Positions 1 through 64,000 of a DNA stretch of 64,000 nucleotides are shown one piece after another. The position numbers were made by a program, and so were the translations under genes. This DNA is from Malus domestica (Eukaryota; Streptophyta; Magnoliopsida; Rosales; Rosaceae). The notes beneath the pieces are model-generated. The model saw only the letters and a program-made list of their open reading frames with translations. It made no database searches and had not been told where the DNA came from. The stretch's first letter is position 1, and every line of letters begins with the position of its first letter. The stretch is from positions 30,247,501 through 30,311,500 of the forward strand of contig NC_091661.1 in NCBI RefSeq assembly GCF_042453785.1. The letters run 5' to 3'.

Positions 1-178
1 TAGGCTTCCTGTATCTTTGGCTTTGGCCCTGATTATGCTATATTTCCAATCTTTCAAAAAAAAAAAAAAATTGCAGTCCCCCAAGGACTCTTCACTTCAC
101 CAAGACACTTTCAACGTCTCTCTTCCTCTTAATTACTTCTACCATAATATAATCTCCTTTTATTTTCTTAATTTCTTG
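1..178 (+). pseudogene. Truncated leader of a third HIPP gene copy
   Basis: Bases 72-173 repeat the 5' untranslated leader of the two intact HIPP genes (4637-4737 and 8158-8258), including the run beginning GTCCCCCAAGGACTC. After the shared TTATTTTCTTAAT the match stops and an unrelated repeat module begins, so no coding exon remains here. The upstream bases do not match the HIPP promoter. The same junction recurs at about 5897, so the truncation predates one duplication step. Nothing here is likely to be translated. Confidence 0.7.
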
Positions 179-790
179 AGTACGAGCTCTTTTTATGTGT
201 GCGTAATTGCATGAGCACGTGATCTGACAAGTAGATTCTAAAAAAGTTAGAATTTGCTTTGTCCCAAAGAGAGACTCTTGAGTACAGGCAACAACCGCTA
301 ACAGTCAGTGTGGAACTATGTATCACAAAGTCGACTCTCATTGTGAGAAGCTGCCCTACAGGTCAGTTTTCGTATCCAAGAATTTTCCCATGGTTGAAGT
401 CATATATTGTACCAAACCAAAGTTCCAACCCAAGCCTTTTTCTACAGTGTCTCCCTTGACATGGTCTGAAATAACGCGTAGAGATCGTAGAAATAAAGAA
501 AAGGTGGCTGTGGGGGATATGGAGACCTGCCAACTTCGACGACCCACCAGAAACTAGAAACGTACCAAAAAACTGTTCATCAAGCCAACGACTTGGAATT
601 AATGTTGGTTCCAACAAACACTATAATTGCAGATACTTTTCAAAAACCATTGAACTTTTCCAAAAGTGTTTGAAGCCATTACGATGTCGTTTGGCAACGG
701 GAGATTACTGATAACACAGTTCTTAGGTTTTGTTTGGAAGTGGTTTTAAGAATGATTAAAACTGTTTTAGATGAAAATGTTTTTGAAATC
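176..790. repeat. Dispersed repeat module, copy a
   Basis: About 600 bases that recur at 5893-6490 (close) and 1003-1690 (diverged). Shared landmarks are CTCTTTTTATGTGTGCGTAA, AAAGAGAGACTCTTGAGTAC, AATAACGCGT and a tail in TTTGTTTGGAAGTG. The tail resembles the termini of small A/T-rich plant MITEs. The short open frames inside differ between copies and look like chance. Class not determined. Confidence 0.6.
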
Positions 791-1002
791 AATTTCTTGT
801 AAAAATCCAAGTAGATCCTAAAAAAAACACTTTAAGAAAAATTAATTTCACAAAAAAACAAGTTCAATCATTTCAAAAACACTTCCAAACGAGTTCTGAA
901 GCTTCTAATATTTGGTTACATGATGATGTAAATAATATTAAATTTAATTAATTTTCACTTGGTCCTGATTGTGAGAGGACAAAGAGAGACTATTGAGTCT
1001 TG

Positions 1003-1690
1003 CGTACGGACTCTTTTTAAATGTGTAACTGCATGGTCACGTGATCCGACAGATAAACTTCAAAAGAAACTAAAATATGTCTGATCACAAAGAGAGACTC
1101 TTGAGTACGGGCAACAACGACTCACAATAAAGGTCAAACTACATATCACACAATCGACTCTAATTGTGAAAAGTTGCGCTACGGTTCAATTATTCGTATT
1201 CAAGAATTTCTCCATTGTTGAACTCCTCCATGCTTGGAGTCATATATAGTGACAATATTGTACCAAACCAAAGTCCCAACTCAAGTCTCCCTCTACTTTT
1301 CTCACTTGACATAATCTGAAATAACGCGTGGAGATCGTAGAGATAAAGAAAAGGTGTGTGGGGATGCGGAAGACCCACCAACAACGATGACCCATGAGAA
1401 ATTAGAACCGTTCCAAAAAATTGTTCATGCAAAGCCAACGACTCAGAATTCCCGAAGGAGGAAACAAACACTATGATTGCACGTACTTTTCAAAGGAAAG
1501 GGATTCGGAGAAGAGGATCATTTTCCCTTTTCAAAAGCCATTAAACTTTTCAAAAAGTGTTTGAAGCCATTACGGTGTGGTTTGGCAATGAGAGATTATT
1601 AATAACACCGTTTCTTAGGTCTTATTTGGAAATACTTTTAAAATAACTGAAAACGCTTTAGGTAGAAATGTTTTTGAAACCAACCTTTTG
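1003..1690. repeat. Dispersed repeat module, diverged copy b
   Basis: A second, more diverged copy of the module at 176-790, recognised by the same ordered landmarks (ACTCTTTTTAAATGTGTAAC, AAAGAGAGACTCTTGAGTAC, AATAACGCGTGGAGATCGTA) and a TTTGGAAATACTTTTAAAAT tail. Being older than copies a and c, it gives a rough order for the local duplications. Confidence 0.55.
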
Positions 1691-1732
1691 TAAAAATCAA
1701 AGTGAATATGTTTGGATCCAAAATTACACCAT

Positions 1733-2838
1733 CGGCCCGAGTAGTCAAGGAGAAAAACTTGTGTGGGGTTTGACTTATTACTGGACTTTGCTGAGAGACA
1801 CTACTATCCACTAAAAAATCGTCACGTGACAAGTCTTAACTATAATTTTTTTGCCCATTCTTTTATATTTAGGATTCTCATAATTATATTTCTCACTAAT
1901 TAATATACCTCAATCTAATGGATATTTTTTTGTTTTCTTTCTTTTTAAAGAAATGGGTCAACTGGTGGTAAGTCACGGTTATCCATCCCAAATATTCCCT
2001 CCAATTTATGTTGCAGGACTCTTTCACTTTCTTCTCTCTCCCACTTCTTTGTCTCTCCGACTTTTTTCTCTCACTGTTCTTCAAAAAAAATTCTATACCC
2101 TAAACAAAATCACTTTCTCCAACTTTTGTCATGGAAAGCTATCAAGAATCTTTAAGTTTTTTTGTTATTTATACAATACTTGATTTGATCATGTGAATCA
2201 ATGTTAATCTAATTTTTTATTTGTTTTCGTTAACATGTTAATCTAATATTAGGGCTCAAATGTTAATCAATGTTATGGTTAATATGTTAATACAAATTAC
2301 CCACATATTTATACAATAGTTTTTTCCGTTCTTTACTATGAGTATTTTATTAATGTGGTAGTCTTTTTTTTTTTTTTCATTCAATTGGTAGGTTGCTGCT
2401 GAGACAATGAAGTTTTAAGAAGATGTAAAAATTAGAATGATGGTGAATTATGATGCTAAAGCCTTTCAAGTACGCAATGCTTATGCTATGAGGAAAGAGT
2501 CTTCGTAAGAGCATATTCGAAGAGATAAATAAAATAATATTACACAATGAGATTGTTTGGGAAGTTAAAGAAGGCAGCATGCCCTGCAACATAAACTGGA
2601 GGGAATATTTGGGAAAAGGTGGGGGGGGGGACTAACAAAATATAAGCCATTAAATTGATGCATATTAATTAGTGAAAAAAATAATTATGAGAATTTTAAA
2701 TATAAAAGAATGAGAAAAAAAATTATATTTAAGACTTGTCACGTGATGATTTTTTAGTGGATTGTAGTGTCACTCAGCAAAGTTCAGTGGCATGCCAAGC
2801 CCTACACAAGTTTTTCTTGTAATGAGATCGAGGCCTTT
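1733..2838. mobile_element. Non-autonomous DNA transposon with long terminal inverted repeats
   Basis: The left arm (about 1733-2025) is the reverse complement of the right arm (about 2578-2838). Matching landmarks include AAAAACTTGTGTGGGG against CCTACACAAGTTTTT, TCACGTGACAAGTCTTAA against its complement, and GGAGGGAATATTTGGG near the inner ends. Arms of roughly 260-290 bases around a 550-base A/T-rich centre without a transposase fit a Mutator-like non-autonomous element. A clean target-site duplication was not found, so the superfamily and the outer 20-30 bases are uncertain. Confidence 0.65.
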
Positions 2839-3140
2839 GAATGAGCAAAATTTTAGACCGTTAAATGATAAAATGGTTGAAATGATCTTTAGTTATTATT
2901 GAGAAATAATATTGTGGTTTTAATCATGACATTATCTCTTAGTAGTATATTAAATTATTTAAACCTAATATTTGTCTAAATCCCATTTGAATGATGATGG
3001 AATATGGGGATATGCACGACATCAGATAATGAAGCATGCATGATGGGATGATTATCATATACGTACAAATGGTATATGCTTTTTGATGTTGGCCACGTGG
3101 AATGCATCAGTCGGAGATTATATTGGATGGATTTGATAAA

Positions 3141-3322
3141 GGACTATGATTCTCTCCTCTCATCTTTCCATTCTCTTCCATCCCCTCCTATCACATTCTC
3201 TTATTTTGTCTTTCTCTTGCTATAAAAAATTTATATAAGATGTTGACGTGGCTTAACCGTGACCGTTCAATTAGGAGGGGAGGGAAGGTGAGAAAAAAAG
3301 AGAGGGGAAAGAATCCTACTCG
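3141..3322. mobile_element. Mutator-type MITE with 9-bp target duplication
   Basis: A 182-base element with imperfect terminal inverted repeats (GGACTATGATTCTCTCCTCT against the complement of the right end GGGGAAAGAATCCTACTCG). It is flanked on both sides by the 9-base direct repeat TTTGATAAA (3132-3140 and 3323-3331). The 9-base duplication is the Mutator signature. The same insertion, with the same flanks, is present at 6661-6841, so it predates the HIPP segment duplication. Confidence 0.75.
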
Positions 3323-3689
3323 TTTGATAAATGTGCTATGGATAAAACATTATGCATGGGATAAAGGCTACTGATGGAGTTTTGATGATGAGGTAAGAAG
3401 CCTAGGTGGGCTAGACTTCTAATGTGATGTAATAAGCTTATATAGGCTTTTATTTTGTTTGAAAAGTTAAGCATCCGGAAGATAGGCTTTAGCCTATTCC
3501 ACGGATCAGTCTTTCATTCTACGAGTTTGAGTTTCAGTTGGTTTCTACGAAGTTTTCAGGCTGTGCCAAGCAAAAAGTATGGATGCTATAAATACAGAGT
3601 CATAGGCAACATTTAAGGTCCCTCCAATTCAACGTATAAATTACTCTACACAAACCTCTTAATCACCTTGAGATTTTTATTTTCTTTTT

Positions 3690-3925
3690 CCGCCAACACA
3701 TCTTCAGTTTGGATAAACAACACTGTGAAGGCAACCAACGACATCATCTTCAGTTTGGATAAATAGCACTGGAGTCGTAAAATCAGTCGATAAACAGCAC
3801 TGGAGCAGTAAAATTGGCTGATTAAGGAGCACATTTTCAGTTTGGTTAAACAGCACTGGAGTCGTAGAATCAGCCGATCAAGGATCAACTTCAGTTTGAA
3901 TAAATAACACTGCTTCGAGACCGAC
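3690..3925. repeat. Degenerate minisatellite in HIPP upstream region
   Basis: Four or five imperfect units built on CTTCAGTTTGGATAAACAGC followed by ACTGGAGTCGTAGAATCAGC and a GATCAAGGAGCA-like linker. The units vary from about 45 to 65 bases. The equivalent array at about 7220-7375 has a different unit number, so it varies between the two duplicated promoters. Confidence 0.6.
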
Positions 3926-4629
3926 TGGTTATTTATCCAAGTCTTAGTCGACAAAGATTTTCAAGTCCTTGTTGGTAGAGGTCATTTCATCAGCCTTCTT
4001 AGCAAAGTGAGGTGTTACAGATTACTACATTAGACACATTGAAAGCTGAATTTGATATTTGAACTTCACAGAACTAGCAGCCTTGTCTTTAGACTCTAGA
4101 ACCTAAAGGCCGAGACGTGTTCCTTTCTCGGTCGCAATCGTGAGATCAAGAAGTCAGCAGTGCGCCTAACACCACATCAACATATTTTACTTCCCGGTCG
4201 AGTTCGACGGACGAGTTAGCACACCCCGCACATAACCGAATGACGTAGTTAGCTTATTAATTACTCGGCATGCGCACTAGGATTAACAGAATCCTATAAA
4301 AGCACTTTAAATGCTTTCTATAAGAAGCACATATCTAGTACTTCTATCAAAAAGTACTTTCTAAAATTAATTTCACAATAAACGACTTTAAGCATTTTAA
4401 AAACATTTACAACCGAGCTCTTAAAGCTTATGGTATTTGATTATGTGATAACGATGATGTAAATAATATTAAGATTTAGTTTCTTTTCTCTAGCAGCCGA
4501 AATTAGCACATGATTTTGTTGACCGTAGACTGAACTTCTTGCGTCTTGACTCTTGACTAGTTGCGTTGACTCGGCTCCTTCCTTCGTAATTTCCTCTTCT
4601 CTTTCCTACCTTCAAATTCAATTATTCAG

Positions 4630-4636
4630 TATAAAT
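4630..4636 (+). promoter_or_regulatory. Probable TATA box of HIPP copy 1
   Basis: TATAAAT lies 178 bases before the start codon, just upstream of the leader shared by all copies; that leader starts within a few bases of GCAGTCCCCCAAGG. The position fits a transcription start near 4660. Inferred from motif and position only. Confidence 0.45.
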
Positions 4637-4813
4637 TGCAGTCCCCCAAGGACTCTTCGCTCCACCAAGACACCTTCAACGTCTCTCTCCCTCTTAATTA
4701 CCTCTACCATAATATAATCTCCTTTTATTTTCTTAATCTTTTGGATTCTGCTGAAATATTTAAAGTTTTGGATTCAACTTCTTGCTCTCAGATCTGTCGA
4801 GCTCCACAGAAAA

Positions 4814-5629
4814 ATGAAGGTAATTAGGATTTCTCTTTCTGCAGACAACTTTTTATGTGATTGTTTTACATAAAAGATATGCTTTCATGACTGATGATGC
4901 TACTTTTGGGTAAACCCAAAACTTAATATTTCGAAAATCTTGGATACCCATACTTTTTTTACACTAATTTGTAACTTGTTCTGAATTTTGAACTTCGCTT
5001 TTTTTTTTTTTTTTTTTTTTTTTCTGACTATAATTTGTTGTGAGTCTAAATTCTAATATCTTGTTTCATGACAGAAAGTAGTGTTGAAATTGGAATTACA
5101 CGACGAGAAGGGTAAGAAGAAAGCCATGAGGGCCGTCTCGGGGCTTGAAGGTATAAATTCCATGGCCATATTACTCTCTTTTTCACTCCCATTTCAATAG
5201 TTTCGAATTAGCAGACTTAGGCGTAGCCAAGTTAGTTAAAGCAATTTGCTGGTCTGCACTCAAGTTCAAATCCACGTCTATTTGAGTGACGAACTAATTT
5301 AATTTTGTGACTGGAATTTTCTGTTTGCAGGGCTTGATTCAATTTCTATGGATATGAAGGACAAGAAACTGACGGTCACAGGGGACATAGATCCAGTGGA
5401 TTTGGTGGGAAGATTGAGGAAGCTTTGCCGGACGGAGATAGTCTCGGTCGGACCGGCAAAGGAGGAGAAGAAGAAAGAGGAGCCAAAGAAGGAGGAGACG
5501 AAGCCGAAAGATCCAAAGGACCAAATGGCTGAGCTTATCAAGGCCTACCAAGCTTATTGTCCTCCAATGCCTGCATATTATTACGTAAAAAGTTCAGAAG
5601 AGGATCCCAGTGCATGTGTCATTTGCTAA
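4814..5629 (+). CDS. Heavy-metal-associated isoprenylated plant protein (HIPP), copy 1
   Basis: Three coding exons, 4814-4819, 5075-5150 and 5331-5629, all with GT-AG borders, give a 126-residue protein. The first exon encodes only Met-Lys. The N-terminal half is an HMA fold: beta strand [19 protein letters not shown], the [14 protein letters not shown] segment and [20 protein letters not shown]. Residues 13-16 replace the metal-binding CxxC loop with a charged DEKG loop, so metal binding through that site is unlikely. A Lys/Glu/Pro linker (about 72-95) follows. The C-terminus is CVIC, a CaaX box for prenylation, so membrane anchoring is expected. Family knowledge: HIPPs act as metal or protein chaperones, and members without CxxC exist. 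It differs from copy 2 by one residue (Thr versus Ala in CRTEIV). Confidence 0.88.
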
Positions 5630-5814
5630 ATGGTTGGCAAAGTTTAGTTGATATGGTGGTGTTTATCAAGAAGAGAAATCAATTCAAATGTACAGTGGGT
5701 AAAATTGGGATAAAACTTTGGTTAAAAAACATGTGGTTGGTCTTGAATTTTATATGATCTACAAGTCTCTGTGGTATTTTTGATATGCTACTTTGTATTT
5801 TACATGATCTAGAA

Positions 5815-5897
5815 TATTAAAATTTAATTAATTTTCTCTTGCAGCCAAAATTAGCACATGATTTTGTTGATAATCTCCTTTTATTTTCTTAATTTCT
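5815..5897 (+). pseudogene. Truncated HIPP promoter-leader copy
   Basis: Just after copy 1, 5815-5873 matches the intact HIPP promoter (AAAATTAGCACATGATTTTG). It then jumps directly to the end of the leader (AATCTCCTTTTATTTTC), losing about 200 bases. It runs into the repeat module at the same TTCTTAAT junction seen at 173. No coding exon is present. Confidence 0.65.
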
Positions 5898-6490
5898 TGA
5901 GCACGGGCTCTTTTTATGTGTGCGTAACTGCATGGGCTCGTGATCCGACATGTAGATTATAAAAAAGTTAGAATTTGCTTTGTCGCAAAGAGAGACTCTT
6001 GAGTACAGGCAACAACTGCTAACAATCAATGTGGAACTACGTATCACAAGGTCGATTCTCATTGTGAAAAGCTGCCCTACAGGTCAGTTTTCGTATCCAA
6101 GAATTTCTTCGTAGTTGGAGTCATATATTGTACCAAACCAAAGTTCCAACCCAAGCCTTTTTCTACAGTGTCTCACTTGACATGGTCTGAAATAACGCGT
6201 GGAGATCGTAGAAATAAAGAAAAGGTGGCTGTGGGGGATATGGATACCTGCCAACTACGACGACCCACAAGAAACTGGAAACGTACCAAAAAACTATTCA
6301 TCAAGCGAACGACTCAGAATTAATGTTGGTTCCAACAAACACTACGATTGCAGATACTTTTCAAAAACCATTGAATTTTTCCAAAAGTGTTCGAAGCCAT
6401 TACAGTGTCGTTTGGCAACGTGAGATTACTGATAACACAGTTCTTAGGTTTTGTTTGGAAGTGATTTTAAAATGATTAAAATTGTTTTAG
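5893..6490. repeat. Dispersed repeat module, copy c
   Basis: A close copy of 176-790 (same order of landmarks, few differences by eye), lying between the two HIPP duplication units. Its open frames are not conserved in copies a and b. Confidence 0.6.
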
Positions 6491-6660
6491 ATAAACCTAA
6501 TATTTGTTTAAATCCCATTTGAATGATGATGGAATATGGGGGATATGCACGACATTAGATAATGAAGCATGCATGATGGGATGATTATCATATATGTACA
6601 AATGGTATATGCTTTTTGATGTTGGCCATGTGGAAGATTATATTGGATGGATTTGATAAA

Positions 6661-6841
6661 AGACTAGGATTCTCTCATCTCTTCTTTCCATCCCCCTCCA
6701 TCCCCTCCTCTCACATTCTCTTATTTTGCCTTTCTCTTACTATAAAAAATTAATATAAGATGTTGACGTAGCTTAACCGTGATCGTTCAATTAGGAGAGG
6801 AGGGAAGGGGAGAAAAAAAATAGGGGAGAGAATCCTACTCA
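6661..6841. mobile_element. Mutator-type MITE, duplicated copy
   Basis: The duplicate of the element at 3141-3322 with the same 9-base flanks TTTGATAAA (6652-6660 and 6842-6850). Its terminal repeats are AGACTAGGATTCTCTC and GAGAGAATCCTACTC. Confidence 0.75.
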
Positions 6842-8150
6842 TTTGATAAATGTGCTATGGATAAAACATTATGCATGGGATAAAGGCTACTGATTGAGTT
6901 TTGATGATGAGGTATGAAGCCTAGGTGGGCTAAACTTCTGATGTGATGTGATAAGCCTATATAGGCTTTTATTTTGTTTGAAAAGTCGGGCATCCAGAAG
7001 ATAGCCTTTAGCCTATGTCACGGATCAGTCTTTCATTCTACGAGTTTGAGTTTCAGTTGGTTTCTACGAAGTTATCAGGCCGTGCCAAGCAAAAAGTATG
7101 GATGCTATAAATACAGAGTCATAGGCAACATTTAAGGTCCCTCCAATTTAACACACAAATTGCCCTGCACAAACCTCTCAACCACCTTAAGATTTTTATT
7201 TTCTTTTTCCGCCAACACATCTTCAGTTTGGATAAACAACATTGTGAAGGTAACCAACGACATCATCTTTAGTTTGGATAAACAGCATTGGAGCTGTAGA
7301 ATCAGCCGATAAACAACACTGGAGCTGTAGAATCAGCTGATCAAGGAGCACTTTCAGTTTGGTAAATAACACTGCTTCGAGACCGACTAGTTATTTATCC
7401 AAGTCTCAGTCGACAAGGATTTTCAAGTCCTTGTTGGTAGAGGTCATTTCATCAGCCTTCTCGGCAAAGTGAGGTGTTACAGATTACTACATTCGGCATA
7501 TTGAAAGCCGAATTTGATATTTGAACTTCACAGAACTAGCAGCCTTGTCTTCAGACTCTAGAACCCAAAGGCCTAGACGTGTTCCTTCCTCGGCCGCAGT
7601 CGCAAGATCAAGAAGTCAACAACGCATCCGACGTCACATCAACATATTTTACTCCCCGATCAAGTTCGACCGACGAGTTGACACGCCCTGCACATAACCA
7701 AATGATGTAGTTAGCTTATTAATTGCTCGGCATGTGTGCCACGTATGTTTGATAGTTTTTAGGATTAACAGAATCCTATAAAAGCACTTTAAATGCTTTC
7801 TATAGGAAATACATATCTGATACTTCTTCCAAAAAACACTTAAAGTGCTTTTAAAATTAATTTCACAAAAAAAGACTTTAATCATTTTAAAAACATTCAC
7901 AAACGAGCTCAACTTTAATCATTTTAAAAACATTCACAAACGAGCTCTTAAAGCTTATAGTATTTGATTACGTGATACCGATGATGCAAATAATATTAAA
8001 ATTTAGTTACTTTTCTCTTGCGGCCAAAATTAGCACATGATTTTGTTGACCGTAGACTGAACTTCTTGCGTCTTGACTCTTGACTAGTTGCGTTGACTCG
8101 GCTCCTTCCTTCGTAATTTCCTCTTCTCTTTCCTACCTTCAATTATTCAG

Positions 8151-8157
8151 TATAAAT
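8151..8157 (+). promoter_or_regulatory. Probable TATA box of HIPP copy 2
   Basis: TATAAAT in the same context as at 4630, 178 bases upstream of the start codon. The promoter between about 7960 and 8150 is almost identical to that of copy 1, so similar expression is expected. Confidence 0.45.
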
Positions 8158-8334
8158 TGCAGTCCCCCAAGGACTCTTCACTTCACCAAGACACCTTCAA
8201 CGTCTCTCTCCCTCTTAATTACCTCTACCATAATATAATCTCCTTTTATTTTCTTAATCTTTTGGATTCTGCTGAAATATTTAAAGTTTTGGATTCAACT
8301 TCTTGCTCTCAGATCTGTCGAGCTCCACAGAAAA

Positions 8335-9138
8335 ATGAAGGTAATTAAGGTTTCTCTTTCTGCAGACAACTTTTTATGTGATTTTTTTACATAAAAGATA
8401 TGCTTTCATGACTGATGATGCTACTTTTGGGTAAACCCAAAACTTAATTTTTCGAAAATCTTGGATACCCATACTTTTTTTACACTAATTTGTCACGTGG
8501 TTCTGAATTTTGAACTTTGCTTCTTTTTTTTTCTGACTATAATTTGTTGTGAGTCTAAATTCTAATATCTTGTTTCATGACAGAAAGTAGTGTTGAAATT
8601 GGAATTACACGACGAGAAGGGTAAGAAGAAAGCCATGAGGGCCGTCTCGGGGCTTGAAGGTATAAATTCCATGGCCATATTACTCTCTTTTTCACTCCCA
8701 TTTCAATAGTTTCGAATTAGCAGACTTAGGCGTAGCCAAGGTAGTTAAAGCAATTTGCTGGTCTACACTCAAGATCAAATCCACGTCTATTTGAGTGACG
8801 AACTACTTTAATTTTGTGACTGGAATTTTCTGTTTGCAGGGCTTGATTCAATTTCTATGGATATGAAGGACAAGAAACTGACGGTCACAGGGGACATAGA
8901 TCCAGTGGACTTGGTGGGAAGATTGAGGAAGCTTTGCCGGGCGGAGATAGTCTCGGTCGGACCGGCAAAGGAGGAGAAGAAGAAAGAGGAGCCAAAGAAG
9001 GAGGAGACGAAGCCGAAAGATCCAAAGGACCAAATGGCTGAGCTTATCAAGGCCTACCAAGCTTATTGTCCTCCAATGCCTGCATATTATTACGTAAAAA
9101 GTTCAGAAGAGGATCCCAGTGCATGTGTCATTTGCTAA
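8335..9138 (+). CDS. Heavy-metal-associated isoprenylated plant protein (HIPP), copy 2
   Basis: Coding exons 8335-8340, 8584-8659 and 8840-9138 give the same 126-residue protein as copy 1 with Ala instead of Thr in CRAEIV. The HMA-like fold, absent CxxC loop, Lys/Glu/Pro linker and terminal CVIC prenylation box are all retained. Splice sites are intact and the stop is at the same place. With coding, introns and promoter almost unchanged, both copies look functional. The role (metal homeostasis, defence or protein chaperoning) cannot be told from sequence. Confidence 0.88.
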
Positions 9139-9310
9139 ATGGTTGGCAAAGTTTAGTTGATATGGTGGTGTTTATCAAGAAGAGAAATCAATTCAAATGT
9201 ACAGTGGGTAAAATTGGGATAAAACTTTGGTTAAAAAACATGTGGTTGGTCTTGAATTTTATATGATCTACAAGTCTCTGTGGTATTTTTGATATGCTAC
9301 TTTGTATTTT

Positions 9311-9869
9311 TATTTTGATATAGTATTTACTCGGATAATCAATGAATGAAAATCAACTATATTAGCAGCTTCATTAATATTTGAGCATAAAGTGATTTCG
9401 ATGCACTCTTTTTTTAGTGCACTATTTTTGTTTTAATCACTCGTTATATTTGATTGTACACTTGAAAACTTTCAAGTCATTTTTAATAGATCTAAATGAA
9501 TGTACCAAAATAAAAGTTGAGTATTATGATCGAGAAACAAAAAATTTAAATTGAAAGATTTTTTGACACGAATAATAGGACAACGAGCGACCGAGATAAT
9601 TAATTGTAGAAAGGATTAGGAAGAGAAGTGCAACCCGATGTCTATCTCAACTATATATTAAACTTAATAGTTTACAATTAATATATAATTTCCATGACTC
9701 ACTTGAAATATGATTGACCTTACTCTGAGTTAATTCAAATAAAACGACAAGGAAGGAGTGGCTTTTAGCCCTTAACTAACAAGGCCGTTCTGCTACTCAA
9801 GTTGAGATCTATAGCTACAATTAAGAGAAAATTGTAGCTATAGATCTCAACTTTAACTTAATTTAATTA
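9311..9869. other. A/T-rich intergenic stretch, nothing recognised
   Basis: The 3' flank of HIPP copy 2 followed by unique-looking A/T-rich sequence. A short inverted repeat, TAGCTACAATTAAGAG and TTGTAGCTATAGATCTCAAC, lies near 9810-9850. No coding signal was seen. Confidence 0.5.
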
Positions 9870-10231
9870 GAGTAATGGTTTCTCAACTAAAATTATTAAG
9901 CATTGATCGCTTAACTCATCAAAACGTGCAGTTATGGTCATTTTTATCAATTCCGTCAAATTTTCGTCAAGAAAGTCATGATGGAATGAACATTATTTCA
10001 CTTGAGTTAGAGTTGAGGGACATTTGCTCTAATTAGATGGAAGTTGAGGGGTCATTGCTATAATTTTTTCATTTGGTTTACATTATTTGCATCTTGATTC
10101 AACCTCATGTGTGTGGCACGTGATTCAATTTGACCAAAATTTTGAAATTGACGAAAATAAACATAGTTGCACGTTTTGATGAGTTAATGTAACAATAGCC
10201 ACATATTTTTAAATGAGATAACATTACTCCT
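9870..10231. mobile_element. Small inverted-repeat element (MITE-like)
   Basis: The ends AGTAATGGTTTCTCA and TGAGATAACATTACTCC are imperfect inverted repeats around an interior rich in TCATCAAAACGTGCAGTTAT-type motifs. A diverged relative is at about 61970-62345 (ACTAATTGTCTTTCAACTAAAA at one end, ACGATTTCACCGATTAGAAT at the other). Non-coding. The superfamily is not clear. Confidence 0.5.
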
Positions 10232-10547
10232 ATTGATTAATTGTATAAAATGCGATGAAGAATTCCATATGTGCAAACAAATACAATAAAAAATGTCTCA
10301 ATCAGAAAAGAAAATAGGATTCTACGATGGATTGGTATAATAAGAAGACGTATCACATTAGGCTTCCTGTTGATTAATTAAACTGCTAATACCCGTTGAT
10401 TGATCTAATGATCTCTATCACATCAACATAGAACATAAAACGTCGTCGTCGGTTGGTAAAATGCTTCCATCATGTGAAAGTCGGCACTAATTAAGCATTA
10501 TTTGTGCGGTATGTATTGTTACCAAGTTTCTAATACAGCTTGGTTAC

Positions 10548-12054
10548 TGATGAGTATATTTTATATTATATATTTTACCCTAATCTTAGTATATTTTGGT
10601 AAATATTTTGAAAGAATTTTGATACTTTGAATTGTATTTTCAATATAGGACTTTCGACTTCCTCTGGAGCAAAACAGGACCAAATGGACGAATTTTGGAG
10701 TAATTCCAATTGGAGGACGTTCGTGAGTCACTTAGCTTGATCGTATCAAAATTTGGGATTTTTTCACCAAGCGGTTATTTTCTGGCGATGGAATAAAGAA
10801 GCAGTGCGCAGTGCTGGAAAATAACGTTTTTGGGATTAAATGGCGTTTTTGGGATTAAATGGCGTTTTTGGAGCCCAAGATGACCTCAGATGGGTTCGTG
10901 GCCTTCTGGAGAAGTGTTCAAAATATTCCAAACATTAAATCCAGCTATATTGGGCCAGTTTTGGAGCAGCTTATGGGTCTAAAACGTGGGTGTTCAGATT
11001 TTAGGCGAATTTTACCATTTAATTTAGGGTTATGTTTCCTATTTTATTTAATTAATATTATTAGTTTCCTAGTGGAAAGAAAGGACCTGGTTTTTTTTAG
11101 GGTTTGTGAGGGGGTTCAGCAAATATATGGCTTGGCTGTCTACAGTTGAGTCTACGCTTTCTTTTATACAATTTTGGAGACAGAGAGAATCGTTAGGGTT
11201 TTGGAGACTTTTTACTTGAAGGTGCTTTCAATCCTTGTCTTGAATATATTTTCTATGATTTCAATTATGAGTATGCGGAACTAATTTCTTTTGCTAGGGT
11301 GAAGCCTTGAGCCTTAGCATGAATATGTGATTTTTATTTAATTGCTTATAATTGATTGTATGCATACTTTGAATTGTTAATCACCGGGATAAAAACTATG
11401 TAATTTTCTTAATGCCTGATCACCATTAGGATCTTTAGAAAAGTAATTTGATGCAATTTTGGTCGGAATGTTCCTTGAAATTGACGCTGGCTTCTTGTGA
11501 TTAATAATTGTAATTTCACTTAGGATGAATATCACTTCTTAAGGATTGCATGGTTTTTCAAAGGATTTCATAAAGCATAATGAGTCTTTCATGTTCAGAT
11601 TTGATCCGAACGTTCGGACGGGTTGCATGTTAGATATACGTTCTATGTTGGAGGTTCCAAGTAGAATATGAATTAGGAAAATCTAACCTTCAAAGTGGCA
11701 TGTGTAGATCATAAGTAATTGGTAAAATATTCATAGGATTGCTAGATGATGGTGGAGCCCTAGTGCTTTCTTAATTTTATTCTCCCAAAACTGTGTTCTT
11801 TTCTCTCTAGCTCTAATATTGCAGATTGTTTATTTTAATTCATTAATTTCGTTTTTATTTTAATTAGGTTATAAAATCAATCACCTAAACTTCTACTTTA
11901 CAATAATTAAATGGAATCTGATTAGTTTCGAATTATTTAATAGTCCATGTGGAGACGACCTTGCGAGATCCGTTTATACTACAATAACCTTGTGATTCTT
12001 GCAAGTAAAATAAGAAATTTAAGCCCGTTCACATGAGTAGTAAAAATCCTATCA
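10548..12054. mobile_element. Solo LTR of an LTR retrotransposon
   Basis: A 1507-base fossil beginning TGATGAGTAT and ending TCCTATCA, flanked by the 5-base direct repeat GTTAC (10543-10547 and 12055-12059). The TG...CA ends and 5-base duplication mark an LTR integration product. No internal domain, second LTR or primer site is present, so it is the usual relic of LTR-LTR recombination. The late GGAGACGACCTTGCGAG stretch resembles Ty3/Gypsy LTR ends. Age cannot be dated from a single LTR. Confidence 0.75.
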
Positions 12055-12059
12055 GTTAC

Positions 12060-13104
12060 TGTTTTCTGAGTTAGTTTTGTCTAATTAAGTTGTGTATTTT
12101 GTTTTACTTCTTCTAGCTAGCAGATTGAACCACGGAATAAGAAAATAGAAAACATAATACTTAATTAGAGCAGATAATATGATCGCTGATTAACTAATGA
12201 TAATTTAGAAGCATTTTATAACTTTATAATATATGCTCAAGAGATGACAACTATCCATATGTACTGTTAGTCTTAGACCTCAGATCTTAAACACCTACTT
12301 GTATTACAACTTGCAGTGTCATCAACTCATATTTTAATAGCATAGTAGCGTAAGTTAATACATCTACGAACTTAATGCTAGATAGATCATTTACTTAAAC
12401 CATATTTAGATTTAAAAAATAAATATAACCATCAACCTTCACATTATTAAATTTTTAAATAAAGAACCAAAATATGATTTAAAAAGATAGTATTCCTGGC
12501 ATTTTTCAACTTAATTAGGTTTTAAACTTATCCAAGGGTGATGCTAGAGACTGTCTACTTGAATCTATTTTGTATACCGCATGATGCGGCAGTGGTTGAA
12601 CTAATTGTTTAAATCATTAAAGAATGTATTCAACAATTAATCACTACTTCATGTAATCTACAAAATATAGTCTAAAATCATGATCTACTAACATTTTCCT
12701 TAATCCAATGGTTTAATATTTTTCATGATTAATGTGCAAGTTAACGACAGTCCTCAGCTGATTTGAAGTTAAATAAATGTATAGAAATAACAATAGATAA
12801 CTGCGCAATTCATCACATACTCATGGTAACATACACAGGCAGATTTTAATGTAGTGGTAGTATCGGCATGTATTATTAATTCACTTATATTATTGCACGT
12901 AAAAATTTATTTAGTAATAAAGTACATAAATTTATGATATATCAATCATATCATTTACTTATTTTATAACATGTGAATCAATAGCATCATGCGATTGATG
13001 CACTTAAAATTTTACACAACAGGATTAAGGGGAGAACAAAAACTAACTAATGGTGCTTGAAGTTACCGTGAAACTATCAATTTACATAGGCCAAAATTAA
13101 CCCA
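12060..13104. other. Intergenic, nothing recognised
   Basis: About 1 kb of A/T-rich sequence downstream of PAM68L. No long open frame, strong inverted repeat or known element was seen. A motif like GATGCTAGAGACTGTCTAC near 12541 faintly resembles the ends of the MITE at 15876, but the match is too weak to call. Confidence 0.5.
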
Positions 13105-13659
13105 TCATTTATTACTATTATTACTCTCATCTTCCTCCCTCCACATCTCAACCCAATTGCTTTGAGCTTCTTCTAATCCAAGAACTGAACCCTTCTTCTC
13201 TGCATCCCAACTTGTAGACAATGCCCCATACGCAATCCCAAGAGCCGAAGCCCCAAAAGTCAACAAGGTCGTCAAGAATGGTAGCCAAAGTGGCACATCC
13301 CACAAGTGCTTCTCCTTAACCGCATCAAAAACTTTCAAAAACGCAAAGCCAGTGGCCAAAGGTAGGCCCACAGCGGCGATAATTCTCACTAGCATCCTCT
13401 CGAAAACGACCTGTGGAACTTCCTCATCGCCGTCGTTGTTATCATTTTTGCCGGAGTTTTTGCTTGTAGGCATTTCCTTTGTCGTGGCTGGTGGTGCACT
13501 GCCAAAGCCTTTTGCATTTGCATGTGTTTTGTATGCACTTCTTTTAAGGTGGCCTAGGTTCTGCAAGGTTGTGGGGTGGAAGGTTAGGGTTTTGGGCTTC
13601 CATGGCAAAGAGTTTGGAAGATAGAGAGATGGTTGGGAGGAAAAAATCAGAGTTTTCAT
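13105..13659 (-). CDS. PAM68L: PAM68-like protein, chloroplast (DUF3464)
   Basis: A single-exon gene of 184 residues. Residues 1-45 are Ser/Pro/Lys-rich with few acidic residues, a likely chloroplast transit peptide. An acidic Asn/Asp segment (about 68-82) precedes the family core PQVVFERMLVRII. Two membrane segments follow (about 88-110 and 124-147, the second in WLPFLTTLLTFGASALG). The signature TSWDAEKKGSVLGLEEAQ and an acidic tail WVEMWREEDE close the protein. Family knowledge: PAM68 assists photosystem II assembly, and PAM68L (At5g52780) is needed for NDH-PSI complex assembly. The short length and the neighbouring DUF21-CBS gene favour PAM68L. It is a thylakoid membrane assembly factor rather than an enzyme. 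Confidence 0.88.
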   Translation of the reverse strand: MKTLIFSSQPSLYLPNSLPWKPKTLTFHPTTLQNLGHLKRSAYKTHANAKGFGSAPPATTKEMPTSKNSGKNDNNDGDEEVPQVVFERMLVRIIAAVGLPLATGFAFLKVFDAVKEKHLWDVPLWLPFLTTLLTFGASALGIAYGALSTSWDAEKKGSVLGLEEAQSNWVEMWREEDESNNSNK

Positions 13660-14094
13660 GGCTTATGCTAGGTTACTTCACTATAACGCCAAGTCAAGTT
13701 GTATGGTCTTATTGCTAAAAACCTTATCCCAAATGGATGGTGGTGACGTGGTCTCTACAGATATTTTGTAACTTTATTTCATTGTGATTTTTCTTTCTGA
13801 TCACCAAATTAACCTAGCTAGGGTAATTTGTTCTGCACTGAACAAGCAAAACTCTCTAAATCCAATAATAAAGTGAGAAAGGAACCATTTGTGCTCTTGC
13901 AAATTAACCACGCACACTAAGTATCGTTTTATAACTATTTCGTTTTTAGGGTTCAGTTTTATTTTTTATACTTGAGATATATGATAAAAATGTAAAGGGA
14001 AATGATGGATGAAGAAAAATGGTGTGAGGGAGGGGAAGAATGTGAAAAATTCTCAAAAATGAAACAACTTAAAATGATTTTTGTTTGGCTTTTT

Positions 14095-14905
14095 AGTTAA
14101 AATGGTCTCTAACATTGGCATAACTCATCACTTTTGTCTCTGAGATTGAAAATCAATAGAGGTGGTCCCTGAGTTTGTCCGTTGTAAATCATTTTGGTCA
14201 TTCGTGAAAAATTTGTCAACACCATTGTTAAATTGTCACGTGAGAGACCATGTGAGCACATTTTTAAGTATATTTTTGTCAAACCAACTGTTTTTAGCCA
14301 AAATGGTTCTTGAGATTGACATAAATCCTCACTTTGTCCCTGACAATGAAAAATAGATAGAAGTGATCCCTGGGTTTGTCTATTGTAAATAATTTTGGTC
14401 ATTTTTTGAAAAATCTATCAATATCCACGTTAAATTGTCACGTGAGCAATCGCGTGACCACCTTTTTAAGAATATTTTTGTCTAACCACCCTCTCCACTT
14501 AATGAGAATATTAACAATTTTTTCACAAAATAGTTTTATTAACAAAATCTGTCAATATCCTTGTTAAGTGGAGGGGTTGGTTTCTCAAAAACACCTTTAA
14601 AAAGTCGACTGTTGTTGCTCAAGTGACAATTTAACAAAGATATTGACAAATTTTTCATGGAATGACCAAAATAATTTACGATAGACAAACTTAGGGACCA
14701 CTTTTATCAAATTTTCTTTGTCAATGACCAAAGTAAGAAATTATGACAATCTCATGGACCATTTTGGCTAAAAAGGGGTTGGTTTGACAAAATACCCTTA
14801 AAAAGGTGATCACGTTGGACAAACTCAGAGACCACTTCTATCGTTTTCAATTTCAGACCAAAGTGATGAATTAGACTAATCTCAATGATTATTTTGGCTA
14901 CAAAA
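14095..14905. repeat. Four-module repeat, two direct and two inverted
   Basis: A module of about 190 bases, marked by CCAAAATGGT, CTCACTTTGTCCCTGA, GTCCGTTGTAAATCATTTTG and TTAAATTGTCACGTGAG, occurs at about 14095-14290 and 14300-14490. It occurs again in reverse complement at about 14570-14750 and 14760-14900. The whole can fold into a long hairpin. It carries no conserved frame. It lies upstream of PAM68L and is probably a rearranged foldback-type element. Confidence 0.6.
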
Positions 14906-15875
14906 CCTTTTTTTGTTTATGGTACATTTTGTATATCATTTTATATACATCTCTTCTGCATTTTCCCCCGCCATTCCTCCACCATTCTTCATCATCTTTT
15001 CCAGACGTTTCTAGTTGGTCTTGTAAGTATCCTCATGTAGGTCCAAATTATTATTCTATGTGTATCATACCTGTTTGTCCCGTTGTACTTTTCTTTCAAC
15101 ATTACAAAAAGAAACTCAACCTACTTAAATTACGATGTCAATCCATAATACATCTGATTACAATACTTGATTAGATAATTTTCACATCCAAATTAAGCAT
15201 TGTCAAAACTCGAAGGGAAGATGGAGCTAAGGATGGATGAACCTTTGAAGATGCGACAATCTTAATACGCTGTAGGGCACGTAGCTAGCCTCTAAATGGT
15301 GAACATCAAAGGAAAAAAATATTCAGGTTGACCTTCTCAAATATTAGGTTTAGCACACCAAGTATCAAATTAGTAGGTAATCACATATTTTAGTGGTTAA
15401 TTAATCTCTGATTGGGGATCTCTCAAAAACGTACAGCATGTCTATGGAGCTCAATATCCGAAATTTTTATGGATGTACGCATGCTGAGTGATTTGTTCCT
15501 AATAGTTAGTGTATGTGTTTTGATATATACGTGGCTTATCTCTCTAAAGTAATACTTTATATTAGAATAAGTCATAAAAAATTTCGATTCCAACTTGGGA
15601 CCAGTTATGTAATGGAATAAACTCTACATTATAATAAGTTATAATTTTTCTTGGTCCAATCTTAAGAAAACACCCCTCCACATGAGTACAAAAATATTCA
15701 AGAAATAAAACAATTGGCGCTAAGGAATTTTAATTAGGAAATACACTATTCATTAAGGATAAATAAGTCAATAAATAATATTTTTTTTAACTATGCCTTT
15801 ATTAGTAATAACCTCCTAAAGTTCTAAAATTAATTTGATTCCAACTGCATAAATTCAGAGGGATTATAACTTTAA
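14906..15875. other. Intergenic, nothing recognised
   Basis: About 970 bases of A/T-rich sequence. Short frames (for example near 14929-15174) show no family features or conserved context. No repeat ends were found. Confidence 0.45.
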
Positions 15876-16031
15876 GGATAATGCTAGGGAGATTAAATTT
15901 GTAGACAAAATTTACAAACTAAATTATGTCTCACCAATAGGAATGAGCGCGTTTATCAACGCTCAAGTAATAATCGAATTATCAATTTCCAATTTATTTA
16001 GTTTACAAAATTTAATTTCCCTAGCATTACC
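15876..16031. mobile_element. Small MITE with TTAA/TAA target duplication
   Basis: 156 bases with inverted ends GGATAATGCTAGGGAGATTA and TAATTTCCCTAGCATTACC, flanked by TTAA on both sides (15872-15875 and 16032-16035). A TAA/TTAA target suggests a Tourist/Harbinger-type MITE. It lies about 190 bases upstream of the CLE start codon and could contribute promoter sequence. Confidence 0.65.
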
Positions 16032-16224
16032 TTAATTTTAAAGACGTTTTACTTACATTGAAATAGAATACATGCACTAGTAAGAGAAAAGCGAGTTTAT
16101 GCTGCCCTTTTCAGTGTCTACTATTCCCACTTTGAATAAAACAACGAAAAAAAGTACTTTTTGATGCTTATATATAGCAAGCTTCCTAGTTTATCTTCAT
16201 ATCTTGTAGTACTACAGGAGGGAA

Positions 16225-16497
16225 ATGTCTACCTTGAGATGTCTTGTGATATATGCAGTATTAATGTTGTTTCTTCTTTTTTATTTTAGGTTCGGTTCTC
16301 ATTCTCTTAATCCTGAGGCCAACTTGATTCGAAAATTATTGGTCAAAACAACCAAGGAAGAAATATATAATATCGGATTCAGAAATGAAGAGGCAAACAG
16401 AATCCATGTGGGCAAGTCAAAGCGCGAACGTATAAGCAAAACTCAAATTGAGTCAAAGCGATTGTCTCTTGGAGGTCCTGATCCACGTCATCACTAG
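16225..16497 (+). CDS. CLE-type secreted signalling peptide precursor with non-canonical motif
   Basis: A single-exon frame of 90 residues. Residues about 5-25 form a hydrophobic signal peptide or anchor (VIYAVLMLFLLFYF). A basic variable middle region follows. The last 12 residues, RLSLGGPDPRHH, match the CLE ligand consensus R-x-S-P-G-G-P-D-P-x-H-H and end exactly at the stop, as in single-domain CLEs. The size is typical of CLEs. The oddity is Leu at ligand position 4, where Pro is almost invariant and usually hydroxylated; positions 5-9 and 11-12 are canonical. Family knowledge: CLE peptides bind CLV1/BAM-type receptor kinases to control meristems and vasculature. Closest by motif are CLE1-CLE7-like peptides. 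A TATATATAGCAAG box lies about 55 bases upstream. Confidence 0.8.
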   Translation: MSTLRCLVIYAVLMLFLLFYFRFGSHSLNPEANLIRKLLVKTTKEEIYNIGFRNEEANRIHVGKSKRERISKTQIESKRLSLGGPDPRHH

Positions 16498-17764
16498 CTT
16501 TATCAATCAACCAAGGGGAGAGAAGCTTCCTTACCCAAGTGTCATTACCTTGTTCTTATTTATCTCATCACGTGAGATCAGAATATGAAAGTATTTTCTT
16601 TCCATCATAAGGTGTGTATTTGAACTTCAACAATATATAGAAGTGGTTGCCACTCCTATAAAATGTGTATTAAATAATAAATAACATGGTATGAACAACG
16701 TTATTCATTAAGATCAATTTCTCGTTGATCATAACCAATTTTGAAGTTGTTGCACCTCTTCTCATTTTGTAGAGAAAGTGGTAAAGCGATACATTACAAA
16801 GCAATTTTTTTTATATAAATTTTTAATAATATTAAGAGGACGGGAAGAGTTCAAAACTATCATCATAATTTAGAGATAAATTTCATATCGGGGACGCGGC
16901 ATGGATATAATCCTAACATTCTATCCACTAGGATATTGAACTACATGCGAGACATTGCTTTCTCACTAACGTAGCCAAAACAAAGACAACCTGAACAAAG
17001 TCTAAATCAGGCCTAATATGTGATCGAAGATAGGTAATTTACGAATGTTTTGCCTTCGTGCATATCTTCTAGTATAGTTCGAAGTTTATTTTTGGGCCGT
17101 CAACAAATTAAAAAGATAATTTCTTCTTCGCATTTATGTTTCAAAGTTCAAACTGAGAGTGATTTACAATTTTGCACGCAGCCGAGGACAGGATCAAATT
17201 TGTTTGGTAAGATCTGTCGTTAATTGCGTTGAATTAATTTTAATTTTAGGTATTAAGCACTGTTGTGTTAGTAAGTGCACGTTGTTTCTTATATTTCATC
17301 AAGTACGTAATAACTTAATTAAATTGGTTTAATTAATTAAAATTAGGATGGTCTTCAAAAGCGTGCAAAAGGAAGCATAAACAAATGCAAACAATAATTT
17401 AACAAAATTTATCGTTTGACAAAAAATTATTGCAAACAATAAAGCTTGATTAATTGTGAAAATATAAATGTATCAGGTGCTTTTTTCTACTGTTGCATGT
17501 TATTACAGGTTAAGCATATAAGAAAGTTTAGTTACGTTCGGTTCCATAACTAATTTATTCTAATTAATTACTACCTTTTAAACTTTGTGGTCACTGGGAT
17601 TTTGCAGCTTCTCATCATTCGATTTTCTTGAGGCCTGCCATGATAAAAAAAAAATTCATATAAACAAAGCAAACCTATTTATGTTACAGAATTATAGTCA
17701 TGTTACGTCACGTTTGGTGCCTAAAATTAGATTGGATATATTAACTCACTCGATGCAAGGATGG
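16498..17764. other. Intergenic, nothing recognised
   Basis: Lies between the CLE gene and the 3' end of the DUF21-CBS gene. A/T-rich, with short homopolymers. No conserved frame, RNA gene or repeat boundary was seen. The first ~200 bases should contain the CLE 3' untranslated region (AATAAATAAC near 16675 is a possible polyadenylation signal). Confidence 0.45.
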
Positions 17765-20431
17765 TCAGCTGCGAACCAGGCCTGCAGATGCATGCAGGGC
17801 AGGTCTTATGATAGGTTGTTGAGTGTATGGATGAATGGGAGACCCGGGTGCAGAAGTGCTGTATGAAGATAGTAGAGCCGGCTCTGGAGTTCTCCAATAA
17901 ATCTGAGACGCAGATTTGCTTAGAGTTTTTGAGGCTGATGATCGTCTTGAATATGGTAGGAGGTTGATTTTGATTCTGTGGTACAAAAAAGAAAAACCAA
18001 AGCAAGTAGTCAAGATCAAATATAAATAGTATTAATTAAAGTATTAAGAATCATTCGGGTTGAGGGTTTCGCTCTAATTTTTGGAACAGACTTGGAGTTT
18101 GCGTAGAAAACAAGAAAAATGTCATCACTTACTTGTTGTGAACATCGACGTATTCATCTGTTTCATCCAGTATATCTTCCTTGAAGACAGAATAAATAGA
18201 CTGGTTAGTTTAATTTTCAAATGTATATTGCCATAAAAAATAAAAAAACAGTTCATCAATTTATTTACTAACTTGGTTACCTGCAACAGTTCCTCCATGA
18301 CATCTTCCATTGTTATGATGCCGATTACCTCCTTGTCCCCTTGAAGAGATTCTAAACTTTCAGATGATACATTTTGCGTGCGCAATCCTTGCCTATGTGT
18401 CGTATTTGCAGTTTCAGTTGAATATAGAGGTGATGGTATGTCCACGGGAATGCTCAAACGCTCTTTTTGTTCATGCGAAAAATTTAATCCTGTAGAATCG
18501 CACTTAACAACCATGAATTCTACTAGCCTAAAGACAAATTTTTGCCCAAAAACCTTATTTTCAGTATAATTTAAATTACCTCTACCCTCAGCCAGTGTTG
18601 AAAGTGATCTTGAATTAGTATCCTTGTTGTTACTCTTCACCACAGCAACCATATGACTATGACCTTTCTGGAACTGCTGCAGTACATCGTATAAAGGCGA
18701 ATTATCATAGACCCTGTTACAGATTATGTAAAGCATTATATTTTACATTAAACATATGTGCTTTTCGGCAAATTAGTTTCTTGGAAACAGTTGTTGGTTT
18801 TGCCCAAAACTTGTGTTAGCATGAAGCCAATTGCTAGATTCCATAAGGGAACAGTCATAGCCTACCTTGGAATCCTTCTGATAGTCAAGTATTTAATTGG
18901 CGTTTCGTCCTCAGGGCGGCTGAAGATCAAATTCTTCAACTAGTACATTCCGAAAAAATGTGAAATTAGTTACACGTGGATGAAAGGTAGCTTTAAGGAA
19001 ATAGTAAACGACGAGGCCTGCTAAGTGCGAAGTGCTTACCAGAATGATGCCAATGATGTTTGTTGGGGTTCCCGAGTAGATAGGTATACGACTGTGACCT
19101 TTGCTAGTTATTAAACCAAGTGTATGGCTAAAGATCCATGGACCAAAACACACCAGAATGACATAGTACTCGAATGTAATTAGACGTGATTTAATTTTGG
19201 TATGAACAGATTCAACTAACCATCGTAACTTACATGTTGAGTTTTGAATTGATGTCAAGGGAGAAAGTTTGAGATATGGGAATCATTGCATCTTTAGCAG
19301 TCTTGGAAGTCAAATCCAGAGCACCAGCAATAATCGTCGTTTCATGATGCGATAACTCTCCACCTTTCCCAGCCTAGTGATGAACATGATCATAGTAATT
19401 AGACTTTTGACAGCGTCTGCATAGACCCTTACATGACATTTAATTATGTCTAGCAAATTTACCTCATTAGCATGCAGATCCACCAATGTTTTTAGCTCCC
19501 CTCGTTTTAAGAGCGCCGAATGCCCTTTGCCAAGGAGGCAATCCAGCAGCTGCCACGGTCAAATTTTCCAAACACGAAAAAGTCTTAATCTGCTCAGTTT
19601 ATGCTTACACAAAAGAGTTGAGTTATGTGAAGCCAGCGAAACTGGACATTGATCTGAGCTATGTCATGAACGTGTATTTTACCTTACTGCAAGGGTACGA
19701 CAGGGGGAGGAAAACCACAAGAAGCAATCGGACCAAGTGAGACATTTTCGCGCCTAGACTTAGTCCATATCGAGAACATACAGCTTGAGGAATGATCTAA
19801 GAGAAAAGGTGAAGGACAAACGATCTTAAGACAACGATAACGTATTGCCAACATTTAAAGTGCATTAGGCCAAGACAAAAACCAAGTGAATGGCTTAAAA
19901 CAAAATTTTTACCTCCGTAAATGCAAGAACAAGGGTGCCTGACACAAGAATCGCAGCCCAAACGGGAAGAATCGAGTCCAGGAAAATGGGAAGCGCCTTG
20001 TAGAACAATACATTAGTTAACAGGTCAAGTAATTTAGTACTTCAGAACATTAAAACAGCACAAATTACGCATGTCATAGCGGCGTACCTCCATTGCCAGT
20101 GATTTTCCTATGAGGAGAGTACATAAAAGTAGATGTTCGTTCTTAACAAGCGGCAGAATCTTCGCTGCAAATTTAGCGAGCTGATTAAGGCTATGCTAGT
20201 AATTAATTTTCACAAATAATATTGTAATGAAGTTCACCGCAGCTAGCAACCTGCATTCTTCTGTTCTTGAGGCTGACCGGACTTAATGAGGACTTCAAGA
20301 TCGACTTGGCTGAAGGAGAGGAGTCCTAAGGCAAGGCCTGATGCAATACCGGCAAATGCCACAAGGACCAAAGATATGACCATAAACACCCAGAAATCGG
20401 TCTGACAACATAATATGTCATCGTCTCTCAT
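17765..20431 (-). CDS. DUF21 and CBS domain protein (CNNM/CorC-like, MGR family)
   Basis: Eleven coding exons, in transcription order 20431-20251, 20164-20088, 19996-19913, 19796-19683, 19549-19463, 19373-19234, 19127-19040, 18939-18866, 18713-18281, 18179-18133 and 17975-17765. All have GT-AG borders and compatible phases and give 511 residues. Residues about 10-185 are the membrane DUF21 (CNNM) domain with hydrophobic segments such as [20 protein letters not shown] and the [14 protein letters not shown] motif. A first CBS motif (DAMIPIS to HSRIPIYSG to IIGIIL, about 200-265) and a second ([14 protein letters not shown] to [16 protein letters not shown], about 283-430) follow. The second is split by a ~75-residue insertion that stays open but could hide an intron. 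Family knowledge: plant members (CBSDUF/MGR) move Mg2+ at vacuolar or plastid membranes. Probably the orthologue of At5g52790. Confidence 0.85.
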
Positions 20432-20850
20432 GGTAGTATAGCAAGTACTAATACTCCAACGGTGAACTGCAATGTATTTATCAAACAGAAGGGTTGGCTT
20501 TATACACTTTTGCTTGAACGAACACGCGAAGGACTATCCTTTTTATCGATTGTGCGAGTTACTGCAGCATGAAGAACAAAACCACGAAACAAATAGTGTC
20601 AAGTTTTGTGAATTTTGGACAAAGATAATCAGAACACGTAGGAGATGTGAAATATATACAGGTACAGTCTTCTGTCCAAATCCAATCCCTACTGCCGAAC
20701 ACCTCTAAATCTATAGATTCAACAAAAATAGGATAATTAATCTGGTAAATAAAAACCAAAAAAAAAAAAAGACGGAATACCAAATTTTAATTGAAAACAA
20801 AACAAAAAAACAAAGAGTAAAAAACGGAACCTAAGTCATCAAAACTTGCC

Positions 20851-21082
20851 CGTTTGGTGGGTTGGATGAGATTGGGTTTTAGAGATAGAATTGGATTGAT
20901 GAGGACTTGTAAGACATGACTTGTAACTCATGTATAAAAATAGGTTAGTTAACCACAATATTGTGAATTTGTAATCCATCATGTTCGGTCATATTCATCT
21001 CACATTTTAATATAACAAACAACAGACTGAACTCAAATCCGTTTTGATTGGTCACAACATGTCCCATCCAACCCACCAAACG
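20851..21082. mobile_element. hAT-like MITE
   Basis: 232 bases with inverted ends CGTTTGGTGGGTTGGATG and CATCCAACCCACCAAACG, a perfect 18-base match. It is A/T-rich inside and non-coding. Terminal sequence of the GTTTGG type is common in plant hAT or Harbinger MITEs. No clear target duplication was found. Confidence 0.65.
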
Positions 21083-21889
21083 AAGTCTCATTGGATTGTG
21101 ACAATGTGGAAAGCCAACTAAAGCATGCATATATGGAATGAACATACGTAAATTAACTGGGAAAGCTCAGTACCAACTTCACTACATATGCATCCAATCG
21201 CCAAAAGAAATTTCTTTTGGTTCTATTTGTTGAGCACCAAAAGCAAAGATTCCACTACTTGATGGAAAAAAAAACGTGGGAAGGGGTGACACGATCTTTC
21301 ATGTCGCACCTAAAAGCATGATATTCTCTGTATTTTGGTCTTATTTGACCTCACACTGTCCATACTCAACGTTAGTTCATATGTTTAATATCAAACCGGT
21401 GAAACCAATAGTATTCATAAAAAACAACTTGGTGAATCAAACAACCAAAATGTAGAGAAATATTACATAACGAATCAACATAATTTGTTTTTTATAGGAT
21501 TTTTTGAAACTTGGTGTAGAAGTTAGCAGCGCGTATCGTCACCACCCAACCACATTCATCTCATTCAACCAACTGAGCTCGGTTGCGAATTGACACACCT
21601 GCATTTGGTTTAATCCGTGTAATTTTTTGGGTCAACAGAACAATCAACAACTCTTTCTCATTTGGTTTCTGTTCCTCGCCTGTAATAACTTGACTTAACT
21701 CTACGTTGGACTTTGCAGTAGTATCAAAAGCTATTTCCAATGAAGGAAACCTCAATTCAGCAAGCATTAGGGAACAATTGTAGGGAACTTGACATAAAAA
21801 ATAAATGAATTTTTGTATTTCTTCAGTTGTATAATCATATCTTGTATTTACAGGCTCTGAAACGTTTCAGAATACATTTGGCAAAACAA

Positions 21890-22180
21890 CAGATAAATGC
21901 TTTTAAATCATAAACTTAGAAGTGGTTTCTTAAAAACACCTAGTACTCGTTGAAAGTACTAATGGCTCATTTGAAGATACGTTTTTAATGAAAATGTTAT
22001 TGAAATCAATTTTTAATAAAACTCAAGTTGAATTGTTAAAAAAAAAAAAAAAACTCAAGTAGGGTTCTGAAAAAAATACTTCAAAACGCTTTTTTAACTT
22101 AAAATATTTTTAAAAACCAAAACTAATTTCACGAAAAGTGTTTTTAATAGTATTAAAAGCACTTCTAAACAAGTTTTTAA
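21890..22180. repeat. MITE-like repeat of the AAGCACTTCCAAAC family
   Basis: Poly-T/A-rich sequence with TCATTTGAAGATACG near one end and AAAAGCACTTCTAAACAAG at the other. It is related in wording to the tails at about 725-900 and 7760-7910 (GAAATCAATTTCTTGTAAAA, AAAACATTCACAAACGAGCTC). Boundaries are approximate. Confidence 0.45.
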
Positions 22181-22510
22181 AAATTAGAATTTCAGTTATA
22201 CCAATTGAGAAAATTTTTATTGTAATCGGAACACGAGTGATACACCACGTATTTTTATATAAGTGATGAAATTTTTTATTAAATTATTAATTTTTTAGCA
22301 CATATATCTCATAATTTGTATAGTAATATATGGTATACCATCACATGTTCCGATCACTCTAAAAAATCTCTCGAACCAATTATTTCTCAGAGAATCGCAG
22401 CCCAAACTCCAAGGAAAAAGCAAACCTCATCCTTTCAGATTCTTCAGAGAGAGAGATATTTTGTGGATCTCACACTTGCATTTGCATTAACTACAACCAA
22501 CTCGAAAACG

Positions 22511-25500
22511 ATGATGATGATCGAGTCAGCCATGGCCGTACAATTCAACTTCGCCGCCACAAACCTCTGCTCCTCCACCTCCATGCCCTGTAACTCCCTC
22601 CTCTCTCTGCCCCCTCACTTTAACAGCTCAACTTGCTCTTCACATTTCTTCCCTCCGTTATCTCTGTTCCCAAGCACGACGCTTCTAATTTAATTTCTTT
22701 TATTTACTGCAGCCTATCGTCCGACGTGGAGCTCAGACGAGGTGACCGGAGCCGTACACTGCCGCCTTTCTTGCTCCGGCGGGTTCACCGCGCCGTGGTA
22801 CGCAAATTAGTTCGATTTCTATTGTCCAGCAGCTGAGCTTTTTCTAGCTGAATAAACCAATTTGAATTTCAACGTTTCGAAAGTGCATAAATTTGATAAG
22901 AATTTGATACAGGAATCGAACCGGACGATCAAAGAATGGTTCGTTTGCAAAAAGGAGAAATTTGGTAAAGAATGGGATTCAGGCATCTGCCCGGCCGTTA
23001 GGGCCCGGTTCGGAGCCTGTGAAGCCGAATGGGAGGCCGGAATACCACCCATTTGAGGATATTGCCGAGTCCACATTAGAGGCTGGTGGCACTGCTAGAC
23101 TTACAGCTGCAGAATCTGCTAGAACCCTCATTGAGGTAGTACATTGTATTCGATTGTTGATAAATAGGCGAAAGTTCGAATCTTGAGTACTAAATTGGAC
23201 TTGCTCACTTGTTGATGCTCCGCCATTTTCATTTCGAGGTTCCACCTTGCTAATATTGCCCATAGTATGCCATTTTCAGGTTAACGGCAAAGCAACACTC
23301 TTGTTTTTGAGTTTGATCAATGACGAGGTTCACGAAAATATTTTATGTCCGGATTTGCCTTATGTAACTGATGAACATGGAAGTAAGTCAAAGTGTGTGA
23401 CTTTCACATCGTACATTGGACTTGGCAAATTTTCTTTTCCTTTCAAAGTAAAGATTTAACCCGCTCTAGCATGTTGCAGATATCTACTTTCAAGTGAAGG
23501 ATAGTGAAGACACTTTTCGTTCCCTAACTTCAGAGAATAACTTTGTGGTATGCAATTTTCATGAACAAATAAAATGATAATGATTGGTAGGGATGATTGC
23601 ATTCTATCAGCAATCCTATGCTCTGGACTTTTCCTTACGAATTTGTGGGTTATTATAATGATGCAGCAAGTTATTATTGGGTTAGATGCTACGGAAATGA
23701 TCAATGAGATGGAATTACCAGAAATTGATTTTGAAATGGATGGGATTGACGATGAAGATAGTGACGTTGACGATGGTGATGATGACGAGGAGGACGATGA
23801 TGAAGAAGATGGTGACTACGATTCGGTCTGTTTTGTGTTTTCATTTGTTTAGATGTGGATGCATGGATGTTGTAACGCATTTCTAATTATTTAATAGGTT
23901 CATGTTTAGGATTGGGTTGCTGTTCTTGAAGATGAAGACGAAGATGATCTGGATGACTCTGACAACTGGGCAAAATTGCAGACTATGCGTTACTCTCACC
24001 CAATGAATTTTGCCAAGAAGCTAAGTGAGGTAATTGTCCATTGTAATTTTCTTACCCTACCATGGAGTGATGTAGAGGTAATTGAAAAAAATTAACTCGT
24101 GTGTTCTGTTTGTAACAGCGGGGAATTCTTGAGCTTTTCATTTGCTTACTTGTAGTACCTCTTTTTCATTTGAAGTGTCTAGCTGCAATTGTACCCCATT
24201 TCAGGGTCTTTCATGAAGTTGTCATTTCCGTTTCTCATATTTCCGCTTTTGGTTTTACTTTTCAGGTTGCTTCTGATGATCCTATAGATTGGGCGGAGCA
24301 GGCTCCAGCTAGTTTGGCTATTCAGGGCCTTATAAGGCCTGCACTTATAGAAGAACATTCTGTTATCCAAAAGCATCTGTCTGATCACCAGTCTTGTAAT
24401 GATGGCGTAGATGAAGTTGGGAGGACTGTAGAAGATGATTTAGAAGATCCTGTTAGGATTAATGGCCATAAATCAGGAATTTCCAAGGATAGTCCAGCCT
24501 CGGAAGAGGAATTGGAGAATAAGGAAGATGAAACACCGGGAAACAGGACTACATTTTACAAACTGGGGATGGTTAAGATTCAGCTGTTTTCATCCCATGG
24601 AAGTCAGGTTTGTGTAAGGAAGGATTTACTCTTATTTTGTCATCCAAGTTGATGCTAGCTCTTTTTTAACGGTTAATCTTTTGTTCTAATTCTCCAGACT
24701 GTTGTTGAAGTAGAAGACTTTGTAAAAGCTCAACCCGATGCCATTGCACACTCAGCAGCTAAAATTATATCTCGTCTGAAAGCTGATGGAGAAAAGACCA
24801 CGCAAGCTCTCAAGTCCTTATGTTGGAGACTAAAGGGTCTTCAAGTGGAGGTACCACTTCTTTTTTTTGCCGACATATTCAAACTTGTTAAACAAGTTTC
24901 CAAATCTGTTTCCAAGACGTGGCTGTAGGTTTTGCACTCCTTTTTTTTTTTCTTATACAATTTTGAACAACTTCAAAACTTATGTTCTCCAGAAAGGTTG
25001 TTTTTAGATTGAATGCCCAACTTCTGTGATATATGAGATCGTCTTCAACACCCACAAAGGCTTGAATCTGATAGTAGAATGAGAAAGTCTATTTTACATA
25101 TCTATCCCAATCTTGTTAAATCCGCCTTTAATGTTGTTGCAAATCAATGTAGTCATCTTTGTCGAATTATATTGCAGGAGGCAGTACTTATTGGTGTAGA
25201 TTCCCTTGGATTTGACTTAAGGGTATGCTCAGGAACACAAGTCCAGACATTGAGATTCGCACTTAACACACGGGTAAGCCAATTATCTTTAATCCATGGC
25301 GTTTAACGTTCCATCTATCTTCCACACATTATTGAACCATCTCTGAACTCTGAAGAACAATAAAACGTAGTTGCAAATTCCTCTGTTACTCTTTCAGAAC
25401 CATGAAATACAATATGCTTGTGTTGAAAAGTAGCGTTGCCTTTGGTTTGGTTACCTCGTCTACCGTGTGGTTTCAGGCAACTTCTGAGTACAGTGCTGAG

Positions 25501-25566
25501 AGACAACTCAATGATCTGCTATTCCCAAGGATGCAGCAGAAACCACAAACAGTGAAACAAACTTAG
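22511..25566 (+). CDS. At3g49140-like chloroplast protein, one in-frame stop in exon 1
   Basis: Ten exons: 22511-22797, 22913-23135, 23280-23382, 23480-23547, 23667-23825, 23910-24029, 24266-24607, 24698-24850, 25178-25273 and 25477-25566. All borders are GT-AG with matching phases (547 codons). Recognisable parts are KPNGRPEYHPFEDIAES (exon 2), INDEVHENILCPDLPYVTD, an Asp/Glu-rich tract (exons 5-6), WAEQAPASLAIQGLIRPAL, KAQPDAIAHSAAKIISRL, SLCWRLKGLQVEE and GVDSLGFDLRVCSGTQ. These match the Arabidopsis At3g49140/At5g24060 family as I recall it (named as PPR in databases; also likened to split-barrel/DUF2470 proteins). The N-terminus is Ser-rich like a transit peptide. The frame is continuous across exon 1 except for one TAA at 22691-22693, and no downstream in-frame Met precedes the conserved part. 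It may be a null allele, or a small splice variant may remove the stop. Confidence 0.75.
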
Positions 25567-25835
25567 CAAATTGAACGGTAACGTCATCAACACCTTCAAG
25601 TGCCATCATTTGGTTTGATTCTAGCTCGTTTCTTCAAGGTGCCTCTCGGCATAGGTTTCGATATATGACAGGAGGGGTTCCGAAAATTTCTTGCACAGTC
25701 CGACCAGGTCATTGTATTGTTTATTGAGATTAAGGATTATGAAAGTTCATTATTTTCGAAGCTTGGTGATTCTTTGCCTTGTAAATCATTTTTGTTTTGA
25801 TCAACTGATTTATAGGTCTCATTGCCCTTGTTTTA

Positions 25836-26034
25836 GGACAGGGATCCCAGCCGGATCTCCCCCACCAAGTCCTAAGGATCGGAGATCCGGACCCTTGAAA
25901 TTTGATCCAACGACTACAATTATTATCACTTTTAGAAGGATCCCTTGTTTATAGTCATTTGATCAAATTTCAATGGTCCAGATCTCCGGATCCTTAGGAT
26001 TTGGTGGGGTGAGATCCGGCTAGGATCTCTGTCC
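25836..26034. mobile_element. Mutator-type MITE with 9-bp target duplication
   Basis: 199 bases with long inverted ends (GGACAGGGATCCCAGCCG against the complement of CTAGGATCTCTGTCC; pairing extends about 70 bases through GATCCGGAGATCCGGACC-like sequence). It is flanked by the 9-base repeat CTTGTTTTA (25827-25835 and 26035-26043). It sits just downstream of the At3g49140-like gene. The duplicated copy is at 30411-30610. Confidence 0.8.
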
Positions 26035-26094
26035 CTTGTTTTAACCTATTGGATCATAACCTCAGGTTAAATATATATAAGTGTGTGTGTTACG

Positions 26095-26235
26095 TTAAGT
26101 TGTTGCGGATAAATGCACAAACGCTACATGTAGAAATTGGGGATGGATCCACACTGAAGACACTTTTAAGTGATCCGCTTCGACGACGGGCAACAATTTG
26201 CAATCTTCAAATTATATGTTTGGGTATGTCTTCCT
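26095..26235 (+). pseudogene. Relic of an F-box-gene leading exon
   Basis: The stretch GACGGGCAACAATTTGCAAT then CTTCAAATTATATGTTTGGG plus GTATGT aligns with the end of F-box exon 1 at 26975-27020 (CGGCAGACAACTTGCCATCT, GAAATTAGGGGTCCGG, GTATGT), including the donor site. It has no downstream coding exon. Further relatives are at about 30700-30835 (segment duplicate) and 57712-57835. Confidence 0.5.
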
Positions 26236-26847
26236 TGTAAATGCGAGTTAATTTTAAAAAGGCATGTAAAGATTGTGTAAATATTAGGAGTCCTTTATTA
26301 GGAAGGATATGTGTTTGTGTTCTTTATTATTTCCTTATGGAACAAGGATTGTATTTGTATATAATTGATTATGTAATAATTCAAGTCATAAAATTCTAAT
26401 TTGGTATCACTAAATAGTTTTCGATTCTCGTCAAAAGTAAATTTGAATTACATTATTGCTACTAAATTATGAGGCTCAACTCATTCCCTCTCTTAGCATA
26501 AATAATATCATTTACTAAAAAAAATAAAAAACAAAATTTTGGTACATTCCCTCTTAGTAAAAAAAAAATCGTTTGTTAAAAAAAGAAAGTACACATATCA
26601 CCGGTTCTTTTGAATTGTGGGTTCAAGTGGGTCCCACTACCTATATTTCCCTATTATTTTGAAGGTCATTTATTATTAGAAATATTGATAACCTTTTTAA
26701 TCGTTTTATCTTTATCTAGTCACTCAAGTAAACCTCTGTCATCCCAAATCTTATTAGGAAAATCTTGTACCTATTCATTGTGGAAGTAGGAGTGCATAAA
26801 CCCTAAATCCTATTATTTTAGGGAATTGTAAAAAAATTTATTTATAA

Positions 26848-28424
26848 ATGGAGGGAGAAGAAATGTTTAATCAGTCAATTAGATTATACTCAAGGCTTTT
26901 AACGTTCGATAAATTCTCCCATGATCCTTGTAAAACAAAAAGTCTCGTTGGCCTGAGGTCTACCTCTAGCGATTGGCTCCGGCAGACAACTTGCCATCTT
27001 GAAATTAGGGGTCCGGGTATGTTTCTCTCAAAATATTTTATTGTGTTCTTTGTGTTGCTTAGCTGCTTTTTTTCTTTTAATTTATTTTGTTCTTTGTGGT
27101 AGTGTTCTTCTTCTCTAGCAAATCGTATTCGTTTGAATATAATTTTCTAATTCCAAATAATCCAAAGTGTGAGCCTCTCTCGTTGCATCATGTTGAATCG
27201 TTGATAGTATTGCAAATCTCGGACTAACTCGTTATTTATTTATTTTTTCTTTTTGTTTTTGTAGATTGGGCAAACTTGCCTACAGAGGTTGTGGGTTTAA
27301 TTTCAGAGAGATTGACATTAGACAGAGACTACTTCCTATTCGGTATGGTGTGTAAGTCATGGCATCGTAAAACGAAGAATAATGCAATACGAATTTCTAC
27401 AATGTCGACTCGTCATCGTGCCCCGATGCTCTTGTTTTCTACCGGCAACAACGGTGTGTGGAGGTTATACGATGTCATGCGCGACAAGGTCCTTGATTTA
27501 CAGCTAAAATTATCAAAAAAACGGTTTTGTGGATCATCAAAAGGATGGTTAATAGCTGTGGAAGAGGATTTTACGATAACCTTAATCAATCCGGTGTTTA
27601 GGGTTAAGGGCAGGAAAGTGAAAGAAAATTCAATCATCCGTCTTCCTCCGTTCAACCCTCCAAGCTGGGAAGACGTATGTATTTGGAGGCCTAACTATGG
27701 TGTTTACAAGGCCACAATTACAGCTGATCCAATACTAGATGCAGACAATTGCGTTGTGTTGGTCATATACGAAGGTCGTTGTCAGTTGGCTTTTATTAGA
27801 CTCAACAAAGACAAAATGTGGACTTACATCGAAGACCTGAGGTTCGTACTTTTCGAAGTTGTTCCGGTTCGAAATCAATTCTACGCTGTTGGTGGTGATG
27901 AGTCGCAACTTTTATCTTTCGACATTACTGCTCGTTCCAGTTCGGATATAAAATTTATTACTACAAGGAAACCAGACGAATTTTTTACGAGGCTATATCT
28001 CGTGAGTGTAAACGAGGAGGAGTTGTTGACGGTTGCTAGGTACATTGATCACGATTATGAACGTGAGAAACGTGTGACAAAAAAATTTGAAATTTTCAAG
28101 TTGGATTATTTGAAGCGCGAGTGGATTGAGAAAAAAAGCTTGGGTGATGTGGCTCTCCTTTTGGGTGACAACTCTACCGTTGCCGTTGTGGCTTCGAATA
28201 TTCCTGGATGCCGGTCGAATTGCATATACTTCACCCATGATGAAGATCGTCAGTCAACAATTGAGTTTGGTGGCCGTGGACCTCATGATTTAGGTGTGTA
28301 TGATCTCGAAAGCGGAATCGTTGATCCACAGCGGCCTTTCACTTTCAGCAAGCTTGCTATGGAGATGGTGAGCAACAGTATTCGGCCTCCGATTTGGATT
28401 GTGCCGACATTTCAGTACTTGTAA
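26848..28424 (+). CDS. F-box protein with DUF295 (KIB) domain
   Basis: Two coding exons, 26848-27016 and 27265-28424, join in frame (GGT CCG G | AT TGG) to give 442 residues. The F-box is at about 57-95 (DWANLPTEVVGLISERLT, YFLFGMVCKSWH). A DUF295 beta-propeller-like domain follows with the marks GSSKGWL, LINPVF, IIRLPPFN, LAFIRLNKDKMWTYIE and CIYFTHDE. Family knowledge: these proteins are predicted substrate receptors of SCF ubiquitin ligases, an expanded, fast-evolving family in plants. Exon 1 carries SSDWLRQTTCHLEIRGP, which looks like a decayed second F-box start, so the true start could be inside exon 2. It is a complete gene beside a broken duplicate at 31590-32420. Confidence 0.8.
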
Positions 28425-28744
28425 AGAGCTTGTTTTAATTTTTTCGTCATTTAGTTTCTTTAAAACATGCCCATTGGCAGATTTGTCTTACGTATAAGAA
28501 AAAGCGTACACCTGTGGCCAGCGGTCCGATTTACCGGAAAATTCGACTTTTTCGAAAAATTATCAAATTTTATCAGAATGAAGATCTTAATGAGTAGAGT
28601 AAGTTTTATCCCTGTGACCAAGTTCAATTTGGCCGGGAAAAGCCTCAATTTGGCTCGCACCCGTCGGAAACCTTAAGGTGGGTGTTCTTCGATTCGACTT
28701 CCTCGGTGTTTCAACGCCCCTACAACTGGTTGGGTCTTGTTCCT
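28425..28744. other. 3' flank of F-box gene, nothing firm
   Basis: Contains the F-box 3' untranslated region and a stretch with inverted ACTTTTTCGAAAAAT and GACCAAGTTCAATTTGGCCGG motifs. It is probably part of an unrecognised repeat, but no end could be placed. Confidence 0.35.
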
Positions 28745-29004
28745 GGGTCTAAGGGGAGTTGATTAAGGGTGGTGGTGGGTGGTGAGACTCGCCGGAATGG
28801 TTTAAGCATTTTGTGTCGGTTATATCCGACACAATTTCTGTCGGTTTTAGAGTATTTTCTGTCGGAAAATTAATTCCCTGACTTAGACAATTATGTCGCT
28901 TATTAAATCCTCCATTTTCTGTCGGATTTTGCTTAAAATTTGACAGTAATATATGTTTTTTGTCGGTTTTCAAAACGCCACTAATAACTAGTTTCCTAGT
29001 AGTG
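28745..29004. mobile_element. Terminal fragment of a CACTA-type transposon
   Basis: Ends in ACTAGTTTCCTAGTAGTG at 29004, the complement of a CACTACTAGGAAAC terminus typical of plant CACTA (CMC) transposons. It is preceded by several subterminal TGTCGG motifs (28815-28970). No matching opposite end or transposase was seen, so only one end remains or the rest was lost in the duplication. Confidence 0.6.
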
Positions 29005-29228
29005 ATCATATACTTGTTTTTCCAATTTTACCCTCACTTTTGATACCCAAACACAATATTTACATAAGGAGGACAAAATAGGGGAAAAAAAAAGAAAAAA
29101 GTTGACAAGAAGGCTTCTCTTAATATAATAGTATAGAAAAAAAATATCCACTTGTTAAGAGAAATTGTCCACACATACAAAATGTGTGCTCTCTGCTAGT
29201 TAAAATTAAAAAGACATCCTAAAGAAAT

Positions 29229-30141
29229 GGTTAAATCTTTTGTTCTAATTCTCCACGGACTGTTGTTGAAGTAGAAGACTTTGTAAAAGCCCAACCCGAT
29301 GCCATTGCACACTCGGCAGCTAAAATGATATCTCGTCTGAAAGCTGATGGAGAAGAGACCACGCAAGCTCTCAAGTCCTTATGTTGGAGACTAAAGGGTC
29401 TTCAAGTGGAGGTACCACTTCTTTTTTTTGCCGACATATTCGAACTTGTTAAACCAGTTTCCACATCTGTTTCCAAGACGTGGCTGTAGGTTTTGCACTC
29501 CTTTTTTTTTTTTTACAATTTTGAACAACTTCAAAACTTATGTTCTCCAGAAAGGTTGTGTTAGATTGAATGCCCAACTTCTGTGATATATGAGATCGTC
29601 TTCAACACCCACAAAGGCTAGAATCTGATTTCGTAGAATGAGAAAGTCTATTTTACATATCTATCCCAATCTTGTTAAATCCGCCTTTAATGTTGTTGTT
29701 GCAAATCAATGTAGTCTTATCGATGATTAATCTTTGTCGAATTATATTGCAGGAGGCAGTACTTATTGGTGTAGATTCCCTTGGATTTGAATTAAGGGTA
29801 TGCTCAGGAACACAAGTCCAGACATTGAGATTCGCACTTAACACACGGGTAAGCCAATTATCTTTAATCCATGGCGTTTAACGTTCCATCTATCTTCCGC
29901 ATATTATTGAGCCATCTCTGAACTCTGAAGCACAATAAAATGTAGTTGCAAATTCCTCTGTTACTCTTTCAGAACCATGAAATACAACATGCTTGTGTTG
30001 AAAAGTAGCGTTGCCTTTGGTTTGGTTACCTCGTCTACCGTGTGGTTTCAGGCAACTTCTGAGTACAGTGCTGAGAGACAACTCAATGATCTGCTATTCC
30101 CAAGGATGCAGCAGAAACCACAAACAGTGAAACAAACTTAG
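29229..30141 (+). pseudogene. Duplicated 3' end (exons 8-10) of the At3g49140-like gene
   Basis: Matches 24672-25567 almost base for base. It covers exon 8 (to about 29411), exon 9 (29753-29848) and exon 10 (30052-30141, with the stop kept). The acceptor before exon 8, CTCCAG|ACT in the parent, reads CTCCACGGACT here, so it is lost. There is no promoter or upstream exon. Encoded differences are few (for example Glu for Asp in GFELRV), which suggests a recent copy. Probably not expressed as protein. Confidence 0.8.
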
Positions 30142-30410
30142 CAAATTGAACGGTAACGTCATCAACACCTTCAAGTGCCATCATTTGGTTTGATTCTAGC
30201 TCGTTTCTTCAAGGTGCCTCTCGGCATATGTTTCGATATATGACAGGAGGGGTTCCGAAAATTTCTTGCATAGTCCGACCAGGTCATTGTACTGTTAATT
30301 GAGATTAAGGATTATGAAATTTCATTATTTGCGAAGCTTGGTGATTCTTTGCCTTGTAAATCATTTTTGTTTTGATCAACTGATTTATAGGTCTCGTTGC
30401 CCTTGTTTTA

Positions 30411-30610
30411 GGACAGGGATCCCAGCCGGATCTCCCCCACCAAGTCCTAAGGATCCGGAGATCCGGACCCGTGAAATTTGATCCAACGGCTACAATTATT
30501 ATCACTTTTAGAAGGGTCTCATGTTTATAGTCATTTGATCAAATTTCAATGGTCCGGATCTCCAGATTCTTAGGATTTGGTGGGGTGAGATCCTGCTGGG
30601 ATCTCTGTCC
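30411..30610. mobile_element. Mutator-type MITE, duplicated copy
   Basis: Copy of the element at 25836-26034 with the same 9-base flanks CTTGTTTTA (30402-30410 and 30611-30619). Present in both duplication units, so it inserted before the duplication. Confidence 0.8.
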
Positions 30611-30646
30611 CTTGTTTTAACCTATTGGATCATAACCTCAGGTTAA

Positions 30647-30688
<42 letters not shown>
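30647..30688. repeat. (AT)n(GT)n microsatellite
   Basis: About nine AT then twelve GT repeats. The parent at about 26076-26092 has only a few. A marker of post-duplication change. Confidence 0.85.
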
Positions 30689-30699
30689 TACGCTAAGTT

Positions 30700-30835
30700 G
30701 TTGCGGATAAATGCACAAACGCTACATGTAGAAATTGGGGATGGATCCACACTGAAGACACTTTTAAGTGATCCGCTTCGACGACGGGCAACAATTTGCA
30801 ATCTTCAAATTATATGTTTGGGTATGTCTTTCTTG
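30700..30835 (+). pseudogene. Relic of an F-box leading exon, duplicated copy
   Basis: Unit B counterpart of 26095-26235, nearly identical, with the same GGGTATGTC donor-like end. Confidence 0.45.
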
Positions 30836-31589
30836 TAAATGTGAGTTAATTTTAAAAAGGCATGTAAAGATTGTGTAAATATTAGGAGTCCTTTATTAGG
30901 AATGATATATGTTTGTGTTCTTTATTATTTCCTTATTGAACAAGGATTGTATTTGTATATAATTGATTATGTAATCATTCAAGTCGTAAAATTCTAATTT
31001 GGTATCACTAAATAGTTTTCGATTCTCGTCAAAGGTAAATTTGAATTACATTATTGCTAGTTCATTATGAGGCTAAACTCACTCTCTTTCTCTTTAGTAT
31101 AAATAATATATTTAGCTAAAAAAACAAAAAACAAAATTTTGGTACATTCTCTCTTAGTAAAAATAATATCGTTAGTTAAAAAAACAAAATTTTGGTACAC
31201 ATAGCTCCAGTTATTTTGAATTGTGGGTTCAAGTGGGTCCCGCTACCCATATTTCCCTATTATTTTGAAGGTCATTTATTATTAGAAATATTGATAACCT
31301 AAAGAAAACTAATGAAAAATGTATGAAAATTTTGAATTTTAATAATAAACAAAATAAAAGATAAAGTGAATAGTATCAGAAATGATTTTTTAGTGTAAAA
31401 GTAAACAGTAACAAGAATTTTTCGTTAAAGTTTTATTTTATAACTCGGTTTTATCTTTATCTAGTCACTCAAGTAAACCTCTGTCATCCCAAATCTTATC
31501 GGGAAAATCATGTACCTATTCGTTGCGGAAGTAGGAGCAGAAACCCTAAATCCTATTCTTTTAGGAATTGTAAAAAAAATTATATATAA

Positions 31590-32420
31590 ATAACGGAAGA
31601 ATAAATGTTTAATCAGTCAATTAGATTATAATAAGGCTTTTAGTGATCGATAAACATTTTCCTACGATCCTTGTAAAGCAAGAAATCTTGTTGGCTTGTA
31701 GTCTACCTTTAGCGATTGGCTCCGGTTGACAACTTGACATCTTGAAATTATGGGTCCGGGTATGTTTCTCTCAAAATATTTTATTGTGTTATTTGTGTCG
31801 CTTAGCTCTTTTTTTTTTTTTTTTAATTTATTTTGTTCTTTGCGTTATTGTTCTTCTTCTCTCGCAAATCGTATTCGTGTGAATATAATTTTCTAATTCC
31901 AAATAATCCAAAGTGCGAGCCTCTCTCGTTGCATCATGTTGATAGTATTGCAAATCTCGGACTAGATCGTAATTTAATTAATTTTTTTTTTGTTTTTTGT
32001 AGATTGGGCAAACTTGCCTGCAGTTGTGGGTTTAATGACCCGGCTTCTCTGCCCTCCCAGTTTCTATATACTCTCATCATCTCTTATTTTTGGCAATTAC
32101 GTCAACATTTTATATTGATTTTTTTATAGGATGATAAGATAAAAAGAAATAGTGATATAAAATGTTGACGTGATTTAACCGTAACCGCATAAGTAGAAGG
32201 GAATGAGAGTGTATGGAAACTGAGAGGGCAGAGAAGTCAGGTCCGGGTTTAATTTCAGAGAGATTGACATTAGACAGAGACTACTTCCTATTTGGTATGG
32301 TGCGTAAGTCATGGCATCGTAAAACGAAGGACAATGCAATACGATTTTCTACAATGTCGACTCGTCATCGTGCTCCGATGCTCTTGTTTTCTACCGGCAA
32401 CAACGGTGTGTGGAGGTTAT
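31590..32420 (+). pseudogene. Truncated DUF295 F-box pseudogene with MITE inside
   Basis: Matches the F-box gene from exon 1 (about 31590-31760) and the start of exon 2 (from 32003). Exon 1 has lost the start region seen at 26848 and carries several changes. Exon 2 lacks three bases near CCTGCAGTTGTGGG and is split by a 208-base MITE. The match ends after GTGTGTGGAGGTTATA, about 70 codons into exon 2. No DUF295 domain remains. Confidence 0.8.
32037..32244. mobile_element. Mutator-type MITE inserted in F-box pseudogene
   Basis: 208 bases with inverted ends (CGGCTTCTCTGCCCTCCCAG against the complement of CTGAGAGGGCAGAGAAGTC) and a perfect 9-base target duplication GGGTTTAAT (32028-32036 and 32245-32253). 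The uninterrupted site is present in the parent gene (GTGGGTTTAATTTCAGAG at about 27290), so the insertion and its empty site can both be read here. Confidence 0.9.
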
Positions 32421-32449
32421 AGATGATGTTATGAGAGTATTATCCACTT

Positions 32450-32970
32450 TTTCCAATCGATTTAGGAAATTTGTACAATAATCATTATAAGCCAAATTTA
32501 ATTCATTCTCGTCGCACCGCATATTTCAAAAAATTAATTTTAGGGCATTCCGAAGATTTCGACACCTCCAAATCTCTTTGGGTCCCCCGGTATAAACATA
32601 TAGTCATTTTTCCATTTTTCAAAAACTTTAAAAATCAATAAAAAAGAATTCGGGGACCTAATAAATGGTAGGATTACATGTGAAGGTCTTGCAATATTTT
32701 TCTTAACTCCATGCAAAATACTTCCTAAAACTAAAATTTAAATTCCATTAATAAAAACTGTGAGTTATAACTCACGTTATGCAATCGATTTTGGAAATTC
32801 GTACAATAATCATTATAAGCCAAAATTCGAGTCATTCTCGTCATGCCACATGTTTCATAAAACTAATTTGAGGATATTCCAAATACTTTCGACACATAAA
32901 AATATATTTGGGGGACCATCTGTAAGTTTATAATTAATTTTCTATTTTTCAACTTTAAAAATAAATCGTG
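32450..32970. repeat. Direct repeat pair of about 185 bases
   Basis: About 32452-32640 and 32783-32965 share GTACAATAATCATTATAAGC, TTTCGACAC and a CATTTTTCCATTTTTCAA-like tail in the same order. Diverged, non-coding, origin unknown. Confidence 0.5.
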
Positions 32971-33213
32971 TCGTCTGTCAAATGGTGTCTCGTTTGTTTG
33001 GCGGTGGAGGAGATGAGAGAGGACAAATGCCGTTAACCTTAAAGTGGTAAGAGCATCTCCAAAGGAGAAGTAAGAAAGTCCACATGAGCAGTAACAATTA
33101 AAAAAAAAACACAGCATTAGTGAATTCCAATGCCTATGTGGCATAATGTGGATTGACAGTTTTTTTCAAATCAATTTAAAGTGATTAATAAATGTTTTTC
33201 ATCATTATATTTT
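32971..33213. other. Flank of composite LINE insertion
   Basis: A/T-rich sequence with a TAAGAGCATCTCCAAAGGAG motif near 33048 that resembles Harbinger MITE ends. It ends with the left copy of the 16-base target duplication TTCATCATTATATTTT (33198-33213). Confidence 0.5.
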
Positions 33214-33860
33214 ACAACAACAACAACAACAACAACAAAGCCTTTTCCCACTAAGTGGGGTCGGCTATATGAATCCTAGAACGTCATTGCGCTCGGTTTT
33301 GTGTCATGTCCTCCGTTAGATCCAAGTACTCTAAGTCTTTTCTTAGAGTCTCTTCCAAAGTTTTTCTAGGTCTTCCTCTACCCCTTTGGCCCTGAACCTC
33401 TGTCCCGTAGTCACATCTTCGAACCGGAGCGTCAGTCGGCCTTCTTTGCACATGTCCAAATCATCGGAGCCGATTTTCTCTCATCTTTCCTACAATTTCG
33501 GCTACTCCTACTTTACCTCGGATATCCTCATTCCCAATCTTATCCTTTCTCGTGTGCCCACACATCCCACGAAGCATCCTCATCTCCGCTACACCCATTT
33601 TGTGTACGTGTTGATGCTTCACCGCCCAACATTCTGTGCCATACAACATCGCTGGCCTTATTGCCGTCCTATAAAATTTTCCCTTGAGCTTCAGTGGCCT
33701 ACGACGGTCACACAACACGCCGGATGCACTCTTACACTTCATCCATCCAGCTCGTATTCTATGGTTGAGATCTCCATCTAATTCTCCGTTCTCTTGCAAG
33801 ATAGATCCTAGGTAGCGAAAACGGTCGCTTTTTGTGATCTTCGCTAGATTGCTCCGGTCA
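33214..33860 (-). mobile_element. RTE LINE 3' fragment with TTG-repeat tail
   Basis: On the minus strand it encodes the LINE C-terminal region from [12 protein letters not shown] through [19 protein letters not shown] and the [15 protein letters not shown]-like end, with frame changes near the end. It then shows CCCACTTAGTGGGAAAAGGC and eight TTG units. The TTG tail is diagnostic of plant RTE LINEs. Its 5' side ends in NDRSNLAKITK-like sequence not found in the longer copy. Confidence 0.75.
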
Positions 33861-33865
33861 TTAGT

Positions 33866-35220
33866 GTGGATAAGTATATAAATGGATAGAGATAGGAAAG
33901 CAAACACAAGATGTACGTGGTTCACCCAGATTGGCTACGTCCACGGAATAAAAGAGTTCTCATTAATTGTGAAGGGTTTACACAAGTACATAGGTTCAAG
34001 CTCTCCTTTAGTGAGTACAAGTGAATGATTTAGTACAAATGACATTAGGAAATATTGTGGGAGAATGATCTCGTAATCACGAAACTTCTAAGTATCGGAG
34101 TGTGGTGTCGTCTTGACTTGCCTTATCTGTCTCATAGGTAGATGTGGCATCTTCTCTGGAAGTACTCTTCCTCCATCCAAGGGTGGTATCTTTAACTGGT
34201 GGAGATGCACAAGGTAATGTATCAATTTCACTTGAAGCTTACTTGTAGTCTCAGGCTTGGTCAAGCGCGATACAAACCATGTAGTAGGAGTCCCCCAAGT
34301 CGCCGAGCTAGGGGGTCTGCTGAAAGAGGTGACAGACAAGGTAAGCAATCAGAGCTCCGACTGATTGTTCACCTTCTCCCCATCTTGCAGCAGCATGAAG
34401 GATAAAAAGAAGAAAAATGAGAAGAGATGATATGAGATACTTTTGCTTTTGAAGAAGTAACTTTCCACAGGCTTATTCTTGAACTGAGCTGGAGGGTTTT
34501 CTGGTTTCCTCCAGAGTATAAGGCCGACTGAAGAATTTGAGGGTCAAAACAAGTCCATCAAATCTAGAGTACGTTCCACCCTGCTGATATGGGATACTTT
34601 TTCTTTTGACAGAGTAATGGATGTATCGGCACGTGTGCTGTTACGCTTGTCTCCACATGCTTCCTTGTATCCTTCGCACTTGCCCTATCTGTTCCTCAAG
34701 CAGATGCGGAATCTTCCCTGGAAACATAAGATGTTGAAGATGAGTACTCGAGAGCAATGCCAGGTAAGTAATCAGGTAAGGGGTTCCAGGCAGTCAGTTC
34801 CTGGCTGGAAGGTTGATTCCAAGTGCTGACTGATTGCTCTCTTTCTCCTTGTCTTGCAGGTAAAAACAAGGCCAAAGGAAAAGACAGGGAAAAAGCATGA
34901 TATGAGATACTCTTGCTTTTAACCCTGATGATATGAGATATTCTTGCTCTAGTATAGCTTGTTTGCAGAGGTATTATCGGGGGGAAAGAAAGCTGAATAT
35001 TTCGAAAGACTTCGTTGGGAGTGCCCTCTCAGATATGATGAAGGGTTGAGCATTTTTGCAGGTCTGCCTGTCCGTTGGGGATGGAGGTCGACATATATAG
35101 GAGTCTCCCTAACAACAAGTAGTAATGCTATTCCTTTACCCTGCTTGGTCATAGCACGGTAGTGGGAGTTGCCAGTTTCACATGTTTTAACTCTGTCAGA
35201 GCACTTTGAAAAAGTGGTCT
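33866..35220. other. Non-LINE interior of composite element
   Basis: Begins TGTGGATAAGTATATAAATG. It contains ACGTGGTTCACCCAGATTGG and two GATATGAGATACTTTTGCTT repeats (about 34431 and 34904). The wording is familiar from high-copy apple repeats, but LTR ends could not be paired within the window. No convincing frame was seen. Confidence 0.4.
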
Positions 35221-35224
35221 GTGG

Positions 35225-37225
35225 TATCTGGCTCTCGAGATTCGGAGAACGATGCCTCTTCGATTTTTGAGAAAGCAATCATGCTGGGGGTCTGGCTCTC
35301 GAGATTCGGAGAGCAGTGTCTCTTCGATTTTTGAGGAAGTAATCATGTTGGGAGTCTGGCTCTCGAGATTCGGAGGGCGGTGCCTCTTCGATTTTGGAGC
35401 AAGCAATCCTGTTGGGAGTGTTGTCTCGAATGTGAGTAAAGGTTGGGCATGTTTGCTAGTCTACCTTGCCACGAAGCATAAAGGTTGACACACAGGGACT
35501 TTCCAATTATCCAGCAATGGTACTATTCCTTTACCCTCTCTTCGCTTTTGAGAAAGTAGTCATGTTGGGAGTCTGGCTCTCGAGATTCGGAGGACGGTGC
35601 CTCTTCGATTTTGGAGCAAGCAATCTTGTTGGGAGTGTTTTCTCGAAAGTGAGTAAAGGTTGGGCATGTTTGCTAGTCTACCTTGCCACGAAGCACAGAG
35701 GTTGACACACAGGGACTTTCCAATTATCCAGCAGTGGTACTGTTCCTTTACCCTTGTGGGTAATAATATGGTAGCTAGACCTTCAAAATTTATGTGTCTA
35801 AACTTTGTTAGTGCTGTTTCTTTGCTATTCTTTTACCTTTCTTGGTCAGAGCGATGTAGTGGGAGCTGCAAGCTTCACGTGCTCAACTTTGGCAGAGAAC
35901 TTTGACAAAGTTATATGTGGTACCCATGAGCTATTGTTGCGTGTGGGAAGTGGGTGATTGAACAGTAAGATTCATGTGCTTTCTACTTCACCAGAAGTCT
36001 TCGACAGAATGCCCATAATTTCTGCAAAGCTGAGTGTGCGTGTGACAGGTGCTGACAAGGCTAGAAAAGTAGGTGCCTCTTCGATTTCTGAGATCGGCCC
36101 TCGTGGTCTCTGAGCAGCCCAGCTTTTGAGAAAGCGAGCACCTCTTCGATTGATTCGGAGAACGATGCCTCATCGATTTTTAAGAAAGCAATCATGCTGG
36201 GGGTCTGGCTCTCGAAGATTCGGGGAGCAGTGTCTCTTCGATTTTTGAGAAAGTAATCACGTTGGGAGTCTGGCTCTCGAGATTCGGAGGGCGGTGCCTC
36301 TTCGATTTTGGAGCAAGCAATCTTGTTGGGAGTGTTTTCTCGAATGTGAGTAAAGGTTGGGCATGTTTGCTAGTCTACCTTGCCACGAAGCACAGAGGTT
36401 GACACACAGGAACTTTCCAATTATCCAGCAATGGTACTGTTCCTTTACCCTCTCTTCGATTTTTAAGAAAGTAATCATGTTGGGAGTCTGGCTCTCGAGA
36501 TTCGGAGGACGGTGCCTCTTCGATTTTGGAGCAAGCAATCTTATTGGGAGTGTTTTCTCGAATGTGAGTAAAGGTTGGGCATGTTTGCTAGTCTACCTTG
36601 CCACGAAGCACAGAGGTTGACACACAGGGACTTTCCAATTATCCAGCAGTGGTACTGTTCCTTTACCCTTGTGGGTAATAATATGGTAGCTAGACCTTCA
36701 AAATTTATGGGTCTAAACTTTGTTAGTGCTGTTTCTTTGCTATTCTTTTACCCTTCTTGGTCAGAGCGATGTAGTGGGAGCTGCAAGCTTCACGTGCTCA
36801 ACTTTGGCAGAGAACTTTGGCAAAGTTATCTGTGGTACCCATGAGCTATTGTTGCATGTGGGAAGTGGGTGATTGAACAGTAAGATTCATGTGTTTTCTA
36901 CTTCCCTAGAAGTCTTCGACAGAATGCCCATAATTTCCGCAAAGCTGAGTGTGCGTGTGACGGGTGCTGACAAGGCTGGAAAAGTAGGTGCCTCTTCGAT
37001 TTCTGAGATCAACCCTCGTGGTCTCTGGGGAGCCTAGCTTTTGAGAAAGCGAGCGCCTCTTCGATTTCTGAGATCGGCCTTCGTGGTCTTTGAGCAGCCC
37101 AACTTTTGAGAAAGCAAACGCCTCTTCGATTTCTGAGATCAACCCTCGTGATCTCTAAGCAGCCCAGCTTTTGAGAAAGCAAACGCCTCTTCGATTTCTG
37201 AGCAGGCGCCTCTTCGATTTCTGAA
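35225..37225. repeat. Nested tandem repeat block upstream of the coiled-coil gene
   Basis: The short unit CTCTCGAGATTCGGAG then GCCTCTTCGATTTTTGAG (about 65 bases) recurs many times. A 218-base unit starting TCTTCGATTTTGGAGCAAGC occurs at about 35385, 35603, 36299 and 36516. A 913-base unit holding two of these is itself duplicated. The right end has CTCTTCGATTTCTGAGATC units about 73 bases apart. The block abuts a TATA box and transcript leader, so it may be promoter sequence built from repeats. Confidence 0.75.
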
Positions 37226-37247
37226 GCTCCGTCTCCGTCGAGTGCAG

Positions 37248-37256
37248 ATTTTTATA
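37248..37256 (+). promoter_or_regulatory. Probable TATA element of the coiled-coil gene
   Basis: TTTTTATAGAGGC lies about 110 bases before the start codon at 37364, directly after the tandem repeat block and before a pyrimidine-rich leader ending CTCTTCAACACCTTTGAAA. Inferred from position. Confidence 0.4.
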
Positions 37257-37363
37257 GAGGCTGGCATTAAGTTCCAAAGCACACTTGAATCTCCACCAGT
37301 AGAAGCTTCATTCTTGCACTTCTAAGATCTTGATTTGTTCGACCTCTTCTCTCTTCAACACCT

Positions 37364-38044
37364 TTGAAAATGTCTGGCCCCTCCGACCGTCGTTTTGACT
37401 TGAACCTTGTTGAAGAGGCAGCCCCGCCTTCTCCGGACAACATATGGCGCCCATCCTTCGTCTCCCCTACTGGTCCTCTTACCGTTGGGGATTCCGTGAT
37501 AAAGAATGATATGACCGCTGCGGTGGTGGCCAAGAACCTTCTCACTCCCAAAGATAACAGACTACTTTCCAAACGGTCTGATGAGTTAGCTGTTAAGGAT
37601 TCGCTGGCTCTCAGTGTTCAGTGTGCAGGTTCTGTGTCTAATATGGCCCAACGCCTATTTGCTCGAACCCGCCAAGTTGAATCATTGGCGGCTGAAGTGA
37701 TGAGTCTCAAACAGGAGATTAGAGGGCTCAAGCATGAGAATAAACAGTTGCACCGGCTCGCACATGACTATGCTACAAACATGAAGAGGAAGCTTGACCA
37801 GATGAAGGAAACTGATGGTCAGGTTTTACTTGATTATCAGAGATTTGTGGGTTTGTTCCAAAGGCATTTATTGCCTTCGTCTTCTGGGGCTGTACCGCGT
37901 AATGAAGCTCCGAATGATCAACCTCTGATGCCTCCTCCTTCTAGGGTTCTGTCCAGTACTGAGGCTCCAAATGATCCCCCTCCGGTGCCTTCTCTGTCTG
38001 GGGCTCTACCGACTACTGAGACTTCTCCTAAGCAACCTTTGTGA
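37364..38044 (+). CDS. Unknown coiled-coil protein carried in composite element
   Basis: An intact 226-residue frame starting MSGPSDRRFDLNLVEEAAPP. A predicted coiled coil spans about 104-150 (VESLAAEVMSLKQEIRGLKH, ENKQLHRL, KRKLDQMKETDGQVL). The C-terminal 60 residues hold three degenerate Pro-rich repeats based on SSxxxPxxEAPNDxPPxP. No catalytic, zinc-knuckle, protease or integrase motif is visible, so it is neither a recognisable gag nor a host enzyme. A TATA box, leader and an AATAAATAAGC polyadenylation-like signal (about 38112) make a compact transcription unit. It sits opposite to the LINE strand. I recall similar frames in many copies in apple annotation but cannot verify this. Function unknown. 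Confidence 0.55.
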   Translation: MKMSGPSDRRFDLNLVEEAAPPSPDNIWRPSFVSPTGPLTVGDSVIKNDMTAAVVAKNLLTPKDNRLLSKRSDELAVKDSLALSVQCAGSVSNMAQRLFARTRQVESLAAEVMSLKQEIRGLKHENKQLHRLAHDYATNMKRKLDQMKETDGQVLLDYQRFVGLFQRHLLPSSSGAVPRNEAPNDQPLMPPPSRVLSSTEAPNDPPPVPSLSGALPTTETSPKQPL

Positions 38045-38299
38045 ATGCTCCGTCTTGTGTGTTTATTTTGACTTATGTATATGTACATATTTGTAGCTGA
38101 TCGGGGATATCAATAAATAAGCTTTCCTTCATTTCAACGTATTGTGTTAAATACACCAAAGCCTTCTTCGCTAAGTTCTTTGAATTTTCTTTTGTTGAAG
38201 CTTGTATGTTGAAGCTTTCTGAGTGGAGCATGTAGGTTGGGGTAGTGTCCCCTTAATTTCCCGAGTGAGGAAAACTTCTCGGTTAGAGACTTGGAAAAT

Positions 38300-40479
38300 C
38301 CAAGTCACTGAGTGGGATCGGCTATATGGATCTTAGAACGCCATTGTGCTCGATCCTGTGTCATGTCCTTCGTTAGATCCAAGTACTCTAAGTCTTTTCT
38401 TAGAGTCTCTTCCAAAGTTTTCCTAGGTCTTCCTCTACCCCTTCGGCCCTGAACCTCTGTCCCATAGTCGCATCTTCTAATCGGAGCGTCAGTAGGCCTT
38501 CTTTGCACATGTCCAAACCACCGTAACCGATTTTCTCTCATCTTTCCTTCAATTTCGGCTACTCCTACTTTACCCCGGATATCCTCATTCCTAATCTTAT
38601 CCTTTCTCGTGTGCCCACACATCCAACGAAGCATCCTCATCTCCGCTACACCCATTTTGTGTACGTGTTGATGTTTCACCGCCCAACATTCTGTGCCATA
38701 CAGCATCGCCGGCCTTATTGCCGTCCTATAAAATTTTCCCTTGAGCTTCAATGGCATACGGCGGTCACACAACACGCCGGATGCACTCTTCCACTTCATC
38801 CATCCAGCTTGTATTCTATGGTTGAGATCTCCATCTAATTCTCCGTTCTTTTGCAAGATAGATCCTAGGTAACGAAAACGGTCGCTCTTTGGTATTTCTT
38901 GATCTCCGATCCTCACCCCTAACTCGTTTTGGCCTCCATTTGCACTGAACTTGCACTCCATATATTCTGTCTTTGATCGGCTTAGGCGAAGACCTTTAGA
39001 TTCCAACACTTCTCTCCAAAGGTTAAGCTTTGCATTTACCCCTTCCTGAGTTTCATCTATCAACACTATATCGTCTGCGAAAAGCATACACCAAGGAATA
39101 TCATCTTGAATATGTCCTGTTAACTCATCCATTACCAACGCAAAAAGGTAAGGACTTAAGGATGAGCCTTGATGTAATCCTACAGTTATGGGAAAGCTTT
39201 CGGTTTGTCCTTCATGAGTTCTTACGGCAGTCTTTGCTCCTTCATACATATCCTTTATAGCTTGGATATATGCTACTCGTACTCCTTTCTTCTCTAAAAT
39301 CCTCCAAAGAATGTCTCTTGGGACCCTATCATACGCTTTTTCCAAATCTATAAAGACCATGTGTAAATCCTTTTTCCCATCTCTATATCTTTCCATCAAT
39401 CTTCGTAAGAGATAGATTGCCTCCATGGTTGAGCGCCCTGGCATGAACCCGAATTGGTTGTCCGAAACCCGTGTCTCTTGCCTCAATCTATGCTCAATGA
39501 CTCTCTCCCAGAGCTTCATTGTATGACTCATTAGCTTAATACCCCTATAGTTCATGCAATTTTGTACGTCGCCCTTATTCTTGTAGATAGGCACCAAAGT
39601 GCTTGTTCGCCACTCATTTGGCATCTTCTTCGTTTTCAAAATCCTATTGAAAAGGTCAGTGAGCCATGTTATACCTGTCTCTCCCAAAAGTTTCCACACT
39701 TCGATTGGTATATTGTCTGGGCCTATTGCTTTTTTATGCTTCATCTTCTTCAAAGCTACAACCACTTCTTCCTTCCGGATTCGACGATAAAAAGAGTAGT
39801 TTCTACACTCTTCTGAGTTACTCAACTCCCCTAAAGAATCACTCATTTCGTGTCCTTCATTGAAAAGATTATGAAAATAACCTCTCCATCTGTCTTTAAC
39901 CGCGTTCTCTGAAGCAAGAACCTTTCCATCCTCATCCTTGATGCACCTCACTTGGTTTAGGTCCCTTGTCTTCTTTTCCCTTGCTCTAGATAGTTTATAG
40001 ATATCCAACTCTCCTTCTTTGGTATCTAGTCGTTTATACATATCGTCGTAAGCCGCTAACTTAGCTTCTCTGACAGCTTTTTTCGCCTCTTGCTTCGCTT
40101 TTCTATACCTTTCACCATTTTCATCGGTCCTCTCCTTGTATAAGGCTTTACAACATTCCTTCTTAGCCTTCACCTTTGTTTGTACCTCCTCATTCCACCA
40201 CCAAGATTCCTTTTGGTGTGGGGCAAAGCCCTTGGACTCTCCTAATACCTCTTTTGCTACTTTTCGGATACAACTAGCCATGGAATCCCACATTTGGCTA
40301 GCTTCCCCCTCTCTATCCCACACACATTGGGTGATTACCTTCTCTTTGAAAATGACTTGTTTTTCTTCCTTTAGATTCCACCATCTAGTCCTTGGGCACT
40401 TCCAAGTCTTGTTCTTTTGTCTTACTCTTTTGATATGTACATCCATCACCAACAAGCGATGTTGATTAGCCACGCTCTC
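38300..40479 (-). mobile_element. RTE-clade LINE, 5'-truncated, long reverse-transcriptase frame
   Basis: An open frame of 722 residues (40473-38305). Reverse-transcriptase marks in order are [11 protein letters not shown] (251-261), [12 protein letters not shown] (341-352), motif [14 protein letters not shown] (373-385), motif [21 protein letters not shown] (432-451) and motif [12 protein letters not shown] (463-473). The RTE-typical C-terminus [20 protein letters not shown] and [20 protein letters not shown] follows. The N-terminal APE endonuclease is absent, so the copy is 5'-truncated and cannot move alone. The long intact frame suggests recent insertion. The 3' end lacks the TTG tail and joins ACTTGGATTTTCCAAG sequence instead. 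Confidence 0.85.
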
Positions 40480-40645
40480 TTCATCATTATATTTTGTTTT
40501 AAAAAAAAATAGTTATTACAACTATGACAAGTAAATGATGTAATAAACCCTCACAAAACTTGAAATGACAAACACCTTATACATATACTACATGCGGTTC
40601 ATTTCATCATACACAAGGGTGGCATTGAGTTGAGAGAAAGAAAAA

Positions 40646-40816
40646 ATGGGGAAAAGGGGTATGGGAAATCAGGGGAGCTTCGCCCATCATTCGAAGGGAA
40701 AGAAAGAAAGGATAAAATCTGAAAACTTGGTCTGCTTTCTGTGCTTCAAAAGCTTTGGCACCAAGAAAGCCTTTCAAGATCATCTGAATGACAGACGGAC
40801 TGCGGCAAATGCTTAA
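40646..40816 (+). CDS. 56-residue C2H2-zinc-finger-like frame, left hairpin arm
   Basis: The frame starts MGKRGMGNQGSFAHHSKGKK and contains VCFLCFKSFGTKKAFQDHL. The spacing Cys-x2-Cys-x12-His with Phe and Leu at core positions matches a plant C2H2 finger. The final ligand is Arg (HLNDR) where His is expected. The frame ends at TAA right after the finger. Too short for a known transcription factor. More likely a captured gene fragment kept in an inverted repeat, though the open frame is intact. Confidence 0.4.
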   Translation: MGKRGMGNQGSFAHHSKGKKERIKSENLVCFLCFKSFGTKKAFQDHLNDRRTAANA

Positions 40817-41210
40817 GTTGCGGGTGCTGCTTCAAGATTGAGTCCAGCTTCACCGACCATTTGGCTACATACCTACCGTACCGTAGAAGCAAACATACCA
40901 GACCCATACTGAACAAAATTAATTAATTTTAATTTATCCTTTTTTTTTTAATTATCAATGGTTCAGAACCTTAACCACATTACAGTATTGTTTCCATGAA
41001 ATCATTTGACGTACTTGGCCTTCTTGCATACCTGACTCATAAAAACCCATATAATTTGAGTATTAATTTTTATAATTAAAAAAAAAGGGATAAATTAAAA
41101 TTAATTAATTTTGTTCAGTATGGGTTTGGTATGTTTGCTTCTACGGTACGGTAGGTGTGTAGCCAAATGGTCGGTGAAGCTGGACTCAATCTTGAAGCAG
41201 CACCCGCAAC

Positions 41211-41381
41211 TTAAGCATTTGCCGCAGTCCGTCTGTCATTCAGATGATCTTGAAAGGCTTTCTTGGTGCCAAAGCTTTTGAAGCACAGAAAGCAAAACAA
41301 GTTTTCAGATTTTATCCTTTCTTTCTTTCCCTTCGAATGATGGGCGAAGCTCCCCTGATTTCCCATACCCCTTTTCCCCAT
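41211..41381 (-). CDS. 56-residue C2H2-zinc-finger-like frame, right hairpin arm
   Basis: The mirror of the frame at 40646-40816, intact, with Phe for Val before the first Cys (LFCFLCFKSF). Both arms keep an open frame. That could reflect recent origin, gene conversion between arms, or selection. Confidence 0.4.
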   Translation of the reverse strand: MGKRGMGNQGSFAHHSKGKKERIKSENLFCFLCFKSFGTKKAFQDHLNDRRTAANA

Positions 41382-41434
41382 TTTTTCTTTCTCTCAACTC
41401 AATGCCACCCTTGTGTATGATGAAATGAACCGCA

Positions 41435-41589
41435 CCCATACAATTTGAGTATTAATTTTTATAATTAAAAAAAATAAGGGATAAATTAAAATTAATTAAT
41501 TTTGTTCAGTATGGGTTGGGTATGTTTGGTTTTACGGTACGATAACTGTGTAGCCGAACGCAGTCTTGAAGCAGCACCATCAGCAAAAA
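41435..41589. repeat. Partial extra copy of the hairpin family
   Basis: Repeats CCCATACAATTTGAGTATTA through TTCAGTATGGGTTGGGTATG and a short CAGTCTTGAAGCAGCACC segment, as in the loop and inner arm of the adjacent hairpin. Confidence 0.6.
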
Positions 41590-41927
41590 AAATTATAGCA
41601 TGTTTGGTACTCTACTTGAATCCAATTTTTTAAACTTAAAAACAATTTTCAAGTTTTAGGCCTTAAAAACTTGTTTGGTATGATTATTTTCAAAAACGGA
41701 ACTAAAAAATATAGTCTATTATCTAAAAACACAAAAAGTGAGTTTTTAAAGTTTTTAAACTTAAACGCACTCATTTCTTTTCTCTCCCTCCTCCCCTCTC
41801 ACTCCAAATCTATCTCTCTTTTCTTCTTTCTCTCTCCCCCTCTTTTTTTTTTTTACCTTTTTCGTCTCTCCTCCAATTCGCTCTTTATCTCACTCATCTT
41901 CCTCTCTATCTCCTCTGATCCTCTCAC

Positions 41928-43557
41928 TGTTCGTCGCAGGAATCTCCTGGCGGTCGAGCACACAGCTCTCCTGGGAGAATGGCGTCGGTTGAGGGTATCT
42001 GTCGTACTCCTGCTTTCTTCTCGGGCTTGCTCGGGCAAGCCTTCGTCGGGCAGATCTTGGTCGGGCAAGACACACTTCGGGCAAGGCTCGTCGGGCAGTT
42101 CTGAAAGAGAAGGACAGAGTTAATTTGAAAGGGTGCCTTTGTGGGGCCTTAGGTGTAGGCCTTGAGGCTCACAATCAAGATTAACTTTGTCGTGCTCAGG
42201 CGTGCCACTGCCATCTTCAGTATGGCAGATGTTGAATGGGTGTTTAAGCTTTGATTGAATATGTATACGCCCGAGAAACCGAGTTAGATATAACAGGTGC
42301 CTTTGTGAGACCTTAGGTATAGGCCTTGAGGCTTCCTGTCAAACTAAACCAGCGCTTGGATGTATCATATTTGGCCTTTTATGGTTGCCAGAGTTTTATC
42401 ACTATTATACCTTTGATTATCTGAATCCAAGAGGTAGGACGAACCCAAATGAGTGCCTTTGTAGGGCCTTAGGTATAGGCCTTGAGGCTTCCCATCAGAG
42501 TTAATCCTTATACTCGGACCAACTAGACCGCAACATAAAATGAAGCTAAATAGATGCCTTCGTGGGGCCTTAGGTGTAGGCCTTGAGGCTTTCTATCAGA
42601 ATTCACTCTATGCTTAAGCCTTTTCTACGAATCAAGATATAATAGCAACAAAACGGAGAAATAGATTGATTACTTGCGCCCCAAGTAACTTCGGACTTCT
42701 CGCTTATCAAGGATCGTCGTGGATGGGTTGAGTCCACATAGAGTTCTTTTTTATGCCTTGAGGCCAAGGACTTTTAAACTGATTTTTAAATTACATGCCC
42801 GCGGGCTTAAGCCTCAGATCTGATCTAAACTCTGACGTGATTCAGATCAGATTCAAGTGCTGAAGACTCATTTTCATTGTGATTTTGCCAGAAATAACTT
42901 GTATATAACTGAGAATATTTAACATGTTATTGTGCTTTTAAAAGAAAGAAAAGACAAAGACAGAGCAAAGATAGTCGGGTAAGTTTGAACCTTATCGGCC
43001 AAGGCTGAACTTCTTACAAAATCTATCTTTGTGGCTCTATCAGAGGTCTGAAAGCTTTCAGAAGGGGTTGATGGGGAGAATAGGATACAAAATGAATCGA
43101 TACCACCAAGAACAAGGTAGCAGAGCTATTACAGGGGTTTGGGAAGGTTTATCCCGAACGGGATGAAGGCTTGTGCTGACTACAGCTTTGTTGAAGGCAA
43201 ATCTGGCTTGAGCAGAGTTTTGGCTTTTGTTTGTTTGTTTGAGTGTCCCTAATTCTGTCTTCTCTTCCTCCTTTTATAGACGGATTCAGCTTGGGTTCCT
43301 GTAGCAATGGCGGTTGCCCGAATGCGGTTTGGTGATGACTCACTAGCTTTTTTACATGAATGCCACCAATAAAGTACTTTATTGGGCTGTGCAGTGATTG
43401 AATAACCTACCCCCTGTGGTCTTTGAGCAGGTAAGCAGGTGGCCTTTGTAATTTGTGCCCAGCCGAAAGCCTCTTTCCTGCCTCCTAAGTTTTCCTCTGG
43501 GCCTTGGGTTTGGGCCGACTTTCTCTCTGGCCCAAAGTTCAGATTTTATCCCAAACA
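41928..43557 (-). repeat. Tat element 3' LTR
   Basis: 1630 bases, paired with 50078-51708. Contains four spaced copies of GGCCTTAGGTGTAGGCCTTG-type sequence (about 42134, 42298, 42452, 42554). Confidence 0.9.
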
Positions 43558-44234
43558 GTGCCCCCTTCAATTGATGTTAAGGTTGGGATCCCAAGCGCCA
43601 ACATTAATTGAACAACAGCATGCGTGCCTTTTGAGCTTCCTGCGACCTTTAAACTACCTTCTGGTTCTCTATAAATTCTGGCTTTGGAAACCCTTTTCAA
43701 ATCATCACCTCTTCTTCATTTTGGTCTTTACCCCTCATCCACCTTGAATCATTCCGTCTTCCCACTGAGAAATGGGTTCCTCAGGTTTTGAGTGGAGTTT
43801 CCTGAAACTCCCCTTTCGTGAAAAATTTTCACCTGATGATTGCTACCTTCAACACCTTTGGTCGATCACCCCTCTACCTCCAACACCCTTGGTCAGGCGG
43901 TCTCCTCCTGATGACTGATCTTCCCACCACTTGTGGTGATAAGTTGGGCTTCATCATCATACATGGTGAAGATCTTGTAGGAGGGTCCCCTACCAAGCTC
44001 ATGTTGGCCGCACAACCCGATCACTTAATTGGGTTTCAACCAAGAAGATAACGGGAAACCAGTTGAAGACACCAACACTTTCAGAGAGGATCAAATGTAA
44101 TACATAGGATTTGGTATCTTGTAATCTCATCAATTTGTCGACATGAAATAAGAAATTTTATCTATTTCTACATCTCTGCCTTCTTTAAATGTTTGGATGA
44201 ACAAAACACCGTATGTGAATTTCTAAGGTCTGTC
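43558..44234. other. Tat element, non-coding stretch between pol and 3' LTR
   Basis: About 680 bases on the 3' side of pol in element orientation. It holds the polypurine tract and no conserved coding domain. Such spacers are common in Tat elements. Confidence 0.6.
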
Positions 44235-47200
44235 TCACTCTGCCCCCTCTTCAATATAGCAATCCCTAACATCCCATAATGTAGGACAATATTTCTTCAA
44301 GAATTTTGCATTAATAGGGTGTTTCTGCTCACTGCCTTCGAGGTCTGCCAGATAATATCCTCCTTTGTTCAAAACCCGACTAATAATAAAAGGACCTTCC
44401 CATGTCGGGCTCCATTTCCCGAAGCCACGCAGCTGAGCGCCTAGCGGGAGGACTGCTTTCCACGCTAAATCTCCTTCCTTGAAAGACTTTAACTTCACCC
44501 TTTTGTTATAAGCTCGGGCAACAGCAATCTTTCCTTCTTGAATCTGGTTCAAGGCTTCAATTCGGACTGCATCCAGATCTTCAATACCTTGACATATGGC
44601 TTCGATATATTCTGCACTATGCAACCCAAATTGGTTTTGAATTCTTACGGAACTGACGTTGATTTCCATAGGAAGCACTGCATCTTGCCCGAAAGTCAAG
44701 GCATAAGGAGTCGTGCCTGTCCCCGCTCTTTTAGAAGTCCGGTATGCCCACAATGTATTCCCTAGCATCTCATGCCACCTTTCTGGACTATCAATCACCA
44801 CCCTTTTAATAATGTTGACCAAAATCTTGTTGCTAGCTTCTGCTTGCCCATTTGACTGAGGGTAGTATGGACTGGATTGGATCATCTTTATTTTGTACTT
44901 GCTTGCAAACTCTTCAACCTCCTTCGAAATAAAAGATGGCCCACGATCTGTTACTATAGTTTCAGGCACCCCATACCTGTGCAGGATCTTGGTCTCAATA
45001 AAATTTTTGACCACGGCCGAAGTTATGGATTTTACTGCCGATGCTTCCACCCATTTGGTGAAGTAATCCGTTGCCACAATTATGAAAGTATGTCCCTTAC
45101 TAGAGGCCGGATAAATCTGCCCGATGAAGTCCATTGCCCATCCTCGGAACGGCCAAGGCTTGACCACTGGATTGAGAGGTACGGATGGTACATGCTGGAG
45201 AGGTCCATGTCTCTGACATTCTTCACATCCGCGGGCATAGGACTTACAATCTTTTTCCATGTCGGGCCAGAAATAACCATACCTTCTGAGTAGCCATCTC
45301 ATCTTCGTTCCCGCTTGATGTGCTCCACATATTCCCTCATGTACTTCGGCCATTACTCTCATGGATTCCTCTAGGCCTAAGCATTTTAATAGCAACCCAT
45401 CTGGGGTCTTCCTCAACAGATTTTTTGTCCACAATACATACTTGGTTGCTTGCTGCCTGTTCTTCTTACTTGTGGGTGAAGAAGGATCTTTCAGATACTG
45501 AGTAATAGGTGTCCTCCAATCTTTCACCTCGGTCTCTAGAACCATTACATCCAGACTGAACCTCCGATCTGAAATAGAGGGAAGGTTTCTTGTTTGGATC
45601 TCAACATCAACACCATACCTCCTTTCTTGCATTGGCACTCTTGAAGCTAGTTGCGCCATTTCATTGGCTGCCAAGTTAGATCCCCTAGGAATGTGATTGA
45701 CTGATATATCAGACTCCCACAAACTCAGCAGTTGTGTTGCTGCCATATAGTACCCTGCCATAGTGATATGTCTGCATTTGAACTCGCCATTTAGTTGATT
45801 TATCACTAACTCCGAATCACCAAAGATCTCTACTTCAGTTGCCCCCAAGTCCATCAGGATTTCCAGGCCGATAATCAATGCCTCATATTCTGCCCGATTA
45901 TTGGTATTTTCTTGATAATCAAGTAGGAAGGAATAGTAATGATAAACCCCTTGAGGGTTTATAATCACAATTCCAGCTCCTGCTGCCTTCTGAGTGTAGG
46001 ATCCGTCGAAATATAGCTTCCAAGGTGTAATCCAAAGACCTGCTACCCTCCTTATCTCTTGCTGGATCCAATCTTCCTTGCCCGAAACATCACTTCTTGG
46101 TGGGATCCAAACATTAGCAACTTCTAAACTTCCCGGGATATTGATTTCCTCACTTTGAGACTCCTGATGTTCGGTCAGGAAGTCAGCAATTGCCTGGCCT
46201 TTGACTGCCCTCTGGGGTATGTACTGAAAACTGAATTCTGATAATGCTAGAATCCACTTCCCAATCCTCCCTGCTAGCATAGGTCTTGACAACATATACT
46301 TTATCACATCTGTTTTGGCGATAATGTGCACATGACAAGGTAGCATGTAATGCCTTAGCTTGCTGGCAGTAAAATATAGAGCCAAACACAGTTTTTCCAC
46401 CGGAGAATATCTTGTTTCTACCTCGGTCAGAATTCTGCTGAGATAATACACAGCCTGCTCTTTTCCTCCTTCATTATTCTGAGCTAGTAGACTCCCAATT
46501 GATCTTTCCGATGCAGAAATATATAGTTTCAATGGCTTTCCCCTTTGAGGTGGCACCAGCACTGGTGGGGAAGTTAAGTAAGCCTTGATGCTATCAAATG
46601 CCTGCTGGTGGGTTGGCCCCCACTCAAAATTCTCCCTATCCTTCAATCTCAGTAGTGGAGTTAGTGGCTGGATTTTGCCCGCCAAATTGGCAATGAATCT
46701 CCTTAAGAAGTTGATTTTCCCTAGCAATCTCTGAAGCTGTACTTTGTTGGTAGGTGGAAGTGACTCTAATATTGCCCGAGACTTATTTTTGTCCACCTCC
46801 ACACCTCTCTGATGTACCAAAAATCCCAAAAAATTGCCCGCTCTCACTCCAAAAGCGCATTTCTTTGGATTCATCTTCAACTTGTGGATCCGCATCCTCA
46901 TCAATGCTTGCTTGAGGTCCACGAGATGCTGCTCTTCTGTCTTAGATTTCACCACAATGTCATCTATATACACCTCCATGCTTTGGCCAATTAAATCATG
47001 AAAAATGGCATTCATTGCCCTTTGATACGTGGCGCCTGCATTTTTGAGCCCGAATGGCATGACCAGATATTCATATGCCCCCACATGACCAGGACATCTA
47101 AAAGCTGTCTTATGAATATCCTCTGGCGCCATCTTTATTTGATTGTAACCGGCATTTCCATCCATAAACGATAAAACTTTATGCTTTGCTACAACATCTA

Positions 47201-50077
47201 TGGATAAGTCAGCCATGGGCATGGGATATTCATCCTTTGGTGTGGCGCTATTAATATTCCTATAATCAACACAACACCGTACTGCTTTTGTTATAGCTTT
47301 TAAAACAGGTACAATGTTGGCTAGCCACTCTACATATTTGGCTGGTCTAATAAAGCCAGCTTTCACCAGCCTTTCAATTTCTTCTTTGACTTTTTCTTCT
47401 ATCTCCTTTGACATCCTTCGTGGTGCCTGCTTGACAGGTTTATATCCTTCCTTGATGGGCAATCTATGTTCCACCAAGGCTGGGTCTAATCCTGGCATCT
47501 CGGTGTAATGCCAAGCAAAACAATCTTTGAATTCTTGCAAAAGAGAGATAATCTTGGTCCGATCCTCAATCCCTAATAAACCACTGATTTGAATTGGTCT
47601 TGGATCCTCTTCTGTGCCTAGATCAATAACTTCCAATGGATCCTGGACCTCTGGAGGTGGCTTATCAGGTTCTGCACACAAAAATTCAACTAGCTCCGGG
47701 TTCTCGGGCAGACCGTCTGGCTCGTCTATATCGTAGACACATTCGGCCATTTGAATGGCCTTATCTAACTCCTCTGTGTAAGATTCTTCCTCATTTTCCT
47801 GCTGGCTGGTAGAAACTTTCTCCTGCCACTCCTGCTCTTCTTTATCCAAGAGCCTTTCTTCCTGTCTTCTTCCCTTTCCATACACCAACAGTCTTTTAAT
47901 CAGGGATCTGACTGCCATGACCTGATCTTTCTTCTTTTGTTCGATCATTGATGGTATAGAGAGTTTGGTATAAGACAGGGTCTCTCCCACTCTTCCTTAG
48001 TAAGGAGCATCCCTTGTTCTAGAAGCTTTCGGGCCGTCACCTTGGTAGGGCGGCCGTTCTCATCAGCTCCTAAACATTTCAAAATTCCCACATTGGGATT
48101 GTAGAAATTTGCTTCTGCAACATTAGCTGAGGGGAGGAACGGCCGTGATTCGGCCTCTACCATCTCCTAAAAGCTTGATCCTTCAGTACTTGCCTCGTGG
48201 TATACAGCCACTTGTTGATGAAGAGTGGAAGGTATGGCTAAACTTTGATGAATCCAATCTCTTCCAAGTAGGGCCCCGTAAGTGGAAGTGCAGTCTATTA
48301 CAAAGAACGCCAACATTATTTTCTTGGACCCCAAATCTACCTCCAAAGGTAATATCCCATGAGTCCTGGTGATAGCACCTGAAAAGCTCGAGACTGTAAG
48401 GTTTGTGGGAATAAGATCTTCAGTGCTTCTCCCCATCCTCTTCATCTGCTTGGCTGGCAATATGTTAACAGCTGCTCCTCCATCAATCAAAACTCTTTTG
48501 AAAGGTACACCTTCCAGATGAGCTGAAACGTATATAGGCTTCAGGTGGTTGGCCAACGAAATACTTGGGCGGCTGAACACCATTTTATCTGTGTAAATCC
48601 GTATGGGACCACCTTTAGGTACTTTTAAGGATTCAACCTCGTCTGAGTCTTCCTCTGTAACTACCTCCACATTGACATGAGCCATCATCGGCTCAGTTGT
48701 TAAATAATCACCTTCCATAGTAGCGGGCTGGTCAGTCATGGCGCCAAACATGGCGGATAATACATACGTCATGTTGATATGGAAGTTGCTGGGTTCGAGC
48801 AAGTCCTCCTTCTTGCTCCCAATGTGATCCATGAACTCGTCTAACCAGGCCATTGCATCGGCTGGTAATAAGGGCTCTGGTATCCCTTCCTGTTGTGGTT
48901 GATTCATGTCTCCGTACAGCGCTTGCTTTGGAACTTCACCAAACGGATCCAAAGGCAGAAAGGTTGGTCTCCTCTCAGATGCAACAGTTTCCTCATGGGT
49001 GGGCCCTGGCCTCCAACCAGGTGTTGGCATCATAGTCGGATCTTCCTGAGCCCTTCTTAAGATCCTATATTTGCCAGGGTGATGGCTTTGTGGCACATGA
49101 TTCCCCATACCCTCCGTCTTGCTGTTGGCCCTTTCTACTTCCTTCTTACTTCGCCAACGAAGCTGACTACTACTTCCAGATGTTGCTTTCTCTGGCTTTT
49201 GATTTTTTGAGGCTTCAGAGGTGATGGGGGTCATCAGGGAATTCATGTAGGCTTTGTGCTACCTTTGAACCCTTCTGACCATGGATGCTCCCATTGGTCT
49301 GGTAGGCTGCCCATCTTTTCCAACTACATACCATTTCCGCCCACGATATGCAGGAGTTGCTTTCTTAACAAGATTAGCTATCCCATCAGTTCTTCTGACT
49401 TCCTTCCCCTTTTGGCCATTTTGAAGCTGCTCTGTACTTCTTTGGAGTTTGGCTTTCATATCTTCTGCCTCGTCAGAAACTTCATAGTTTCGAAACTCGT
49501 CAGAAACTTCATAGTTTCGAAATACTTCTGACAACGCCTTGGGTTAGGAATCACCTCCTAAACGTTGAAAAACGCTTCGGGAAGTATTTTTTCTTGTTGC
49601 CTGCTTAAGCTTTTCGCGGGCTTCTCTTTTAATTAACTCGTGATCAATAAGGACTCCAGCTGGGGGAATCTCGAGTTCACATTCACACTGGCATTTACTA
49701 CACATAACCAGCCCTTTGATTATGGCAGCCTTTGGGTACTCGGATGGTTTGCCTATCCCTTCCGTAGGTCGTTTGGCTAGTTTCCCTTCTTCTTCTTCCC
49801 TTATAATTTTCCCTTTTCCTTTCTCTGCCCAGGTCATGTTGAGCATGTTTACCGGGGCTTCAAAAAAGGGCAACACGGGGTTGACTATGACTACCTCATC
49901 TGGCTGGGTAGTCCTGTGTCTTTCTCCTTTGGGAGGAGCCAAACCTGTCTCATTTCTAGAGCCTAGGGAGGCTTCATTCAGTCTCTGTAGCATTTGAAAC
50001 AAAGTATTCTGTAAATCTTCTGGCATGGTTATCTTTATCTTCAGATCAGTTTGGTCCCACCGGGCGTGCCAAAACTA

Positions 50078-51708
50078 TGTTCGTCGCAGGAATCTCCTGG
50101 CGGTCGAGCACACAGCTCCCCTGGGAGAATGGCGTCGGTTGAGGGTATCTGTCGTACTCCTGCTTTCTTCTCGGGCTTGCTCGGGCAAGCCTTCGTCGGG
50201 CAAATCTTGGTCGGGCAAGACACACTTCGGGCAAGGCTCGTCGGGCAGTTCTGAAAGAGAAGGACAGAGTTAATTTGAAAGGGTGCCTTTGTGGGGCCTT
50301 AGGTGTAGGCCTTGAGGCTCACAATCAAGATTAACTTTGTCGTGCTCAGGCGTGCCACTGCCATCTTCAGTATGGCAGATGTTGAATGGGTGTTTAAGCT
50401 TTGATTGAATATGTATACGCCCGAGAAACCGAGTTAGATATAACAGGTGCCTTTGTGAGGCCTTAGGTATAGGCCTTGAGGCTTCCTGTCAAACTAAACC
50501 AGCGCTTGGATGTATCATATTTGGCCTTTTATGGTTGCCAGAGTTTTATCACTATTATACCTTTGATTATCTGAATCCAAGAGGTAGGACGAACCCAAAT
50601 GAGTGCCTTTGTAGGGCCTTAGGTATAGGCCTTGAGGCTTCCCATCAGAGTTAATCCTTATACTCTGGACCAACTAGACCGCAACATAAAATGAAGCTAA
50701 ATAGATGCCTTCGTGGGGCCTTAGGTGTAGGCCTTGAGGCTTTCTATCAGAATTCACTCTATGCTTAAGCCTTTTCTACGAATCAAGATATAATAGCAAC
50801 AAAACGGAGAAATAGATTGATTACTTGCGCCCCAAGTAACTTCGGACTTCTCGCTTATCAAGGATCGTCGTGGATGGGTTGAGTCCACATAGAGTTCTTT
50901 TTTATGCCTTGAGGCCAAGGACTTTTAAACTGATCTTTAAATTACATGCCCGCGGGCTTAAGCCTCAGATCTGATCTAAACTCTGACGTGATTCAGATCA
51001 GATTCAAGTGCTGAAGACTCATTTTCATTGTGATTTTGCCAGAAATAACTTGTATATAACTGAGAATATTTAACATGTTATTGTGCTTTTAAAAGAAAGA
51101 AAAGACAAAGACAGAGCAAAGATAGTCGGGCAAGTTTGAACCTTATCGGCCAAGGCTGAACTTCTTACAAAATCTATCTTTGTGGCTCTATCAGAGGTCT
51201 GAAAGCTTTCAGAAGGGGTTGATGGGGAGAATAGGATACAAAATGAATCGATACCACCAAGAACAAGGTAGCAGAGCTATTACAGGGGTTTGGGAAGGTT
51301 TATCCCGAACGGGATGAAGGCTTGTGCTGACTACAGCTTTGTTAAAGGCAAATCTGGCTTGAGCAGAGTTTTGGCTTTTGTTTGTTTGTTTGAGTGTCCC
51401 TAATTCTGTCTTCTCTTCCTCCTTTTATAGACGGATTCAGCTTGGATTCCTGTAGCAATGGCGGTTGCCCGAATGCGGTTTGGTGATGACTCACTAGCTT
51501 TTTTACATGAATGCCACCAATAAAGTACTTTATTGGGCTGTGCAGTGATTGAATAACCTACCCCCTGTGGTCTTTGAGCAGGTAAGCAGGTGGCCTTTGT
51601 AATTTGTGCCCAGCCGAAAGCCTCTTTCCTGCCTCCTAAGTTTTCCTCTGGGCCTTGGGTTTGGGCCGACTTTCTCTCTGGCCCAAAGTTCAGATTTTAT
51701 CTCAAACA
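50078..51708 (-). repeat. Tat element 5' LTR
   Basis: 1631 bases, almost identical to 41928-43557, with the same internal spaced repeats. Internal sequence next to it (TGGCACGCCCGGTGGGACC on the minus strand) is the probable tRNA primer-binding site. The tRNA species was not identified. Confidence 0.85.
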
Positions 51709-52014
51709 CTCACTTCTTTCTCTTTTCTCCAATCATTTCTTATTTTCTTTCCTCTTCTCTCCTTTCTCTCTTGACCCCCTCTTTTTAGATTTCTTTGTTC
51801 AGTTTAAGTTGTAAGATTCAAAACTTTTAAATTGCATACCAAATAAGTTTTTAAGTCTTAAAAAAAATTACTTTCAAGAAAAATTCTTAAGAAATGTTTT
51901 GAGAAATTAAAAAAAATTTCAAATACAATACCAAACAAGCCATTAAATACTCGCAAAGAGTCACAGTGCTACCCTCTATATGTTGTTCATTTGAGGTCGC
52001 ATCAAGAGAGAGAA

Positions 52015-52475
52015 AATGGGCAAGAAAGCTTCACAGTCAAGCACGATGGGAAAGATGGGGAGAAGGAAAGTATGACCTCCCAAACCTTTGTTTGTCGCAT
52101 CTGCACAAAGACCTTTTAGTTTTAGACCAAGAAAGGCTTTGACGATCACCAAAAGAGCACTCACTCCAACTCTCTCCAACTTGAGAGAAATTCACTTGAG
52201 AAATCTTGCCTTCTTGCACCTCTATACAGAAAACATACATAACATACATACAAATTGGATTAATTATATACATATATATATATGATAAAAATGAATTGAT
52301 TAGTTATGGTTATCTTTGCTGTTTACCTCAAAAATCAAGTGGTTTGTAAATGTCGATTTGTTGGAAGTAAAATTTGCACTTGGAGCACGTTCCACGGTTG
52401 GAGTGAGTGCTGTTTTGGTGATCGTCAAAGCCTTTATTGGTGTGATATGTGTATAAGCATTTTCCAGTTGGAGTA
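52015..52475. pseudogene. Relic of C2H2 zinc-finger fragments in inverted orientation
   Basis: On plus, about 52085-52165 reads FVCRICTKTF, two stops, then TKKGFDDHQKSTHSN, a plant C2H2 finger (Cys-x2-Cys ... His-x4-His) with in-frame stops. On minus, about 52470-52385 reads KCLYTYHTNKGFDDHQNSTH, a second copy facing the first. GGCTTTGACGATCACCAAAA is shared by both. The arrangement mirrors the 40.6-kb hairpin but is older and decayed. Confidence 0.5.
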
Positions 52476-53236
52476 AGTGCTACTGAAAAAGACATTGTAA
52501 GAACTCAAGATTTATAAACTATGAAGAAGGATTTTGAGAGCTTTTTGATTATGATGTGTGGCTTTAGGATGGATGTAGGGTTTATATGGGGAAAAAAATG
52601 ATGAGGTTATAGATAATGTCACGTGGCACGTTGTGATTGGTTAAAAATCTTATCGAAATCTATCCACAAGGATTCTAAACAGATCGTAACACGTGGTGCC
52701 ACTGAATTGGTTAAAAATATTATCAAAACTCTATCCACAAATATTGTACTTTCGGATAACATGTGACATGACGAGGTTGGTTAAAAAATTTATTTAAAAT
52801 TAAAAATAAAATTATCTTTTATTGTTTTATAAAACATTATATTTTAATACGAATTGTCTAGACTTGTGCACTTGGACCGTTACTATTTACTACTGGTAGT
52901 AATTGCCTTGCTCAATAATAGGATAGGCAGTAATTACTTTGGCAATTTAGTAGGTGGAGTTGCTCTTACTCACTCAGTTAAGGGCTCAGTTAAGTGCCAG
53001 CTCAGCCATGATTAAGTTAAACAATTAAGTCATTAATTTGTATTAATGTTAATTAATAGTGTTTAGTTTTTAATAAATTGTAATAATTGTTGTATATATA
53101 TCTGGAATTAAACCAGTTCAAGTAATGAAATTAGTTCTATCTCTTCGATAGGAATGTGCAGACCTCTCTAGCTTCTCTCTTCTTTGCACATCAACCATGG
53201 TGATTTCTTCGTCGCTTCACACTCCGATGATCCGTT
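52476..53236. other. Repeat-derived intergenic sequence
   Basis: Contains repeated CACGTGGCACG / CTATCCACAA motifs (52618-52760) resembling the interior of the MITE at 55961-57127. It also holds a GGTGGAGTTGCTCTTAC end near 52965 that matches that MITE family's terminus. A partner end was not located. No coding signal. Confidence 0.45.
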
Positions 53237-53277
53237 GAAACTGATCACTTGTTGATTACAGGAGATTAAAATGGTAA

Positions 53278-53316
<39 letters not shown>

Positions 53317-54981
53317 TATATATACAGAAATTGAAATATTTTGCACCTCTGCAGTCAGGATCATGACATTTCTGATAATAAGCAGCCCTTCTGAGGTCGG
53401 CAACGTATATCACTAGCCAATAGAATCATCATGCATATTAGCAGGTTTTGTGTTACATATAAGAAAAAGCACTCAGGAAGTTCCAGACAAAGTGCAGATG
53501 TACAGACCACATCAAGCAATACTTTCAAGTGTGTATAAGCAGAAAAGAATCTGAGTCATGGGTTAAGATATCCCACAGCATATAAGATTTACCGTGATTG
53601 CTTTTATGCTGTCTGCCAATTCGCTCACGGTATCTATTTCTTGACATGCTATAGACCATGAGGGCAAACTCTGACAGCCAATACCAGCAGCTACGAATTT
53701 TGCCTAGAGAAGCAGCAAGTTATTTACAAAGTGACAGCAGAAAATTATCAAACTTTTCTGATGCAGGCTGCAAGGTACAACCTGATACATTTCCGATGGT
53801 CGCAACAGATTCTACAAATGCATCCAAACTGGAAACGGGGATTTCCCCTGGAAGTATGTTGCTGAAGCGCCACTTGTGCTACCATTCAATGCATATTCTT
53901 GGGGCCAACTGTAACATTTTCGAAGACTACTGTTTACCTGTAGTATAGTTAAAAGCCCTACTTTCAATATGCTTATAATTAGCTCATATTTGTAAGAATC
54001 AAGAGTGTGGAACGGTTTTTGAATCCAAATTACCTCGGTGTCAAAATGCAGAGTCTTTATACAATCAAGATCTGGTTTGCATACTAGAAGCTTCTCACAA
54101 TCGACATCCAAATTGCAGATCAAGGATGCCATAAACATCTCCTCCTCACACTGCTGTTAAATAACATAACTTTGATTATACGATTAGAACATTATGTAGT
54201 CAAGGAAAAATTCAAAATACCACTAACAAAGCTCCAGGGTCCAACTATTATATTAATCAGAAGGGCGGCAATACCATCTTGTTGGCTTTGAAACGCCCAG
54301 TAGGCAGAAGAACTGAATTCTTCCTAGCCCTTGATGATAGAGCTAAATGAAAGCAACGATTTCGGGTATATACAGCAGTGTCCACAAATAGTTTACTAGG
54401 GTAGTCACAGGAGCTTGAATCTTTTCTGTTAAATAAGTTTCCAAATCTTCCATCTCTCTCCCTTGCACTTGAAATCCGTGAGCATATCTGATAATATGTC
54501 ATCACACAGTGACAATAGTTGATATTTCTACAGGGAATATAAAAAGGAAAAATCGTAGTAAATGCAGCAGATTTCTGTTCATCACAATAAAAGAAGCTAT
54601 AGGTAATGAAATAAATTCCCATTTTTAAATTTGATCGAGCAAAAGACATCCTAAGAAACAACGTACAAATATCATAATGAAATGATACCTCAGTGACAAA
54701 TGCACCTGCATGAGAGTTGTCCTTAAAAGCAGTCTTTTCTATGTGAATGATTGGGTGACGAGAGAACTTTGCTCCACGAAAGTATAACCATAAGTGACAA
54801 TCAACTTCAAGAACCTCGCTATGAAATTATATATGACGTTAAGAAACAGAAATCAAAACCCATATATGGTGTCTATATTTAGACTCCATGAAAATTTAAA
54901 TGCAGAGATATCAGCCTCATATATAAGGGAAGTAGTAATAATTGTGACCCACCTTCATGAGAGGAATCAAGCTCCAATATC
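53237..54981 (-). pseudogene. Truncated PrimPol duplicate (exons 6 end to 12)
   Basis: Matches 58488-60181 of the intact PrimPol gene. It covers parts equivalent to exon 12 (53341-53410 area), 11, 10, 9, 8 and 7, and the last bases of exon 6. The first five exons, most of exon 6 and the last two exons are missing. It keeps KLFVDTAVYTRNRCF and the FMASLICNLDVDCEKLLVCK segment. The acceptor before exon 7 is changed (TGCAG to TGGAG), and the first zinc-ligand Cys equivalent to C461 reads Arg (RYRERIG). No start codon or catalytic Asp/Glu pair remains. It cannot make a primase. Confidence 0.85.
53279..53312. repeat. (CA)n microsatellite
   Basis: Sixteen or so CA units in the truncated PrimPol copy, absent from the intact gene. 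Confidence 0.9.
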
Positions 54982-55618
54982 CAAACCAAAAAGAGATTGT
55001 AGATAACCCAAATATAATCACAGAGAGATCACTTTATGTGACACTTGGCAACCAAAATTTTTCTTTCCTTGAATAAACTAACTAATAGAAAATAAAATAT
55101 AACTAATTAGATATAATTGCTAGATAATGTGTCACATTTCAAAAGCATTAAATTGTTAAGAGTGATCGAATATGATAATACGAATAAATGCACAAGTGCA
55201 AAATGTACGGGGCACTCAACCAAACAAGCTACAAATTAAGAATAGGAACTCTATCCAAAAATCATCCTGTGGGGAAATCATTAAAACACAAACAAGTGAC
55301 AATTAAGAGTAGCAACTCAATGGGGAATTCATTCAAGCACAAACAAGTCACAACGGTAGAATACCACCCCATGCGGCATTACTACAAACAGTTAGCAATC
55401 TTAAAAATAGTAACACTATGTTAGGCATTTTAACAATGGTTCAGAGCCTTAACCACATTATAGTACTGTTTCCATGAAATCATTTGATGTACTTGGCCTT
55501 CTTGCATCCTGATTCACAAAAACCCATACAATTTGAGTATTAATTTTTATAATTAAAAAATAATAAGGGAAAAAATAAAATAAATTAATTAATTGATTAT
55601 GTTCAGTATGGGTTGAGT

Positions 55619-55836
55619 ATGTTTGCTTTTATGGTACGGTACCTGGATAGCCAAATGGTCAGTGAAGCCGGACTCAGTCTTGAAGCAGCAGCTCGAGCAT
55701 TTGCCGCAGTCCTGGTGGCTGTCTTCAGAAGGACAGCTACCAGGACTGCGGCAAATGCTCGAGCTGCTGCTTCAAGACTGAGTTCGGCTTCATTGACCAT
55801 TTGGCTATCCAGGTACCGTACCATAAAAGCAAACAT
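55619..55836. repeat. 218-bp near-perfect hairpin
   Basis: Two arms of about 105 bases with very few mismatches and a loop of only a few bases around 55727. Each arm reads GTTTGCTTTTATGGTACGG through GAGCATTTGCCGCAGTCCTGG. Because it is palindromic, similar open frames appear on both strands, which is not evidence of a gene. The arm is homologous to the inner arm of the 40.6-kb hairpin. It could yield a miRNA-like precursor if transcribed. Confidence 0.8.
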
Positions 55837-55960
55837 GGCTTTCAATTATGACTAACTCCAAGAACCTTCAATACAATTGTGACACATGGCTATATCCTAA
55901 CATCAAGTTCATCAAAAGGACAGAGGACTGGTAAATGCTCGAGCTGCGGGTGCTGCTTCA

Positions 55961-57127
55961 GAGCAACTCCAACGTGGGAGCCCTCCCCAGCCTATTTGTC
56001 ATTCAATTTGCTATGTAAACAGTAATTATTTTTAATAAACAGTAATTATCTTTTTATCTCCACTATTGCACTTGAATAGTTCTGACAATAGGCAATAAAA
56101 TATAATTTTTTTTTAAATAATACAGAATAATTTTTTCTTTATAATTTCGGATAAGATTTTTAATTATTCTCGTTGCGTCACGTGTCATTTTCTGAAAAGA
56201 TAATTATTGGTAATGGATTTCGATATGATTTTTATCCAATGTCGTCGTGCCACGTGTCCTTACTTTTTCAAAATCTTTGAGAATAGATTTCGATCAGATT
56301 TTTAATTGTTTTCGTTGCATCACATGTCATTACCCGAAAAGACAATTATTGGTGATGGATTTCAATAAGATTTTTATCTAATCCTGTCGTGCCACGTGTC
56401 CTTATCATTTCAAAATCTTTGAGGATAGATTTCGATTAGATTTTCAATCGTTCTCGTTACGCCACGTGTCATTACCCGAAAAGACAATTATTGGTGATGG
56501 ATTTCGAAAGATAGGAATTTGATTGAAAGTAGTTGAGAAAATATGAAATTGTGGTGTAAGGTAGATGGTAATGAGAAGGTATTTATAGAAAAGTAAAAAC
56601 AATTATTTTTAAAATTTTTTAGATTTTTTTTTCAGATTTTTTACAATTTTTAAAATTTTTTATTGAACTAATTAATCTCTGCCGTTGGATTTTAAAAAAA
56701 AATTGAATTCCAACACTCCAAATTGTGCCACATGTCACAACGGTAACTTTTCTTAATTTTAAAACTATTTTTTCTTTTATTTATTTATTTATAAAGCAGA
56801 ATAATATCAACCGTTGATCTCAGATCCAACGGTTGATATTAAATAAGATTTTTTATTTTTATTACCGTTGCAAATCGGACGGTCCAATTTAAAGAGCCGT
56901 TGAGATCGAACGGATCGTGGGAAGCCACGTGGCTTCCCAACGGTAACCTCGGCAGACTACGACACGGGCCCCATACTCTGAAAAGCTGTCGGCTAACGCG
57001 CCCCCACGCACGGGTGAGTCGCACGTGCCTAACAGAAAAAAATACCCACGCTGGAGCTTCAAGGCCGAGCTATCCGGCCCTATTTCGTCCCCCGTCCCCC
57101 GAGCGCCAGCCCACGCTGGAGTTGCTC
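55961..57127. mobile_element. Harbinger-type MITE nested in the foldback element
   Basis: 1167 bases with inverted ends GAGCAACTCCAACGTGGG and CCCACGCTGGAGTTGCTC and a 3-base target duplication TCA (55958-55960, 57128-57130). Removing it joins TGCTTCA to AGACTAAGT, the continuous sequence of related copies. The interior has three or so units of about 150 bases with GCCACGTGTC and AAAAGACAATTATTGG (56170-56520). Near 56803-56840 is a perfect palindrome of AATATCAACCGTTGATCT, and the right part is G/C-rich. Confidence 0.75.
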
Positions 57128-57711
57128 TCAAGACTAAGTCTAGCTTCACCGACTATTTGGCTACAAAGGTACCGTACCGTAGAAGCAAACATACCCAACC
57201 CAGAACAAAATTAATTAATTTCAATTTATCCCTTTTTTTTTAATTATAAAAATTAATACTTAAATTGTATGGGTTCTGGTGAATCAGGGATGCAAGAAGC
57301 CAAGTAGGTCAAATGATTTCATGGAAAGAAAAATCTTGGTTGCTAACTGTTTGTAGGAATGCCTGGTATTCTACAATTGTGACTTGTTTGCATATGAATG
57401 AATTCCCCATTGAGTTGCTACTCTTAATTGTCACTTGTTTGTGTTTTGATGATTTCCCAATAGGGTTCTTATTCTTAATTTGTAGCTTGTTTGGTTGAGT
57501 GCCCCATATATAGGGATTCCGAGTCTTGTGCATTTATTCATATTGTCATATTCGACCACTCTTAATAATTTAACAGTTTTGAAATATGACACATTATCTA
57601 GCAATAATGTCTAATTAGTTATATTTTATTTTATATTAGTTTATTCAAGGAAAGAAAAATCTTGGTTGCCAAGTGTCACATAAACTGATCTCTCTATGTC
57701 ACGTTATGTTA

Positions 57712-57835
57712 ACGTGGGTAAATGCACAAGCGCTAAATGTAGAGGATGGGGATCCATAAGTGACGCACTCCGACGACCACGGGCAACAATTTTTCCATTC
57801 TTGAAATTATGGGTTTGGGTAATGTCTCTCAAAAT
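57712..57835 (+). pseudogene. Relic of an F-box leading exon
   Basis: Sequence AATGCACAAGCGCTAAATGT, then GACCACGGGCAACAATTTTT and GAAATTATGGGTTTGGGTAA, parallels 26095-26235 and the end of F-box exon 1 at 26848-27016. No following F-box exon exists here. Confidence 0.45.
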
Positions 57836-58030
57836 TGTGTGTAATGAAAATAATTCTCTCTTCGAAATCAACCGTGGTGATTTCCTAGCTTTTCTAGTAC
57901 CATCTAACAAACGGGGCCATAACCCATAAGGACCACATGTAGGAAATGGTCGTTAATTCCGTCTTCCACGACGAAATGCTGCAGAACCAAATATCCGGAA
58001 GGATCGCCAGGCAATGTACTAGACCTCGAA

Positions 58031-61000
58031 TCAGTTGACATGCGCTAATTCAGCTTGGGATGCAGTCCTTTCCACAGCCATCCACCAGTCTTCATCATCG
58101 GAATCAATGTTTTCCTATTCGTTGAAGAAACTCAGACAAATCAGATTTCAGGAAAACGAGAAGATTGGTTCCATCCATTTCACTGCACCCAGTGAGCAAA
58201 ACTAAACAGAAAAGAGACAGAGTAGGATAAACTTGGACAGATGTTCAGAAAATGTAGCCTCACCATATTACTGATCCCTAAAGAATTTTGCTTATTCTCG
58301 ACATCATCTGCAACTCTAATGGCTTCACGCCACCATGAATCTGTAACGCAACTGCTGCTCATTTTCTCATCACCATAGAGAACAGATTCAGGATCATTTT
58401 TATATTCATACACCATGTCAGGGATGATTTCCCATGGAATTGGTCGCGAGGCAGAACGATAACCTGTCGCCATCATATGCAAGTTGAAAGTGATCGCTTA
58501 TTGATTAAAGGAGATTAAAAATAGGTAAATATTTACAGAAATTGAAATTTTTTTTGCACCTCTGCAGTCAGGATCATGACATTTCTGATAATAAGAAGCC
58601 CTTCTGAGGTCGGCAACGTATATCACTAACCAATAGAACCATCACGCGCATTAGCAGGTTCTGTGTTACATATAAGAAAAAAAGCGTAGGGCTTGACAAT
58701 ACTTTCACGTGTGTATAAGCAGACAGGAATCTGAGTCATGAATTAAGATACCAACAACATATTAGATTTACCGTGATTGCTTTTATGCTGTCTGCCAATT
58801 CGCTCACAGTATCTATTTCTTGACATGCTGTAGACCATGAGTGCAAACTCTGAAAGCCAATACCAGCTCCGAATTTTACCTAGAGAAGCAGCAAGTTATT
58901 TACAAAGTGACTGCATAAAATTATCAAACTTTTCTGATGCCGGCCACAAGGTACCACCTGATACATTTCCAATGGTGGCAACAGATTCTACAAATGCATC
59001 CAAAGCTGGAAATGGAGATTTGCCTAGGAAGTATGTTGCTGAAGCACCACTTGTGCAACCATTCAATGCATATTCTTGGGGCCAACTGTAACATTTTCCA
59101 AGACCACGGTTTACCTGTATCAAGAAAGCATTTGATATAGTTAAAATGCACTAATGTCATTATGCTTATGGTTATCTCATATCTGTAAGCATCAAGAGTA
59201 TGGAACGGTTTTGGAATCCAAATTACCTCGGTGTCAAAATGCAGAGTCTTTATACAATCAAGATCTGGTTTGCATACTAGAAGCTTTTCACAATCAACAT
59301 CCAAATTGCAGATCAAGGATGCCATGAACATCTCCTCCTCACACTGCTGTTAAATAACAAAGCGTTGATTATACGATTATTATGTAGTCAACGCATAAAA
59401 TCAAAACATCACTAACAAAGCTCCAGGTTGCAACTATTATATTAATCAGAAGGGTGGCAATACCATCTTGTTGGCTTTGAAACGCCCAGTAGGCAGAAGC
59501 ACTGAATTCTTCCCTGCCTTTGATGATAGAGCTAGACGAAAGCAACGATTTCGAGTATATACAGCAGTGTCCACAAATAGTTTACTAGGGGAGTCAGAGG
59601 AGCTTGAATCTTTTCTGATAAATAAGTTTCCAAATCTTCCATCTCTCTCCTTTGCACTTGAAATCCGTGAGCATATCTGATAATATGTCATCACAGTGAC
59701 AATAGTTGATGTTTCTACAGGGAATATAAAAAGGAAAAATCGTAGTAAATGCAGCAGATTTCTGTTCATCGCTATAAAAAGAAGCTATAGGTAATGAAAT
59801 AAATTCCCATTTTTAAATTTAATCGAGCAAAAGACATCCTAAGAAACAACGTACAAATATCATAATGAAACGATACCTCAGTGACAAATGCACCTGCATG
59901 TGAGTTGTCCTTAAAAGCAGTCTTTTCTATTCGAATGATTAGGTGACGAGAGAACTTTGCTGCACAAAAGTATAACCATAAGTGACAATCAACTTCAAGA
60001 ACCTCGCCATGAAATTATATACAATAGATGACGTTATGAAACAGAAATCAAAACCCATATATGGTATCTATATTTAGACTCCATGAAAATTGAAATGCAC
60101 ATAGACATCAGCCTCATATATAAGGGAAGGAGTGATAATTGTGACCCACCTTCATTAGAGGAATCAAGCTCCAATATCCATTCCTTGTTTCCGATAATAG
60201 AATACTTTTCAAGCAGGGCTTCAAAAATGGCTGATATCAAGAGGTCAACCATTTCATCTCCATTTCTGTCTGCATTGTCCCTTCTACTGAATTCCAAGTC
60301 AAAATAAAGGTGACACGGCAAACCCTGAAAGCAACACATTCCAATTATAGGAACCACAACCTAGAACGGAAATCAATTTTCTGCACACAGTGCCCATTTA
60401 TTGCTTCTATTAAATAAAAGGAAAGAAAAATTGTCACCTCCTGGATCACTTCGTAGTGGTGACGGAACCTGGGATTCATATTTTTATACCTGAAAAAGGA
60501 AACGAAAGCAGTACAAATATAAAAAATATAATACCTCATACAGTGAAAAAGTATAAAAAATCGAAAAGGACAAGGTAACCTTCTCCAAAAATCGTTATAT
60601 GTTGAAACGAGGAACCTTCTCTGTCCACTATAATGATCTTGATAACTAAATACATGAACATTCTCATGCCCTTTGACAAACTGCATTGCTTCATCCTGCC
60701 TTGGAAACGTAGTCCACACTTCCTTCCTAAATGAACCAAAAACAATGGTCGAGTCACATTGTAAAAGAGTCTCACAAGAGAAAAGAACCTTCTTAAAGCA
60801 TGACAGTGTGGACAAAGAAATACACAAATACCTTGAAGTCAATCTTTTTTGTGCAGCGAGATCAACACGTATTTCACGTAGCAGTCGCAGAAACGACCTT
60901 GATGGTTTTTTGGGGGGCACACCATGTGGAGATCCGTAGAATACAACTGGGGAAAACTCCTTTTGACGATTAAACTTGTTTGGTTTAACACTTGTAGGAC

Positions 61001-61768
61001 CAGACTGAATCAGAAAATCAGCAGGGAAAAAATCAAATAACTGACTCACCAACCGATAAACGCAGTAAAAGAACATTTCAGCTACCAACGAAATAAAAGG
61101 TCTAGCTTCATTCAACCAAGAGACAATTTCCACACAACAAGACACATGGATGGGAAAATTCGAACTTAGAACCAATCAAGAACATAGCATGAATTCAAGT
61201 TACTTGGACACAAAAACCATTACGTGCGAATGCTCAATCAAACATATGGTTGATTAATTTGCAGCCTTTATAAAGCACAAAACGAAACCAATTTTCATTG
61301 TACATAAGTACCTTGTCGGCGGAAAGTTGTAATTCTGATGTATTTTTCTTTGTGTTCTCTGCTGAGCCTGGAGAGGAGACTTCCGGGGTTTTACTCCTCC
61401 GCTTCAAATCGCTTTTGCTTCTCTTCCTTTCCCTCAATGCGGATTCTGGTCAGACAAGAAAATAACAAATCTTGCAAATATCAGTTAACAACTCAACGAA
61501 TCAAGAACAATGCTTTAATTGAAACCTCTACAAAATGCATTCCACAAGCAATAAAAAGAAAATTGAATCTCATACTTCCAATTCGAAACCCTAATTTAAC
61601 CTCCCAAATGAAAAACATTGTTAATCTTGTCAAGGATTTGATTTTCTTCGTTTTTGATTTTGAATTCTCAGTGGCCAAACAGGGCGGAGGAGAGAGAAAG
61701 AGAGGGAGCTTACGAGGAGGAGAGATGCCGCACTTGAAGCACTCGAACAACCGATCGACGTCGTCCAT
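58031..61768 (-). CDS. PRIMPOL: PrimPol, DNA-directed primase/polymerase
   Basis: Fourteen coding exons: 61768-61714, 61445-61312, 61004-60832, 60726-60580, 60489-60438, 60324-60150, 59959-59877, 59676-59464, 59346-59227, 59114-58958, 58879-58772, 58625-58560, 58463-58264 and 58114-58031. Phases agree throughout and give 588 residues. The AEP primase core shows motif I HLYFDLEF (D196, E198), motif II FSRHLIIRI (S249, H251) and motif III LFVDTAVYTRNRCFRL (D309). The C-terminal zinc finger has C461-x6-H468 and C488-x4-C493 (YCERIGRQHKSNH, YYQKCHDPDC). All known catalytic and zinc ligands are present. Family knowledge: PrimPol reprimes stalled replication forks and does translesion synthesis in nucleus and organelles. 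Probably the At5g52800 orthologue. The start is the first Met, in MDDVDRLFECFKCG. Confidence 0.9.
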
Positions 61769-62610
61769 CGCCAGTCGTCCGTCGTCACTGCTCACTCTAA
61801 AACGACGCCGTACAGAGAGCTTATTTCGTTTCTAAGCGGTAATTTGAATTTTCGAAAGGAAACCTGAGAATCCCGTTTTGATTCCACAACGTTTTCTTTC
61901 CCTCCACTTTCTCTTGTTTCCGCCACGTCAGTTGGTAAAGTGCGTCATTTTTTTAGAAAAAAATTGTAGAAATGTTGGCTCAATTTTAATTTAATTGGAC
62001 TAATTGTCTTTCAACTAAAATTTATGATTATTGATCTTTTAATTCATCATAATACGCCGTTATGATTCTTTTCAGCAATTTTGTCAAAATTGAGGGATCA
62101 TTTCTCTAATTGGCTTAAAATTGACGGATTATTTTTTTAATTAGGTTAAAGTAGAGGAGTCTTTATTATAACTTTTCTCATTTAGTTTTTCATATTTTGC
62201 CCTTGTTTTAGGCTCACTTGCGTGACATGTAACTCTTTTTTATAGACATTCTAACGGAATTGATAAAAATAATCATAGCTTAACGTTTTGATGAATTTAT
62301 CAACTAATAGTCGCGGATTTTTAGTTAAGAAACGATTTCACCGATTAGAATAAAGTTGGAGGACCAACCCAAACCCGGCTATACTGTACACGACAGCCAC
62401 CCAACCCACTCCTTACAACCTCCGCGACAGCTTCTCCGCCGGCGACCTCCTCTCTCTCTCATTTTCTCGCCTTCTCCGTCTTTCTCTCTTCTCCTCCCTC
62501 TTCCCTCCTGCTCCACCAGAACCAAACAGCCACTGCTGGCAGCCACTCACTCACTCACTCCCTGGCTGCCTGAACGAACTGGAGCTGAGATTTTAAATGC
62601 TTTACCGAGC
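61769..62610. promoter_or_regulatory. Divergent promoter region of PrimPol and EMB1417-like genes
   Basis: About 840 bases between two divergent start codons. The middle (61970-62345) is a diverged copy of the small element at 9870-10231. The 250 bases before the PPR start are pyrimidine-rich (CTCCGTCTTTCTCTCTTCTC), typical of a plant leader. They also stay open in the PPR reading frame but lack the character of the known protein start. Confidence 0.5.
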
Positions 62611-63770
62611 ATGCTTACATTGAAACACTCTCTACCGGCCTTCACTCGAGGACTGGAATTCATCAAATTTCCCCACAGGAGAAGCAGTGTAGTGGTAGAA
62701 GCTGCTTCCGACTGAAGTGCTTCCTGAATTTGCATAATTCGAAATTGTTGTTGCAGAAAGATTGTCACTTTCTTCTCAAATTTATATTTTTCAACGATGT
62801 TTTCAGGTATGTGCTCAAAAGGGTCCAAGACCCAGGTGCCCAAGAGTCTGGAAAGCCAATAAACGGATTGGAACCGTTTCCAAATCCCTCAAACTTGTTG
62901 AATCTGTAAGCTTTTATATTTCTTTGATCTTTTTTTCTTCTCAATTTCCATATTTTTGCTTGGTTTTTGAGAAATAATTGTAATAATAATTAATTTTTGT
63001 AGATTAAGGGATTGTCAAATGTGAAAGAGGAAGTTTATGGAGCCCTTGATTCTTTCATTGCTTGGGAATTAGAATTCCCTTTGATTACAGTGAAGAAGGC
63101 GCTCAAGTCCCTTGAGAATCAAAAGGAGTGGAAGAGGATAATTCAGGTTCGATTTTTCTCCTTCCTTGAAAATGTTCACTGTGTAACGTGGACGTGAGTT
63201 AGGCCGGTTGGTCATGTTAGTGTGCCCGCCCTCTTGCGCCTGAGTCCAAATTACCCTTGATAGTTTAGAATATGGCAATGCTAAAGAAAAATGCTCAATG
63301 TATAACATAGGCGTGAGTTAGGCCAGTTGGTCATGTTAGTGTGCCCGCCCTCTTGCACCTGAGTCCAAATTACCCTTGATAGTTTAGAATATGGCAATGC
63401 TAAAGCAAAATGCTTGATGTATAATGTAGACGTGAGTTAGGCGGGTTGGTGAGGGCTAGGTCTCCGCTCTCTTGCACCCCGAGTTCGAATTCCTTACGGT
63501 AGTTTATGAATGGGTCCTAACTTTTGAAATCTAAGACATCACATGTGTGTTTTGTAGGTGTCAAAGTGGATGCTGAGCAAAGGGCAAGGAAGAACAATGG
63601 GGACCTATTTCACACTGTTAACTGCTTTGGCAGAGGATGGGAGGATTGAAGAAGCTGAAGAGTTGTGGACCAAGTTGTTCTCGCAGTACTTGGAAAGCAT
63701 GCCTCGCATGTTCTTCGACAAGATGATTTCGATTTACTACCAACACGGCTTGCACGATAAGATGTTTGAG
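62611..63770 (+). CDS. EMB1417: PPR protein, EMB1417 (At4g21190)-like, 5' part
   Basis: Exons 62611-62694, 62807-62905, 63003-63146 and 63558-63770, all in phase 0. The last shown donor is at 63771, and the gene continues beyond the window. It reads [11 protein letters not shown] at the start, then [58 protein letters not shown] and the PPR-like [20 protein letters not shown] and [14 protein letters not shown]. This matches the short-PPR EMB1417 family as I recall it. Family knowledge: organelle-targeted RNA-binding protein, essential for embryo development in Arabidopsis. A longer frame opens upstream at 62356, but the family start favours 62611. Confidence 0.85.
63170..63510. repeat. Three direct repeats of about 115-120 bases in PPR intron 3
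   Basis: Units start near 63176, 63292 and 63412, each with ACGTGAGTTAGGCCGGTTGG, GCCCGCCCTCTTGC and TTGATAGTTTAGAATATGGC-like sequence. The third is more diverged. They account for most of this unusually long intron. Confidence 0.75.
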
Positions 63771-64000
63771 GTATTACAGTCCAACCACGTTTTCGTAAAC
63801 AGATTTATGAACATATCGATTCTTAAATCAATCCATGAGCCGTGCATCTTGTAACACTGTATATACTTGGTGCAATCTGAAACTCCCGGAACTTTGATTG
63901 ATAAACAGATTCGTTCTCATATCCCGAAAGGCCGAATGTCATGCTAGCTTGTATATTGGATCCTTGTTTTTCATGCAGCAAGGAGTTTTAACTTGTTGGA
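63771..64000. other. Start of PPR intron 4, cut by window end
   Basis: Begins GTATTACAGT after the exon-4 donor. No acceptor or further exon was recognised before the end. Confidence 0.5.

Follow-up and report, generated by a model that had tools for sequence, protein, structure and literature searches.

Structure of the block

Within the window, by which we mean the whole 64-kb stretch of apple DNA that was analyzed, lies a 7.3-kb block (33214 to 40479) that is flanked on both sides by a perfect 16-bp duplication, TTCATCATTATATTTT. This single target duplication encloses all of the parts of the block, which in the LINE-sense order are LINE A, a segment unrelated to the LINE (here termed X), and LINE B (Table 1). 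The two LINE copies share one orientation. LINE A is 2.17 kb long, and compared with LINE B it is without the final 10 nt before the tail and without the tail itself. Its frame matched the Pfam family RVT_1 (E = 2.8e-36) and, by sequence, also matched L1 ORF2 and R2 chains; LINE B is too short to include the reverse transcriptase domain, and its 5' limit is uncertain by a few nucleotides (33834 to 33840). An earlier sequence-only reading of this DNA had reported two copies of the LINE 3' region, and these were confirmed: they measure 586 nt each, lie at 33249 to 33834 and 38306 to 38891, and are 93.9% identical. A and B are probably RTE-type plant LINEs, a clade placement that rests on the tail and on the T run described below.

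Table 1. Positions of the features of the block and its flanks in the window
Feature	Position	Strand	Remarks
Left copy of the 16-bp target-site duplication	33198-33213	none	TTCATCATTATATTTT
LINE B	33214-33840	-	5'-truncated RTE 3' end; two in-frame nonsense codons
(TTG)n tail of LINE B	33214-33238	-	ACA, 8.3 copies at 100% matches on the + strand
Junction 1	33835-33864		LINE homology stops at 33834 (perhaps 33840); 30 nt, then TGTGGATAAG at 33865-33874
Segment X	33841-38305	+	Unrelated to LINE; ~4,465 nt
Tandem-repeat arrays in X	35227-37202	+	64-65-bp and 217-218-bp units
Intact ATG frame, 224 aa	37370-38044	+	Opposite to LINE; predicted coiled coil
AATAAA, poly(A)-type signal	38112-38117	+	68 nt past the stop codon of the 224-aa frame
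Palindrome, 17 nt	38289-38305		Right end of X, touches junction 2; stretch folds at -12.0 kcal/mol
LINE A	38306-40479	-	RTE copy truncated at its 5' end; open 722-aa frame with a reverse transcriptase domain
Right copy of the 16-bp target-site duplication	40480-40495	none	TTCATCATTATATTTT
Nine-T run (LINE sense)	40501-40509	-	Resembles RTE target signature

The same reading had placed an unrelated 4.4-kb segment between the LINE ends, at 33860 to 38300, with an intact gene inside, and both were recovered, the segment at limits close to those. Among the arrays in X is a tandem duplication of 915 bp, whose copies differ at 33 of 913 aligned sites. Chance matches of 9 to 10 nt aside, the 30-nt stretch at junction 1 occurs nowhere else in the window. 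Junction 2 lies inside the LINE 3' stem, and X begins there with a hairpin (ACTTGGATTTTCCAAG is the minus-strand reading of 38290 to 38305) that is a plausible pausing site for reverse transcription. A Rosaceae origin of X is possible and was given no weight as evidence. Whether X is an LTR or a solo LTR was considered and decided in the negative: it has TG...CA ends, which are weak evidence alone, but there is no 5-bp duplication (CTCAG versus CTAAT) and no second copy of X within the window. X was also rejected as a Helitron, a judgment made by eye. One of its ends does carry a hairpin, but the LINE positions on its two sides lie 586 nt from each other and come from different LINE copies.

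The 224-aa frame is the sole ATG frame of at least 150 aa in X and is antisense to the LINE. That length was reached in none of 1,000 shuffles of the region of the frame (longest, 211 aa), and once when segment X as a whole was shuffled 300 times. A helix is predicted at residues 60 to 167, and no Pfam family reached the cutoff. Queried with the predicted protein, which as a single-protein query reaches close relatives only, viral contigs gave 3 pattern matches and genome contigs gave 30, none of them confirmed; plasmids gave no match, and the best PDB hit had an E value of 0.42. Because the gene lies antisense to the LINE, with an AATAAA after its stop on its own strand, it was not carried as its own mRNA; under the explanation preferred below, it would be an antisense passenger. 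A retrotransposed coiled-coil mRNA was rejected on the same grounds of strand, and both the upstream repeats and the poly(A)-type signal are present on the gene's own strand.

Of all the parts queried, LINE A and LINE B alone had a close relative, in the plasmid record used below as an outgroup. Scans of the viral, prokaryote, plasmid, and phage collections yielded no copy of X. There was no match for X DNA in the plasmid collection, for two exact X DNA patterns and one LINE-end pattern in viral contigs, or for the whole block in the phage collection. The LINE A protein gave no pattern match in viral contigs and 8 pattern matches in genome contigs, with none confirmed. No tRNA or Rfam match was found anywhere in the window.

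Target-site duplication and T run

The duplication had been claimed to stand outside both ends of the block, and it does so exactly. The left copy directly adjoins the (ACA)8.3 array, which is the reversed (TTG)n tail, and the open LINE frame has its first codon at 40473, 6 nt away from the right copy. As had been proposed, one end is the RTE TTG tail and the other lies inside the LINE frame. The 64-kb window holds no further match to TTCATCATTATATTTT with up to 2 mismatches allowed. At least two such loose matches also arose in 2 of 100 shuffles of the whole window, and the weight of the duplication therefore lies in its exact match at both boundaries. When the two 64-nt flanks were dinucleotide-shuffled 20,000 times and matches were anchored to the boundaries with a slack of 0 to 3 nt, the longest match was 12 nt, seen once. 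All four LINE-end pairings were compared, and the 5' end of A with the 3' end of B was the only one duplicated (16 of 16 nt), the other three sharing at most 3 nt. The first base of the duplication is A, unlike the T with which the published target duplications of legume RTE elements start; in published duplications of Bov-B and horse RTE it is A.

In plant RTE insertions, the published signature is a stretch of T about 10 nt upstream of the target duplication. Here, the T9 run is at -14 to -6 nt, upstream of the duplication in the LINE sense. A T run this long at that offset occurs at 151 of 127,880 positions on both strands (0.12%), and the published threshold of at least 4 T is reached at 11,701 of the 127,880 (9%), so at that threshold the signature is weak evidence. 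The single outer duplication supports an RTE insertion event, and the T run supports the same event less strongly. A separate TPRT insertion of X-B into the tail of LINE A was considered and rejected, since junction 2 has neither a duplication nor a T run on its upstream side.

Divergence and relative age of the two LINE copies

LINE A and LINE B differ by 6.1%, with 20 synonymous and 16 nonsynonymous changes (dN/dS, 0.20), and so few amino acid changes were rare among 5,000 neutral draws (P = 0.0002). A and B thus derive from two LINE lineages. A relative of both copies was found in plasmid record NZ_CP104070.1, which we took as a distant outgroup, agreeing with B at 411 of 626 aligned sites; the other seven of the eight records found were below 60% identity and were mostly annotated as bacterial reverse transcriptases. 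The outgroup polarized 31 of the 36 A-B differences, assigning 16 to A and 15 to B. On the B branch, 9 of the 15 changes are nonsynonymous, which is neutral-like (P = 0.34 for so few), whereas on the A branch 6 of 16 are nonsynonymous (P = 0.012), or 4 of 14 when two doubtful sites are left out (P = 0.003). This outgroup-based comparison suggests a fresh A and a B in which decay had already begun, the direct contrast between A and B being nonsignificant (Fisher P = 0.29; with the doubtful sites left out, 0.14). The less neutral appearance of A argues against decay of the two copies side by side at this locus, which would have left A as neutral as B.

Origin of the block

The explanation that we prefer, while giving it slightly less than an even chance, is that the block is a single RTE-clade LINE insertion with a chimeric cDNA, in which an older X-B unit was combined with a fresh LINE A by template switching. 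An RTE protein would have nicked the T-rich site, and reverse transcription would have started on an RNA in which X was followed by the 3' end of an old, dead, 5'-truncated LINE B; the (TTG)n tail would have been the starting point, with LINE B supplying the RTE recognition end. After crossing X, cDNA synthesis would have switched to a LINE A RNA near its 3' end and stopped short inside the LINE A frame, and repair would have placed the 16-bp duplication outside the chimera. The duplication, the T run, the tail, the 5' truncation, the orientation, and the two LINE lineages are the observed part of this account. Its remainder would have X and B joined beforehand in the source locus, an X-B RNA in existence, and A added during reverse transcription and not later.

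In favor of template switching are the one orientation of A and B, the 5' truncation of B, and the nearly complete 3' end of A, all of which match features listed for LINE chimeras. The one duplicated pairing of LINE ends, the T9 run, the low dN/dS between A and B, and the more neutral changes on the B branch also count in its favor. Against it, X resembles genomic DNA, with its tandem repeats and opposite-strand gene; a 4.4-kb RNA antisense to the coiled-coil gene must be assumed, and the cDNA would have been 7.27 kb. The sequence-only reading had offered as one possibility that RTE machinery had transduced a passenger gene. The RTE insertion in that proposal is supported by the duplication and, less strongly, by the T run, but the gene, being antisense and having its own AATAAA, would be a passenger in a weak sense only.

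Somewhat less probable, yet a serious competitor, is repair after insertion. A plain LINE A would have inserted with its duplication, and a later break at its 3' end would have been repaired from another locus, the tail side pairing with the homologous tail of an old LINE B, after which B and X would have been copied and ligated to A with the loss of 10 nt. This course needs neither an X RNA nor a 7-kb cDNA, and it would account for junction 2 adjoining the tail site of A (10 nt and the tail being lost), for B seeming older than A, and for the outer duplication fitting the 5' end of A. It does require end joining and the ectopic copying of about 5 kb, the last 10 nt of A have left no second set, and there is no sign of a break here. 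Insertion of a plain LINE A with a later arrival of X-B would leave the duplication and the T run just the same; the T run therefore fails to separate such repair from template switching and leaves the odds of both unaffected.

We consider it unlikely that the source locus was already arranged A-X-B and that one long read-through RNA ending at the tail of B was inserted whole (3' transduction). One template and one duplication would suffice, and the LINE parts would all be co-oriented, but A would then be expected to retain at junction 2 the 10 nt and the tail that it lacks, and an extra deletion is needed to remove them. We likewise think it improbable that X and LINE B form an SVA-like plant composite retroposon family, of which this copy fused with LINE A RNA at insertion. 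The member element would be a 5-kb nonautonomous unit, containing tandem arrays of variable makeup and a protein-coding gene in antisense, and mobilized by RTE LINEs via a borrowed 3' end.

A misjoin of two loci in the assembly is very unlikely; assemblies err at repeats, and an internal misjoin at junction 1 or 2 would be compatible with the outer duplication, but a misjoin is not expected to give a matching 16-bp duplication exactly at the outer ends. The least credible course is the other one proposed from the sequence, in which X entered one LINE whose 3' end was locally duplicated, for while the 3' region is indeed present twice in direct order, the 6.1% divergence at a dN/dS of about 0.2 disfavors this, and the 722 codons of A contain no internal stop where about 3 would be expected at half the A-B divergence (P = 0.03).

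Comparison with known chimeras

Fusions of this kind occur in several systems. The WEIRD/Mg-SINE/MGL element of Magnaporthe grisea is a tripartite chimeric retroelement with a 14-bp direct repeat around the whole, and mouse B2/U6/L1 chimeras have repeats of 15 and 16 bp (PMC2104539). Like the apple block, both consist of three parts fused together, close at the 3' side with a 5'-truncated LINE, and are framed by one short direct repeat. The added parts in the fungal and mouse chimeras are, however, copies of known sense transcripts, whereas the middle part in apple spans 4.4 kb and bears what is apparently an antisense gene, and both outer parts are RTE LINEs of two lineages (PMC2104539). The Sadhu retroposons of Arabidopsis include chimeric copies ascribed to template switching, with duplications of 7 to 16 bp and a possibly transduced 150-bp stretch (PMC2848041). 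These are, like the apple block, plant chimeric copies with target duplications, but they are poly(A)-tailed and noncoding, the passages on them do not link them to RTE, and their foreign stretches are 19 and 150 bp, compared with 4.4 kb plus a gene here (PMC2848041).

A (TTG)n tail is found in plant RTE LINEs and SINEs, such as the tobacco TS SINE with RTE-1_STu, and there as here an RTE 3' end is common to a nonautonomous partner; TS is a SINE, whereas in apple the RTE 3' end (that of B) is joined to a 4.4-kb segment (PMC3747384). For mammalian chimeras of LINE-1 with host RNAs, template switching or RNA ligation has been proposed. They share with the apple block a single duplication and 5' parts fused to a LINE, and differ in being of the L1 clade, bipartite, and made mostly with short sense RNAs (PMC13174262).

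LINE fusions are a known by-product of such elements, and the apple block would be a known kind of event. What the analysis adds is that A and B come from two LINE lineages, as judged by their divergence and dN/dS. Among the open-license papers listed, judged by title and the start of the abstract, there was no plant RTE chimera, and the one on Arabidopsis Sadhu elements reports small chimeric copies; the literature also gave no match for stretches of the LINE, X, or the coiled-coil protein, and short motifs matched three unrelated papers. The test for an excess of synonymous changes, together with the pairing of all LINE ends, offers a cheap way to tell chimeras from local duplications. If the X-B junction recurs, it would define a gene-bearing retroposon family. 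If our preferred explanation is true, the block would be a plant RTE case with more than 4 kb and an intact gene, and would mean that the RTE machinery of plants is able to mobilize DNA of the size of a gene.

Boundaries of the chimeric block

The block is enclosed by a single 16-bp duplication and in LINE sense runs from the duplication through LINE A, segment X, and LINE B to the other copy. The sequence-only reading had placed a 16-base repeat outside both ends, with a TTG tail at one end and the LINE frame at the other, and both observations were confirmed, the two copies being exact. The 16-mer TTCATCATTATATTTT occurred twice in 64 kb, with no further match at two or fewer mismatches in the window; two or more such loose 16-mer matches were found in 2 of 100 whole-window shuffles. 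Boundary-anchored matches did not exceed 12 nt in any of 20,000 flank shuffles. Separate insertions of LINE A and LINE B would be expected to leave two duplications, one for each element. When the LINE ends were paired in all four combinations, allowing a slack of up to 8 nt, the outer pair (5' end of A, 3' end of B) was the only one with a match, sharing 16 nt; 3 nt were shared by the two ends of A and likewise by the 5' end of B and 3' end of A, and none by the two ends of B.

Coordinates of the chimeric block and of neighboring features
Feature	Position	Strand	Remark
Right duplication copy	40480-40495		adjoins truncated LINE 5' end
LINE A	40479-38306	minus	5'-truncated
LINE A open frame	40473-38305	minus	722 aa
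Segment X	38305-33841		coordinates in LINE sense
224-aa ATG frame	37370-38044	plus	opposite to LINE
LINE B	33840-33214	minus	tail included
(ACA)n array	33214-33238		(TTG)n tail of LINE in minus-strand reading
Left duplication copy	33198-33213		adjoins (ACA)n array
LTR retrotransposon	41928-51708	minus	full length; 1.4 kb from chimera
Inverted repeat	40593-41434		near right duplication; related pieces near 55430-57330
Direct duplication, >2 kb	24668-32425		24668-26694 / 29226-31300, plus further blocks
KIB1-4 beta-propeller gene	27345-28424		flanked on both sides by the >2-kb duplication
Direct duplication, ~2.8 kb	2960-9310		2960-5801 / 6492-9310, plus smaller related blocks

The LINE A frame includes a domain of the reverse transcriptase family (Pfam RVT_1, 2.8e-36) and matches PDB chains of LINE-1 ORF2 and R2. 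With LINE B as the reference, LINE A lacks the tail and the 10 nt before it, and its 3' end is otherwise complete. Junction 2, between LINE A and X, lies inside a short stem of the LINE 3' end (CCCACTTAGTGGG in LINE B); X starts there with a 17-nt palindrome, and the stretch folds at -12.0 kcal/mol. At junction 1, between X and LINE B, LINE homology ends at 33834, or by eye a few nucleotides further, and 30 unassigned nucleotides (33835-33864) lie ahead of TGTGGATAAG.

Upstream of the duplication in LINE sense, TTTTTTTTTAAAAC holds a run of nine T, 6 to 14 nt before the first base. Across the two strands, 127,880 positions in all, nine T stood at this distance at 151 (0.12%) and four or more at 11,701 (9%); among the 2,030 positions beginning AAAA, like the duplication site, the counts were 5 and 236. 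No T run was found upstream of junction 2. As described in one study (PMC13295347), the target signature of plant RTE LINEs is a T stretch about ten nucleotides upstream, those of legumes tending to four or more T, and legume RTE duplications have T as first base. The duplication here starts with A, which is also the first base in Bov-B. The T run is thus a good match to this signature, but not a decisive one.

Genes in the window match the KIB1-4 beta-propeller and Photosynthesis affected mutant 68 families, which we take to be plant families; together with the (TTG)n-tailed RTE LINE, they point to a plant origin of the window. The LTR retrotransposon is a young insertion, its LTRs differing at 8 of 1630 aligned sites, with a 5-bp flanking repeat (CTCAC) and a 1237-aa frame whose RT, RNase H, and integrase domains are in Ty3 order. 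The inverted repeat (arms of 366 nt, 98% complementary, 110 nt apart) is probably a foldback or MITE-type element. The >2-kb and ~2.8-kb direct duplications show 94% and 90% identity, respectively.

Divergence of LINE A and LINE B

LINE A and LINE B differ at 36 of 586 ungapped nucleotides, 20 of the differences being synonymous and 16 nonsynonymous (dS 0.18, dN 0.036, ratio 0.20; codons with two changes averaged over paths). There were 15 amino acid changes against 24.4 expected when the same mutation spectrum was placed at random sites (5000 draws, P 0.0002). LINE A has no internal stop in 722 codons, compared with about 3.1 expected if half of the divergence was gained neutrally on A (P 0.03). 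LINE B carries two nonsense codons in frame; counting the normal stop, it has three stops over the compared length (under neutrality, P 0.18 for so many). The earlier suggestion of recombination inside one LINE, making A and B a local duplication, is therefore unlikely, since the amino acid changes are too few and LINE A is stop-free; on these substitution patterns, the two come from LINE lineages that split while under selection.

A single RTE relative, 68% identical at the DNA level, was found in the plasmid collection; the 39.8-kb record that contains it is labeled Alicyclobacillus fastidiosus. This plant-like LINE with a TTG-type tail lies at 20001-21713 of NZ_CP104070.1, which is typed IncFIA and for which the PLSDB table, itself incomplete, lists just two features, both catA1 predictions; the record is probably a mislabeled BAC or fosmid clone carrying a plant insert. 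As outgroup it polarized 31 of the 36 differences, 16 to the LINE A branch and 15 to the LINE B branch, the other five all being synonymous; at this distance some of the calls will be wrong. With effects assigned by hand from the codon list, 9 of 15 changes on the LINE B branch were nonsynonymous, near the neutral expectation of 0.68 (P 0.34 for so few), against 6 of 16 on the LINE A branch (P 0.012), or 4 of 14 (P 0.003) after dropping the outgroup TGA site and the site beside junction 2. The direct contrast between branches was not significant (Fisher 0.29; 0.14 without the two sites). The pattern fits LINE B having been an old dead copy at the time of joining, and LINE A having then been newly copied from a working LINE.

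Segment X and its frame

X contains tandem arrays of 64- to 65-bp and 217- to 218-bp units, and a stretch of 915 bp in it is duplicated in tandem, the copies differing at 33 of 913 aligned sites. An AATAAA lies 68 nt past the stop of its 224-aa frame. A frame this long appeared in none of 1000 shuffles of its neighborhood (longest, 211) and in 1 of 300 when the whole of X was shuffled. In Pfam, the protein gave 13 weak hits, none at the cutoff, several of which we take by name to be coiled-coil proteins, and a single-sequence AlphaFold model predicted one long helix at residues 60 to 167 (pLDDT of at least 90 at 75 residues, mean 68.9, pTM 0.35). "Coiled-coil gene," as the frame had been called, is on this prediction a fair label. 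No relative that would show selection on the gene was found, and searches of viral, prokaryote, plasmid, and phage collections gave no copy of X, as expected for plant DNA.

Origin of the chimera

A dead, 5'-truncated LINE B beside X has the look of an ordinary old LINE insertion into X or its immediate neighborhood, and we infer that X and LINE B (X-B) were a preexisting genomic block. Our leading, still tentative explanation for its position between LINE A and its duplication is a template switch. The RTE reverse transcriptase would have started on X-B RNA via the LINE B tail, run off X, and then resumed on a LINE A RNA, close to the 3' terminus of that RNA. Known precedents argue for this, as do the stem in which junction 2 lies and the fact that LINE A is almost complete at its 3' end. 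Single-duplication LINE chimeras are described for Magnaporthe and mouse (PMC2104539), some of them tripartite, with duplications of 14, 15, and 16 bp around all parts, as in this block. Two other reports propose template switching or RNA ligation for L1 chimeras (PMC13174262) and attribute small chimeric copies of Arabidopsis Sadhu to template switching (PMC2848041).

A somewhat less probable course is that plain LINE A inserted first and a later break at its 3' end was mended by copying LINE B and X from elsewhere, which is favored by the antisense orientation of the 224-aa gene and the genomic look of X; neither the outer duplication nor the T run discriminates between template switch and repair. 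Read-through of a source A-X-B locus is improbable, as it requires earlier loss of the LINE A tail. The passenger gene may have been mobilized. This is a real, well-preserved chimeric LINE block, the product of an event of known kind, and its size and cargo are unusual.
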